DNA of 59,326 nt, from the NCBI RefSeq assembly GCF_026151205.1, contig NW_026971789.1, positions 1-59,326 of the forward strand. The letters run 5' to 3'. Shown here piece after piece: positions 1 to 59,326 of this stretch (positions are counted from its first letter, which is position 1; each line of letters starts with the position of its first letter). Position numbers and translations under genes: made by a program. Under the pieces are notes generated by a model. It did no database searches. It saw nothing but the letters and a program-made list of their open reading frames with translations, and was not told where the DNA came from. The DNA comes from Bolinopsis microptera (Eukaryota > Ctenophora > Tentaculata > Lobata > Bolinopsidae).

Positions 1-77
1 CGTGATCACATAGCCATGTGTCTACGCGTACTGCGGTCCCGCGCTACTGCAAGTTAGAGCAAGTATCACGTGATCAC
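1..77. repeat. Short GC-rich dispersed element, copy at the window edge
   Basis: Bases about 8-63 match 26179-26270 (shared stretches such as CATAGCCATGTG, CTACGCGTACTGCG, GCGCTACTGCAAG and TTAGAGCAA). The string CGTGATCAC stands at 1-9 and again at 69-77, so this copy probably sits between a target-site duplication that begins at or before the window edge. No coding potential. Small non-autonomous insertion of unknown class. Confidence 0.55.
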
Positions 78-1189
78 GTCATCATTAGAGGTATCTGCAC
101 TTAGCACCCAGTTAGCTAATCGCAGAAACCGCAATCTTTAGTGCAATTTTCTCTAAGATGTTCTTCCCACATTCCTAGGCAGTTTCCTTGCTTCATTGTC
201 AAATATATATTACACATGGTTTCAAAACCCCGCATAGTGTCATATTTATTAACACATGGTGTTGTTTGTGATTGAGCTGAAAAGTTGTAATATTAAATAC
301 GCGTTAATTAAAGATTAATTAATGATAAAATAAGTGCATCTCCCACCTGTTATAGTGGGGCTCAATGGGTTATCTAAATTTCTCATAAACTCCAGTTTCA
401 CATTAAATACATCCAGAACAATCCTATTCCCAATCAAAACGATACACTAAATTGGGTTACATTGTAATTGGGTATTTTTTGTATGTTTGGTGTAAAAATA
501 CCAATGTAATATCGATATCATGTATTAGTAATAAATCGATAGAAATTTGGTATTCGCAAATTAAATCAGATTAAAATAAACCACCATTTTGCTTACCATT
601 AAATCCAGCCACGAGTAGAAAAACTGCCACAATCTTCATCATCATCATCATAGCTCCTTGATATCTGTATTGCGATCGTTATACTGATTTCATGAGTATG
701 AAAGAAAGGTGGTATCGATATGATAATTCAGATTGTGGATACAACGGTTAAGAAATTGTTAACATAATCTAAAACAGTATTGCTCTATGAACTGCGGCCA
801 GAAATGTTTGTTGATAAAACAATTAAAACACACCTAATAAGTTTTTGGCCCTCAAGGCCTGGCTATGCACGAACACCATTTTGCCTCATGATTGACCCCG
901 CCCAACCCTTCAACACTGACGTGTAATTTTTTGCATCATAACACGAATTACAATAGATACCTGTTTTGTGTTGGATATTGTGTATTGCTGGTGCAGAAAG
1001 TATAATGATCATTGTTTACTGTAGCCATAGGGCATGTCGTGATATCATGGATCGCTAAGGTTCAACCATGAGGATCTGGTAGTCCTCCTAATTCTGCGGC
1101 CTCTATGTATCGTCATCTTGCACAACTCCTTAACAATCTTACGTTTTTGGTATGTGAAAATTTGCAGCGAGGTGTCGTACGTCACCTCA
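78..1189. other. AT-rich intergenic DNA
   Basis: No open frame, RNA gene or recognisable element seen. It holds a short (CAT)n run near 638-653 and scattered AT-rich sequence. Nothing further can be supported. Confidence 0.6.
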
Positions 1190-1320
1190 AGATCATGTAA
1201 TTACAGGGAGCTGACTGCCAGACCTTGGGTCAGAAGTGATATGACCACCATATACGTCATCAAGTAATTAACATTCAAGCTTGAAGCTTGTGGCGTATAA
1301 TTAGTGATGTGATCCATGGA
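1190..1320 (+). repeat. Left arm of an outer inverted repeat
   Basis: The segment around ATAATTAGTGATGTGATCCA (about 1297-1316) is found inverted at 5430-5460. The upstream part (GACTGCCAGACCTTGGGTCAGAA) matches 5508-5535 imperfectly in inverted orientation. The arms flank the fold-back element at 1541-5187, so that element may have inserted between the ends of an older inverted-repeat element. Confidence 0.5.
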
Positions 1321-1927
1321 TGTTTTAAATTGAGACAATGTATTGGTTGGTTATAAAATGTTAAATCGATTAATAATATAATACTTCAGAATACAACAAA
1401 TTACTCAATATCATTACCAAAGTATTTCGCAACAGCGAACAGTACTCACTCTTTGTTGGGTATGTCGTGTAGAGAAGGTAGGCATGACTGTTGATAGAAT
1501 GCGATACTACTACCTTCTATCTTCCAGTATATATGTAACGGGTGATTCTCATCAAAACCGACCCAAAATTACTCTACACACTTAACCTATTGTCATTTAA
1601 TCATTTTTTTAACGATTTGATTTATTTTTGTACAATCATGTAGAGAATTGGGCGTAGAATAACAGGTCATCAAAATATATAACTAAAATATAACTTAGAA
1701 ATATAAAATTAAGTTTATACTGCTAAAAAAGGCCAAAAACGGGAGGTGTCAGATAATGTTCCACCCGTAACATAGGCCTTTCAGACACTATAACTCATCT
1801 TATGATCAATATTTTTTCACAAAACTTTCTGAAAGGCTTATTTATAGGACAGGTAGTACTTCTAACAAGTTTGGAATCTTTATTTTAGTAGATAAGGAAA
1901 ATTTAGGCTGATAAAGATCTGGGGCGT

Positions 1928-2068
1928 CACGCCCGTAACAAACCCGTAACGAACCCGTAACACGTTACGGGTGTAACAAATTCTCAAATGTTACACTCGT
2001 AACGCGTTACGGGTGTAACAATTTCTCAAATGTTACACCTGTAACACGTTGTTGGTGCAACGAATTTG
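1928..2068 (+). repeat. Sub-terminal palindromic unit array (left)
   Basis: Three units built on the palindromic core GTAACGCGTTACGGGTGTAA, separated by an AAATTCTCAAATGTT-like linker. The unit is about 42 bp. The same unit in inverse orientation forms the right array. This is the kind of iterated sub-terminal site that transposases can bind, but that role is inference. Confidence 0.75.
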
Positions 2069-2235
2069 TAATTAATGTAACACCCGTACAGTTGGTATCA
2101 AAATGGTACCAATACTAGTAGGTGTGTAATGTAAGTACGATGTACTGTAGTGTCTGGAAGAGTATATATCTTCCTAGATAGGTATGTGATTGAATTCTTC
2201 ATGATTGAATTTGACACAAGGAAGCAGTGTTATTC

Positions 2236-4180
2236 TAGTTCAGCTATTCTCCTCGGTCCTCCGCAGTCCTCCTCCTCAGTCCTCCTCTTCATCCTCCTCC
2301 TCAGTCCTCCTCCTCCTCAGTCCTACTCCTCATCCTTCTCCTTGGTCCTCCTCCTCAGTCCTCTTCCTCCTCAGTCCTCCCCAGTCCCCCTCCTCCTATC
2401 CAGTACTTCTCATTCTCCTCAGTCCTCCTCCTCCTCCTCCTCAGTCTTCCTCCTCATCCTTCTTCTTAGTCCTCCTCCTCCTCAGTCCTCCTCCTTCTCA
2501 TCCTCCTCCTACTGAGTTCTCCTCCTTCTCCTCCTCCTCCTACCTCTCAGTCCTCCTCCTCAGTCCTCCTCTTCATCCTCCTCCTCTTCCTCCTCAGTCC
2601 TCCTCTTCCTCCTAAGTCCTCCCCTCCTCAGTCCTCCTCCTACTCCTACTCCGCGCAGTTCTCCTCAGTCCTCCTCCTTCTCAGTCCTCCTCCTCCTCAG
2701 TCTTCCTCCTCATCCTTCTTCTTAGTCCTCCTCCTCCTCAGTCCTCCTCCTTCTCATCCTCCTCCTACTGAGTTCTTCTCCTTCTCCTCCTCCTCCTACC
2801 TCTCAGTCCTCCTCCTCAGTCCTCCTTTTCATCCTCCTCCTCTTCCTCCTCAGTCCTCCTCTTCCTCCTAAGTCCTCCCCTCCTCAGTCCTCCTCCTACT
2901 CCTACTCCGCGCAGTTCTCCTCAGTCCTCCTCCTTCTCAGTCCTCCTCCTCCTCAGTCCTTCTCCTCCTCAGTCCTCCTCCTCATCCTTCTTCTTAGTCC
3001 TCCTCCTCCTCAGTCCTCCTCCTTCTCATCCTCCCCCTACTGAGTTCTCCTCCTCCTCCTCCTCCTCCTACCTTTCAGTCCTCCTCCTCAGTCCTCCTCT
3101 TTATCCTCCTCCTCTTCCTCCTCAGTCCTCCTCTTCCTCCTAAGTTCTCCCCTCCTCAGTCCTTCTCCTACTCCTACTCCGCACAGTTCTCCTCAATCCT
3201 CCTCCTTCTCAGTCCTCCTCCTCCCCCAGTCCCCCTCCTCCTATTCAGTACTTCTCCTCCTTCTCCTCAGTTCTGCTCAGTCCTCCTCCTTCTCAGTCCT
3301 CCTCCTCCTGGGTCCTCCTCCTGGGTCCTCCTGATCCTCATCAGTCCTCTTCACCAATCCTCCTCCTCAGTCCTCCTTCTCCTCATCCTCCTTCTCATTA
3401 GTCCTCCTCCTCAGTCCTCAGTCCTCAGTCCTCAGTCCTCAGTCCTCAGTCCTCCTCCTCCTCCTCCTTGTCCTCAGTCCTCGTCATCAGCCCTCATAAG
3501 TCCTCATCAGTCCTCTTCCTCCCCAGTCCTCCTCCTCCTCCTCATGGGGCATTTTCCTGGGTCCTCCTCCTGGGTCTTCTTCCTCCTCAGTCCTCCTCCT
3601 CATCCTTCTCCTTAGTCCTCCTCCTCCTCAGTCCTCCTCCTCCTCAGTCCTCCCCCAGTCCCCCTCCTCCTCCTCCTATTCAGTCCTCCTTCTTCTCAGT
3701 TCTCCTCAGTCCTCCTCCTCCTCCTCCTCCTGGGTCCTCCTCCTGGGTCCTTTTGATCCTCCTCAGTCCTCTTTCTCCTCCTACTCCTCAATCCTCCTCC
3801 TCCTCCTCAGTCTCCTCTTCCTCCTAAGTCCTCCTCTCCTCAGTCCTCCTCCTACTCCTCCTCGTCCTCAGTCCTCCTCATCAGTCCTCCTCCTTCTCCT
3901 CAGTCCTCCTCCTCCTTCTTCTCAGTTTTCGTCTTCCTGGGTCGTCCTCCTCCTTATCAGTCCTCCTCCTCCTCAGTCTTCCTCTTCCTTCTCCTCAGTT
4001 CTCTTCCTCCTCCTCAGTCCTCCCCCAGTCCTCCTCCTCCTCTTGAGTCCTTCTTCTCCTCCTCCTCCTCCTATTCATTCCTCCTTCTCAGTTCTCCTCC
4101 TCAATCTTACTCCTCCTCAGCCCCCCTCCTCTTCCTCCTCAGTCCCCTCCTCAGTCCCCCTCCTCCTCTTCCTCTCTTTC
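2236..4180. repeat. 1.9-kb CTCCTC polypyrimidine tract
   Basis: Almost pure pyrimidine on the plus strand, built from TCC/CTC triplets punctuated by CAGTCC. Higher-order repeats are visible: a block starting ACTGAGTTCT recurs at about 2511, 2767 and 3039 (256-272 bp apart), including a CCGCGCAGTTC landmark in the first two copies. Long serine/proline/leucine frames here are translations of the repeat. GGA-rich minus strand and mirror symmetry make triplex or G-quadruplex structure plausible (inference). Confidence 0.9.
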
Positions 4181-4193
4181 ATCTCTCAATAAT

Positions 4194-4766
4194 TTGTTCA
4201 ATTTATTAAATTATTGTTGGTGTTATTGTTTACATAATTCATTGTTATATACTAAAATATTTTTAAACGCATTCGAGTCTCACTCGAAATGTGCTCAAGA
4301 ATTTTTGTGTTTAACAAAGTTTTACTCTCCAGTAATATGGAAAAGTTGTTACATGATATTTTTCATAAATGAATTGATTTTCATCCCTTTTTATGCTATT
4401 AAAAAATGTGTAGACTATTCTTTGTGCCTAATAAAGGATTAAAAGTTTGAGAAAGGACCATGGTCATTAACCGGGCTACCCATTTCTGCAGATAGCCTGT
4501 TACAAATTGTGGAGAACATTTAAATCAAAAGTTATAATTTTAGTCCGTTTTTGTCTGTGCGGTACCCTATTTTCTGAAAACGGACAAAAATTAACGGATA
4601 AAAACGGACAAAAACGGACAAAAAATAACATGATCCCCCCTACACTTTCGTAAATTTACATTATGTAGCTTAAACTCTAATCGTTTTACTTTGAACAGGT
4701 GACATTTATAAAAGATGATGAATGGGTGAATAATGTACATCAATAAAGTAATAAGGTATACAAACA
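4194..4766. other. Interior of the fold-back element, unique part
   Basis: AT-rich sequence. It includes a run of AACGGACAAA-type repeats at about 4577-4625 and a related TTTGTCTGTGCGG stretch just upstream (about 4550). No gene is supported; an 82-codon frame at 4194-4442 has no recognisable features. Confidence 0.5.
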
Positions 4767-5025
4767 ATCCGTTTGTAACGTGTTACAGGTGTAAAATTTG
4801 AGAATTTGTAATACCCGTAACATGTTACGGGTGTAACATTTGAGAATTTGTAATACCCGTAACGTGTTACGGGTGTAACATTTGAGAATTTGTTATACCC
4901 GTAACGTGTTACGGGTGTAACGTTTGAGCATTTGTTACACCCGTAATGCGTTACGGGTGTAACATTTGAGAATTTGTTACACCCGTAATGCGTTACGGGT
5001 GTAACAGAAATCTTTACGGGTGTAA
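4767..5025 (-). repeat. Sub-terminal palindromic unit array (right)
   Basis: About six units of the GTAACGTGTTACGGGTGTAA palindrome separated by ATTTGAGAATTTG linkers, inverse to the left array. Linkers are near-identical, so this is not a CRISPR array. The 111-codon minus-strand frame over this region only translates the repeat. Confidence 0.8.
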
Positions 5026-5265
5026 CACACTTAATTGCCAATTACTCATTAATTGGTGGGGCAATATCTGACCCCTATACAAATTTAAGTAGAGGAACTA
5101 ACCCGATTTATCATAATGTAATTTTTTTCGTTCTATGACCAACTTTCAAATCCCGTGTTTTTTGGGTCGGTTTTGATGAGAATCACCTATACCTAAGAAC
5201 ACTTGATCGGCTCACTCTCCTTACATGCCTTTGGCAAGTACGTCTCACATCCCTTGATACGAGAA

Positions 5266-5287
5266 CCCCCCCCCCCCCCCCCCCCCC
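5266..5287. repeat. Poly-C run
   Basis: A homopolymer of 22 C residues just outside the right end of the fold-back element. Length is likely to be unreliable in the assembly. Confidence 0.9.
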
Positions 5288-5429
5288 TTAGCAAGAGCTC
5301 CCGTCCCTTATGTGATCTACGAGTCGAGCAGTCAGATCATGTTTACTTCTTAATGTACAGCTATGATTTACAGAATTGACATGTGAACTCTACCCCAGAT
5401 CTAGTCCATTTCTGTGTTAATTATATTCA

Positions 5430-5600
5430 ATCTATGGATCACATCACTAATTATACGTCTTTAATTAGTGACGTGATCTGACCCCTCTTGGGGGCCAGAT
5501 CAGTTTTCTGACCCAAAGTCTCCCAGTGGCTGACCAGGCCAGAAGTCAGTTGATTGGGTCTGAGGTCACGTGATTGTGAGCCTGAGGTCACGTGACTATG
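5430..5600 (-). repeat. Right arm of the outer inverted repeat
   Basis: GGATCACATCACTAATTATA matches 1297-1316 inverted, and the following TTCTGACCCAAAGTCT and GAGGTCACGTGA blocks match 1190-1235 imperfectly. TTAATTAGTGACGTGATC directly beside it is a further inverted copy of the same motif, so this spot holds a small hairpin of its own. Confidence 0.5.
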
Positions 5601-5631
5601 ACGTATCCAGAGCTTGTTCTCCGTTTCGCGC

Positions 5632-6680
5632 TCATTGGACCAGGTGAGCTCCCGTGGTTGTGAATGTGAATGTAAGTACTGTACTGTAGTATATCTCTAT
5701 TACCCCCTATAGAAACCCAAATTTAAGTTATGACAGAAAAAAAAAATTACCAAAATATCGACCTTGTTATAAACTCATTTTGATGACCGAATACTTACAA
5801 CGTTTTCGTCATTGTCAAATAAAATCCATACTTTCTACAGTAAAGAGCTTAGAGCTAAATGGTGATGTGAAGAGACTAGATAAATTTAAACATAAATGAT
5901 TTTTTTAATTTTCTCGAACAAAGCTTTCGACTAGCGGGTTTCTAGTCAGTTATGAATGGAGGCAGGTTTTTGTTGGTGTTCTTTTTTCAGTCATTTGACA
6001 CGAGATAACCTGGGCCACATTGGTAAAACCTGAAGTTTAAGGCATAAGGAACTCTGAATCCGAGTTTAATAAATTTCTCGTGCAATTTAAGGTCATGAAC
6101 TGTCATTAAAATGAGTGTATAATAATTTTGATATTTTGGATTATTTCTAGCTTTCTGTCAGAAAATAAATCTGAGCTTTTATACGGGTACCATTTTACTA
6201 ACACCACGGCATCAACTTTAACACGACTTCCCACAAAAACCGTAAAAGATATACAACTTAAAATTTTTTGACTGGCTCAAATGCTTTAATGGCCTTCAAA
6301 TCAGCATGAAAAATTTAAAAATTGGCCAAGGAATACGAATTTGAGTGCCCAAAAAGTGTTGTCAAATGGACCAGAGAACAAAAAGAGTAAGTGATAAATA
6401 GCCTTGGAAGCTTATTATTTATAATCACTACTGCACTCTCATGCGGCTTCTATATCAATATAGAAAGTGATACAGTGTCACATGCAACTATAAGTATAAT
6501 GTTTGGATCGGTTTCTCTTTGCAAGGAAAAGTGAGAGATGAGACAACTAGCTTAACACTTAACAGACGAGCACTTTAATAAGTAAGAGACCAATGCTTAT
6601 ATTTTTTATCTTACACTCACATCACACGCAAATTCACATTCACAAGCATGGGAGCTCACCTGGTCCAACGAGCTTGGTAT
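5632..6680. repeat. Inverted-repeat pair about 1 kb apart
   Basis: GGACCAGGTGAGCTCCCGTG and the next 17 bases (5637-5673) return inverted at about 6640-6676 with a few mismatches. The DNA between is AT-rich and non-coding. It may be a non-autonomous element; no TSD was identified. Confidence 0.5.
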
Positions 6681-6900
6681 TTATAATCACTATACTGCAC
6701 TCTCATGCGGCTTCTATATTAATATAGAAAGTGATACAGTGTCACATGCAACTATAGGTATAATGTTTGGATCGGTTTCTCCTAAAGATTTCTCTTTGCA
6801 AGGAAAAGTGAGAGATGAGACAACTAACTTAACAGACGAGCACTTTTATAAATAATAGACCAATGCTTATATCTTTTATCTTACACTCACATCACACTCA
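6395..6900 (+). repeat. Two-copy direct tandem repeat, about 255-bp unit
   Basis: The unit TATTTATAATCACTA...GCACTCTCATGCGGCTTC...CAACTAACTTAACAGACGAG...TTACACTCACATCACAC occurs at about 6408-6640 and again at about 6669-6897. The copies are roughly 90 percent similar with small indels. No coding potential. Confidence 0.8.
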
Positions 6901-7114
6901 CTCGACCAGGAAACCACTAAAATGCAACTTAATATTCTCGGTATAATTTTTTCCTTTTCACCCTTTTGAAAAAAGACAATAGTGAAAGGTTACGAATGGA
7001 GGTTTCGGCAGAAAAACGTTGATTTGGAGATCGCGTTAGGCAGGTCTGTATATGATGTCATTTCTTCCGTTACCATGCAACGAAAAAGTCGCGCGCGCGA
7101 GGATTGCATGCGGA

Positions 7115-7345
7115 GATGCATGATGTATAAATAGCCTGTGAGCTATGAATGCGTGGCGCGACTGTGTTTTAATGTATATGATGCATGTATATACATATCA
7201 CCGGAGACTCGCTGGCGGCACAAAATATTGCACGCGTGTGCAATATTTCATATGTCCCCGAGGGCACTAGCCCGAGGAGGACATATTTTCGTATAGCACG
7301 GAGGGCCCATCAAGCCCGAGTTTTTTTCCGCCCTCGGGTCGAGGT
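7115..7345. other. Hairpin-rich segment with a TATA-like motif
   Basis: TGATGTATAAATAGCC at about 7120 resembles a TATA box. Downstream, AAATATTGCAC and its inverse flank a 4-base loop (7223-7248), and CCCGAG/CTCGGG pairs form two more stems up to about 7340. Whether it is a promoter or part of an unrecognised element is open; a 112-codon frame (7185-7523) running through it looks incidental. Confidence 0.4.
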
Positions 7346-7530
7346 GATGTGGATTGTATCCACCAGCGTGAGCTTTTTCTTACAGATATTAGTTTTTACT
7401 TTAGTTTCTTCAAGATATCCGTTTTTACTGGTAATCTTGTTTTGCTCTTATGAGTGGGTCAATCATTTATTTTTAATTGTAGTTGACGAAATGAGAGTCT
7501 CCACTCAGTGTGTTAAAACATAATTCTTTG

Positions 7531-7570
7531 TCGACGTTTCGGCTACATGCCTTTGTCATAAACAGGACGT
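7531..7570 (-). ncRNA. Hammerhead-ribozyme-like motif (left copy)
   Basis: Mirror image of the motif at 12522-12561. Minus-strand reading gives ATGACAAAGGCATGTAGCCGAAAC-type sequence followed by GTCGAC: a GGC/GCC stem II closed by a short loop, then the conserved GAAAC. The usual CTGATGA box is degenerate. Penelope-like elements are known to carry minimal hammerhead motifs. Activity is doubtful. Confidence 0.4.
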
Positions 7571-7828
7571 ACTGAAAACTTACATAGCTGCAAAGATACA
7601 ATGTTAAAATAATCTATTAATACTACGAAATATAACAACAACAAATAACATTTTGAAACACAACAACAATCACAAATTTTTCCAAAAGAAACATAAAATA
7701 AAACGGCTAAAAGAATCCAAATCGCAACAAGCCGTGAACGATTCTTCATACTACTACAAACATTTTATCAAGATAGCTCCTTCATAAAACTGATTAATCA
7801 AAAATTATCTAGGTTTATAAGTTCAATA

Positions 7829-9943
7829 TTACATTAACTTCCAAGTATATTTTATCCAATCACCTTCATTTACGGACTCAGACAATTGAGTATTTATTTC
7901 TGGGTTTTCACGTTTTATTAGAACCGACTGCCACAATTGACGGTCCACATAGTCTTTACATCTTTTTCGAACTATAAACCGAAACGGTATGTTTGGCATT
8001 GAAATGTCTGCATGCTCCTCTAGGTAGTGCTTCCCCATGGCCGTAGATTTGTTGCCATCCCTTACTGATTTGTAGTGTTCCCAGGCTCTACTTCTTTTAA
8101 ACCTACCAGTTTCCCCAATGTAGGACTTATTACATATTTGGCATATTAATTGGTAGCAAATGTTTTTGATCATGCAGGATTTATCGCACTGGTAGCATTT
8201 GCTGTCACTTTGTTTATTGCATTTTGTTTGCTGTAGGCTAGATCTTGTTAAAGCTTCCATGAGACGTTGTCCTGATGTGAATGTTACCCTGGTGGAATCC
8301 AAGAGGTTTTGATTTCTTAGGGTATAGTAGACTTTTCGACACGTCTGTTCATTTATATAAGGTAATGATAAGTAAGCTATTTTTGAGTTCTTTTTAGGCG
8401 CATTTTGTTTATCCAGTGTATTCTGTGTTTCTCGAATAAGTTTCTTGACAATATTAGGAGGGAAACTATTCTTCTTTAGCATATCAGCTATTCTGTTGAT
8501 ACTGAGATCTTGTAGTTCAGGTGTGGAGCTGTTATTGATAGCCCTTCTGATCTCATTTTTGGCTGAGTTCAGAATCGTTCTACGAGGGTGAGCAGAGGCA
8601 TAATTTAGGAATATGTCCTGGCTGGTTGGTTTAACAAATAAGGAAAAATCTAACCTCTTGTCCACCGTATTCATATAGATGTTCAGGTCCAAAAATGTAA
8701 CACAATTTTTGGAGCACTCATATGTGAACTGTATATCCCTGTTCAACGAGTTAATGTAGTTAAACAGCAATAGTACTGTGTCTTCATCTCCCTCGATTAT
8801 GCTGAAGCAGTCATCTACATATCTATCCCACATATCTATGATTGGGAGTCCTACTGGTTTGGGGGGAGCTTCTGGTATGTAGGAATAGTCGTTCTCCATC
8901 AGAGGCAATTCGATTGTACAGTAAACATAGATTATTGCAAATGGTGGAGCTGGTTTCACACCCATGCCGAGTCCATTTAGTTGTTGGTAGAACTTTGAAT
9001 CAAATCTGAAGTATCCTGCCTGTATGACTGATTTGAGGACCAAGTCAAAGTCCCCGAGGTCCATTCCATTTGTATCGATTTTATCCCTGTTGTTTTTTAT
9101 GAACTTTATGATAACTTTGTGTCCTTCTACAAGTGGGACATTTGTGTAGAGGCTTTTCACATCAGCCGTGAACATTATGTGGTTTGTGTTTATTCTTCCC
9201 ATCCAATGATCTTCTAATTTTTGCCGAAATTGAGGAGTGTTCTTAGTGTTAACGGGAACCAAGTCTAGTGCTTGGTTAAGTATATTGGTAACAAAATGAC
9301 CTAGTCTTTCCGCTGGTGAATCTACTTGGGATGTGACAGGTCGCAAGGGTGGCGGTGAAATATCTTTGTGTGTTTTCCATGTACAATAAAACTCTGGTAT
9401 ACGAGGAAGATATGGATTACAATGTTCTCCGATCCAAGGATATTTTTGTGTAAGTGAAATTATCAAGCCATCTATATCTGTGTTCATGCGAGGAAGAGGA
9501 TTTTTGGGCAGTTGTTTGTATGTACGAGTATCAGATAGCATTTCCTCTACCTTCTTAATGTAGAAAGTTTTATCTGAGATCACGAACTGTTTATCTTTAT
9601 CAGCTACTTTGATTACAATGTCGTCCCTAGCTCTCAGCTCTTTAACTATCTTCTGTTGTTGGTCAATAGTTTTCAGAGTGGTGTGGTGTTGTTTCTTTCC
9701 TAGGGCCTTGTCATAATCCAATATAACTGCGGCTTTCACTGCCTGGAGAACGTGTTCTTTGGCTGGGTTATTAATTTGTTGAGGCTGAAATTTGAAATCT
9801 TCTGGTTTTCTTAGAAAAAGCGGCTTGTTAGCCTGATCCACTTCTGTAACATTATCTAAGTACCTAGATCCATACGCATAGCGTTCTAATCCAACTTCAA
9901 CTTCCTTCAGCATCTCAGCTTTCTCTTGTTTTCTAGTGGGCAT
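7829..9943 (-). CDS. Penelope-like RT/GIY-YIG protein (left copy)
   Basis: Same 704-residue protein as the plus-strand copy at 10148-12262, read in the opposite direction. The start is placed at the first ATG (MPTRKQEK); the frame stays open another 34 codons to the palindrome centre without an ATG. The true N-terminus is therefore probably missing. Domains: RT with YVDD near residue 374, a cysteine-rich linker (CYQC, CYQLICQIC), then GIY-YIG nuclease around residue 606 (SYIGETGR). The protein would nick target DNA and reverse-transcribe its own RNA. The frame is intact, so it could be a recently active copy. Confidence 0.9.
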   Translation of the reverse strand: MPTRKQEKAEMLKEVEVGLERYAYGSRYLDNVTEVDQANKPLFLRKPEDFKFQPQQINNPAKEHVLQAVKAAVILDYDKALGKKQHHTTLKTIDQQQKIVKELRARDDIVIKVADKDKQFVISDKTFYIKKVEEMLSDTRTYKQLPKNPLPRMNTDIDGLIISLTQKYPWIGEHCNPYLPRIPEFYCTWKTHKDISPPPLRPVTSQVDSPAERLGHFVTNILNQALDLVPVNTKNTPQFRQKLEDHWMGRINTNHIMFTADVKSLYTNVPLVEGHKVIIKFIKNNRDKIDTNGMDLGDFDLVLKSVIQAGYFRFDSKFYQQLNGLGMGVKPAPPFAIIYVYCTIELPLMENDYSYIPEAPPKPVGLPIIDMWDRYVDDCFSIIEGDEDTVLLLFNYINSLNRDIQFTYECSKNCVTFLDLNIYMNTVDKRLDFSLFVKPTSQDIFLNYASAHPRRTILNSAKNEIRRAINNSSTPELQDLSINRIADMLKKNSFPPNIVKKLIRETQNTLDKQNAPKKNSKIAYLSLPYINEQTCRKVYYTLRNQNLLDSTRVTFTSGQRLMEALTRSSLQQTKCNKQSDSKCYQCDKSCMIKNICYQLICQICNKSYIGETGRFKRSRAWEHYKSVRDGNKSTAMGKHYLEEHADISMPNIPFRFIVRKRCKDYVDRQLWQSVLIKRENPEINTQLSESVNEGDWIKYTWKLM

Positions 9944-10147
9944 GTTTGGTAGGGCGAATTTTGGACCTCTATCTAAGAGCTCTAATGTGCCATCCGGTAG
10001 GTCGGGTGTTCCAATTACTGTGACTCTTGGTGTGGACTTAGGTACCAACCTAAGTCCACACCAAGAGTCACAGTAATTGGAACACCCGACCTACCGGATG
10101 GCACATTAGAGCTCTTAGATAGAGGTCCAAAATTCGCCCTACCAAAC

Positions 10148-12262
10148 ATGCCCACTAGAAAACAAGAGAAAGCTGAGATGCTGAAGGAAGTTGAAGTTGG
10201 ATTAGAACGCTATGCGTATGGATCTAGGTACTTAGATAATGTTACAGAAGTGGATCAGGCTAACAAGCCGCTTTTTCTAAGAAAACCAGAAGATTTCAAA
10301 TTTCAGCCTCAACAAATTAATAACCCAGCCAAAGAACACGTTCTCCAGGCAGTGAAAGCCGCAGTTATATTGGATTATGACAAGGCCCTAGGAAAGAAAC
10401 AACACCACACCACTCTGAAAACTATTGACCAACAACAGAAGATAGTTAAAGAGCTGAGAGCTAGGGACGACATTGTAATCAAAGTAGCTGATAAAGATAA
10501 ACAGTTCGTGATCTCAGATAAAACTTTCTACATTAAGAAGGTAGAGGAAATGCTATCTGATACTCGTACATACAAACAACTGCCCAAAAATCCTCTTCCT
10601 CGCATGAACACAGATATAGATGGCTTGATAATTTCACTTACACAAAAATATCCTTGGATCGGAGAACATTGTAATCCATATCTTCCTCGTATACCAGAGT
10701 TTTATTGTACATGGAAAACACACAAAGATATTTCACCGCCACCCTTGCGACCTGTCACATCCCAAGTAGATTCACCAGCGGAAAGACTAGGTCATTTTGT
10801 TACCAATATACTTAACCAAGCACTAGACTTGGTTCCCGTTAACACTAAGAACACTCCTCAATTTCGGCAAAAATTAGAAGATCATTGGATGGGAAGAATA
10901 AACACAAACCACATAATGTTCACGGCTGATGTGAAAAGCCTCTACACAAATGTCCCACTTGTAGAAGGACACAAAGTTATCATAAAGTTCATAAAAAACA
11001 ACAGGGATAAAATCGATACAAATGGAATGGACCTCGGGGACTTTGACTTGGTCCTCAAATCAGTCATACAGGCAGGATACTTCAGATTTGATTCAAAGTT
11101 CTACCAACAACTAAATGGACTCGGCATGGGTGTGAAACCAGCTCCACCATTTGCAATAATCTATGTTTACTGTACAATCGAATTGCCTCTGATGGAGAAC
11201 GACTATTCCTACATACCAGAAGCTCCCCCCAAACCAGTAGGACTCCCAATCATAGATATGTGGGATAGATATGTAGATGACTGCTTCAGCATAATCGAGG
11301 GAGATGAAGACACAGTACTATTGCTGTTTAACTACATTAACTCGTTGAACAGGGATATACAGTTCACATATGAGTGCTCCAAAAATTGTGTTACATTTTT
11401 GGACCTGAACATCTATATGAATACGGTGGACAAGAGGTTAGATTTTTCCTTATTTGTTAAACCAACCAGCCAGGACATATTCCTAAATTATGCCTCTGCT
11501 CACCCTCGTAGAACGATTCTGAACTCAGCCAAAAATGAGATCAGAAGGGCTATCAATAACAGCTCCACACCTGAACTACAAGATCTCAGTATCAACAGAA
11601 TAGCTGATATGCTAAAGAAGAATAGTTTCCCTCCTAATATTGTCAAGAAACTTATTCGAGAAACACAGAATACACTGGATAAACAAAATGCGCCTAAAAA
11701 GAACTCAAAAATAGCTTACTTATCATTACCTTATATAAATGAACAGACGTGTCGAAAAGTCTACTATACCCTAAGAAATCAAAACCTCTTGGATTCCACC
11801 AGGGTAACATTCACATCAGGACAACGTCTCATGGAAGCTTTAACAAGATCTAGCCTACAGCAAACAAAATGCAATAAACAAAGTGACAGCAAATGCTACC
11901 AGTGCGATAAATCCTGCATGATCAAAAACATTTGCTACCAATTAATATGCCAAATATGTAATAAGTCCTACATTGGGGAAACTGGTAGGTTTAAAAGAAG
12001 TAGAGCCTGGGAACACTACAAATCAGTAAGGGATGGCAACAAATCTACGGCCATGGGGAAGCACTACCTAGAGGAGCATGCAGACATTTCAATGCCAAAC
12101 ATACCGTTTCGGTTTATAGTTCGAAAAAGATGTAAAGACTATGTGGACCGTCAATTGTGGCAGTCGGTTCTAATAAAACGTGAAAACCCAGAAATAAATA
12201 CTCAATTGTCTGAGTCCGTAAATGAAGGTGATTGGATAAAATATACTTGGAAGTTAATGTAA
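10148..12262 (+). CDS. Penelope-like RT/GIY-YIG protein (right copy)
   Basis: 704 residues. RT motif A (FTADVKSLYTNVP, near residue 259), motif B (GLGMGVKPAPP, near 324), catalytic YVDD (near 374), and a following FLDLNIYMN block. C-terminal cysteine pairs and SYIGETGR (near 606) mark a GIY-YIG endonuclease, the domain order of the Penelope/Neptune/Poseidon type of Penelope-like element. The protein differs from LTR and LINE reverse transcriptases in lacking an integrase or APE domain. Upstream codons to the palindrome centre remain open, so the copy is probably 5'-truncated. A 68-codon hydrophobic frame (12342-12548) in the 3' region is of doubtful meaning. Confidence 0.92.
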   Translation: MPTRKQEKAEMLKEVEVGLERYAYGSRYLDNVTEVDQANKPLFLRKPEDFKFQPQQINNPAKEHVLQAVKAAVILDYDKALGKKQHHTTLKTIDQQQKIVKELRARDDIVIKVADKDKQFVISDKTFYIKKVEEMLSDTRTYKQLPKNPLPRMNTDIDGLIISLTQKYPWIGEHCNPYLPRIPEFYCTWKTHKDISPPPLRPVTSQVDSPAERLGHFVTNILNQALDLVPVNTKNTPQFRQKLEDHWMGRINTNHIMFTADVKSLYTNVPLVEGHKVIIKFIKNNRDKIDTNGMDLGDFDLVLKSVIQAGYFRFDSKFYQQLNGLGMGVKPAPPFAIIYVYCTIELPLMENDYSYIPEAPPKPVGLPIIDMWDRYVDDCFSIIEGDEDTVLLLFNYINSLNRDIQFTYECSKNCVTFLDLNIYMNTVDKRLDFSLFVKPTSQDIFLNYASAHPRRTILNSAKNEIRRAINNSSTPELQDLSINRIADMLKKNSFPPNIVKKLIRETQNTLDKQNAPKKNSKIAYLSLPYINEQTCRKVYYTLRNQNLLDSTRVTFTSGQRLMEALTRSSLQQTKCNKQSDSKCYQCDKSCMIKNICYQLICQICNKSYIGETGRFKRSRAWEHYKSVRDGNKSTAMGKHYLEEHADISMPNIPFRFIVRKRCKDYVDRQLWQSVLIKRENPEINTQLSESVNEGDWIKYTWKLM

Positions 12263-12521
12263 TATTGAACTTATAAACCTAGATAATTTTTGATTAATCA
12301 GTTTTATGAAGGAGCTATCTTGATAAAATGTTTGTAGTAGTATGAAGAATCGTTCACGGCTTGTTGCGATTTGGATTCTTTTAGCCGTTTTATTTTATGT
12401 TTCTTTTGGAAAAATTTGTGATTGTTGTTGTGTTTCAAAATGTTATTTGTTGTTGTTATATTTCGTAGTATTAATAGATTATTTTAACATTGTATCTTTG
12501 CAGCTATGTAAGTTTTCAGTA

Positions 12522-12561
12522 CGTCCTGTTTATGACAAAGGCATGTAGCCGAAACGTCGAC
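12522..12561 (+). ncRNA. Hammerhead-ribozyme-like motif (right copy)
   Basis: TTTATGACAAAGGCATGTAG followed by CCGAAACGTCGAC. The GGC/GCC stem, the GAAAC core box and GTC fit a minimal hammerhead such as those reported from Penelope-like elements. The CTGATGA box is replaced by TTTATGA, so this may be a decayed ribozyme. Confidence 0.4.
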
Positions 12562-12626
12562 AAAGAATTATGTTTTAACACACTGAGTGGAGACTCTCAT
12601 TTCGTCAACTACAATTAAAAATAAAT

Positions 12627-13034
12627 ATCCGTTTTTAATTTAGTTTTACTTGTACTTTCAACATGTTTCTAATGAAATTGAACGAACAAATAAAACAGGG
12701 GTTACAGTTGATCGAAATTAGAATTTAGAACTTCTCAAGTGTAGTTGTAATGCCACTAATTAGATGATCATTTACTAAGTTTTATAAATGTAAATATATC
12801 AACAATGTAATATATCCACAAGTGGGCGTTTATCACGAAGCTTCAGTTTCCAACAATCACAGCAAATGAATGCACAAGATTTCAGAAATTTTACGAGAAA
12901 ATCATGTTGCTTTTAGTTTAAGATGCAGAACAGGCCAAAATGACTGACTATAGAACGAAAAACCGGCCGCTATCAAACAATGTTTCAGCTCATTGTTTCA
13001 TGTACATATAATTTTATTGTAAACGATCAAAATA
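12627..13034. other. AT-rich intergenic DNA
   Basis: Flank of the palindrome. It begins with ATCCGTTTTTA, shared with the left flank. No gene or repeat recognised. Confidence 0.6.
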
Positions 13035-13395
13035 TAGGCCCTCTATCCCTCTCTCCCTCATCTCCTTATCTCCTTCTCCCCTCTCTCACTCTCTCTTGAC
13101 CATTGTTAATAATCTGGCCCGGCGCGCTACTTCGTAGCACTTGCCATCGGGCCATTTTGAGAAGAAAGCTGCGCGCGCTACTTCGAAGAAATTTTGACGA
13201 GTAACATCCGTCAAACTCTCTCACTCTGTCCCTATCTTCCTTTCTCCTTCTCCCACTCTCCTTACCTCCCTCTCTCCCTCTATCACTCTCTCTTTATCTC
13301 CCTCTCTCCTCATCTCCCTCTCTCCTCCTCTCCCTCTCTCCTCCTCTCCCTCTCTTTCTCTCCCTCTCTACTTCTCTACCTCTCTCCCTCCCTGG
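13035..13395. repeat. CTCCCTCT pyrimidine tract, split by a MITE
   Basis: CT-rich simple sequence at about 13040-13095 and 13215-13395. The MITE at 13096-13214 has inserted into it. The 152-codon frame starting at 13194 is mainly a translation of this tract. Confidence 0.85.
13096..13214 (+). mobile_element. GCGC-rich MITE, copy 1 (8-bp TSD)
   Basis: 119 bp, TTGACCATTGTTAAT...ACATCCGTCAA. The ends form an imperfect 11-bp terminal inverted repeat (TTGACCATTGT and TTGACGGATGT). It is flanked by the exact 8-bp duplication ACTCTCTC (13088-13095 and 13215-13222). The interior has two copies of GCGCGCTACTTCG. An 8-bp TSD is typical of hAT-type elements; the class assignment is inference. Confidence 0.85.
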
Positions 13396-13550
13396 AACCA
13401 GAACAAGCACCGCCAGTCGCCACAGAGCAGCTGCTACTACCACGTAAGTTGTCATTATCTGTTACCAGGGTAATCAGGGCACGGTGGGACCTGTGGAAGC
13501 GCATTGCACTAGAGATTTTTCGCGCGCTGAGTGTTGCCAGGCAAATATTT

Positions 13551-13656
13551 GTAGCGCGATGCACTACTGGATCGCGCCGCGTATCATATAATTCTTCTTG
13601 CAACCACATGCCCGTATGCAGATCGGCGAGATGCGAAGGATTGACATCGTGAATCA
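13551..13656 (+). mobile_element. 106-bp GC-rich insertion with 12-bp TSD
   Basis: GTAGCGCGATGCACTACTGG...GACATCGTGAATCA lies between two copies of AGGCAAATATTT (13539-13550 and 13657-13668). A second copy is at 27062-27175. No terminal inverted repeat and no poly-A tail, so the mechanism is unclear. Confidence 0.7.
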
Positions 13657-13682
13657 AGGCAAATATTTCATCATGATTCTCA

Positions 13683-14680
13683 TTGACCACCAGCTCTATT
13701 TTTACTTGGCATACCATTAGTTCATGTTTCAGTTTTAAAGAGCAGAACATAATTCTCGAAAAACTGATCAATTCAACATCTGCCAATTCCGCCCACAAAA
13801 AGCGGATTGAGACCCTCGAGATCGGCCAAGAAAACTTGACGAAGGCCACGAAGGGAATTGCCAAGTCTGCACTCAACCAATCTCATGCCTCAACCCAAGA
13901 ACTCAAACACGAGCTTCGCCCCATCGTCGATGCAATTGATATGGGCCATTGTTAGCCCCAAGCGTTTTGGTCCGTCATTCCTGCCACTCAGCATTGCCTA
14001 CTGTAAAGTAGAAATTTTTCTGAGACAATAGAGAAACTGACCTTGTCTCACTAAATTCAACCACTTTCCATAATAAAAATACTAACAAATAAAGTTTTTT
14101 TTTTAAATAATTATATACAACCACTAAAGAATATTTCCTCAAGTTTACTTCTAGTTTTAACTAATTCGTGGTTTAAGCTCTTATTTTATTTATGAAAGGA
14201 ATGTAAAATAAAACTTATTGTTTCATTGATACCACAAGCGCTTCTAACAGGACGAGAATAGAAGCCCTGGAGATCAACTTAGAGGACACTATACAAGCTC
14301 TAAATACTGCTGAGCAACCTGCAGCGACCAACATAACTGTGGCACCCAACAGTCCTCTCAAAGTGAACATCCAATGACGATAAACCCAGTGCACTCAGTA
14401 ACAGTTCCAGTAATGCCACAGCACGTCTAGGAGAAAACGAGCCCAAGCAATCAGTGACTTCCTGGGTAAAGGTGGTCGAACAAAGCAACAACAAACGATC
14501 CACAGTGGCAAACAAGCAGAACATGAAAAACCACAACGAAAGGGGCTCCAAAGATGATCGACCTACTAAAGAAATGAGGCTGAATCAAGGGAGCCTCATC
14601 AGTAGTAATATAAAGCCCCCTTTGACCCACCTGAAAATTTCTAGGATTTTCGACACTTGTAAAAATTTAAGCTTTTAGGG
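13683..14680 (+). pseudogene. Decayed ORF1/gag-like coiled-coil remnant
   Basis: A short frame (to 13954) has a coiled-coil block RIETLEIGQENL; a similar block, RIEALEINLEDTI, follows at about 14257-14295 before a stop; and a third frame (14454-14678) reads TSWVKVVEQSNNK. The pattern (helical region, then SWVKVV and basic residues) resembles ORF1 proteins of LINEs. Stops and frame changes break it. There is no zinc knuckle and no attached RT, so the assignment is weak. Confidence 0.35.
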
Positions 14681-15463
14681 TTTATTCAGCAACCCTTTTT
14701 GAGTAGTTTTCCCATTCTAATGTTTTTTAACCTAATCCAAGCTCACAGTAAATATAGAACATTTTTAAAGTTATCCGAAAAACACAGAGTTGACTCATTA
14801 CTACTACGCCATTTTCAAGCATAGCGGAGGTTTGTTGAGAAAATACTGGCTGTGTTCGCAGTTTCTCGGATTCTGGGTTATCCAGTAGAAACCAGGTCTT
14901 CATTTGATCTTTTCCCTTGAGGAAACAAACTTAATTCAATACATTTTTTTTGTTCAGGGAGCAGACTTGCCACATAGGTCCAGGAGTACCGAACGTTTAG
15001 GCAGTGTGCTAGGTTATGGAACACACTCAACTAGTATAGGTAGTCTGAGAGTCCGAAAGTCTCCAAAAGGAGATGTCATCAGAGTGTGATCCACTGCCTG
15101 ACTAACCTGTGGGTAGAGTTCATTAGACTCTATAATGATGACAGGTAGTATCTTCTGTGTGTTGCTGAGATCCAGTTTCCATGGTACATATCGCCTGTTA
15201 TTGAAGTAGGTGGAAGAAGGATAATCGATAATATTGTCCCCACTTACTAGAGGAATTTTATTTTAGAAGACGAACTGATGGTATCGAAAGGAAAAAGTGG
15301 ATGTTGTAAAAAACAAAGGTAGTGAATATAATATATGAATATAACAAACAAAATGTATATATAACAGGTCGAAATATAATGCTTAGATGACGATATATCG
15401 TACATAATTAAATAGAAAAGAGCATAGTAATGATAAATAGTGTGTTGTCGTAGCCATTGTCAT
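14681..15463. other. Non-coding; includes 3' flank of the LINE at 15464
   Basis: No convincing gene. The part next to 15464 must contain the 3' untranslated end of the minus-strand LINE, but no clear tail or TSD marks its limit. Confidence 0.4.
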
Positions 15464-18400
15464 TCAACAAGGTCCTGATAGAGATAAGAGAGGAGTGCTA
15501 AGGAGGAACTTGAGTAGAGCGTGAGGGGGGATGCGGTTAACATCTGCTAGGCGTGGCGAGAAGCCAAGGTGGCGTAGATGCTGAAACTCAAGTGCTGGGC
15601 AATAAACTAGTATGTGTGAGTTGTCCTGCCGTCCAGAGAGGCAGTATGAGCACGTGGGATTAATTGTGTTATCAAGCTTTTGCAAGAAGGCTCGAAGTGG
15701 TGCTCGATTATCAAGAAAAGCGGTGAGAATGCGAGAGTTCCGCCTGTTAAGAGATTTGAAGAATGAAACATGTTGGGGTAAGGAGTAATGAGTTAGAAGA
15801 GAGTGGAGAGTATTAGAAGTAGCTACGGCTGACCAGTCAGTGGCTCTGGTGGTGTAGCTATTATCACGCAGTGTAGACTTGAAAAGGGTTGTAGGAAGAG
15901 GGACTGCTTTCAAGAAGCTGCAAGTGGTCCATTCTTTGGCAAGAGTATCAGCCAGTTCATTTCCTTGTATTCCCGCATGTCCTCTTATCCATGTAAGGAA
16001 AACAGAGGAGCATTCGGCGGTGAGAATATCTAACTCTCTTCTAGTGTCGATGCAAAGCCGACTAGACGATGCTTCAGCAGAGAGGGCATGAACTGACGAT
16101 AGTGAGTCGGTAAAAATAGCTATCGATGCGTTGAGACATGACAGGGAGCGAAGAAATATGCATGCTTCCCTTATGGCCATCATTTCTGCTTGATACACAG
16201 TGTTGCGGTCGTCCAGTCTCCATTTAAATGTTGCTAAGGGGTCATTGTTATACATGGAGTACACCACGAGTGCTGATCCTGTTTTGTTGTTAAGGCGGGA
16301 TCCATCAGTAAAGCAGCAGAAGTGGTATTGATCAGTTACCGACTTGTGTGAGGAGATGAGTGCGTTCATTAGTTCTTCGTTTGCCAGATTGGTTATGAAC
16401 ATTGGAGTCTTGAATCTTTCTGGGCGGGTGATGTCCCAGTGTTCCATACTGGGTGTAAGACAGTTGGAGTAGTTGGCTGAGTGTGGCAGGAATTTCGTCC
16501 TGGTGTTGTTGACTAGGTTGAACCTGTTGTGACCATGCAGGCGGAAAAGGGTCGAGCTAGCAGACTTGTTGATCTCGCTATGGAGTGGCAGAATACCTGT
16601 GGTAACTTCCATGCTTCTTCTGGAAGTATATTTCGGGCAGTGGACGATTGTGCGGCAGGCCAGGGACTGCACTTTAGACAGTTTAGCAATGATATGAGAT
16701 TTAGGGTTAAGGCCCCAAACATGACATCCGTATGTCACTGCAGGTAGTACAACTGACTTGTAGATCCACTGTGCGGTATTTTTAGAATAACCCCAGTTTT
16801 TCCCAATAGTTCTTCTAGTTGCAAGTAGGGTCCAGGTTGCTTTATGTATGACGTGTTCTACATGTTTTTTCCAGTTGAGTTTTTGATCCAGTATCAGTCC
16901 TAAGTAGCGAACGTCAGTGGAGTAGTTGATAGGATGGTCATCTATCAGTATAGGGGTATCAATTACAAATTTCCTTTTCCAGGTGAAGAGTACTAAAGAA
17001 GTCTTATGCGGGGACAACTCCAAGTCATTAGCTTTACACCAGTCCTTGATGGTGTTGACTATGAGTTGCATCTGACTAATAAGTGCGTGAAGATTTTCAC
17101 CAGTGACTGCAGTAACAAGGTCATCTGCAAAACCCTGCGTGAAGTCAGGCTTGTGGAGCGAAGTATTGAGGGACACGAGGAGGGAGTTGATGACGAGATT
17201 CCAGAGAAGGGGCGAAAGTACTCCTCCTTGAGGGGTTCCTTTTAGCATGTATTTGATGAGAGAAACACCCTTTAGAGAAAAAAGAACCTTACGATTCCCA
17301 AGGAGGTTGATAATCTATTTAATAAGATGGTTATCTATGCCTGATCTTTCCAGTGCAGCAATTATACTCTTGAATGAAATGGAGTCAAAGGCAGCCTTGA
17401 TATCAACGAAGCATGTAAGGGCAAAATGACCTTTGGATAGAGCATCTTCAATGAACGAGACAACTTTATGAAGTGCTTCATCCGTGGATCTACCTTTTCT
17501 AAAACCCAGCTGATCATTACTCAGAGACTGATCGATGTTGAGTTCTTCGTTTAAGTACAATAACACAGTTTTCTCTAAAAGTTTAAGAAGACTAGAGCAG
17601 AGACTAATAGAACGTAAATTTTGGGCGAGGAAATGTTGTTTTTTCCCCGGTTTAGGCAGAAAAATACCAGTTGAGGTGTGCCAGAGGTAGGGGATAGTAC
17701 CTAAGCGCAGGCTATCCTTAAAGAGGTCATAAAAATAAGTTTTAAGCTGAGGCCAGGAGAGGATAATTAAATTATTAGAGATATTATCTGGACCTGGTGC
17801 TTTCTTGTTGGTCAAGTAGGAGAAGGCTTTGTCGATCCTTTTCTTAGTGCAGATTAATGAAGCAAGTTCAGAAGGAGAAGGCTGATCGGATGTGGGAGAT
17901 AGAGAAGAACAGTAGGCTATTTCTGAGGAGGACGTGAGTGAGGGGTTACTTGTCATGGAATCTTTTTTTGTGATTTCAGTTAGTGTTTCTAAGGCAGTTT
18001 GTGCAAAGGTACCATCACCTTTTTTAAGGGATGCAAGGGTGGTTTTACCACGTTTAAGATGTTTGATGAGGTTAGCAAATTTGGAGCGTGAGGACGATGT
18101 GTTGGAACAGTGATCTTGCCAGCTACTATTTTTAGACTTTTTAATAAGCTTGACGTACTTGTTGTTGGATTTCTTATACGCCGAAAGATCAGTCAAAGCT
18201 CCTGAACGTTTCCATTTGTTCCAGCAACGCCTCACTCTGCTCCGTAAAATCTTTAGCTCTTTCGTCCACCAGGGAGATTTTAACTTTTTCCCTGATGCAG
18301 TTGAGGAAACGAAGTGATGTGACTGGGAGAGTTTGGAAGCTTTGTGAATAATGGTATTTATAAGCTCTGTTTTATCGTTAAGTTCTAAGATTGAATTGCA

Positions 18401-18901
18401 TTCTGCCGAGAGATGTTTGGAGAATGATGTTAAAAGGTTTGCAAGATGCTCTTGAAATGAAGCAGCGTCAGTGGAGTAGCGTTTGATAGCTCTTCCTCTC
18501 GAGGAAGAAGCAGAAGGAGATGAAATGAAACCTTTAAGATTAATGTTAAAGTTGATGAGTGAGTGGTCGGAGAGAGAAGGGCTGTCGGAAACGTGCCAAG
18601 ATGAGATGAGATCGCAAGACGCAGGGTTACCGAGAGTAAAATCTAGAGCTTCGCAGCGGAGGACATTCTGAAACGTCATGGAACCATCGTTGGAAATACA
18701 CAAATTGTATTTAAGTATCAGATCCATTAGTTTTTCACCTCTTTTGTTAGTGTTAGTGCTACCCCAGGCTGTATGGTGGGCGTTAGCGTCCCCTCCAAGG
18801 ATGATGGGAAGTCGGTTAGTACTAGCAAAGGCACGTTTATGAAGAGAAGTTGGAATTTCTGTGGTGTTGTAGTCCCAATAAAAAGAGCAAATGATCAAGT
18901 C
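15464..18901 (-). pseudogene. Non-LTR retrotransposon ORF2 (APE-RT-RNase H), one nonsense codon
   Basis: Minus-strand frame 18898-17315 holds the C-terminal half of an APE endonuclease (GGDANAHHTAWGS, SDHSLI) and RT motifs up to CFVDIKAAFDS. A single in-frame TAG at 17315-17317, at a position where tryptophan is expected, separates it from 17314-15464. That part continues through GTPQGGVLSPLL, catalytic FADD, RNase H (FTDGS near residue 312 after 17248, QAEMMAI, TDSLSS, IRGHAGIQGNELAD) and a C-terminal cysteine motif (CSYCLSG...HILVYC). RNase H points to the I/R1-like group of LINEs. The 5' end, including the first half of the nuclease, is missing beyond 18901. Confidence 0.88.
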
Positions 18902-18928
18902 TGACTACAGAAAATAGTAGCTGGTAAT

Positions 18929-19645
18929 TGGATGAAAATACGACCTTATGAATAATTCCTTATCGCATTCATGAGGTCATTCACGTGTCTGAATCGTAAC
19001 AATATCATTATCAATGTCTCTGAATTCCGTGCAAAATTCAAATCAATTTCTCTGATCTCGTTCTTAAAAGTGTTATAATTGTCTTCGTAAATCTCGTTGC
19101 TACTAAAACAATATTGCAAAACATTCTTACGTCCTTCTCTTTCAAAGGGATAACCTCCTTATCTTTCAAAGGGAAAACTCGTCTTATAAATCACGTTGCA
19201 AATACACAAAACTCGAACAGCATAAACTTGTCTCCGTGCGAATCTCCACAGTAACATATTTCTTCACACGATCTTATTACTTTAAAAATTCTAAAATAAG
19301 CGCACGTGAAAGTCTGATTTAAATTCCTGCAGGCTTGGATCATTAACCTGTAAATAATTCTAAAACTTTGTTAATTATCACCTTATCATGAAACCTGGAG
19401 ATGGGCCGACTGGCTCAATCAAAATACCAGTCGAGACCATTCAAAACTAACCACTTGGAATGCTCGGAATATCAAGAACTTAAATCTAAACAGCTTAAAA
19501 TAAGGGTACAGAATCCGTGGGAGGTTCCGTAGTAATTGGGCTGTAAGTTTCAAGGTCTTTACAATAATTTACGATCATATTAAAATGTGTTATTTGGACT
19601 TAAAGAAATGCTCGAATCAGGACGGATATTAAACAGCGTACAACA
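18929..19645 (-). repeat. 3' LTR, truncated
   Basis: Minus-strand start TGTTGTACGCTGTTTAATAT. It lacks the last roughly 360 bp that the other LTR has (21757-22117). The missing part was not seen on the far side of the LINE near 15 kb. Confidence 0.8.
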
Positions 19646-20634
19646 CTTCCCTCTTAAAAAATGCTAAGATTGATTCTCTCTGTACAGTCTTTCAGTTAAG
19701 ATACAGCTAACAGATCTCATATCATATTACATGCAGTGTTTCTATGAATCCTTAAAGTCTAAATCACATGCTGCGTTATTAAAGGCTTACGATCATCGAT
19801 GATAATATAATTATAACATGTCATATTTATCGGGTTTATAATCACGAAAAAGTTACAATGTAATATCTAGTTCGATAAGGAAGCAATGTTTATTCATAAC
19901 TGCATTAGGCAGTGAGCTTCAAGTTCATATATCAAATACTGTGTCTCTAATTCGCGGCTGAAATCTGCAGAGTTATTCGTTAGCTTTGTTTCAATATTCC
20001 AATCTTGTACGATGTCTTTTCCGTGACCTTTTTCGAGGAACAGCTTGTCTAAAACTTGCTGGGGTTGTTATAGAGTGAAGAAGAAGTAGTGAGAGGGTAG
20101 TTTCCAGAGTGGTATCGTTATACCTTCTGTAAGGTTCCTGTTACATAAATTGTGATTCTGCAACTATCATAATTTGCAAAATGACATCAATTCTTTTGGA
20201 TCATGTCCATGTTCGACCAGTGAGTTATCCTCTGTTGTAGAACTGAAGAGTGGGCTGGAGGTTCTTTCAGGAGTGATTTAATGTCAGCTTCGACTTGAAC
20301 TTTTGCACTCAGCAACATTCATTAGACCTGTTTTCTTACTTTCAAATCAGCATTTCAATCGGAATGTTTAACTATTTATGGGTATCAAGTGCAACCTTTG
20401 TCATCAAGTTCGAAACAGATAAAAGTTTCAGCCGTTGCAAAACTACTTATACCAACAGGTAGATCAAATCTTCCAAGTATTTACTACATGGACTCATCAA
20501 CTAATGGTAGTAACTCCTCGTCAATGAATCACTACTTGGTAGAGTTAACCAGCCAGATAGGCATTCATAGTTCTTTCCGTCGTAATAAGTGTCTTTCAGT
20601 AACTTTCGGTGCTTTCAGTGTCTTTCAGAATCTT

Positions 20635-20967
20635 TCAAAATTTCATGTGGAAAGGGAGACAGGACCAGTTTTGGCCAGAGTAGACTTGAAAACGATGGAG
20701 CGAACAATGCAAATTAAAGCTTGGGCTAACCTTTGAAGAGCGAAAAATATCCTTTTTTGGTCTGGGGTTGTACCTAAGTTGTTCAGTCTCTGAGAGGTCC
20801 GGGGCATTGTTTTCATTCACGGGTTCGCTGGTTGGTGCTTCCATTTCCATAACAGTGCCGAACATCAGTTTCGTCCTTTCACTTTCGTCCATCGGATCAG
20901 ATATCTTGTGGTTCTCATCGTCATTGGTGATCTTTTCAGTAGCATTGCCGGTTCCTTTGCATATCAA
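20635..20967 (-). pseudogene. Possible tail of an LTR-element polyprotein
   Basis: 110-codon minus-strand frame with an acidic stretch followed by LRYNPRPKKDI, which resembles the basic tail found after integrase domains. It lies upstream of the polypurine tract, where pol would end. No catalytic residue is present; weak call. Confidence 0.3.
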
Positions 20968-21735
20968 GGTTCTTCTAATTGATATCTCTAGAGTGCTCGG
21001 ATCAATTCGACAAGTCTATACTTCGCTTATTATCAACTAAAGCTAGCAAGTAGCGATCAACGTAACAACTGACAAGGGTCATCGTGATGCTAGAATGGGG
21101 TATCTGGGAGGTAGATCTCAGCTAGGGTATTTGCTGCGGGTTCATCAGCAAAAGCAGCAACTCCTTGCAATGAACCACTACTCTTAGCTGGGACCCGATC
21201 AGATGAACAATCACATTTGTTGATTTTATCACCATAAGATATCAGTCCTTGACATTTCTGTAAGTAAAAGTCATAATCCTTCAGGTGGACGAAACTAATT
21301 AGTAATTAGTTAGAATGTTAGATGTGGATCCTAACCTAGCTTCATCAACTTAGGCATGTTAGTTTCATCGGGTTGTGCTTGTAAGGTATTGTTATCTAGT
21401 GTTGACTAGGAGTTTCAGCTTTGCGTTAATTTGTAGGGATAAGCTTTATTGTGTCAAAATGGCACACAATCTGCTTATTCGTTTCCAGGTGTTGTACCAG
21501 GTAGGTCCAAGAGGCTAGGACTTTGAAGATCTTCGAGGGTTCAAGGGTTCCAGGACTGTGTCAATTCTTGAATTTTCTGAAATCTGTAATGGAGAGGCTA
21601 AGAAGTTTCCACATTAGGACCAAGTCGTCTTCAACTCTAATGTAGCAAGTGGATCTCCCATGACTAATGTAGTAAATTATAACCTCGTTTGGGATCGGTT
21701 GGCTGAGTTCCAATAGACTGCAGCGTACAACTCAG

Positions 21736-21753
21736 TGCCCGGGTTCTCCACCA
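21736..21753 (-). other. Primer-binding-site-like sequence
   Basis: Minus strand TGGTGGAGAACCCGGGCA, three bases after the CA end of the 5' LTR. Position and TGG start fit a tRNA primer site; the tRNA was not identified. Confidence 0.6.
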
Positions 21754-21756
21754 AAT

Positions 21757-22831
21757 TGTGGGCTTAGGGGGTGTAATTTGGTAGAAGGAGTTAAAGTTGA
21801 GAGTTTTAGGCGAGGTCAGAGGTGTCTTTAGCTTTTCTTCACTTTCGAGATAGAGGGGGGACAATTGAGACAAGTTCGTAAACTAATGTAAAGCGAAGTG
21901 GAGTAAAGTATAAATACTACTTGTCACAAAATAAGTCACAGTATAGGATTCTGTACCCTCAGTACTGGAACTTACAAACTTAAAAACGTCAAACATTGGG
22001 ACTTAAGAGTCAAGGCCCAAGAAACAAGAACCCAGAGCTCAAAAGACAAGAACCTATAACCAAGCCCTAAGACCTAAGGGTCTGAAGCCTAAAAGTCAAG
22101 AGCCCGAAGCCGCTTATTGGATGAAAATACGACCTTATAAATAATTCCTTATCGCATTCATGAGGTCATTCACGTGTCTGAATCGTAACAATATCATTAT
22201 CAATGTCTCTGAATTCCGTGCAAAATTCAAATCAATTTCTCTGATCTCGTTCTTAAAAGTGTTATAATTGTCTTCTTAAATCTCGTTGCTACTAAAACAA
22301 TATTGCAAAACATTCTTACGTCCTTCTCTTTCAAAGGGATAACCTCCTTATCTTTCAAAGGGAAAACTCGTCTTATAAATCACGTTGCAAATACACAAAA
22401 CTCGAACAGCATAAACTTGTCTCCGTGCGAATCTCCACAGTAACATATTTCTTCACACGATCTTATTACTTTAAAAATTCTAAAATAAGCGCACGTGAAA
22501 GTCTGATTTAAATTCCTGCAGGCTTGGATCATTAACCTGTAAATAATTCTAAAACTTTGTTAATTATCACCTTATCATGAAACCTGGAGATGGGCCGACT
22601 GGCTCAATCAAAATACCAGTCAAGACCATTCAAAACTAACCACTTGGAATGCTCGGAATATCAAGAACTTAAATCTAAACAGCTTAAAATAAGGGTACAG
22701 AATCCGTGGGAGGTTCCGTAGTAATTGGGCTGTAAGTTTCAAGGTCTTTACAATAATTTACGATCATATTAAAATGTGTTATTTGGACTTAAAGAAATGC
22801 TCGAATCAGGACGGATATTAAACAGCGTACA
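21757..22831 (-). repeat. 5' LTR
   Basis: About 1075 bp in minus orientation, TGTACGCTGTTTAATATCC...CCTAAGCCCACA. Its first 714 bp are nearly identical to the 3' LTR, so the insertion is young. The start appears to lack the TGT seen in the 3' LTR (TGTTGTACG). Confidence 0.75.
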
Positions 22832-23031
22832 GTGTATAAAATACTCTTGAGGAAGAAGTAGATTACTTCAGTAAAAGCTGTGCTAAACATTCTTACTTTT
22901 GCTGCTAATATTGATAACTTATTGCTTTATCGTTATCTTCATAAACTAATTTATATATGCTTCATAACGATATTCACATTTCAAATTTCACAATTCAAAT
23001 ATCACATTTTACATTTCTAATATCTAAATGT

Positions 23032-24083
23032 TCATACAACATGAAATATTATTTGACCAAAAACCGAGTTGGCTAATGCAAGGAACAAAGGCATGATGTT
23101 TTCCAAAGATACATGTCCTATTTGACGGAGTAGTATAATACCCAAATGAATAGCTGGGTTGATATTTTTGATGGAATGTCGGACTTCAATTTGAGGAAAC
23201 TGATTTTGATCAAAATTCTCATTTGTTTTTCTAATAACTGAGTCGAAGTCTGGGTCCTCAATTTGATTCTCGATTACTTCTAAATCATTCTGAATATCTT
23301 CTAATGACAACAATTTGTTCGTAAGATAGTCAATATTTTCATTGGAAGATTTCAATTTCCCAGTTAGATCCTTGTTATCTTTAACAACAGTATTTTGCAT
23401 GACTACATGTTCTTGAAACTTTTCCTGCAATTCAAAATGACCTGCTTGCAAATTCTTTAAATCGTTGGCCAAAACCAAATTTTCGTTCTCTTTTTGTGTA
23501 TATTTAATTAGCAGTAGACGATGTTGAAGTTGCAGAGACTTAATACGAGAGTTTTGTCTAATTACAGTAGACCTATGTGCCAGAGTATAGTTTTTATAAG
23601 GCCTCACAATCAGAGCCGAGTTACCAATACAAAGAGGTTGAGTAAGTTTAGCTACCTTAGGGGGGCTGATACATTGAATACCTGGGGACAGAGATCGTAT
23701 TTCACAACCCTAGTTCTAAGAATAATACGATGAACATTTTGCCCTGGCCGGATTGGGACTGGATTAGAGACTAAGGCTTTCAAATCAAATGGAGTGTCAC
23801 CAATAAATCGTCTGGATTCTTCAGACAGACATAATTGAAAGTTTTGACGTAGATGGTCCCAAATCAACTAAACATCCTTTCCTAAAATAGCTTGGCCGGT
23901 AATCAGTTCGCAAATGGAGGTGACATGAACAAGACTGAAATAAATCCCAGGCTCATTTTTTTTCGAACAACCTGAATATCCCCCGAACTTAACACCAGTT
24001 CTACGATTCGAACAAGCCTTTCTGCTGAAGTGCATCGACAATAAAGAATGCATGTGCAGATATGTAACTTCTGACGGTTTCAA
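23032..24083 (-). pseudogene. Broken coiled-coil protein gene, transposon-associated?
   Basis: Three minus-strand pieces belong together. 24083-23868 and 23867-23652 are in one frame split by one TAG; the frame then shifts in a run of six C (about 23657-23663) and continues as 23650-23032. The last 191 codons have a long helical coiled coil (KENENLVLANDLKNLQ..., KLKSSNENIDYLTNKLLSLE) and end with a hydrophobic block (HLGIILLRQIGHVSLENIMP). The first part has clustered Cys/Arg (RKACSNRRTGVKFGGYSGC). I half-recognise the block order from transposon-linked proteins of marine invertebrates but cannot name the family. Confidence 0.45.
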
Positions 24084-25828
24084 TAAACTTAGCTTGGAGT
24101 TAGGCTGAAAAAATCTACATAGTCAATAGTAGAAGCTCTTACGGGTAAAAAGACGTGTTTTCTGCTACGAGTTTAGAGACCTAACCGCTAATTAAACACA
24201 ATAGTATGATGTCTAAGGATTGATAATATGTTAAGAAGTATAAATTTGGCCTTATTAGTCACGTGCTATACCAATGCGCGTATTAAACTTTGACAGTCTA
24301 TTACTCTAAGGCAAATAAAGTGATTATATTCATATTTTGTCAGCAATAAGATCACATAATTTTCTATTTGTTGTGAAAATATGAGCTAAAACCGACATAA
24401 TCTCGCTGAGTTATAGCTGTTTGAAATTTATGATGAACGCGCGGGTGCCAATTGATAACAACTAAATGCTTTTGCGGGTAGTGCGCGTCGAAAATTTGGC
24501 AAAAACGCTGGATGATGATTAATCACTCTACACTCGACTGTCACGTGACTTTTTCAACCCGTTCTCTAGCTGGTTCTAAACGACTTTTCGAAACCCTAAC
24601 CGTCTAATCTGATCCCAACCCTAACCCTAACACAATCCTTAACAAAAACATATGCTGAAACCCTAACCCTAACGAGAAATTGGACTAACTTCCTTATACG
24701 GTCATATCACGTGATCGAGACAGTTTTTCGCCAATATCTCGTCAGGGAAGCATTTTAACCCTACGTCATGGGGGGTGATTCGGAATCAGCGTTCGAAAAT
24801 ACATCGATTGAAGTTGATTACAACCGTCGGGGGCCCTTTTAGAACAATCTCGAAGATCGACTGTAGAGTGATTTAGCACGCTCGAAAAACGCTTGCGGAG
24901 TGACAATATTCAAACTTCGATAAAGTATATGAACAATGAAGTGGGTACTTCTTGAAAAGGAAAAATTTAGACAAACACGATGTGACTATTTTTGGGTTGA
25001 TTTAATACAACTGCAAAAACTTATTCAAACTTCAAGCAAAAAAGTCAACATTTTTACCACTTTTTTGGATTTTTACCTGCGCTAAAATAGAGGGATTTGT
25101 TTTATTTTTATACCATCTTGTGCGGCTGTCTTTTAGCTATCTTCATGCAAGTTTTGTAGACATGCCAACAAAATTAATTTGCCCAAATTATCAAAAAACA
25201 TGGTTTTTTGGCCTATTTTTGGCCCCAAAATCGGTTTTTTGCGATTTTAACCGCGCTAACTCAGTCCAATCATCTTGAAACCACTTTTATTCGATTCTAC
25301 GGTCAAAAATACGTCTAGTAAGGTGTATCTGGGGTCCCTAGCGTATCGAACAGACAATGCCCGTAAAAGCCTCTACTTTAGTTAGTTAACAAGTTCTGAA
25401 ACCTAAATTATCCCAGAAACCCTTATATTATATTAATGTGTATTGGATGGGGCTTAACTTTGAAAGTAAAAGAGTTAGAGATTTCCGGTTTTTTGCAACA
25501 TGTTCGTTTTGTAAAAGTAACGTTTCCCCCCAGGGGGAACATTTAAAACAACGTAAATTTGGAGTTATCTACAAATCTCCAGAAAAGTGTAATTTTAGGC
25601 CGATCAAAAGTTTGCAACTTTAACTTTGCAAATTCCTGTACTCTGATTGGCTGAATTGTGTCACGTGCTTGCTGCTTGAAGATTGGAATGCGCCACGCGT
25701 GCAAATCATGTTTAATGTCGCGCGTGAGGTCTAGCCGTCTGTTTAAATTAAACCACCTCTAGTACCACCACCAGCCAGTAATTTTTGCTGGGATGTTCCA
25801 ACTTAATAATTTGTCATCAATAATTACT
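24084..25828. other. Non-coding, with interstitial telomere-like repeats
   Basis: AT-rich, no gene supported. Around 24595-24675 are several AACCCTAACCCTAAC blocks separated by related sequence, i.e. degenerate metazoan-type telomeric repeats. A 61-codon frame at 25438 has no recognisable feature. Confidence 0.5.
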
Positions 25829-25925
25829 TTGACCATTGTTAATGATTTGGCCCGGCGCGCGCTACTTCGTAGAACTTGCCATCGGGCCATTTCTAGAAGA
25901 AAGCGGCGCGCGCTACTTCGAAGAA
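25829..25925 (+). mobile_element. GCGC-rich MITE, copy 2 (3' end missing)
   Basis: Starts TTGACCATTGTTAATGATTT and follows the family to GCGCTACTTCGAAGAA, lacking the last about 25 bp. Even so, TAATTACT stands on both sides (25821-25828 and 25926-25933), so the truncated form itself appears to carry an 8-bp TSD. Confidence 0.75.
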
Positions 25926-26002
25926 TAATTACTCCAAAGAATTTAGTTTGACTAACACGCTTGATTGACTTGGTTATTCATGGATAGGCAATAGCTAAAA
26001 GC

Positions 26003-26119
26003 TTGACGGATGTTACTCGTCTAAATCTTTTCGAAGTAGCGCGCGCGCGCCGCTTTCTTCTTGAAATGGCAAGAGCTACGAAGTAGCGCGCGCCGGGCCA
26101 GATCATTAACAATGGTCAA
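26003..26119 (-). mobile_element. GCGC-rich MITE, copy 3 (8-bp TSD)
   Basis: Full-length 117-bp copy in inverse orientation to copy 2, flanked by the exact duplication CTAAAAGC (25995-26002 and 26120-26127). Family members 13096, 25829 and 26450 align along its length. Confidence 0.88.
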
Positions 26120-26178
26120 CTAAAAGCTAACTTATTGAATTTTTATTACTTGTTATACATCATACGTTGTATGAAACG

Positions 26179-26270
26179 TTCACATAGCCATGTGCCTACG
26201 CGTACTGCGTGACGCGCTTGTTTCCGGCGGTCGCGCGCTACTGCAAGCGAGAGGGCTCTGGTTAGAGCAA
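26179..26270 (+). mobile_element. 92-bp GC-rich insertion with 9-bp TSD
   Basis: Lies between two copies of TATGAAACG (26170-26178 and 26271-26279). A related copy is at 1-77. No terminal inverted repeat is evident. Interior includes CTACGCGTACTGCGTGACGC and GCGCGCTACTGCAAGCGAGA. Confidence 0.7.
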
Positions 26271-26449
26271 TATGAAACGCCGCGCACGAGTGCGTGGCTC
26301 CCACTGTATGGTAAGAACTTTGTGAAACGAACGTGCCCAACAAAACTTACCGGCTGGCCGTGTTTCTAGAGGTGGTTGTTTTTCGATATAACAGCCACAA
26401 TTTGCAATTAATGATAAATTCTTAGGTGCTGCTGTAGGCGCCGCGCACA

Positions 26450-26546
26450 TTGACCATTGTTAATGGTCTGACCCGGTCGTAGCACATTTCGAGAAGAAAG
26501 CGGCGCGCGCTACTTCGAAGAAATTTAGACGAGTAACATCCGTCAA
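26450..26546 (+). mobile_element. GCGC-rich MITE, copy 4 (8-bp TSD)
   Basis: 97 bp with both terminal repeats but an internal deletion around the first GCGC block. Flanked by the exact duplication CGCGCACA (26442-26449 and 26547-26554). Confidence 0.88.
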
Positions 26547-26554
26547 CGCGCACA

Positions 26555-27061
26555 GGATAGCTATTTAATTGTTATTTTATAATTACAAGTCGCATTTTTA
26601 TTAATTACTAAAACCAAAATTTCAGAAACAAAATAATTTAAAAGATATTTCTGTCGTTCGCGCGGTACTAATTAACAAATTAACTGCAATCTAATTAATA
26701 TAATAATGGAAATATTCCAAAAATGAAAAAACGGGCGCTCATTATTTTTGATTGAGCGCGCGCCTTTGTGACAGCAGCACCGCTAAGGCATTCGAAGTAC
26801 TAAGCAGTACGCAGTTCTGCGTCAGGCGTAGACATGACATTTGTAGCACAAGTTTCATTCAACTAATCAATTATGTGACATGTAATTGTATTAAAGGAAA
26901 AAGAATTTTAATTTTTGTAATAATTGATGTAAACATATGTGTTTAAATCACATTTATAATCTAGTGAGTTACTAATACTATCATCAAGCGCATCCCACTA
27001 CAGGTAATTTATATGATTTGCTCGTCCAGAACACTTTGTAATTTTAGCTATGGACTGTTTT
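26555..27061. other. Non-coding AT-rich DNA
   Basis: No gene recognised. A 64-codon frame at 26752 has no recognisable feature. Confidence 0.5.
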
Positions 27062-27175
27062 GTAGCGCGATGCACTACTGGGTCGCGCCGCGCATCAAAT
27101 AATTCTTCTCGCAAATCGGCGAGATGCACCACTGTGCCTCACCGAGCTGCGAAGGATTGACATCGTGAATCAATC
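27062..27175 (+). repeat. Second copy of the 106-bp GC-rich element
   Basis: Matches 13551-13656 (GTAGCGCGATGCACTACTGG, TCGCGCCGCG, AATTCTTCT, GAAGGATTGACATCGTGAAT) with an internal rearrangement. No clean TSD found here. Confidence 0.7.
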
Positions 27176-27203
27176 GGCTGTTATGATACTGCGCGATTGA
27201 GAT

Positions 27204-27494
27204 CGTACACTTACCGAAGCTGTCGATAAATTTATAAAATCAAAAAGTAGAAAGTACTGTCAAAAAGTATTGAATATTACAAAAAAACTTTCCTGAAATA
27301 TTTGAAATAAAAGAAAACACACTGGAAAAAGATGATGTTAAAAGAAGTCTTAAATTGCTGAAAAGTAAATACATTATTTGTAGTATCGACAAAGCTTCTG
27401 GTAATTTTGCATTTATTTGTAAAAAGTTTTATGTAAAAACTCTTATCAATGAAATGGGTTTTGATCCTAATATTCTAAAATGTATAGGTAATGA
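27204..27494 (+). pseudogene. RT piece 1 (N-terminal)
   Basis: VDKFIKSKSRKYCQKVLNITK, then a one-base frameshift in an A run near 27285, then FPEIFEIKENTLEKDDVKRS and the SIDKASGNFAFICKKFY motif to IGNE. Interrupted at TAATGA (27489-27494). Confidence 0.75.
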
Positions 27495-28580
27495 ATATAT
27501 TGTGTAAACGTAGCGCGCGAAACTTAAATATTGTATAACTCTATCATTTCATTACCCAGCGTGATTTACCGCGCCAGAATAATGATACGACGCCGCGCTA
27601 TATCCGTGAACCTACAGTGACTTATATTTTATATTTTGTATCTCTTACTACGTAACGCGAAATTAACAATTAAGTTGTATCACACTCCCGGTTTTGGACC
27701 CCAATGTTAACCTTGCAGCAACTGTGTCAGCCCAATATACTCTAGAAGTATGATCACACTTATTTTAATGAACAAAAGACCCATATATTATTAGTGCCGC
27801 GTGCTGATAAATATTCTGGGAATCAATCCACCCAATCGTGGTTTGACATACGTTGCATGCCACTTTTCGCGCGCGAAGCGCGCGCCGCCGAAGGCGATAA
27901 CATATTTTTGTGCGATAACATATTTTTGTGCTTGGCCGGTTTTAGGTTTGAGTTTGTGCTCCAAAAGTGGTAAATCGGGTGCTAGTAAAGCTCTTGCAGG
28001 CAACTGGCTCCTTTTGCCAACTGCTTTTGGTTTAAGCGCTGACTCACATTTGGAACTGGCACTGGTATAATTGTAATATCCTACGAAGTCAGCATGCTAT
28101 ATTATTTTGCAAAACTCGTTTAATATCTTGACAATATTTAAAGTTTATGGTTTTAGGTTTGGGCGCGGCGCACGCGCCGCTTACATGTTATAGCTCATTC
28201 AGCTTCTGTTTTCAGCGCTGTGTTGCTTCACACTGTATAGCATGTGGGTCAAGCGCGGTGCCGCGCCTAAACAGCAAAAGAGTTATTTATTTTAAAATTT
28301 ATTTTTGTATCTCAAAAATGATGTAAAGTTTTTAATATGACGTAGAATTAAAGCTATTTCCGTACAGCCTAAGTGCTAAGCATGCTCGTTAGAAAAACTA
28401 TGAACAATGAACATAACATGCTAGCTTTCTTTATTTTTGTAAGTCGCGTCGGCTGACATCTTGGGTTGTACTGGATGTAACAAGTTTATTATCGGATGTC
28501 TACTTATATTTATTGTGATATCATTATTCATTGTAATGGCAATAACATTTAAATTTTGTTTTACTTAATTTTGTTTTACT
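27495..28580. mobile_element. 1.09-kb insertion in the RT gene, class unknown
   Basis: Separates RT pieces 1 and 2. TAATGA occurs at both borders (27489-27494 and 28581-28586), a possible 6-bp TSD. The interior is non-coding with GCGC-rich patches (about 27520-27600, 27865-27890, 28160-28185). It ends with TTTTGTTTTACTTAA twice. No terminal inverted repeats seen. Confidence 0.5.
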
Positions 28581-28947
28581 TAATGATACATATAAACCCT
28601 GTAGCGAAGACGAGACTCATTATGTCAATAAAATATCTGAGAGTCTAAAGGAGAGATTTAATGTACAAGTTGAAGATAAAAACTTGCGACTAGCGCGCAT
28701 CTTCTGGAACCCTAAGCTCCATCAGAACCCTTACAAGTCGAGGTTCATTGCAGGTGCCCGTTTTTGGGTAACAAAACAACTGAACGTACAAGTTAACTGT
28801 TGTCTGAAACTTTTGAGGAAATACTTCAAAAAATACTGCGAGGCAATCTACAACAACAGCGGTATAAACATGTTTTGGAGCATAGATTCCTCAAGTGAAT
28901 TCCTTGAAGCTATCAAAAATAGCGATGTTTATAATATACAAGTATAT
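28581..28947 (+). pseudogene. RT piece 2
   Basis: Open frame from DTYKPCSEDETHYVNK through IFWNPKLHQNPYKSRFIAGA and SGINMFWSIDSSSEFL to YNIQVY. The frame is then taken over by a different protein at 28948, which gives a hybrid 282-codon frame. Confidence 0.85.
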
Positions 28948-29530
28948 ATAGGAAAAGAGGCTTTTATTGAGGAAAAAGTTCAAGAATGGTGTCGTGATCT
29001 TAAACAGTTAAGTGATATAGCATCAAGAGAACCTCAAATAGCATACAGTGCATACATGTATGGGCTTAGTAAAAGATGGAACTATGTGTGCAGAACTACC
29101 CCAGGAGTTGCAGATAGGCTCACTCCTCTAGAACAAGTAACACGTGATGAGTTTATCCCAGCTATCATTAACAGGCTGTTTAGCTGCACTGATGAACTAA
29201 GGAACATAGTGGCTCTACCACCAAGATATGGAGGATTGGGTATACCAGTTATGATGGAAATGGCAGACCGAGAGTACAATTTCTCATGTAGAGCCACAAA
29301 ACCCCTTAAAGAAGCTATTCTCAAGCAGATAGGCAACTACACAGAGGACTGGAGACATAGTAAAGGAGTGAAAACTGAGATAACGACAGAACGAAATCTC
29401 ATTTATCGACAAAAACAAGCAGAAATACGCCAGGAGCTCGAGTCAACACCACTGGCAAAGTTGATGTTCCAACTAGCGGCTGAGAAAGGGGCAAGTGCTT
29501 GGTTAACAGCACTACCTTTAAAAGAGATAT
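28948..29530 (+). pseudogene. C-terminal fragment of an unnamed RT-associated protein
   Basis: About 195 codons: IGKEAFIEEKVQEWCRDLKQ, then SAYMYGLSKRWNYVCRT, LPPRYGGLGIP and GASAWLTALPLKE. I recognise this pattern as the region downstream of RT in a mobile element common in invertebrate genomes, but I cannot name the clade. Both ends are missing: the 5' end at the TSD and the 3' end where the LINE begins. Confidence 0.6.
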
Positions 29531-31997
29531 AACAATGAAGCTCTTTGGAATGATACAGACTGTTACAGGAATTACTAGAGTTGCAAACTTAGATGGTAGG
29601 ATAACGCAGAGCACAATAGATGTTGTCATGACTAACTGTTACTCTAATTTCATAGAGTGTAAAGTACTTGATGATAGAATAGGAGATCACCAAGCTCTCA
29701 AATGTGTTCTCGACTTTAAAGTAAGTAAAGCTAGTAAATTCCAGAAGGTTCTTATCAGAGACCACTCCTTAAACAATCTAAAAGCCTTAAGCTATTCTCT
29801 GGGATCCTGCAGTAACTACAGTAATATTCTAAGCTGTACTAATGTAGACCATGCCCTAGATGGACTTAATCATCACATCCAGGAATCGTATGATAATTAC
29901 TGTCCACCTAAACAGATTAAGTGTAATAGTAACTTTCTTTGTAATCCCTCTAAAGTACTGTTGGCAGAAATACGGAAGAAGAAGATGCTTTTCAGAAAGT
30001 ATAAAAAGTGTTTAGGACAATTTAACAAATTCAAGTGTAAGTGTATTAATGGAATATGTAAATGCAGAAAAAGTGAACTACATAAGAAATGCTCTACTTC
30101 ATGGGATAACTATCGTCCCCAAAGAAACTATGTGACAAAATTATCCAAAGAAAACAGACGTACAAATATTGTTCAGGACCTTACTGTGAAAAGTGCAAAA
30201 AACGATTTGAAAGGTATTTGGAAAACTATCAAACATGCTTCAAACTTACCTGGAAAAATAAGTAGCTCTTCCCCAAGCAACTTAAATGTTAATGGAGTTA
30301 ACCTGCATTTTGCCACAGTTGGTACAATAATACAAGAATCAATTAAGGAAAAGGATTCAGACGACTTCCTAGAATATATGCCGCCTCCAACAGAGTGTAA
30401 ACTCTCTGTATTCGAAGAGGTGACTGTTGAACAAGTAAAAGAATATATACTCAGTATACCATCAGATAAATCGATTAACGATATCATGCCCATCAAAGTA
30501 TATAAGTATATTATTCCCCAAATCATCGATCCAGTAGCTCATATTATAAACCTTAGTATGAAAAGTGGAACAATGCCGTTGGCATGTAAAATTGCATCAG
30601 TCACTCCAATTCTTAAAACTGGTGACCCTAATGATCCAAATAACTACCGGCCAATATCCATACTCCCCCTAATTGGAAAATGCATAGAATATTTTGTTAA
30701 CCAACAGCTTACAGAGTATGTTGAAACAAATAAACTGCTTACCAACCATCAGTATGGATTTAGAAAAGATCATTCCACCACTTTTCTAATGCTTAATCTA
30801 TTTGATAAAATATTTACGTCTAAGGAGTCACAGAAGAAACCTGCAATTGTATTCTTAGATATTAAAAAGGCCTTTGACACAGTAAGCCATAATATTTTAT
30901 TAAAAAAACTTAAGTATTATGGAGTTGATGGCTTTGTCATAAAGTGGTTCAAAAGCTACCTTGGGGACAGAAAGCAGCACACCAAAATACGTGGTAATGT
31001 AAGCACATCACTCCCTGTTAAAACAGGTGTGCCACAGGGTAGCATATTAGGACCAATTCTATTTAGTTTATTCATAAATGATCTCAGTAGAAATTGCACA
31101 CAATCTACTGTTTACTTATTTGCAGATGACAGCGCACTATATTTTGATAACATTTCCCGAGGCATATATGAGAATGTAATTAAGGATATGAAAATTGTGT
31201 ATGAATGGCTTAGAATCAACAAGCTGAGACTAAATGCTGCAAAATCTTCATTCATTGTATTTGATAGATCACCTAATCTGGACACGTTGTCAATCCCTCT
31301 GGATTTGGAAAAAGATTGCATATTTATAGAAGAAACTAAATCTCAAAAATATTTAGGTCTCATGATAGACAATTTATTGAACTTTCAAGACCATATTGAT
31401 TATGTGAAATCAAAAATTGCTAAAAGAATAGGGGCATTATACAGGTCGAAAAATCTTCTTCCACTGAAATATAGAAAAATGTTTGTAAATGCTCTTATGC
31501 TCCCCCAATTTGACTACCTGGATATAATATGGTGTAGGGCTGCCAAAACCAAACTCAATTCTCTTGATATATTATACAAGAAAGTAGCAAAAATTGCTCT
31601 GGATGTTCATTGGCAGGAACCATCAGTAAATGTATATCGAAACATGAAGTGGTTACCCTTACACTTAAGAAGACAACTCCATCTATCAACGTATATGTAT
31701 AAAATTCTTAATGAGGCTGCACCATCATCATTCACAGATAAATTTTCTTATGTATCCGGAGGATCACGTGATGCTGAGAGGTGCAACCTTTATATTCACA
31801 AATCCAGAACACACAAAACCTTTACATATTTAGGTGCAAAATGTTGGAATACAATTCCAGAGAACATAAGGACTATAGAATGTAGTGTAAAATTCTCACA
31901 ATGTATGAAATCTAAATTTATGTCAGATGTAATTCAAGGAGTCTCATCCTATGAAATAAACAATAGTTTCGACTATTTCTACACTCTAGCTATGTGA
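29499..31997 (+). CDS. L2/CR1-like LINE ORF2, 5'-truncated
   Basis: 832 codons, uninterrupted. The first codons (to about 29530) belong to the neighbouring fragment. The LINE part opens in the last quarter of an APE endonuclease (TIDVVMTN, RIGDHQAL), then NYRPISILPLIGKCIE, YGFRKDHST, FLDIKKAFDT, GVPQGSILGPILF, catalytic FADD near residue 540, and the C-terminal block FSYVSGGSRDAERCN. No RNase H, which fits the L2/CR1 group. It would nick and reverse-transcribe at the target if complete. It lacks most of the nuclease, so it cannot be autonomous. Confidence 0.88.
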   Translation: MVNSTTFKRDITMKLFGMIQTVTGITRVANLDGRITQSTIDVVMTNCYSNFIECKVLDDRIGDHQALKCVLDFKVSKASKFQKVLIRDHSLNNLKALSYSLGSCSNYSNILSCTNVDHALDGLNHHIQESYDNYCPPKQIKCNSNFLCNPSKVLLAEIRKKKMLFRKYKKCLGQFNKFKCKCINGICKCRKSELHKKCSTSWDNYRPQRNYVTKLSKENRRTNIVQDLTVKSAKNDLKGIWKTIKHASNLPGKISSSSPSNLNVNGVNLHFATVGTIIQESIKEKDSDDFLEYMPPPTECKLSVFEEVTVEQVKEYILSIPSDKSINDIMPIKVYKYIIPQIIDPVAHIINLSMKSGTMPLACKIASVTPILKTGDPNDPNNYRPISILPLIGKCIEYFVNQQLTEYVETNKLLTNHQYGFRKDHSTTFLMLNLFDKIFTSKESQKKPAIVFLDIKKAFDTVSHNILLKKLKYYGVDGFVIKWFKSYLGDRKQHTKIRGNVSTSLPVKTGVPQGSILGPILFSLFINDLSRNCTQSTVYLFADDSALYFDNISRGIYENVIKDMKIVYEWLRINKLRLNAAKSSFIVFDRSPNLDTLSIPLDLEKDCIFIEETKSQKYLGLMIDNLLNFQDHIDYVKSKIAKRIGALYRSKNLLPLKYRKMFVNALMLPQFDYLDIIWCRAAKTKLNSLDILYKKVAKIALDVHWQEPSVNVYRNMKWLPLHLRRQLHLSTYMYKILNEAAPSSFTDKFSYVSGGSRDAERCNLYIHKSRTHKTFTYLGAKCWNTIPENIRTIECSVKFSQCMKSKFMSDVIQGVSSYEINNSFDYFYTLAM

Positions 31998-32450
31998 CAA
32001 CTGAAACAAATTTTATGGTGCTGGAGTTTTTGTCTGGTGGAAAGGCCCCCTGCGTTATATGACCTATTTCTAGAAGTATAGAACTTTAAACATCTCCTTT
32101 ATTCGTTCCCATTTGTTATCATTGCCAATCTATTATTGTTCTATACTTCTTTGTGTATAACTGTAAATAACATTACTAACGTAATTCCTAAGTGGGCATC
32201 TATGTAATCTTAATTGTTACCTTCATGCCCACAGTTCACTGTTAAATCATATCTTATTTTATCACTCATTAATTTATTACTCATAATTATGTTTTACAAA
32301 CTATATCCTTATGTCCCTAGAAGGGTGTTCTGCTAACAGTTTTCGACTGACTTGAATGTCCTGCACAGCAGATTGAAGCTTCTTAAATTATTTTTTATTC
32401 TTATTGTATTGCTGTGTAAATTTGATTCTAATTCTAATTCTAATTCTAAT
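31998..32450 (+). other. 3' end of LINE with (TTCTAA)n tail
   Basis: Non-coding 3' region ending GATTCTAATTCTAATTCTAA at about 32423-32450. Short tandem-repeat tails instead of poly-A are normal for L2/CR1-like LINEs. Confidence 0.8.
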
Positions 32451-33063
32451 ATTTAGGTGCAAAATGTTGGAATACAATTCCAGAGAACGTAAGGACTATA
32501 GAATGTAGTGTAAAATTCTCACAATGTATGAAATCTAAATTTATGTCAGATGTAATTCAAGGAGTCTCATCCTATGCAATAAACAATAGTTTCGACTATT
32601 TCTACACTCTAGCTATGTGACAACTGAAACAAATTTTATGGTGCTGAGCTGGAGTTTTTGTCTGGTGGAAAGGCCCCCTGCGTTATATGACCTATTTCTA
32701 GAAGTATAGAACTTTAAACATCTCCTTTATTCGTTCCCATTTGTTATCATTGCCAATCTATTATTGTTCTATACTTCTTTGTGTATAACTGTAAATAACA
32801 TTACTAACGTAATTCCAAAGTGGGCATCTATGTAATCTTAATTGTTACCTTCATGCCCACAGTTCACTGTTAAATCATATCTTATTTTATCACTCATTAT
32901 TTATTACTCATTATGTTTTACAAACTATATCCTTATGTCCCTAGAAGGGTGTTCTGCTAACAGTTTTCGACTGACTTGAATGTCCTGCACAGCAGATTGA
33001 AGCTTCTTAAATTATTTTTTATTCTTATTGTATTGCTGTGTAAATTTGATTCTAATTCTAATA
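32448..33063 (+). mobile_element. Second, 5'-truncated copy of the same LINE 3' end
   Basis: Repeats 31826-32450 at an offset of about 622, with few changes (including a 6-bp insertion near 32647). It begins exactly at the tail of the previous copy and ends with its own GATTCTAATTCTAAT. It therefore looks like a new insertion into the tail of the older copy. Confidence 0.88.
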
Positions 33064-33114
33064 TAGGGTCATTGCTATTATATTATGTGTATATTGTTTG
33101 AATATTTTATTATC

Positions 33115-33170
33115 ATAATATACAAGTATATGATTTTACTACTCTTTATACCATATTAGACTTGATTGAC
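33115..33170 (+). pseudogene. RT piece 3 (motif A)
   Basis: Second TSD copy followed by codons YDFTTLYTILDLID: the RT motif A region between two insertions. The frame is continuous with pieces 2 and 4. Confidence 0.85.
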
Positions 33171-34787
33171 AACGAGACCAGCTTGAATAGCTTTACTGAA
33201 ATAACTGAGTCCAATATCTTAGACTATGTGGCAAGTATCCCTTGTAGCAAATCCACTAATGATCATATACCATTGAGAGTGTTTAGACAAATTTTACCTG
33301 CATTTATTGCTCCATTAACACATCTTGTAAATTTGAGTTTATCCAGTGGCATCATGCCAAACAGCTGCAAGGTTGCAAAAGTCACCCCAATCCATAAGGA
33401 TGGTGATACTGAGAATCCTAGTAATTATCGACCAATCTCAATTTTACCGATTCTTGGAAAGTGCATCGAATTTTGTGTGAACTCCCAACTGACTCAATAT
33501 CTTGATGAAAAAGGAATACTTTCAGAGCATCAATATGGTTTCCGTAAAGATCACTCTACAACTTATCTCATGTTGGATCTGTTTGATCGTATATTTACTG
33601 CTAAGAACAGTGCCAAGCATCCTGCAATTATCTTCCTGGACATCAGAAAGGCATTTGATACTGTTAACCATGATATTCTCATTCAAAAGTTGAAGCATTA
33701 TGGAATAAAAGATACTGCATTGAGCTGGTTTAGGAGCTTCCTCACAGATAGATTACAGCAAACTAGAGTTGGGAGTAGGATAAGCAGTTTACATTCATTG
33801 AACTCTGGAGTGCCTCAAGGAAGTATATTAGGACCAATTCTATTCAGCATTTTTATCAATGACCTGCCTAATGCATGCCTATTTACTAAACCTTATCTAT
33901 TTGCTGATGACGGTGCATTATATTTTGACAATATATCTAGAGGAAACTATGGTAACATCAAACAAGAGTTGAAATTAGTTATCAGATGGCTTCAGGCTAA
34001 TAAACTATCCCTGAATAATGAAAAAACAAAACTAATGATCCTTGACTCTAAGCCTAACCTTGATGCCATCCTTGTTGAAATTTGTGATGACCTTACTTTG
34101 GTAATCTGTGAAACTAAATCCCATAAGTACCTTGGACTTATAGTTGACAGCAGATTGACATTTAATGAACATATTGATAACATTAAGAAAAAGATATCCA
34201 AAAGAATTGGTGCTATGTATAGATCAAAAAAACTTCTCCCTCTTAAGTTCAGGAAGATGTTTGCTAATGCACTTATGTTGCCACATTTTGACTACTTAGA
34301 CACCATCTGGTCAAGAACATATAAAAAACGACTAGGAGAGTTAGATATCATGTACAAAAAGGTTGCTAAAATAGCCCTAGATGTAAACATCAGAGAGAGG
34401 TCGGTTAATGTATACAAAAATATGGGATGGCTTCCTCTCCATTTGAGACGACAGGTTCATCTTAGCTCATATATGTACCGTATAATCAATGAAACATGTC
34501 CAAAGCATTTTATCGGGAAATTCTCGTATATTTCTGGTGGATCACGTGAGGCAGAAAACTGCAATCTTTATACTCCTAAATCAAGATCTCACAAGGAGTT
34601 TAACTATCTAGGAACTAAGGCCTGGAACATATTACCAAAGTCCCTTAGAGAGTGTGACGACGTTAAGAAATTTTCTAAGTTATACAAAGAAACTCTTATG
34701 AATATGTTGCTAACTGATGAGAATTACCAAGGGGATAACTCTTACGATAAATTCATGATCCCACCCAACACTAGCCAATGTATCTAG
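33162..34787 (+). CDS. L2/CR1-like LINE ORF2 (second), 5'-truncated
   Basis: 541 codons, uninterrupted; the first three codons are from the host RT gene. Motifs: NYRPISILPILGKCIEF, YGFRKDHSTT, FLDIRKAFDT, GVPQGSILGPILF, FADD near residue 246, FSYISGGSREAENCN. Clearly homologous along its length to the frame ending at 31997. Endonuclease and RT N-terminus are absent. Confidence 0.9.
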   Translation: MIDNETSLNSFTEITESNILDYVASIPCSKSTNDHIPLRVFRQILPAFIAPLTHLVNLSLSSGIMPNSCKVAKVTPIHKDGDTENPSNYRPISILPILGKCIEFCVNSQLTQYLDEKGILSEHQYGFRKDHSTTYLMLDLFDRIFTAKNSAKHPAIIFLDIRKAFDTVNHDILIQKLKHYGIKDTALSWFRSFLTDRLQQTRVGSRISSLHSLNSGVPQGSILGPILFSIFINDLPNACLFTKPYLFADDGALYFDNISRGNYGNIKQELKLVIRWLQANKLSLNNEKTKLMILDSKPNLDAILVEICDDLTLVICETKSHKYLGLIVDSRLTFNEHIDNIKKKISKRIGAMYRSKKLLPLKFRKMFANALMLPHFDYLDTIWSRTYKKRLGELDIMYKKVAKIALDVNIRERSVNVYKNMGWLPLHLRRQVHLSSYMYRIINETCPKHFIGKFSYISGGSREAENCNLYTPKSRSHKEFNYLGTKAWNILPKSLRECDDVKKFSKLYKETLMNMLLTDENYQGDNSYDKFMIPPNTSQCI

Positions 34788-35406
34788 GCAGTTATGTTAT
34801 TTCGGTTAAGTTATCTCAGTACATAAGTGAATCCAATCTATCCCCTGCAATCAAAGTATTTCCATGCCTATTAAGCTATTACAGGAAATTAGGAACATCA
34901 GTGGAAAGGTGCACTGTCAATCATTATTGCTCCATACCTCCAGTCCTCCTGTTATGTGCAATTCTCACTGTATGCTCCTCATTTGTATCAATTATATTGA
35001 TGCTACATTGTTATTGAATATGAAATAATTTTCAACCGTATTAATTTATTAACTTATTGTAAATAGCAAGTTTGACAAAGGGATTACGTTTATTTTACCC
35101 GGAGTTCGTTTAAGTTTAGTATTGTAAATAGTTAATTTGACGAAGGGAATACGTCTATTTTACCCTGAGTTATGTTTTAGTTCAATCTTGACACAATTTT
35201 AAAATTATAATTTAATTATTTTATATATATGTATTGTCCATAACTAGGGTGGCCTGCTAACAGAACCATGATCTGCCTTGATTCATCCTTCAGCACAGAG
35301 AAAAGCTCCTTTTTTATACATTATGATTACAGAGGATCTGATATTTAGATATATATTGCTGTGCTGTAAAAATTGACTTTATTTATTTATTTATTTATTT
35401 ATTTAT
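33171..35406 (+). mobile_element. Second L2/CR1-like LINE, 5'-truncated, (ATTT)n tail
   Basis: Inserted after TTGAC (33166-33170), which recurs at 35407-35411. The 3' end is an ATTT repeat (about 35377-35406). The two sides join in frame (LDLID then VENMINEVV). Related to the LINE at 29530 but with a different 3' region and tail, so a separate subfamily. Confidence 0.82.
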
Positions 35407-35703
35407 TTGACGTAGAGAATATGATTAATGAAGTTGTTGATTTAATATTTTCAGACCGTAATAGATATATTTGTATTTCTAAAAGAGACAGTAATACATG
35501 TTTCTTTTCCAATAAAACATATGATTCTTATGCCTGCTTTAGTCAAGATGACCTAAAAGAGGCTGTTAAATTTATTATTTATAACACTTATGTTGTCTTT
35601 GGTGGGATTGTATTCATACAAACCAAGGGTATTCCTATGGGTGGAAATTCAAGTTCCCCTATAGCTGATCTCACTGTTGGCAAAAAGGAATTTAATTATA
35701 TGA
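35407..35703 (+). pseudogene. RT piece 4 (motif B)
   Basis: DVENMINEVVDLIFSDRNRY through NKTYDSYACFSQDDLKEAVK to TKGIPMGGNSSSPIADL and KKEFNYM. Broken at AATTATATGA (35694-35703). Confidence 0.85.
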
Positions 35704-36200
35704 TTATTATTATTATTAAATCTAAAATAGCTAATAATTTAATAAATTATTAACAGGCCCCTTAACGTGGGCAATAATATACGCTTTATAAATTATATAA
35801 ACAAATTGAAGTCTATTTTCCAATGTTGTTAAGTGTCTCTTTAGATCTGTTTTGGTCTTTCGTGGGAGTTCCCACATTTGTTGGTTGAGAATGCTCAACA
35901 TAACATACATGATGCTTGACTGCTTTATTGACCCGGACAGGCACCGGGGGCAGACATCCCAACACCAGTGCGTTGGGACATAGTGTTGGTCTGCTTTAGG
36001 ACGTGTTAGATCCTAGAGAAGCCGCCATCCCCTCTACTGCTTTAGCTCAGCGGCAGCATGAGCCCTGGTTTCCTGCCACATTGGTACCTCTGAAAGTACA
36101 GAAAAGTGGTGGATTTCGGGGTCCAGGATACTCCCTCTTTGTTCTTTATGGTGGTAATATTTCTCTGAGATGTTTGCAGAGTCTTAATTTCATGATCTTT

Positions 36201-39126
36201 CTAGTCGGATAAATCCTGGAGAGCATCATTTTGTCCCCAAAGAAATTCGACTCTCCTAATGAATGCTTTTTGTGTGCTGCTTTTTGTTAACACTTCATCT
36301 AGATAGGAATGTGAGTCTGCCCCACCCAGCTCTTCTTTCAGTTGCAGGTAACTGGTGTCTTGCACCTCCAGACACAATAGGAGCTGGTGTACGGGGGAAT
36401 CAATGAAGCTGTTACAGAAACGACAGGCCTCACCACTGCCACCATCCATGATCTTTTGGATGAGGGACAGCGTGACAGTTTTATCCTTCAGGGACAGCGG
36501 AAGCTATGCCAAAATTTTCAGCCGATCCCTTTCATGTGCAAGTTTAACCATCCACAGTTTCTATTACTGATTTTGAGACACCTCCGGGGACTTAATCATG
36601 CATGGTTCTTGAGTCAAAGTATAGCAAATTGCCGGAAGAGAGTTAATATATATGTAATTTCAATTATTTATGATACCGATACAAGCATTCAAATTCCAGA
36701 CATTTTCAACCAGAATAGTGAGCTGAAACAGGCTTTCTGAGAGTCTTTTGATGTCTTAGCTCAATATCATACCGAATGGCTCTCATGAGGAATAAGGTCA
36801 GTTGGCTGCTTGCATATCTGGCCATTATTTCTCGGGACGATCATGTCATAATGATTCTGCTCTGTTGCTTTGACGTCAGTGGCAGACATATTGTCCCACA
36901 GGTCGCTGTGAAGTCCTTATGTGCACAGCCAGTACAGAAAGGACGATACTTAAGGATCCGCGAGGGCTTGAAGGCTTATCCAGATAGCCCATTATTCGCA
37001 CCTATCTCCGTGGATTCCCTTAGAAGGGAGGCTGAACGGTGAACCTCTACCAGTAAAATTTGAGGTCCAACTCCGGAGGAGAAACTCGGTTACGGATTAA
37101 AGCCGTCCGGGACTAAACAGTAACAGTAACAGATCTTTTGGATGTTCGCAAAGAGTGGTGAGCTGCCGTGAATGTAGTCCATTATTCGGCTGTCCAGATT
37201 TTTACTCGTGTTGTGCCCGAATAAAAAGTTGTTTTTGTCTAGGAGCAGCCCACTGTTTTTGATCTTTGTGATCACACCGAGTATCTTGGTCTCCTTGTTG
37301 TTACTGACAGTTCTGCATTGCAGATTTGTTTCGATGCTGTCAATCCAGATCTTATTTTTGTAGCTCATTATGTCTGCCTGAGTGTAATAGGCTAGATCCT
37401 TGAAATGTTGCTGCGTTAGGTCTATCATTCTGGTTCCGTGTGACTTATTTTCTTTCCAGAGGAAGTACTTTTTCAGTGACATTGTTAGGACATGAAAACT
37501 TGGTATTCTGCTTTCATCAACTTGGTAGAGGGTAGCTGAAAGATTGTCACCTTGTGTGAGTAATTTGCACATGAATTTAACCGAGAGAGCTTCGAGTTGC
37601 ACATCCAGTGGTGGTAGGTGGAGAGCAAGTTCGGTTAATTCCCTTTGTGGGTTCAGGACTGATCCAGATATTTTTAGAATTATTTTATTCCAGAAGCTTT
37701 TAAATTGATTGAGACACTTGTGAAGCCAAATAGGTGCTGCGTAGAACAGTTTAGTGAGGACCATTGTCTTAAGGAGGAGAGTGAGGCTGTAAACGTTTAG
37801 ACCATAGTTGCGGTTAGTTGATTTTGTTATTAATCCCCACTTTCTTTTGCATTCTTTAAGTTTTTGAGACGCATGTTTCTTGAAATTGAGGTCCTCATCT
37901 ACTATTACCCCAAGGACCTTCGTACTTTTGACGTAGTTGATGCTTTTCCCATTAATACATAATTCTGCAGGTTTCTGTTCTTCATTATAGGCTGCAGTTT
38001 TCAAGATTATTGCCTCTGTTTTATTTGTATCACAGTTCACTACTAGCTTGTTCTTGATGCACCACTTGCTAAGGTGGTCACATACCATCTGCATTTTTTC
38101 ATGGCATTCGGAGATGTTCTCAAAGGAAATCATAAGTGTACCATCATCAGCAAATTTGTAGCAGCTTAGATATCTTTTTACCTCTTCCGGGGTGTTGTGC
38201 GTCATGTCTGCTATGTATAGGATAAAGAGGAGAGGTGAGAGTACAGCCCCCTGAGGTAGTCCAAATATTGTGCATTTTCTTTTTTCTCCTTTATAGTTGT
38301 TCACTTTTAGACATATCGTCCGGTTGAACAGGAAACTTCTCAGCACGTTAAGAATATTTCCTTGAATACCGAGAGTTGATAGTTTGACACATAGTGATGG
38401 AAGATGAACACTGTCAAATGCCTTTTCGAAGTCAAGGAAAAGCACCAGCTTCTGTCGTTTAACTTCCTCAAGGTTAGCCAGCATTCTGAAAAGATATCGC
38501 GTTGTTGATCTCCCTCCAATAAAACCTTCCTGATCTTCATCAAGAGTTCCTTCGATGTCCAGGAAGAGTCTCAATCTTTTATCTAGCACTCTTTCACAAA
38601 TCTTTCCAAAGTAGGATGATATGGAAATCGGTCTATAAGCACCAGGTAACATGTAGCTGGATTTTCCTTCTTTCCTCAAGAATGTTACATCGGAAGATTT
38701 CCACAGCCATTTTCCTGTGCTCATACACCAGTTAAATATGATCTGCAAGACGTGAAGACAATTTGTTTTTATGTGTTTGAGGATGGTGGGGTGAATATTG
38801 TCTGCATCACATGATTTGTCATTTGTTTCTTGCCTTTCTATAGCTGATTTTATCTCGTCTATGGAAATATGGTTGTTCAGCGGATCATCTTCACTGTAAC
38901 TACTTGCAGATTTGCTGCTAACATTCTTTAATTTACTGAACTCATTATTTACATGCATTTCGTGCTCTTGGTCATTGGGTTGGTTTTGAAGGTGTTTTCC
39001 TGTGAAGAAAGTATTAAATAACAGCTCTTCCTTATCTTTTTCAGATGTGACCAGCAAGTCACAGTCTTTGAGGTTGCAGATGAAGTTGTCAGTTTTGGCC
39101 CCAAAAACTCGTTTATATTTTCTCAT
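36201..39126 (-). pseudogene. LINE ORF2 split by a nested insertion
   Basis: First part 39126 to 37132: RT with GAYRPISISSYFGK, FLDFEKAFDS, GLPQGAVLSPLLF, FADD near residue 325. The last 13 codons before the apparent stop at 37090 come from the inserted element. The true C-terminus resumes at 36462 and ends at 36201, with a CRFC...HQLLLC cysteine-histidine motif. Removing 36463-37131 plus one TSD copy restores a continuous frame. No endonuclease and no RNase H seen; clade uncertain (CR1/Jockey/I-like). Confidence 0.85.
36463..37131 (+). mobile_element. 669-bp nested retroelement fragment (13-bp TSD)
   Basis: Flanked by GATCTTTTGGATG at 36450-36462 and 37132-37144. It ends AACAGTAACAGTAACA, a short-repeat 3' tail, so it is plus-oriented and probably the 3' untranslated end of a LINE or a SINE. 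No convincing coding frame. This is the third level of nesting: RT gene, minus-strand LINE, this element. Confidence 0.85.
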
Positions 39127-39668
39127 AATTATATGAAACGTTTACTTCAGGAAAAGAAAATGGGATTAGCAAAGATATTATCCAATAATAAACGATATGT
39201 TGACGATTTATCTATTATTAACTACCTTTACTTTCATAAATTGATTAAAGATATTTATCCTAATTCATTGGAGATGGAGCGAGCTGGTTCCAATAATAAA
39301 ATCATTAACTACCTTGATTTAAATATTAATATTTCCACAGAAGGACTAGAAATATCAGTGTATAACAAAACTGATGATTTTAATTTTCATGTTGTATCCC
39401 TTACATTTCCTCACTACACAGTAACATCCCAACCGAGGTTGGCTACAACGTTTTTTCAAGTCAAGTTCTTAGATACGGTAATGTTTGCACTAGATTGGAT
39501 ATCTTTACGGTCTGCCATCTTCACAAGATATTCAAAATTCTAATTGATAGAGGATATAGCCGTGATAGACTGGTTAAAGGTATTAAACGTTGTCTGAGGA
39601 AATATAATAACGTTTTCAGGAAGTTCGGTATTCTAGATGACCATAACATTATTAAAGAACTCCCCTGA
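39127..39668 (+). pseudogene. RT piece 5 (motif C and C-terminus)
   Basis: NYMKRLLQEKKMGLAKI, catalytic RYVDDLSIIN, NYLDLNINISTEG, YNKTDDFNFHV. One frameshift near 39410, after which the other frame continues IPTEVGYNVFSSQVLRYGN and DRGYSRDRLVKGIKRCLRK to a stop at 39666-39668. The C-terminal pattern matches this RT group. Confidence 0.85.
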
Positions 39669-40678
39669 TATCTTTTGATTTTATTGAAACACGGGTACTA
39701 ACTCTGCTAAACTGAAAAAATTCTGAAACTTAGGTGAATAAGTGTACAACGTGCTAAACCGAAGTTCAGACTGACCAGTGAAAATAAAACAAAAGTTAAT
39801 AAAACAAAAGTTAAATTTATTACCAATTATTCAATCAATACATATCATAAATTCTAATATTGGAAACACAATGCAGAATGGATGTCTTAAACTATAATTT
39901 TGTCACTAATAATCTATTTACTTTCAAAGTTGAAATTTAGTTAAGTATGAAATGCCACCACATCATAGTTAGGGTAAAATATTATTCTTAAAAATTTTAA
40001 AATTAAGAAGATTGCTCTATGACTTGAAATTTAAAATTTAGCAAAAGATATCTAATTTTTAAATAGTTGGTTACAGTTTATGACAGTACTGGCATGACCA
40101 ATTTTATTGTGGCTGGTAAAAGGACCCAGTTGCCTGTAAGGGCTTTACCGAACCCCTGGGGACCACAATGTGATAGGATCAGGCCAGATGTTTCTATGTA
40201 GAGCAATTTATTTATTTCGGAGCTATGCTTACGTGGTATAGCTGGTGGTCATGTTTAAAGGTCAGTTTATCCTTGTGTGCTAATTATCCATCCAGATGCT
40301 TAGTGATGTGAGTAAATCATGCCCTTCTACGATATATAACGTTTAACTATAAATGGGCGTACCAAGTGTCATTTTAATTAGATGTTTTAGTCAGTGATTT
40401 ATTATTGTAGCTTGTAATTACAATAACTTATGCTCCTGTAAATACTTTAATTAATTTTTTGTTCCGTTATTCTTTTTCCTTCCTCTTTTCCTTGTCATCC
40501 CCTTTAGTTTTAAGATTCTTGCTATAAATGGCTACAGCTAACACCATTAATGCTAAGTACCAAACAACAAGTGGGAGGTGGATCGTTGGTATACCGTTAA
40601 ATCGATTTAACACCGCAATTCCAGTCGCAAGCCTGGGACCACTGCTAGCATTATCACAACATCTACAAAGCTGCCATA
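39669..40678. other. AT-rich non-coding DNA
   Basis: No gene or structured repeat recognised. A 67-codon frame from 40528 runs into the element at 40679 and is not credited. Confidence 0.5.
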
Positions 40679-42329
40679 CGGGTATATGGCCCCCAGAATA
40701 TAGGTGGCCCCCAAAATATAGGTCATGTTAGTGGATACAGTTCTAACCAAGATAAGCGATACTAATGGGATCTGTTACTGCTAGGTTGGAGTAAAACATG
40801 TAATTTATGTTTCTGGATAAAAATTTTGGACCTACATGAGGTATTTTGGTATATTTGGTCATGACAGCGAAAGATTTAAACGATGTTGTCATTTTCTAGA
40901 GGGGTAAATATGGCGAAAAATTGTCATGACAAAAATCTGTCCAACACATGCCATTAAGACTACTGGTATGAGTATAAGTATTATTTTAAGCTATCTTTTC
41001 ATCGAGACATCTGCAAACTGACAATTTGGAAAAAAGTTATGGCCACCACAATTTTACGGGCCCCCAGAATATAGGTCTATACGACCCCCAGAATATAGGT
41101 TGGTCAAAAACCCTGAACATGCCCAAAACCATGCTTTGGGATGCTCTACTTGTAGCTACTAGTCTCCTGAACCCACATATCAAGTTTTATCAAAATTGGA
41201 TAAAAATTGGCCGAGTTATGGGATAAAAACAAAAACCATATGCCCATATTTGGGCATACGCACCAAATTTGATCGATTTTGGTCCATAAATTGGCCAAAT
41301 ATCAATATTTTTGAATGAAACCAACTTTTTATGGAAGGTAAGCATATATTACACATTCTCTATGATTATCAGCTCAATATCTACCTAACTGTGGATTCTG
41401 TGTTCAAATAATCGCAAAAAATGAACAAAATCGCCCATATCTCAAACTGACTTCGCTCAAAACAATAGAACTCAATAGGGTTTCAATATTTTCACATGAA
41501 ATTTTCAGAATCAACGTAGAATTGTCTCATGACCTTAAGTTTTGGGACAGAATTTTGAGTTAGGCCTTTAAAAAAATTTGGCGGCCAAAAATGTCTGATT
41601 TACAGTCATTGAGGTGCACATTGTATTGATACAGATAAAAACAGCCCCCCTCAATCATATCTAGGGACACTCCTTCAATCTTATTTAAGTATTTAGTTAA
41701 GATCCCTACTAAATGAGTGCATGAAAGCTTTTTAACAAGTAAAATTAAAGATTTTACTCATTACGGGTATATGGCCCCCAGAATATAGGTTTAAAAAAAA
41801 AATAGCGACCAAGATTCTGCATTTTCTCTGTCACCCTGAGCATTAAGGAATGTGGGGTAGTGATGAGAAACAGTTAAAGAACATATGCTGAAGAGATGGC
41901 ATCATCAAAATGTATGAAGGTGGAGTATTTGAGGACGATTTTTGCATACCTATATTCTGGGGGCCGTAGTTTTTGATTTTTTGCTATTAAGTATACTCTA
42001 AACCATTTCAATTTAGTATCTGGAGCCATTGGCATCATCAATACAGTCTCAGCAACATATTCTGACTGCATATAACTGTCTGTGACAATTTTAGAACAAC
42101 TTAGGAACAGATGTTTGGACCTATATTCTGGGGGCCCTGTTAAAAAATGGTATTTTTACAGGTGAAAAAAAAGTACACTTAAAAACCTAATAATTATTTT
42201 CAACTACCCAAGAAACATTTAAAGGGTTATTATGTACATATTTACAGCCCTAAACATGCTTAGAAGTAGTTTTAACACCTGTTTCTAAGTGCTCAAAAAA
42301 CGACCTATATTCTGGGGGCCATATACCCG
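40679..42329. mobile_element. 1.65-kb TA-flanked element with iterated motif
   Basis: Perfect 27-bp terminal inverted repeats start CGGGTATATGGCCCCCAGAA (40679-40705 and 42303-42329), with TA on both sides. The motif CCCCCAGAATATAGGT from the terminal repeat recurs inside: near 40708 (one change), 41065, 41085 and 41775 on the plus strand, and near 41948 and 42119 on the minus strand. No transposase; non-autonomous. The TA duplication fits Tc1/mariner-type or other TA-targeting families. Confidence 0.85.
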
Positions 42330-42758
42330 TATAGCCTGACTGACAATTTTCTCGACTGACTGACAATGTTTCTTCTTTTCCCCATTTAGAATACAAAGAT
42401 TAGTACATTTTAGCTTATGATTAATATTATATTTTTACCTATAGTTTACCTAGACTTGTGGTGTCTTGTTTCACCCAGATTATAAGTTGTTGTTATTGTT
42501 TGCTGTCGCCTGTGAAGTGTGACACATTACATTCATGAGGCCCTGTGTGTAATGCAATCGGTAGTTTGGAGGGAGCTTGGGCCAGCCCCAAGTCCCCCTA
42601 CCCCCTCCCCTCCCTTACTGGGCGGCGCTCAGCCTGTCATTCCGCCGAATTTTTATTCGGAACATAATAGCCTGGGGTCCTCAGGTAACCCCTCCCCAGT
42701 CCGTCGATTGGACACCCAACAAAACTGCCAGCCACTTCCCACGGGCTGCCTCTGCTTA
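42330..42758. other. Non-coding DNA
   Basis: Nothing supported. A C-rich patch at about 42585-42615 lies here; overlapping short frames are not convincing. Confidence 0.45.
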
Positions 42759-43421
42759 TTCGAGGATTCCGTCCCCAAAATTTGATAATTCGAATATTTT
42801 AAACCACGCCCATTCAATATTGAAACACCTATATTGCAATTATTGTTCTTTCTGAACATGCTGGACGCCTAATTTTTTCAGAGACGGTAGATTATTTAAT
42901 GTTGCATCTGATCTGAAAAAATTATGTGAAACGGATTTGAAATGTCGAAGTTATCATGCATTTTGTGTATCTCGTTAACAAAATTGACTGGGTGATTATG
43001 TGACACGACATCTTAATTTGGCAGCCTTAACGATTCCCACAATGTTTAACGGGCTGGATAACGGGGTCACCTTATCACGTGATTAGGTAATCAATCACCT
43101 GATAACATGTAATGAATAAACTCGTTATGCTTCGTATCTCGGTGATCTGAGAAGCTACATCTCTCATTTTTTTAGGACAAACGTAATTCGAATTGCCAAA
43201 CACATTTCAATAAAATTTGGCTTGATCCGACTATCCAAACTATCAAATAAATGCGAAAATGAACCTTAATTTTAAAAAATGAACACGAATATTTTTCGAT
43301 TTGACAAATTCCTCGAACCAGTGGTGGTAGTAAGTTATAACAGAAAGAATTATTTCAATTGGGCACTCAGTGACTGATCTATTAAGGCCAACGTATGGGT
43401 ACTGACTTTTGGCCCACCCTG
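42759..43421 (+). mobile_element. CAGGGTGGGCC MITE, copy with lost left end
   Basis: Aligns with 48283-48951 (TTCGAGGATTCCGTC through GGCCCACCCTG, then TA). The left terminal repeat and about 100 bp are missing. Non-coding. Confidence 0.85.
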
Positions 43422-43937
43422 TACTTGCAATGCACAGGAGGCCCACATAATTATAGTATGCAAAGATATGCATATGATCAAAAATATAGTTCAAATGTTG
43501 TATTTTCTGTGTTGACTTTATCTGAGGAAAAATGGACTTACTGCCTTTCTAGAGAGGAATCGGTTGAAATCGATCCTGATTGACACGTGACAATCGAACT
43601 TTCAAATGCCCAAAATCCAGTCTTATCGCACTTTCTCAGGAATCTTGATAGGGGCAGGAATGAGGGATCAAAACGCTTAGGGCTAACAATGGTCCAGTCA
43701 TTTTTTATCAAGACACTTATTTGTTGTTACACAAGTGCAACCAGCCAATTTCAGGAAGCCAAAAGATTTATTTGGCCAGTAGTGTGTACCATACTTTCTT
43801 CACCCGAGACTTTGCTGCCATGTGCAGCTCCTCATTTAACCCTCACACCCGATTTCTCGAGTATTCGGCTGAGTATACCAGTGGGCTGCATAGACCACTC
43901 AGGATCCTTAGCTTAACGTCAATGACACTCACCCCAC

Positions 43938-44017
43938 GACCAGGCAGACAGTGGGATTCGAACTTGCAACCGCACGATTTGCAAAGATGGCGTTTTAACC
44001 AACTGCGCTACCTGGCC
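43938..44017 (-). tRNA. tRNA-like sequence, likely SINE head or pseudogene
   Basis: Minus-strand GGCCAGGTAGCGCAGTTGGT has a good A box and GTTCGAATCCC a good B box. The acceptor arms GGCCAGG and CCTGGTC pair. The anticodon stem (CATCT/TCGTG around TTGCAAA) and the T stem are mismatched, so it is probably not a working tRNA. A tRNA-derived SINE is the likely origin. Confidence 0.55.
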
Positions 44018-44305
44018 ATTAATCTATGACATTTCGAAATCTGTTAATCATGTATAAACAACGTTTTTAATGACTCAAGGCGAGTTTGTATGGCCTCTTA
44101 ATTTATAGTATAGATCCGTCTTCAAGTCTCCAGTTTTGTTTGAGATCTTTTTGTTTTATGTCTCATTTCATTATTCAACTTATTTTGCAAAGTTTACATT
44201 ATTGCTATGCTGAATACAGAATTCGACTGTCATGAATTTGCTGCCTAATTAATGTGATCAATTATCTGACTACGTCACCTTGTTATAGGGTGTTAGATCC
44301 CAACA

Positions 44306-47300
44306 ATGGGTGGAAACGACAGAATAAACATGGCTCTTGGTAAGTTTCTGTTTTCTGTTGTCACTGATTAAATGCATTTTTAAAATTTAAATTGTGGATG
44401 ACATCGTGAATTAAGTTAAATTCCAATGCTATTAATTAAATATTTGATACCTTCTCTGTATTTATTTGGTCATCTCCAGATGACATAATCAAAGTTGACA
44501 AGAGTCTCAAGAGAGGACGAGGACGAGGAACCGGAAGGGGTCGAGGTTGGTTTTTTCGATACCTTCAAGAGTTTGATATACATGAATCTTATTTGTGCTA
44601 AGTCTACTTCTTCAGCATTTGGTTACCAACTTAATAAGCTCCTTCCCTTGTTGCTCCTCGTAACGATCTGCTGTAGTATTTTCCCAATATTCAGCCTGCA
44701 GCTGAACATCTCCTTATACAGGTGCACTAATCACACAGTATACTGCTAGGTGCCAGCCGTGGCAGAGGAAAGCCTAACTCTGGTCTGAAAGATAACACTG
44801 CTGATGGATCAAACAGCTATGTCAAGAATAACAGTTATACCAGGGGAAGAGGTATCAGGTCACGTGGAGGTAAATACTGGAACTTTCTTAAAGGCCGATT
44901 ATGTCAGATCTAGTAAATACAACATATTATAGCACCTCAGAAATTTTAATGAACTGTTGAACACATTGGGAACACATTGGGTTCACATAAGGGAAATACA
45001 TACAGAACCATTATCTCTGCAGTTTGCTTTTAAGCTTTTTAAAGATAAATAAATAATCACGAAGTGATGTTCAACATCTTCCTAACAGCTAACTTAAATC
45101 AGATGAATCTATTCAGGTCGTGGTGGTAGAGGTAGAGGAGTCAACAGATCCACTTCCAATTACAGCAACACTTCTCCAGTGAAGAGGTAACACTTCCTTC
45201 TGCCAATGTGTCGAAAATAAATTAGTGTATTTCAGTTATAATACTATTTTGTATAATAAAGTATATTATAGTATATCTTTTTTGAAAAAAATTTATGAAA
45301 GCTATTTATGCATGATAGCTCTTAGAAACAAAAAAGTTTTCACTTTATTTGCAATTTAAGTTATTTTCTGCTCAGGCTAAACAACAATCGTGGTGGGAAC
45401 AATTTCAAACGTAACAACAACAACAACAACAACAACGACACAAACATAAATAATCAACAGAGAAATTATAATAACAGCACCAGAGGCAAAAGCTTCAGAA
45501 GTAGAGTAAGTCATTAACTTGTTTTAACTTGTTTCAGTACAGACAGATCCGTCTGATTTTTGACGTTTTTGAGTCCCATTAGGTGCCCTTTATGGCTGAC
45601 CAACTTTTTCAAACTTTTTCACGTGTCTTAAGGCCACTTTACCACTTTTAACCACCTTTCTTGTTTGTTGAATATCTTTAGTTGTGAAAATCGTAAAAGG
45701 TTGCAGATTAATCGAGGGTGTTCATATTATCATTCTTTAATGGAACTGTCAGTGCTGTTAGACACAATGGTGAACTATCAGAATGGTTTGAAGTAAGTTC
45801 AGGCAGTGGCCAAGGAGACATTCAGGGTCCCCCACTTTTTAATGTCTGCCTCAATGTGGCTGCTGAGAGAACAGAAAGCAACAAAGTGGTGTCCCACGGA
45901 GCGGTTCTTCAAAGATCTATCAGTCCGCTTGTTGATGATATCACTGTGTTAGATACAGACTATGCAGATGACATGGCTGTACTGGATAACAGCGAGGAAG
46001 GTCTTCAAGAAACAACTGACCTTTTGTGTATGTATGGTGCCCAGGGAGGTCTCAGAATCAATGGTAAAAAGACTGAGGCTATGGTCATTGGTAAAGCAAC
46101 CTCTCAACGGCCATACACGAAAGAAGCCACAGTGAACATCACTGTTGAAGACACGCCAGTGCAGCAAGTTAGTGACTTTACGTACTTAGGTACAATTATT
46201 TCCAGCGACGGTACTATCGACCGTGAGCTGTCAGCTAGGATTCAGAAAGCTTCCGGAGCCTTCAATCAACTGAGTAATATATGGAAAAACCGCAACATCC
46301 AGTCTTATACAAAGATCAGGATTTATAAGGCAGCGGTTTTGACAATATTGTTATATGGTAGTGAGGTTTGGAACACAACCAAAAAGCAGCTACATCGCTT
46401 TGAGGTGTTCCATCAGCGTTGCTTGAGGAGAATACTTAGGATAAGATGGCTCGATCGGGTTAGAAACACTGAAGTGCTGGAGCGTGCAAAGATAAATCCA
46501 GTAGAGACGTTCATAGGAGCAAACCGCCTGCGTTGGTTTGGCCATGTCACCAGAATGCCAGACACTAGGCTTCCTAAGTACCTGCTTAACTGGACCCCTG
46601 CGCATGGGAGAAGATCTAGGGGCCGTCCAAGAAAGAACTGGATGAAATGTTTGCTGGAAGATGCTGCAGCGTTTACAGGAAACACTGACATAGACCTAGA
46701 AGGAGCGAGCGAGATGGCTAGTGACCGAAAACTTTGGAGGGAGATGATACGTCACAAACGGGAGTTCATTGGTGCAGGCCACTCGAATGATTGAGGAGAC
46801 CTAATCAAGTACAAGTACAAGTAAGTAGTTCATATTATCAGGAAGAAAAACTTTTTATAGAGTCCTTACATTAATCTTACTTTCAGGGCAAATCATTTAG
46901 AGGTGGTCGCCAACAGAGCCAAGTTAGAAACAACAATAATAACAATAATGGTAACAACAATAATAGCAACAATGGGGGGAACCAACGTGGTACTACCACA
47001 ATGCTCCAGGTTATTCTTATTTGTAATTTTATAAACCTTGTTTAAAGCTTTGACTGGGATAGTTCAGAGTTCTCCTTGTGATAATTTTGATTTAGTTAAC
47101 CTGAACGGTAATCATTACAAAACTCACCGGAAATCTTTTATTCTCAGGATCAAAACACTCAAGTTAGGCAACTACAGCTCCTAGCCCAGAACCAGCAGCT
47201 CCTTCAGAAACAACTCGTACAACTACAGAACATTCAGAGTCGACAGAACGAACTTCTGTTGGTAAGAAATGCAAATTAGTATTGTCTTTTATTGTGGAAA

Positions 47301-49919
47301 ACTTAGCTTGAATTAAACAAATTATTAATTAGGTCTCAATCGTGCTCAGCTGAGTAAAATTTGATTCTTTTCTATTTCATTTCAACTCAAGACCTGGTAA
47401 TATCCGGACCAATCTAGTTCCGGTCTATTTTATTTTTCGGATAATTCATAACTGCCTAGTATTATAATTATTGTAGGATTATCAATTATCAATTTAATTT
47501 ATCACCCTGTCAAAATAAACCGCGACAGTTGGTACATCAGAAATGAAATTGTAAAGTACACATTTCTGTCAATAATTTAATTTTAATTACATAATATTAT
47601 CCAATTCATGGAATATTCTAATAGCTTAATAGAATTCAAATGTAATTGTTATTTGTTGGCACCTCACGAGATGTCTCAATATGGGTACTCAATACTCATA
47701 TTAGAATTGTGTCAAGGAATGGTATTTAAACAAACTTAAGTTTACAAGTTAGTGTTTAATTACAGTCTACACTCCAACCTATCAAGGCAGTAAGCCATTT
47801 AAATATCTTGTTAATTAAGGGCATTCAAAGGCCAATTTTATTCTAATCATATCAAATCCCCGACCAACTCTTTCCGGTATTGTAAGTTTCGGGTCGTTTA
47901 AAATACCGGACCAATTAAAACTGGTCGTTTACTTTAGTAACTTTGGTTATTGCAACGTATTTTGTCATGCTTACTTTTGGTAGGAAATTTTAACGAACTT
48001 AATATTTTGACGTAGTGACGTCACGTGAGCTACTATTGCAAACTACCACCAATTGAATGAGAGAGTGATCAATGTTTCTCCCCTAAACATTGTCTTAAAA
48101 AAGGTCAAATTTCCTCCAAAATCTAAAATTTCCTCTCAGATTATCTGCCGTCTTTCTGAATGTGGGAGAGTGGCATAATACAGGGTGGGCCAAAAGTCAG
48201 TACCCATACGTTGGCCTTAATAGCTCCGACGTGTTTTATATTTGAGAGCTGTTGCTTTGCAGATGGCATACTGTACTTACTGGTTCGAGGATTCCGTCGT
48301 CAAAATTTGAAAATTCGAATATTTTAGACCACGCCCATTCAATATTAAAACACCTATATTGTTTTCTCTGAACATGCTGAACGCCTAATTTTTTCAGAGA
48401 CGGTAGATTATCAAATGTTGCATATGATCTGAAAACATGAGGCAAAACGGATTAGAAATGACGAAGTTATCAAGCATTTTCTGTATCTATCTCGTTAACA
48501 ATATTGACTGGGTGATTATGTGACACCGTGACACGAAACCTTAATTGGACACCCTTAACAATTCCCATAATGTTTAACGGGGTAGTTAACGGGGGCACCT
48601 TATCACGTGATTAGGTAAACCAATCACCTGATCACACGTAATGAATAAACTCGTTATGCTTCATATCTCGGTCATCTGAGAAGCTACAGTTCTAATTCTT
48701 TCAGGACAAACGTAATTCGAATGGCCAAACACAATTCAATAACATTTAGCTTGATCCGACTATCCAAACTATCAAATAAACGTGAAAATGAACCTCCATT
48801 TGAAAAAAATGAACGCGAATATTTTTCGAGTTGACAAATTCCTCGAACCAGTGGCGGTACTAAGTCATACCAGAAAGAAGTATTTAAATTGGGCACTCAG
48901 TGACTGAGCTATAAAGGCCAACGTATGGGTACTGACTTTTGGCCCACCCTGTACATGAACAGCTTCCTGTATAATCATTAAAATGAAGGAGGAAGACTGC
49001 TTGACGAAGTTCGTGTTTGGCGGGCGTCCAAAAATAATGTCATTAAGAACACCTTAAAAGCAGATTGATAACACCGACCGGCGACCTTTGCTTTATTCCT
49101 GGGTCACGAACCAATTCAATATGTAAGATTAGTTCAACTTCAATGTGAGTTCATGGTTTATTGCTGAAGGTGGCCCATTAATAACGAATATAACTCTGTT
49201 AGGGGCCCCGCCCCCAGGGCCAGTCGGTTTTACTGGCTTTTTATCAGAACTTATTAGAAACGATCGGGGACCAGACAATGTTTACTCAAAATATGAATAC
49301 ACAATTCAAAAAACCGAGAAAAATGTATAGCATAATAGCATACGATCCTGTGTCCTGAGTGATTCGTGAGACTTTACTCGTGTGCTCCGCAACACATTTG
49401 TGGGCTTATCTTAGGGTTGCTTTGCTTTTGGACAAGTGTTGAAGATACCATGATTCACGAAGTGTCGTGAAAATTACAAGGGAGCCCAATTATGGTGTCC
49501 CTGTCACATAATCACCCTGTCAATTTTGTTGACGAGATACACAAAAATAAAAATGCTTGATAACTTTGTCATTTTAAATCCGTTTTGCCTCATTTTTGTC
49601 AGATAAGATGCAGCAATTTATTATCTATAGAAGTCTGAGAAAATTATAGGATTATTTTCGAAAATCAAATAAGCTTTTGACAGGCTCGAACTCGTAAATC
49701 TGTAATCTGTTGCATTTGTTTTAAAATTAAATATAATATATGTTTTGTTTAATGAAAGTGTTGCTTTCGGTGACTTGATAACCATCACTAATAACCGTTT
49801 ATATTAAATGTTCGTTAAAATTACCTCCATTTCAGAGCTCTAACTCTAGGGACCGCTACAGTGGGGGTCTAAGTACACTGTCAGATTTGGATTTGGACCG
49901 TGATGTTATGATGTTCTAG
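44306..49919 (+). CDS. UAP56-binding-motif RG-rich protein, mRNA-export adaptor-like (8 exons)
   Basis: Coding exons: 44306-44339, 44480-44545, 44750-44869, 45117-45186, 45376-45505, 46887-47009, 47148-47261, 49836-49919; 741 nt, 246 residues plus stop. All introns are GT-AG and the phases are consistent; exon 2 has the unusual donor GTTGGT. The N-terminus reads MALDDIIKVDKSLKRGRGRG, the LDDIIK motif by which ALYREF- and UIF-type adaptors bind the helicase UAP56/DDX39B. RG repeats, an asparagine run coded by AAC repeats, a Q-rich helix (RQLQLLAQNQQLLQKQLVQL) and the acidic tail SDLDLDRDVMMF follow. No RRM, unlike ALYREF. A nuclear role in mRNP packaging/export is inferred from the motif. No AATAAA in the first 150 bp after the stop. 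Confidence 0.82.
45733..46827 (+). mobile_element. LINE fragment in intron 5 (13-bp TSD)
   Basis: Flanked by GTTCATATTATCA at 45720-45732 and 46828-46840. Single open frame (to 46791) covering the second half of an RT: SGSGQGDIQGPPLFNV, DYADDMAVLD, FTYLGTIISSDG, LLYGSEVW, and a C-terminal RLRWFGHVTRM...RGRPRKNW block. Short tail AAGTACAAGTACAAGTAAG. 5'-truncated, same strand as the host gene. RTE-like or related LINE; clade uncertain. Confidence 0.9.
48181..48951. mobile_element. 771-bp Tc1/mariner-type MITE in intron 7
   Basis: Ends CAGGGTGGGCCAAAAGTCAG and its inverse; the terminal inverted repeats extend about 46 bp with one mismatch and have TA on both sides. No open frame. Other copies: 42759-43421, 49499-49648 (fragment, inverse) and 56445-56933. 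The CAGGGTG...AAAAGT end with TA duplication is typical of Tc1/mariner-related elements. Confidence 0.9.
49499..49648 (-). mobile_element. Fragment of the CAGGGTGGGCC MITE
   Basis: Inverse match to about 48400-48530 (GTCACATAATCACCCTGTCA, CGTTTTGCCTCAT, GATGCAGCA). Both ends lost. Also in intron 7. Confidence 0.75.
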
Positions 49920-51009
49920 ATGGGTATAACAACATTTAACTCTTCGATTTCTGGAATTTGGATGCTTCAACTTAGCTTTAGGTTGTAACACCTAATATAA
50001 AGTTGACTCATGTTTTGGTAATTGATCTTGAATTGGTAATTGATCTTGAATTGGTAATTGATTGGTAATTGATGTTATATCTTGAATGGATGTGGGTATT
50101 GTTGGGATCTTGGACAGCTGGCGCGAGTTTGATTTGCCATGTGAGTTGTGACACTTACAGCGTTAACGGATGAGCCCTTCTAATTTCTGTCACGTGTCAA
50201 TACAATCAAGCCACAATCCTTCTAATTCGCACTTCCATTTTAATATCTATAATATATTAAAGTATCTGATATGGTGAGAATTTGCATATTATTAGGATTA
50301 GTTAATTGTTAATTAACCACGCTTTTTGGTTTGCCTAGGTATTGAAGGTAAGAAAATTGAAAATATCTCTCATGAAAATCAAGTAGCTCTGGTTTTTATT
50401 GGCACTTTGAAACATCAAAATGTTTTTAAACCGCATTAGATAATTTAACTTGCCTTCTATTTATAATTGTCCCAACTGTGCATAAAATACGATATGAAAT
50501 ACACAGACATGTTTCACAGAATTTACAGTTTATTCTTCGATCTGATTAAATGGTTTTTTCGTTTTCCAGCGTTTTTAACTTATCTGTATGATAGCATTCA
50601 CTATTCAATGGTTGATCAGAAGAAATATTTTCTACTTCTAGAAGTTTTTAATAATATATAACGCCTTGTCTAAGTTATTATATATATCAAGGTTTAATTC
50701 TAAGTTCAAGTTTTATTAAAGTTTTAGTTGATAACCTTCTAGTTGATAACGGTTTAATTCAGTCGAAACTTTAAACACTGTTGATGCCTTTTCTCTACAG
50801 TTTTTAATCGTATTTGAAATCCTATTATATGATATGCTTGTACCCATATCCACATATTTAAAAATTTCCTCCCAAACCCATTTTCAGACCCTTCTGTGGC
50901 CCGCTTGCTTCGCTCGCTGTGGCCTGCTCGCTTCGCTCGCAGCGGCTAAGTTACTTTCCCAACAGGGGCGTGTGCAGGATTTTTATAAGGGGTGGGCGAG
51001 GCTACTGCG
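49920..51009. other. 3' flank of the host gene, AT-rich
   Basis: Contains short tandem GGTAATTGATCTTGAATT repeats at about 50018-50075 and a TTCGCTCGC repeat at about 50910-50940. No gene recognised. Confidence 0.5.
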
Positions 51010-51385
51010 GCCGGGGCTCGGGGGCGCAGCCCCCGGAAAATTTTAACTGGATTATATGCTAAACCAATAGGATATCAATAGTAATACAGAAGGTTCAAAA
51101 CAGTTGATTAGACACAAGTGGTTATAAGTAATATTTTAAGGGGGCAGGGGGCGCAGCCCCTGAAAATTTTTAACTGCATTTGCAATATATGCTAAACCAA
51201 TAGGATATCAATACAGAAGGTTCAAAACAGTTGATTAGACACTTGGTTATTAGTAATATTTTAAGGGGGCAGGGGGCGCAGCATCCGGAAAATCTTTAAC
51301 TGGATTATATGATAGACCAATAGGATATCAATTATAGAGAAGGTTCAAAGTAGTTGATTAGACACTCGGTAATATTTTGGATTCA
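51010..51385 (+). repeat. Three tandem about 125-bp units with GC hairpin
   Basis: GGGGGCGCAGCCCC-type hairpins at about 51020, 51146 and 51272, each followed by GAAAATTTTTAACTG, CCAATAGGATATCAAT and AGGTTCAAAACAGTTGATTA with small changes. Non-coding. Confidence 0.8.
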
Positions 51386-53394
51386 AAACATTGGACAAAT
51401 TAAAATTAAAGATGGCACGAATTTTAAGTCATTTAGAGAGGAAAAATTTCCTCTCGATACCCAATGATTGAACTGCTCTTTGCGGACTGCAATTGTCAGT
51501 CGCTAACCAAGAAATTTCCTCTCATAGATGCCAAAAATTTCCTCATTCTTCCCAAATTTCCTCCCAGATATCTGGTGGGTTTGCCAACTTTGTGGATATG
51601 GGTCAGCTTTTATGTATTTAGTTTATAATGAGGCGGTCTTTACGCCATTTTTGAAGATTACTGCTATTAAGTATTAAAAAAGGCCCAAGATTGCGCTAAA
51701 TTAAATTGTACGGTGTTCTCTCTACAATCCGTGCCCAGCTCTCTGTGATTATGATCAAATTATTTATAATTTTACATTGCACAATTCCATAAATCTTGTG
51801 TACGTTTTGCCTGGCCCGTTATTCATAGCGTTTACATTAGACAGATTCACCGAATTTTCACATTGGCCCAGAATCCGTGCCTGGCTCAGTCACTGGATTC
51901 ACCAATAATAATATAATTATTGTAATTATTATTAACTAAGGGTTAAGGTGCGAATAGTAAGTCAAAATGCATATTTTATGAATTGCAGTTCAAGTATTCT
52001 TGATATTGTGTATTGAATAACATTTTGCTGTTATTTTTAAATAAAGTTTGCTTCTCCCCAATTTATTCGATAGAATAGCTCATAATTGACTCAAAAAGAT
52101 TGAAATAACTCCTTTACCCTTATTTTTCCGGGAGAGCATCAAAAATATCATTGAAATTTACCGTATAATTCATCAATTAATTGTATGCCATAATCCCAAC
52201 CTGATTTACTCTTGGTTAACAAGTTATTCCCATTACTCACTTTTAACAGAATCTTCTAATTTTAGGTATGGTTAATTCTGCTGAACTCAAAGAAGAAAGT
52301 ACCTCGGTTGAAGTCTTACACTGGTAATAAATAGCAAACAAACCCATCTTTATTCCTTATTACTGACTTATAAGTCTCGACTTTTTTGATATTTCAACTG
52401 ATCATAGTAACCTTCAAAATTTACATAGAGTTAATTGTTGTCCAGTGTCCCCATAATCCATATTCCTGATATTGCAAACAACTTGTAAGTTCATACTTAT
52501 TCAATTCATATCATTCATTATCTTTAACTCATGGCCTACTTTGTAATTAGCTTGCAAATAATTTCCTCCCAACCAAAGTTTAAAAGGGTACACGCTAATA
52601 ATATTTTTCCTTTTTTAATCTTATTTAACAAATAAAACAGCAGTTCTCTCAACTTTTCGTTTGGCTGTCAGCTTCCACATATCATTCACAACTAGCGGAT
52701 TTTGTCTTCGTATGTGAGTAGAGTGGCGCGCGCTGTGCGCGTTTATTTTCATCAGAATTTCGCGCGCAAATGTTTTATGATTATCATCGGTAGCATGGTA
52801 CGATTTCACCATTTTTCTAGCCAGAAATTTAACAGGATTCTCTGATCGATGAAAATGTGGCATTAGTTACGTTCTACGTCGTCCAGTCCATGTGGTCAAC
52901 TTATTCTGTCACGTTCTTGTTTTGTCAGACCTCGGATTAGATGGCAAGAGCCAAGAAGCTTAGCGTGTAATTGAGTCAATATTTTAAAATAGAGCTGCGG
53001 TGCAATAATCCCAACTCAAAAGGTGGAGGAAATTACCCAAGCTGCTACTTAAGTGGTCTTACTTTAATTTAACTTTCTCCAGCTTGTAATGATTTTATCA
53101 ACTCTGCAACCATTATTTTTCTATATCATCCTTCAGGTTGCGACAATACCATTCCAGTACATACGAAAATACTGTTCTTAGTTGAATAACGGAGGCTGCA
53201 AATATATACATGTCCAAGGAGTTTTCAGTCAGGGAAAATAAAAATATCTGAAGGGGGGTGGGGGGGGGGTTCACCATGATTTTGTTGTGAAATTTGAGAT
53301 GGCAATTGACCAACAAACTAGGGCCTCTGACCGAACTTTTGAAGGGGTTTTGGACTCCGGTCACCCGTGGGACAGCCACGCCCATTTTTAGTCC
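51386..53394. other. Non-coding DNA
   Basis: No supported gene. A GCGC-rich patch (about 52725-52770) falls inside an 80-codon minus frame without recognisable features. A poly-G run lies at about 53253-53269. Confidence 0.45.
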
Positions 53395-53534
53395 GAATTA
53401 TTCCAAATCACCTTAACATGCTCAAAACCCAGATTTTAGGTGCTGAACTTGTAGCTGGTGGTCCCCTGAACTTGTATATGAATTTTCATCTAGATTGGAC
53501 AAAAATGACTGAGTTATGAGACAAAAACCACATG
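53395..53534 (+). repeat. Segment shared with the 40679-42329 element
   Basis: ACATGCTCAAAACC, ACTTGTAGCT, CCTGAAC and GAGTTATGAGACAAAAACCA align in order with 41115-41240. It ends at an 18-base poly-C run (53535-53552). Probably a diverged relative of that element. Confidence 0.55.
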
Positions 53535-53552
53535 CCCCCCCCCCCCCCCCCC

Positions 53553-54360
53553 TCCAAGCATGGAGGAGTAATACAGTATCTTAGTAATATTTTGTTCCAG
53601 CTTATAATTGATATTTTTAAATGGTTTAAGGATTTGAGTATAATACTAGGTCATTATATATAAGTTATAGTAACTTCGAAGTTCATCATTGGGAATGGTT
53701 TTTGGTTCGTGATATCTTAGTTTTCTTTTTAAAAGGCAAAATTTCCAGCTTTAAGTACCCGATTTAGCTTACTTTATAGGAGGCCATATATTATACTTTC
53801 GGAAAGTTGTAAAATAACCGGAACCAGCACACCTTGTTAACGAAGAAAAGTAATTTGTGAGGGTTTAACTAATTGGGCTAAGTTCGTGATATCTTAGTTT
53901 TCAGGAGAAAAGGCAAAATTGCTGGTTTGAGTACCTTGAAAGGAGGCCATATTATAGTATACTTCAATTCGTTAAAATCGAATATATATGTGCTAGTACC
54001 GGTAGTCTTCCGCCTTATATCCAAAAATCAAAAGTTAACTGAATTATACTCACTAAATAGCGATATTGCTTTTTCCCAAGAAAGTTAGCATAACTCCATA
54101 CTTTTTCTTTGTAGCACTTCATGACCCCATCTGCCCTTAATATAATGATATCATTGTATTGATTTTGTACCCACTTCAGCATCCAGATCAAAAAGAATTC
54201 CGACATGAAATCTTGTGTTTTGTGTAGACAGAAGCAACGTACCTAAACAACGTACAGTGTGATCAAATTTGTTCCTGTACGTGGTATTTTATCATAACTT
54301 TTGTTATGTGTACGTGTGTACGTAAATCACGGTAGTAACTGCCCGCACCCAACCCTTAAA
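53553..54360. other. Non-coding AT-rich DNA
   Basis: Two similar stretches (about 53709-53790 and 53888-53965) share GTGATATCTTAGTTTTC, AAAGGCAAAATT and AGGAGGCCATAT, suggesting a diverged tandem duplication. No gene recognised. Confidence 0.5.
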
Positions 54361-55165
54361 ATAATTCGCGTAATTCGTTTCAGAATTTGCACACAAATTT
54401 CAGGGATTACGGACATGGGTCAAACTTAAATTTCCTATTACAGTGAATGTGGCATGCCACACCCTCTTTTTCACTATTTTCAGCATAACATAAGAACGCT
54501 TTTAAACTTTTTTCCTTGATGCTTGTGCCAAAATATAAAGTTGGATGTTTGAAATTTGGCTGAGCTATGACCATTTGAAAATCTGCCGGGGACGTGATCT
54601 TATTACTTCATCATTGGCTTGTCCAGCTCACATGCACTGCCTGATCGGTTCAGACTGCTTAGAAGCTCATCCAGTCATTTGACTGCACCCGAAGTACTAA
54701 CACAAATTGCTGACGATTGTGGTTTCACCTTATTTCTGGTATTATTAGCCCTGTTATTTACGTAGATGATATTAATCACTTTAACATGCTATTGCTTGGT
54801 AGAGCCTAGTCAGGCTTATTCAATAAGCCTAATTAGGCTCTACCAACAATAGGTTATTGTTGCACGTAAGCGACTAGCTTCCAATGAGATTCCCTGATTG
54901 AGAGGATATGACGTTCTCGCCAGATTTTTAAATGGTCACAACTCATATCAGCAAAATTTCAAACATTTAACCTAAAACTTCGACAAAAGGTTTAGTTGCA
55001 ATTATCCAATGAAAGAAATCAAGAAAATTTGAATTCCTAGCTCAAAGCGTTCTTATTTTATCTTGAAAATAATGAAAAAGAGTGGCATGCCACACCCACT
55101 GTAATCGACAAAATTTTACGAAACTTTCAGGTAATCTGTGAAATTCGTTTTCATTTTGTTTTCAA
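54361..55165. repeat. Diverged inverted-repeat element with central hairpin
   Basis: 54361-54600 and 54910-55165 are imperfect inverse copies, both related to the terminal repeats of the element at 56976-58503 (GGGTCAAACTT, AGTGGCATGCCACACCC). Between them 54796-54820 and 54822-54846 form a 25-bp hairpin with two mismatches and a 1-base loop. Confidence 0.7.
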
Positions 55166-56149
55166 TTCAGACTCGTTATTTGTTTAAGGGCTGTGTCTTG
55201 GCAGTTATTATAACATTTCTTTAGCTCTTTTTCTTATCAGCTGGTGCCACTTAGTTGGTATTTCATTTTTTTGTATGATTTAATTTAATTTAATTTGTAT
55301 GAGCGCTCTGAAGTTGAATCAAGTGTTCTGTGTTGGAGAGACGTTGATATTTATATTTAACATTAAGTCCTATCTGAAAAGGGTATGCCCGTCGAACGTT
55401 ACATCAGGATAATATAATAAATATGATAAAACGCGTTCTAGCTGCTTATCATCATCCAGCTGTTATGATCGTATCCCTTTGTGATATTAATTCTGATTCA
55501 AGATCCAATATATCCTGTGCACGAGCTGAAAGCGCGTTAGAAGTTACTGCACATCTCACCCAAATCAAATACTTTGGAATTGTTTCATTGAAAAATGTGT
55601 CAGCTGTATGGTAAATACTTCTTTTCATTTTGATTTCTATGTGTTGAAATACCACAATATTGTGTACGCAGTAGTGTTGGGCACAGCTGATAAATGCAAC
55701 TGTTGCTTTAATGGAGTCCAGTATGTATCTTCATTCTTCATTCAACACAGTGTTCTTAAAACAGATGGGAGGAGTGAGGACCTTATAAACAAAAGATTAT
55801 TCGAGTGAGGCGAACATTTTACTAGCTAAGTAGTCATTTATCTTTATACTTTTAAGGTACGCCCCGGCACGACCATCTTTGATCACGATACTATGGTATG
55901 TTCAATGAAAATACATATTCTATAAAGTTTCATCTTATGTCGTCATCAAGAATACATAGGTAAATACTTGACCTGCACAACAACTACCGTATCGGACCTT
56001 ATTTGAACGGACATTAATAAAGTTCCGATAAGGTATATATAATATATATATATATAGTAGAACTGGGAACCGTTCCTTACAAAATGTTAACATTGCTGCT
56101 CTCATAGTGTTATATATAGCACAATAAAAAACAGTGTCCCTTATTGTGT
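55166..56149. other. Non-coding AT-rich DNA
   Basis: No gene recognised; short frames near 55423 and 55608 lack features. TA dinucleotide repeats near 56033-56058. Confidence 0.45.
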
Positions 56150-56210
56150 TATTCGACACGTACTTTAGTTCGACACGTACTCTAGTTTGACACTTACTCT
56201 AGTTCGAAAA
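56150..56210 (+). repeat. About 20-bp tandem repeat
   Basis: Three to four diverged units of TTCGACACGTACTCTAG. A similar ACTCTAGTTCGGCA recurs near 56280. Confidence 0.75.
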
Positions 56211-56444
56211 TTTATGTTCGCTTCAAATCACTCCTGTCGAACTTCGGTATGTGTCAAGCTAGAGTCCAGGTAGGTAGCCTACTCTAGTTCGGCAGAGTCA
56301 GCTAATTTGGTGTTGACGTCGTTTTTACTGCAAGTTTCAAAATAACATGAATCAACTCTGATCAGATATTTTATTTCGTAAGAAATCTTCCTTCATCAGT
56401 CTAATTCTATAGGATTCCGGTAGGATCACCCAAATAATAATAAA

Positions 56445-56933
56445 TATCTCGTTAACAAAATTGACTGGGTGATTATGTGACACCGTGACACCGTGACACG
56501 ACACCTTAATTGGGCAGCCTTAACGATTCCCATAATGTTTAATGGGTTGGTTAACGGGGTGACCTTATCACGTGATCAGGTAACTGTAAGCCAATCACCT
56601 GATTACACGTAATGAATGAACTCGTTATGCTTCGTATCTCGGCCATCTGAGGAGCTCAAACTCTATTTTTTCAGGTCATACGTAATTCGAATGGCCAAAC
56701 ACAATTCAATAAAATGTAGCTCGATCCGACTATCCAAACTATCAAATAAATGCAAAAATAAACCTTCATTTGAAAAAAATGAACTCGAATATTTTTCGAT
56801 TTGACAAATTCCTCGACCCAGTGGTACTGGTAGTAGTGGTAGTAAGTCGTACCAGAAAGAATTATTTCAATTGTTCACTCCGTGACTGAGCTATTAAGGC
56901 CAACGTATGCCCATTGACTTTTGGCTCACCTTA
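56445..56933 (+). mobile_element. CAGGGTGGGCC MITE, right part only
   Basis: Aligns with about 48487-48945 (TATCTCGTTAACAAAATTGA, ACTCGTTATGCTTCGTATCT, AAGGCCAACGTATG). The terminal repeat is decayed. Confidence 0.8.
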
Positions 56934-56975
56934 TATATGGAATTGGATACCTTAACTTGCAGATATGGTATTATA

Positions 56976-58503
56976 CAGGGTGGCCCATAAGTGACTACCC
57001 ACACGCAACCTCTTAATAACTCACGTAATTCGTCTCCAAATTGCACCAAAATTTCAGAGATTATAGATATGGGTCAAACTTAGATTTCCTGAAAGTTTCG
57101 TAAGCCACGCCCAATTACAGTGGGCGTGGCGTGACACTCCCTCTTTTTCACTATTGTCTTCATAAAATGAGAACGCTTTAAGCTAAGAACTCAAAATTTT
57201 TTGCACACATTTGGCTTGATAATTGAAAACTTTTCCCAAAGTTTCAAGTTCATTGGTTAAAATATGGCTAAGTTATGACCATTTCAAAACTCATCGGATA
57301 CGTGATCCGAGCACTCAGTCAGTGATCTCGTCACTTGGTTAATGGCCTGTTTGGCTCACATGCACCGCTTGATTGGTTGCAGCCTGCTTATGGGCCGGCC
57401 TATACAGCTGACAGCACCTAAAACGCTATCACACGAATTTATGGTGGTGTCACCATTTCAGGGCTTGTTAGCCCTGCTAGTCACAGGTTCCTTACAATCA
57501 ATAAAAAGGAATGAACCATCCATTGAATCATCGAAAATGGTTCACTATCCTCCCTTTACTGCAGAACAACGATTGTTCGTCTACCTGAAGAAAGAAAATG
57601 GGGTGTTCTACCCTCAGATTAAACGACAATTTCAGATGAAATTCAACCGACCACCCCCTTGCCGGAAAAGCTGCTTTGACATTCATCACAAGATCAAGTT
57701 TACGTTTTCTGCACACGATCGGCGAAGAGTCGGCAGAAGACGAACTTCGAGGACTGTAGAAAACATCACGATGGTTGTTGGTGACGTGATGGACACACCT
57801 AAGATTGGCACCCGGAAACGAGCTCCTGCCTTAGACATCAGCAGAACAACCCTTCAGCGAATCCTAAAGCAAGACCTTTCTAACCGGGCCTACCGAATCA
57901 CAAAGAAACACAAACTTTTGGACCGTGATTTCCAATCGAGGATAGATTTCGCCAACACATTCCTGTCGAAGCAGAATGTGGATCCCTACTTTGAGGTTGA
58001 TTTCATTTATTGATTTATCCTAAAAATTTGTGTTTTCCTTTCTAGCAAAGTCATCATCGGTATCCAATCAAAGCCTAATGAACCTCATTAATACACGCTA
58101 ACGCCTTACTCTTGATCAGATTGGGTGACGAGATCACTAATTGAGTGCAAATATCACTGACTGAGTGCTCGGATCACATATCCGATGGATTTTAAAATGG
58201 TCATAACTCAGCCATATTTTAACCAATGAACTTGAAACTTTTGGAAAAGTTTTCAATTATCAAGCCAAATGTGTGCAAAAAATTTTGAGTTCTTAGCTTA
58301 AAGCGTTCTCATTTTATGAAGACAATAGTGAAAAAGAGGGAGTGTCACGCCACGCCCACTGTAATTGGGCGTGGCTTACGAAACTTTCAGGAAATCTAAG
58401 TTTGACCCATATCTATAATCTCTGAAATTTTGGTGCAATTTGGAGACGAATTACGTGAGTTATTAAGAGGTTGCGTGTGGGTAGTCACTTATGGGCCACC
58501 CTG
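56976..58503 (+). mobile_element. Tc1/mariner-type element with about 360-bp inverted repeats
   Basis: Starts CAGGGTGGCCCATAAGTGAC and ends with its inverse, with TA on both sides (56974-56975 and 58504-58505). The terminal inverted repeats are long: 56976 to about 57337 and about 58128 to 58503, with a roughly 20-bp gap in the left arm. The middle codes for a shortened transposase. Confidence 0.9.
57537..58013 (+). pseudogene. Truncated Tc1/mariner-type transposase (DNA-binding part)
   Basis: 158 codons from ATG (MVHYPPFTAEQRLFVYLKKE). The pattern is that of paired helix-turn-helix regions: an N-terminal HTH, the GRRRTSRTVENI linker and a second HTH (ALDISRTTLQRILKQDL) followed by DRDFQSRIDFANTFL. 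The family continues into a DDE catalytic domain, which is absent: the frame stops after FEVDFIY. The product could bind the ends but not cut DNA. Confidence 0.8.
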
Positions 58504-58505
58504 TA

Positions 58506-58920
58506 TGTTGCATGTAAAGCCCTCCATTTATCATTTATCAGTGAAATTAGAGAAATATGTAAGATCTAGAAACTGGGCAGTACCATATATTTTGTAGCTT
58601 TAAACACGTTTCCCGTTCTTTTCTAGTTAAGTTGTAACTTTGCTATAAAAAGGTATGATCAGTAGTGTATGCAAACCTTTTGGCTACATTCCAAATTTTA
58701 CTCGGTTGAACTTAAAGATGAGTGTGACGTTCACTATATGACATCATATTTTTAATCTAAAGTGAATTATGTACGACGCTTAAGGATTATCAATGGTCTT
58801 TAGTCGAATTAAAATATCTTTTGACCGCTGATGTGGACTGTTTTAAAGCGCCGGAGGTCGGTTCACTATCGGCCACTTTTCTGGTCAGAAGCTGTGGGAA
58901 GAAGCGGAGCACGTTACTTT
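58506..58920. other. Non-coding DNA
   Basis: Nothing recognised between the transposon and the CACGTG cluster. Confidence 0.5.
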
Positions 58921-58924
58921 ACAT

Positions 58925-59083
58925 CACGTGGTCAGGTGTAAACTACCCGCAGACAATAGAAGTATTGCTTCTCAGGATCACGTGACCCGGGCACGTGCTC
59001 ACCCCGCCGTGCACATGGGCGGACACGTGACATCGATTTCCACGCTCTTGCCGGGTCACGTTGTTGGGAGCTGGGGTCACGTG
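58925..59083. promoter_or_regulatory. Cluster of five CACGTG E-boxes
   Basis: CACGTG at 58925, 58979, 58992, 59024 and 59078, several extended to TCACGTGAC or GGTCACGTG, in a locally GC-rich stretch. CACGTG is bound by bHLH-type factors (MYC/USF/TFEB families). No start codon of a convincing gene follows before 59326, so the target gene may lie outside the window. Confidence 0.45.
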
Positions 59084-59326
59084 GGTGACTGTGGTAATCA
59101 CAAGGTAGCTCGTGAGTGTAACGGCCTGCCTCTCCTAATTCTATTTACTCTCTTGTAGCGGCTTAGAGCGCTCGATTTTGGAAGTAATCTTGATATAATT
59201 TGTCCGCTCGCTGAGAAATCGCTTAGCTTTTATCCTGCCCCATCCAGCCCGCTACTTTAATTTTAGCTCTATTTTGTTTTTTTGAAGACTTTAATATCTT
59301 TTTTCGTGCAACTTTATCATCTTTAT
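59084..59326. other. Right window edge, nothing recognised
   Basis: Short sequence to the window end; TCTCTTGTAGCGGC at about 59150 could be a splice acceptor, but this is not supported by a following frame. Confidence 0.3.

Follow-up and report, generated by a model that had tools for sequence, protein, structure and literature searches.

Penelope-like elements (PLEs) with permuted domains were reportedly described by Craig et al. in 2021, and 'Naiad' is a name given to such elements. Canonical Penelope and Poseidon elements have their endonuclease at the C-terminus, and hammerheads have been reported from PLEs (PMC11167929, PMC3846280). Twister ribozymes have been reported in RTE-type or non-LTR elements (PMC7761336; Liu et al. 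2021, cited by PMC11620745), and the RTE report places the twister at the 5' end of the element. The window analysed here, a stretch of 59,326 nucleotides from Bolinopsis microptera (contig C30), contains at 27204-39668 one reverse transcriptase (RT) reading frame in five pieces. This interrupted copy is very probably a 5'-truncated PLE and not a host gene, and belongs to a family of the type with an N-terminal GIY-YIG endonuclease.

The pieces were referred to a relative in the same genome (L016, positions 879-4909, 4031 bp), to which the segments 28581-28947, 33115-33169, 35407-35703, 39126-39785, 40357-40678 and 42327-42454 align in order at 95.7-98.2% identity; 27208-27494 gives 82.6% as aligned, a low value due to an internal deletion of ~51 bp. 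The element spans 27208-42454, its 3' end at 42454 lying beyond the span given in the first-pass annotation (27204-39668), and it begins at element position 1908 of 4031, so that the GIY-YIG domain is absent, as is roughly 43% of the ORF counted from its start. The features of the locus are as follows.

27208-27494, plus strand: PLE piece 1, element positions 1908-2247 of 4031, with 5' truncation at 27208 and an internal deletion of ~51 bp.
27495-28580, plus strand: insert 1, copy of an untyped dispersed repeat (~1.3 kb in, for example, C13:3488690-3489988); target-site duplication (TSD) TAATGA, 6 bp, 27489-27494 and 28581-28586.
28581-28947, plus strand: PLE piece 2, from the L016 alignment.
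28948-33114, plus strand: insert 2, composite; 17-bp TSD ATAATATACAAGTATAT, 28931-28947 and 33115-33131.
28948-29526 and 33061-33114, plus strand: outer part of insert 2, a truncated retroelement.
29527-32448, plus strand: LINE (RVT_1) inside insert 2, followed by a partial tandem copy of the LINE 3' end, 32449-33062.
33115-33170, plus strand: PLE piece 3, with YDFTTLYT.
33171-35406, plus strand: insert 3, LINE (RVT_1) with a (TTTA)n tail; 5-bp TSD TTGAC, 33166-33170 and 35407-35411.
35407-35703, plus strand: PLE piece 4, with GIPMGGN.
35704-39125, minus strand: insert 4, LINE (RVT_1) with a TAA-rich tail; 11-bp TSD TAATTATATGA, 35693-35703 and 39126-39136.
36463-37131, no strand given: inner insert within insert 4; 13-bp TSD GATCTTTTGGATG, 36450-36462 and 37132-37144.
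39126-39785, plus strand: PLE piece 5, with YVDDL; ORF end at 39668, frameshift inside.
39786-40350, plus strand: insert 5, copy of a ~571-bp dispersed repeat; 4-bp TSD AAAT.
40351-40678, plus strand: PLE 3' non-coding part, from the L016 alignment.
40570-40643, plus strand: twister-like ribozyme motif (RF02684 match 40577-40636).
40679-42329, no strand given: insert 6, DNA transposon with terminal inverted repeats CGGGTATATGGCCCCC and a TA duplication.
42327-42454, plus strand: PLE 3' end, from the L016 alignment.

The collinear alignment confirms the first-pass annotation in that the RT pieces stand in the correct order and abut, and the L016 overlaps at each cut agree with its reading of one element that received serial insertions with TSDs; its phrase 'one RT gene cut' was right as to a single element and overstated otherwise, the copy being a truncated retroelement. 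The overlaps give duplications of 6, 17, 5 and 11 bp at the four ORF cuts, so that the annotated lengths of 17 and 5 bp stand, the third, annotated as 10 bp, becomes 11 bp (TAATTATATGA), and a 6-bp duplication is added at the cut made by insert 1. Base-level alignment further extends the claim of a preserved frame from three junctions to all four, a property that any TSD-flanked insertion would show and that adds no evidence. Piece 5 has a frameshift of its own (ORFs 39022-39543 and 39384-39668 differ in frame); this, the 5' truncation, the two insertions in the tail, the composite make-up of insert 2 and the inner insert of insert 4 all go beyond the first-pass annotation. The PLE ORF gave no match to Pfam RVT_1 or to PDB chains, and the RT assignment therefore rests on the motifs YDFTTLYT, GIPMGGN and YVDDL read by eye.

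In L016, the relative with an open frame, PF01541 (GIY-YIG) matches residues 59-105 (25.8 bits, E=1.3e-5, cutoff 22.6), above the gathering score and N-terminal to the RT motifs; this is the sole PF01541 match in L016, near the N-terminus, and a C-terminal GIY-YIG domain was not found there. A second PLE family (L019) scores 20.7 bits, under the cutoff, and a third (L020) has no PF01541 match. The relatives show the tandem and partial-tandem (pseudo-LTR) arrangement, with head-to-tail units of ~3829 bp in L015, partial tandems whose 3' end is fixed in L065 and L066, and a 202-bp terminal repeat in L016. Shared with the elements reported to have permuted domains are a single ORF in which the GIY-YIG domain precedes the RT motifs, tandem copies and a high copy number; as differences, the window copy itself has no endonuclease, and the family gave a twister-like motif and no hammerhead match. 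Compared with canonical Penelope and Poseidon, the tandem or partial-tandem arrangement with pseudo-LTRs and the 5' truncation are the same, whereas here the GIY-YIG domain is near the N-terminus and there is no hammerhead match.

Each of the inserts has dispersed copies elsewhere in the genome, those of insert 6 being 98-100% identical (40 scored of 1543 candidates), and two of them (39786-40350 and 40679-42329) interrupt the non-coding tail of the PLE. The inserts had been described as several unrelated retroelements, which does not hold for the DNA transposon at 40679-42329 or the untyped repeats at 27495-28580 and 39786-40350. A second copy of the locus lies at C13:5,861-5,914 kb, with ~99.5% identity to C30 in aligned blocks (36,305 aligned bases in 33 collinear blocks, those below 95% identity excluded; within the chain, about 1 kb is an alignment between two distinct LINE copies), and is probably the other haplotype. 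Insert 1 (with internal differences, and with one base different in the left TAATGA copy of C13), the outer part of insert 2 (about 1380 bp in C13, uninterrupted by the LINE), insert 4 with its inner insert, and insert 5 are common to both, whereas the LINE pair at 29527-33062, where a 777-bp stretch of C13 is absent, insert 3 and insert 6 are found in C30 only. C13 has neither insert 3 nor insert 6, nor the LINE at 29527, so the locus has true empty sites and the sequence of events is partly resolved, which supports the relative dating claimed in the first-pass annotation; if C13 is the other haplotype, the insertions confined to C30 would be the younger ones. The presence of both copies within one assembly would also fit an origin of C30 by recent segmental duplication from C13, which we consider unlikely, since C30 is as a whole a small contig, 99.5% identical to C13 over the 36,305 aligned bases, and the first ~1.5 kb of window positions 51723-53545 matches only C30 and C13 (40 scored of 1627 candidates). 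Nested insertions of this kind are ordinary genome wear; what the C13 copy offers is a clean contrast of filled and empty sites at two inserts, along with part of the order of events.

A PLE with an N-terminal GIY-YIG family background would have inserted as a 5'-truncated, dead-on-arrival copy, and the TSDs and the uninterrupted paralogues show that other mobile elements then entered it independently; this history as a whole is very probable. Six insertions within about 2.1 kb of PLE sequence would speak for a landing site preferred by several element types, yet such a hot spot is highly improbable, since the cuts range over element positions 2247 to 3905 (the four in the ORF at 2247, 2608, 2646 and 2939) and have unlike target sequences, since no interruption at the sites of inserts 1-4 was seen in any of the 40 relatives scored (40/40, taken best matches first from 127 candidates, a selection that favours intact copies), and since 2/19 differences between C30 and C13 fall inside the PLE against about 1 expected (P=0.27; differences of at least 70 bp, n=19, counted by hand, the PLE's own sequence being ~2 kb). 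A reading of the ordered, in-frame pieces as exons of a single spliced gene, with the inserts as introns, can be dismissed, as the same relatives have no gap at the cuts, each gap is a dispersed repeat between direct repeats, and insert 3 is wholly absent from C13.

The tail of the truncated PLE matches RF02684 (twister type P5) at 40577-40636 with 28.7 bits against a gathering score of 37.6; PLE copies score 28.7-28.8 bits (E 0.003-0.02), all below the gathering score, and the window has no RF02684 match at that score. The motif, about 200 nt upstream of the 3' end in full-length relatives, has an extra outer helix (AGUGG/CCACU) and recurs in a second PLE family of the same genome, whose protein is about 23% identical across the compared stretch. 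Six helix pairs show double changes, against 0/500 shuffles, which is in effect one contrast between two PLE families, 3/7 distinct rows being truncated junctions. Helix P1 is doubtful, being skipped in the Rfam alignment, with its AUCG/CGAU pairing not conserved in the second family, and by folding energy the motif is not separable from shuffles (z -1.08 and -0.01; L019, z -0.82). No hammerhead match was obtained at E<=1 in L015-L020. From sequence comparison, the chances are about even that this is a PLE lineage with a twister-type self-cleaving ribozyme in the repeated end region, where other PLEs reportedly have hammerheads, that the second family has retained this RNA, with compensatory changes, and that one ribozyme class replaced another while the role of cutting tandem transcripts was kept; in PLE RNA the motif may cut such transcripts. 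If true, the finding would demonstrate that a retroelement can exchange one class of ribozyme for another. The twisters of non-LTR elements are likewise twister-kind motifs within a retroelement, whereas here the motif is in a PLE and near the 3' end; no twister in a PLE is stated in the available portions of PMC11167929, PMC3846280, PMC7761336, PMC10085705, PMC7229834 and PMC11620745.

Ribozyme cleavage as the determinant of PLE 5' ends was not supported, no end lying at the predicted cut (~3121/3122). Among stretches upstream of 18 long-ORF copies, 8/18 had no match to the reference stretch and 10/18 did; 3 of these 10 continue into a tandem copy lying upstream, and the remaining 7 have ends at L015 positions 3128 and 3341-3387; further 5' ends are those of L016 (3116), L017 (3261) and L018 (3371). 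Paired motifs 350-369 bp apart, considered as small ribozyme-only repeats, are partial tandems of truncated PLEs. No TSD of the window PLE itself was recognised; among three loci with both flanks, two have a common 6-nt string, in a check in which 8/18 downstream stretches matched and the other 10, all minus-strand copies, were wrongly positioned. In a neighbouring PLE family, integration takes the form of inverted dimers.

The first-pass annotation described one RT gene cut into five pieces, and this is borne out by L016, an open-frame relative (4031 bp) that aligns through all five pieces in order. The L016 ORF (924 amino acids from stop to stop, 913 counted from TTG) encodes a GIY-YIG domain (residues 59-105, E=1.3e-5, above the cutoff) with RT-like motifs downstream of it, and has no match to Pfam RVT_1 or to any PDB chain. 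This domain order fits the Penelope-like element (PLE) group with permuted domains that Craig et al. (2021) name in their title. Elements of that group are known as Naiad. The window copy begins at element position 1908 of 4031, and therefore does not include the endonuclease; it runs on to 42454, with two further insertions at 39786 and 40679. Base-level alignment with L016 places direct repeats at the four ORF cuts, as overlaps of 6, 17, 5 and 11 bp. The frame, earlier said to be kept at three junctions, continues across each of the four ORF cuts, as it must after any insertion flanked by target site duplications. The observation is sound and of a common sort: a dead copy of a PLE with transposable elements nested in it.

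Inserts in the window PLE
Insert 1: copy of a dispersed repeat, ~1.3 kb at other sites
Insert 2: truncated retroelement (outer part), with nearly full-length matches elsewhere
Insert 3: LINE with a (TTTA)n tail
Insert 4: LINE in opposite orientation, carrying an inner 669-bp insert
Insert 5: repeat, ~571 bp
Insert 6: DNA transposon (terminal inverted repeats, TA duplication)

C30, the contig that makes up the entire window, belongs to a 264.65-Mb assembly of 232 contigs, and from 6559 to its end is collinear with part of another contig (C13:5,860,923-5,913,931) in 33 blocks comprising 36,305 aligned bases and 168 mismatches, with blocks below 95% identity excluded; over window 34325-35396, ~1 kb of the alignment, the C13 partner is another copy of the LINE. 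C30 is probably a second haplotype of the C13 region. The first ~1.5 kb of window 51723-53545 matches C30 and C13 only, among the 40 candidates scored out of 1627; that C30 is instead a duplication of the C13 region seems unlikely. The first 1.2 kb of the window (1-1171) aligns in reverse orientation with C13:5855001-5856173, a possible inversion between the two contigs, near a long TCC-rich array (2267-4174).

Inserts 1, 4 and 5 and the outer part of insert 2 are also present in C13, which has a ~4.9-kb insertion of its own inside insert 4. C13 is without inserts 3 and 6, the target of each being present as one copy, and without the LINE that breaks insert 2 in C30 (window 29526-33062 against C13:5888832-5889610). 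In C30 a partial copy of the LINE's own 3' end stands in tandem behind this LINE, and 777 bp of the target, present in C13, are missing. The empty sites are unusually clean. If C13 is the other haplotype, this pattern of presence and absence makes the PLE and inserts 1, 2, 4 and 5 the older group, with the inner LINE and inserts 3 and 6 added to C30 afterwards; the relative dating proposed earlier holds at the level of these two groups. Nearly full-length copies account for 21 of the 41 matches listed for insert 2, C13 itself apart (40 of 984 candidates scored), and TQGD and YADD motifs can be seen by eye in the upstream part of this element at another locus (L077).

The preferred landing site also proposed is not supported by comparison: the four ORF insertion sites are uninterrupted in all 40 relatives scored (best 40 of 127 candidates, a best-first choice that favours intact copies), and 2 of the 19 differences of at least 70 bp between C30 and C13 (counted by hand) fall in the PLE's own sequence, where ~1 would be expected given that it makes up 2.0 of 37 kb (P=0.27). 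A hot spot for insertion has nothing in its favour and is very improbable.

Most worth pursuing are a ribozyme-like motif and a set of inverted dimers. PLE tails match the Rfam Twister-P5 model at 28.7-28.8 bits (E 0.003-0.02, cutoff 37.6) in the window (motif at 40570-40643), L016 and three more loci (L015, twice; L017; L018); at the Rfam gathering score, the window has no Twister-P5 match. The flanking helix AGUGG/CCACU is present, outside the Rfam match. With a model derived from four members of the window PLE family, a search of 163 kb gives a match at 27.1 bits (E=9e-5) in L019, a second, distant PLE family with ~23% protein identity to piece 2 of the window PLE:

L019, 2726-2810: twister-like motif, 3' part of PLE
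L019, 6076-6160: twister-like motif, 3' part of PLE

Six pairs are changed on both sides, which 0 of 500 shuffles reach, in a test that amounts to a single comparison of two families, three of its seven distinct rows being truncated junctions. The core pattern has 338 genome-wide matches and 0 in the reversed control; among 14 such loci fetched, two carry the L019-type motif and 12 are tails of the window PLE family that end at unit position 3827-3829 (one, L074, is cut by the limit of the stretch taken) and vary in their 5' truncation, two of them showing partial tandems. Full units lie head to tail at a spacing of ~3829 bp; head-to-tail units, partial tandems and variable 5' truncation are PLE traits according to PMC11167929 and PMC3846280.

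The tail motif is a possible twister-like ribozyme, but its Rfam score is under the cutoff, helix P1 is uncertain, there is no folding-energy signal, and PLE 5' ends are not at the predicted cut. At L016 ~849-900, ~15 nt (CGATTTAACACCGCA) are repeated across the 5' junction of this PLE copy, within the ribozyme-like stretch. L020, of a third PLE family, has no Twister-type match by either the Rfam search or the family-built model; just after its ORF end at 3492, complementary stretches seen by eye (GGGGG/CCCCC and CTTGGCACA/TGTGCCAAG), at which the Rfam search lists nothing, could form a pseudoknot.

A perfect palindrome (window 7465-12626, arms 2.58 kb) is an insertion that C13 does not have, flanked by a 13-bp direct repeat as target site duplication. 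It is an inverted dimer (window 7428-12626) of what looks like a canonical Penelope element. Each arm has one open frame (753 amino acids from stop to stop) with an RT motif and a C-terminal YIG-like motif, both recognized by eye, and no Pfam match. A search with the arm gave 77 matches, the two window arms included (40 of 312 candidates scored); among those listed, neighbouring opposite-strand pairs within 60 bp have their 3' ends outward in 24 of 24 cases and inward in none, with both 3' ends complete in 18. Flanks were checked for 10 of these 18 pairs and the window's own: nine of the 11 dimers have direct repeats of 13-18 bp (one in a microsatellite) and the remaining two have 5 and 8 bp, against a maximum of 9 in 110 mismatched-flank control pairs. 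Such dimers look like products of priming from both target strands, in agreement with the in vitro PLE report PMC11167929, which describes both strands cleaved and extended, with two start sites and no difference between strands in start site. In 10 of the 11 dimers one outer end, and not the other, bears a ~35-bp tail, and in one dimer both ends do; a tail that may or may not be present at one inverted pseudo-LTR was described previously (PMC3846280).
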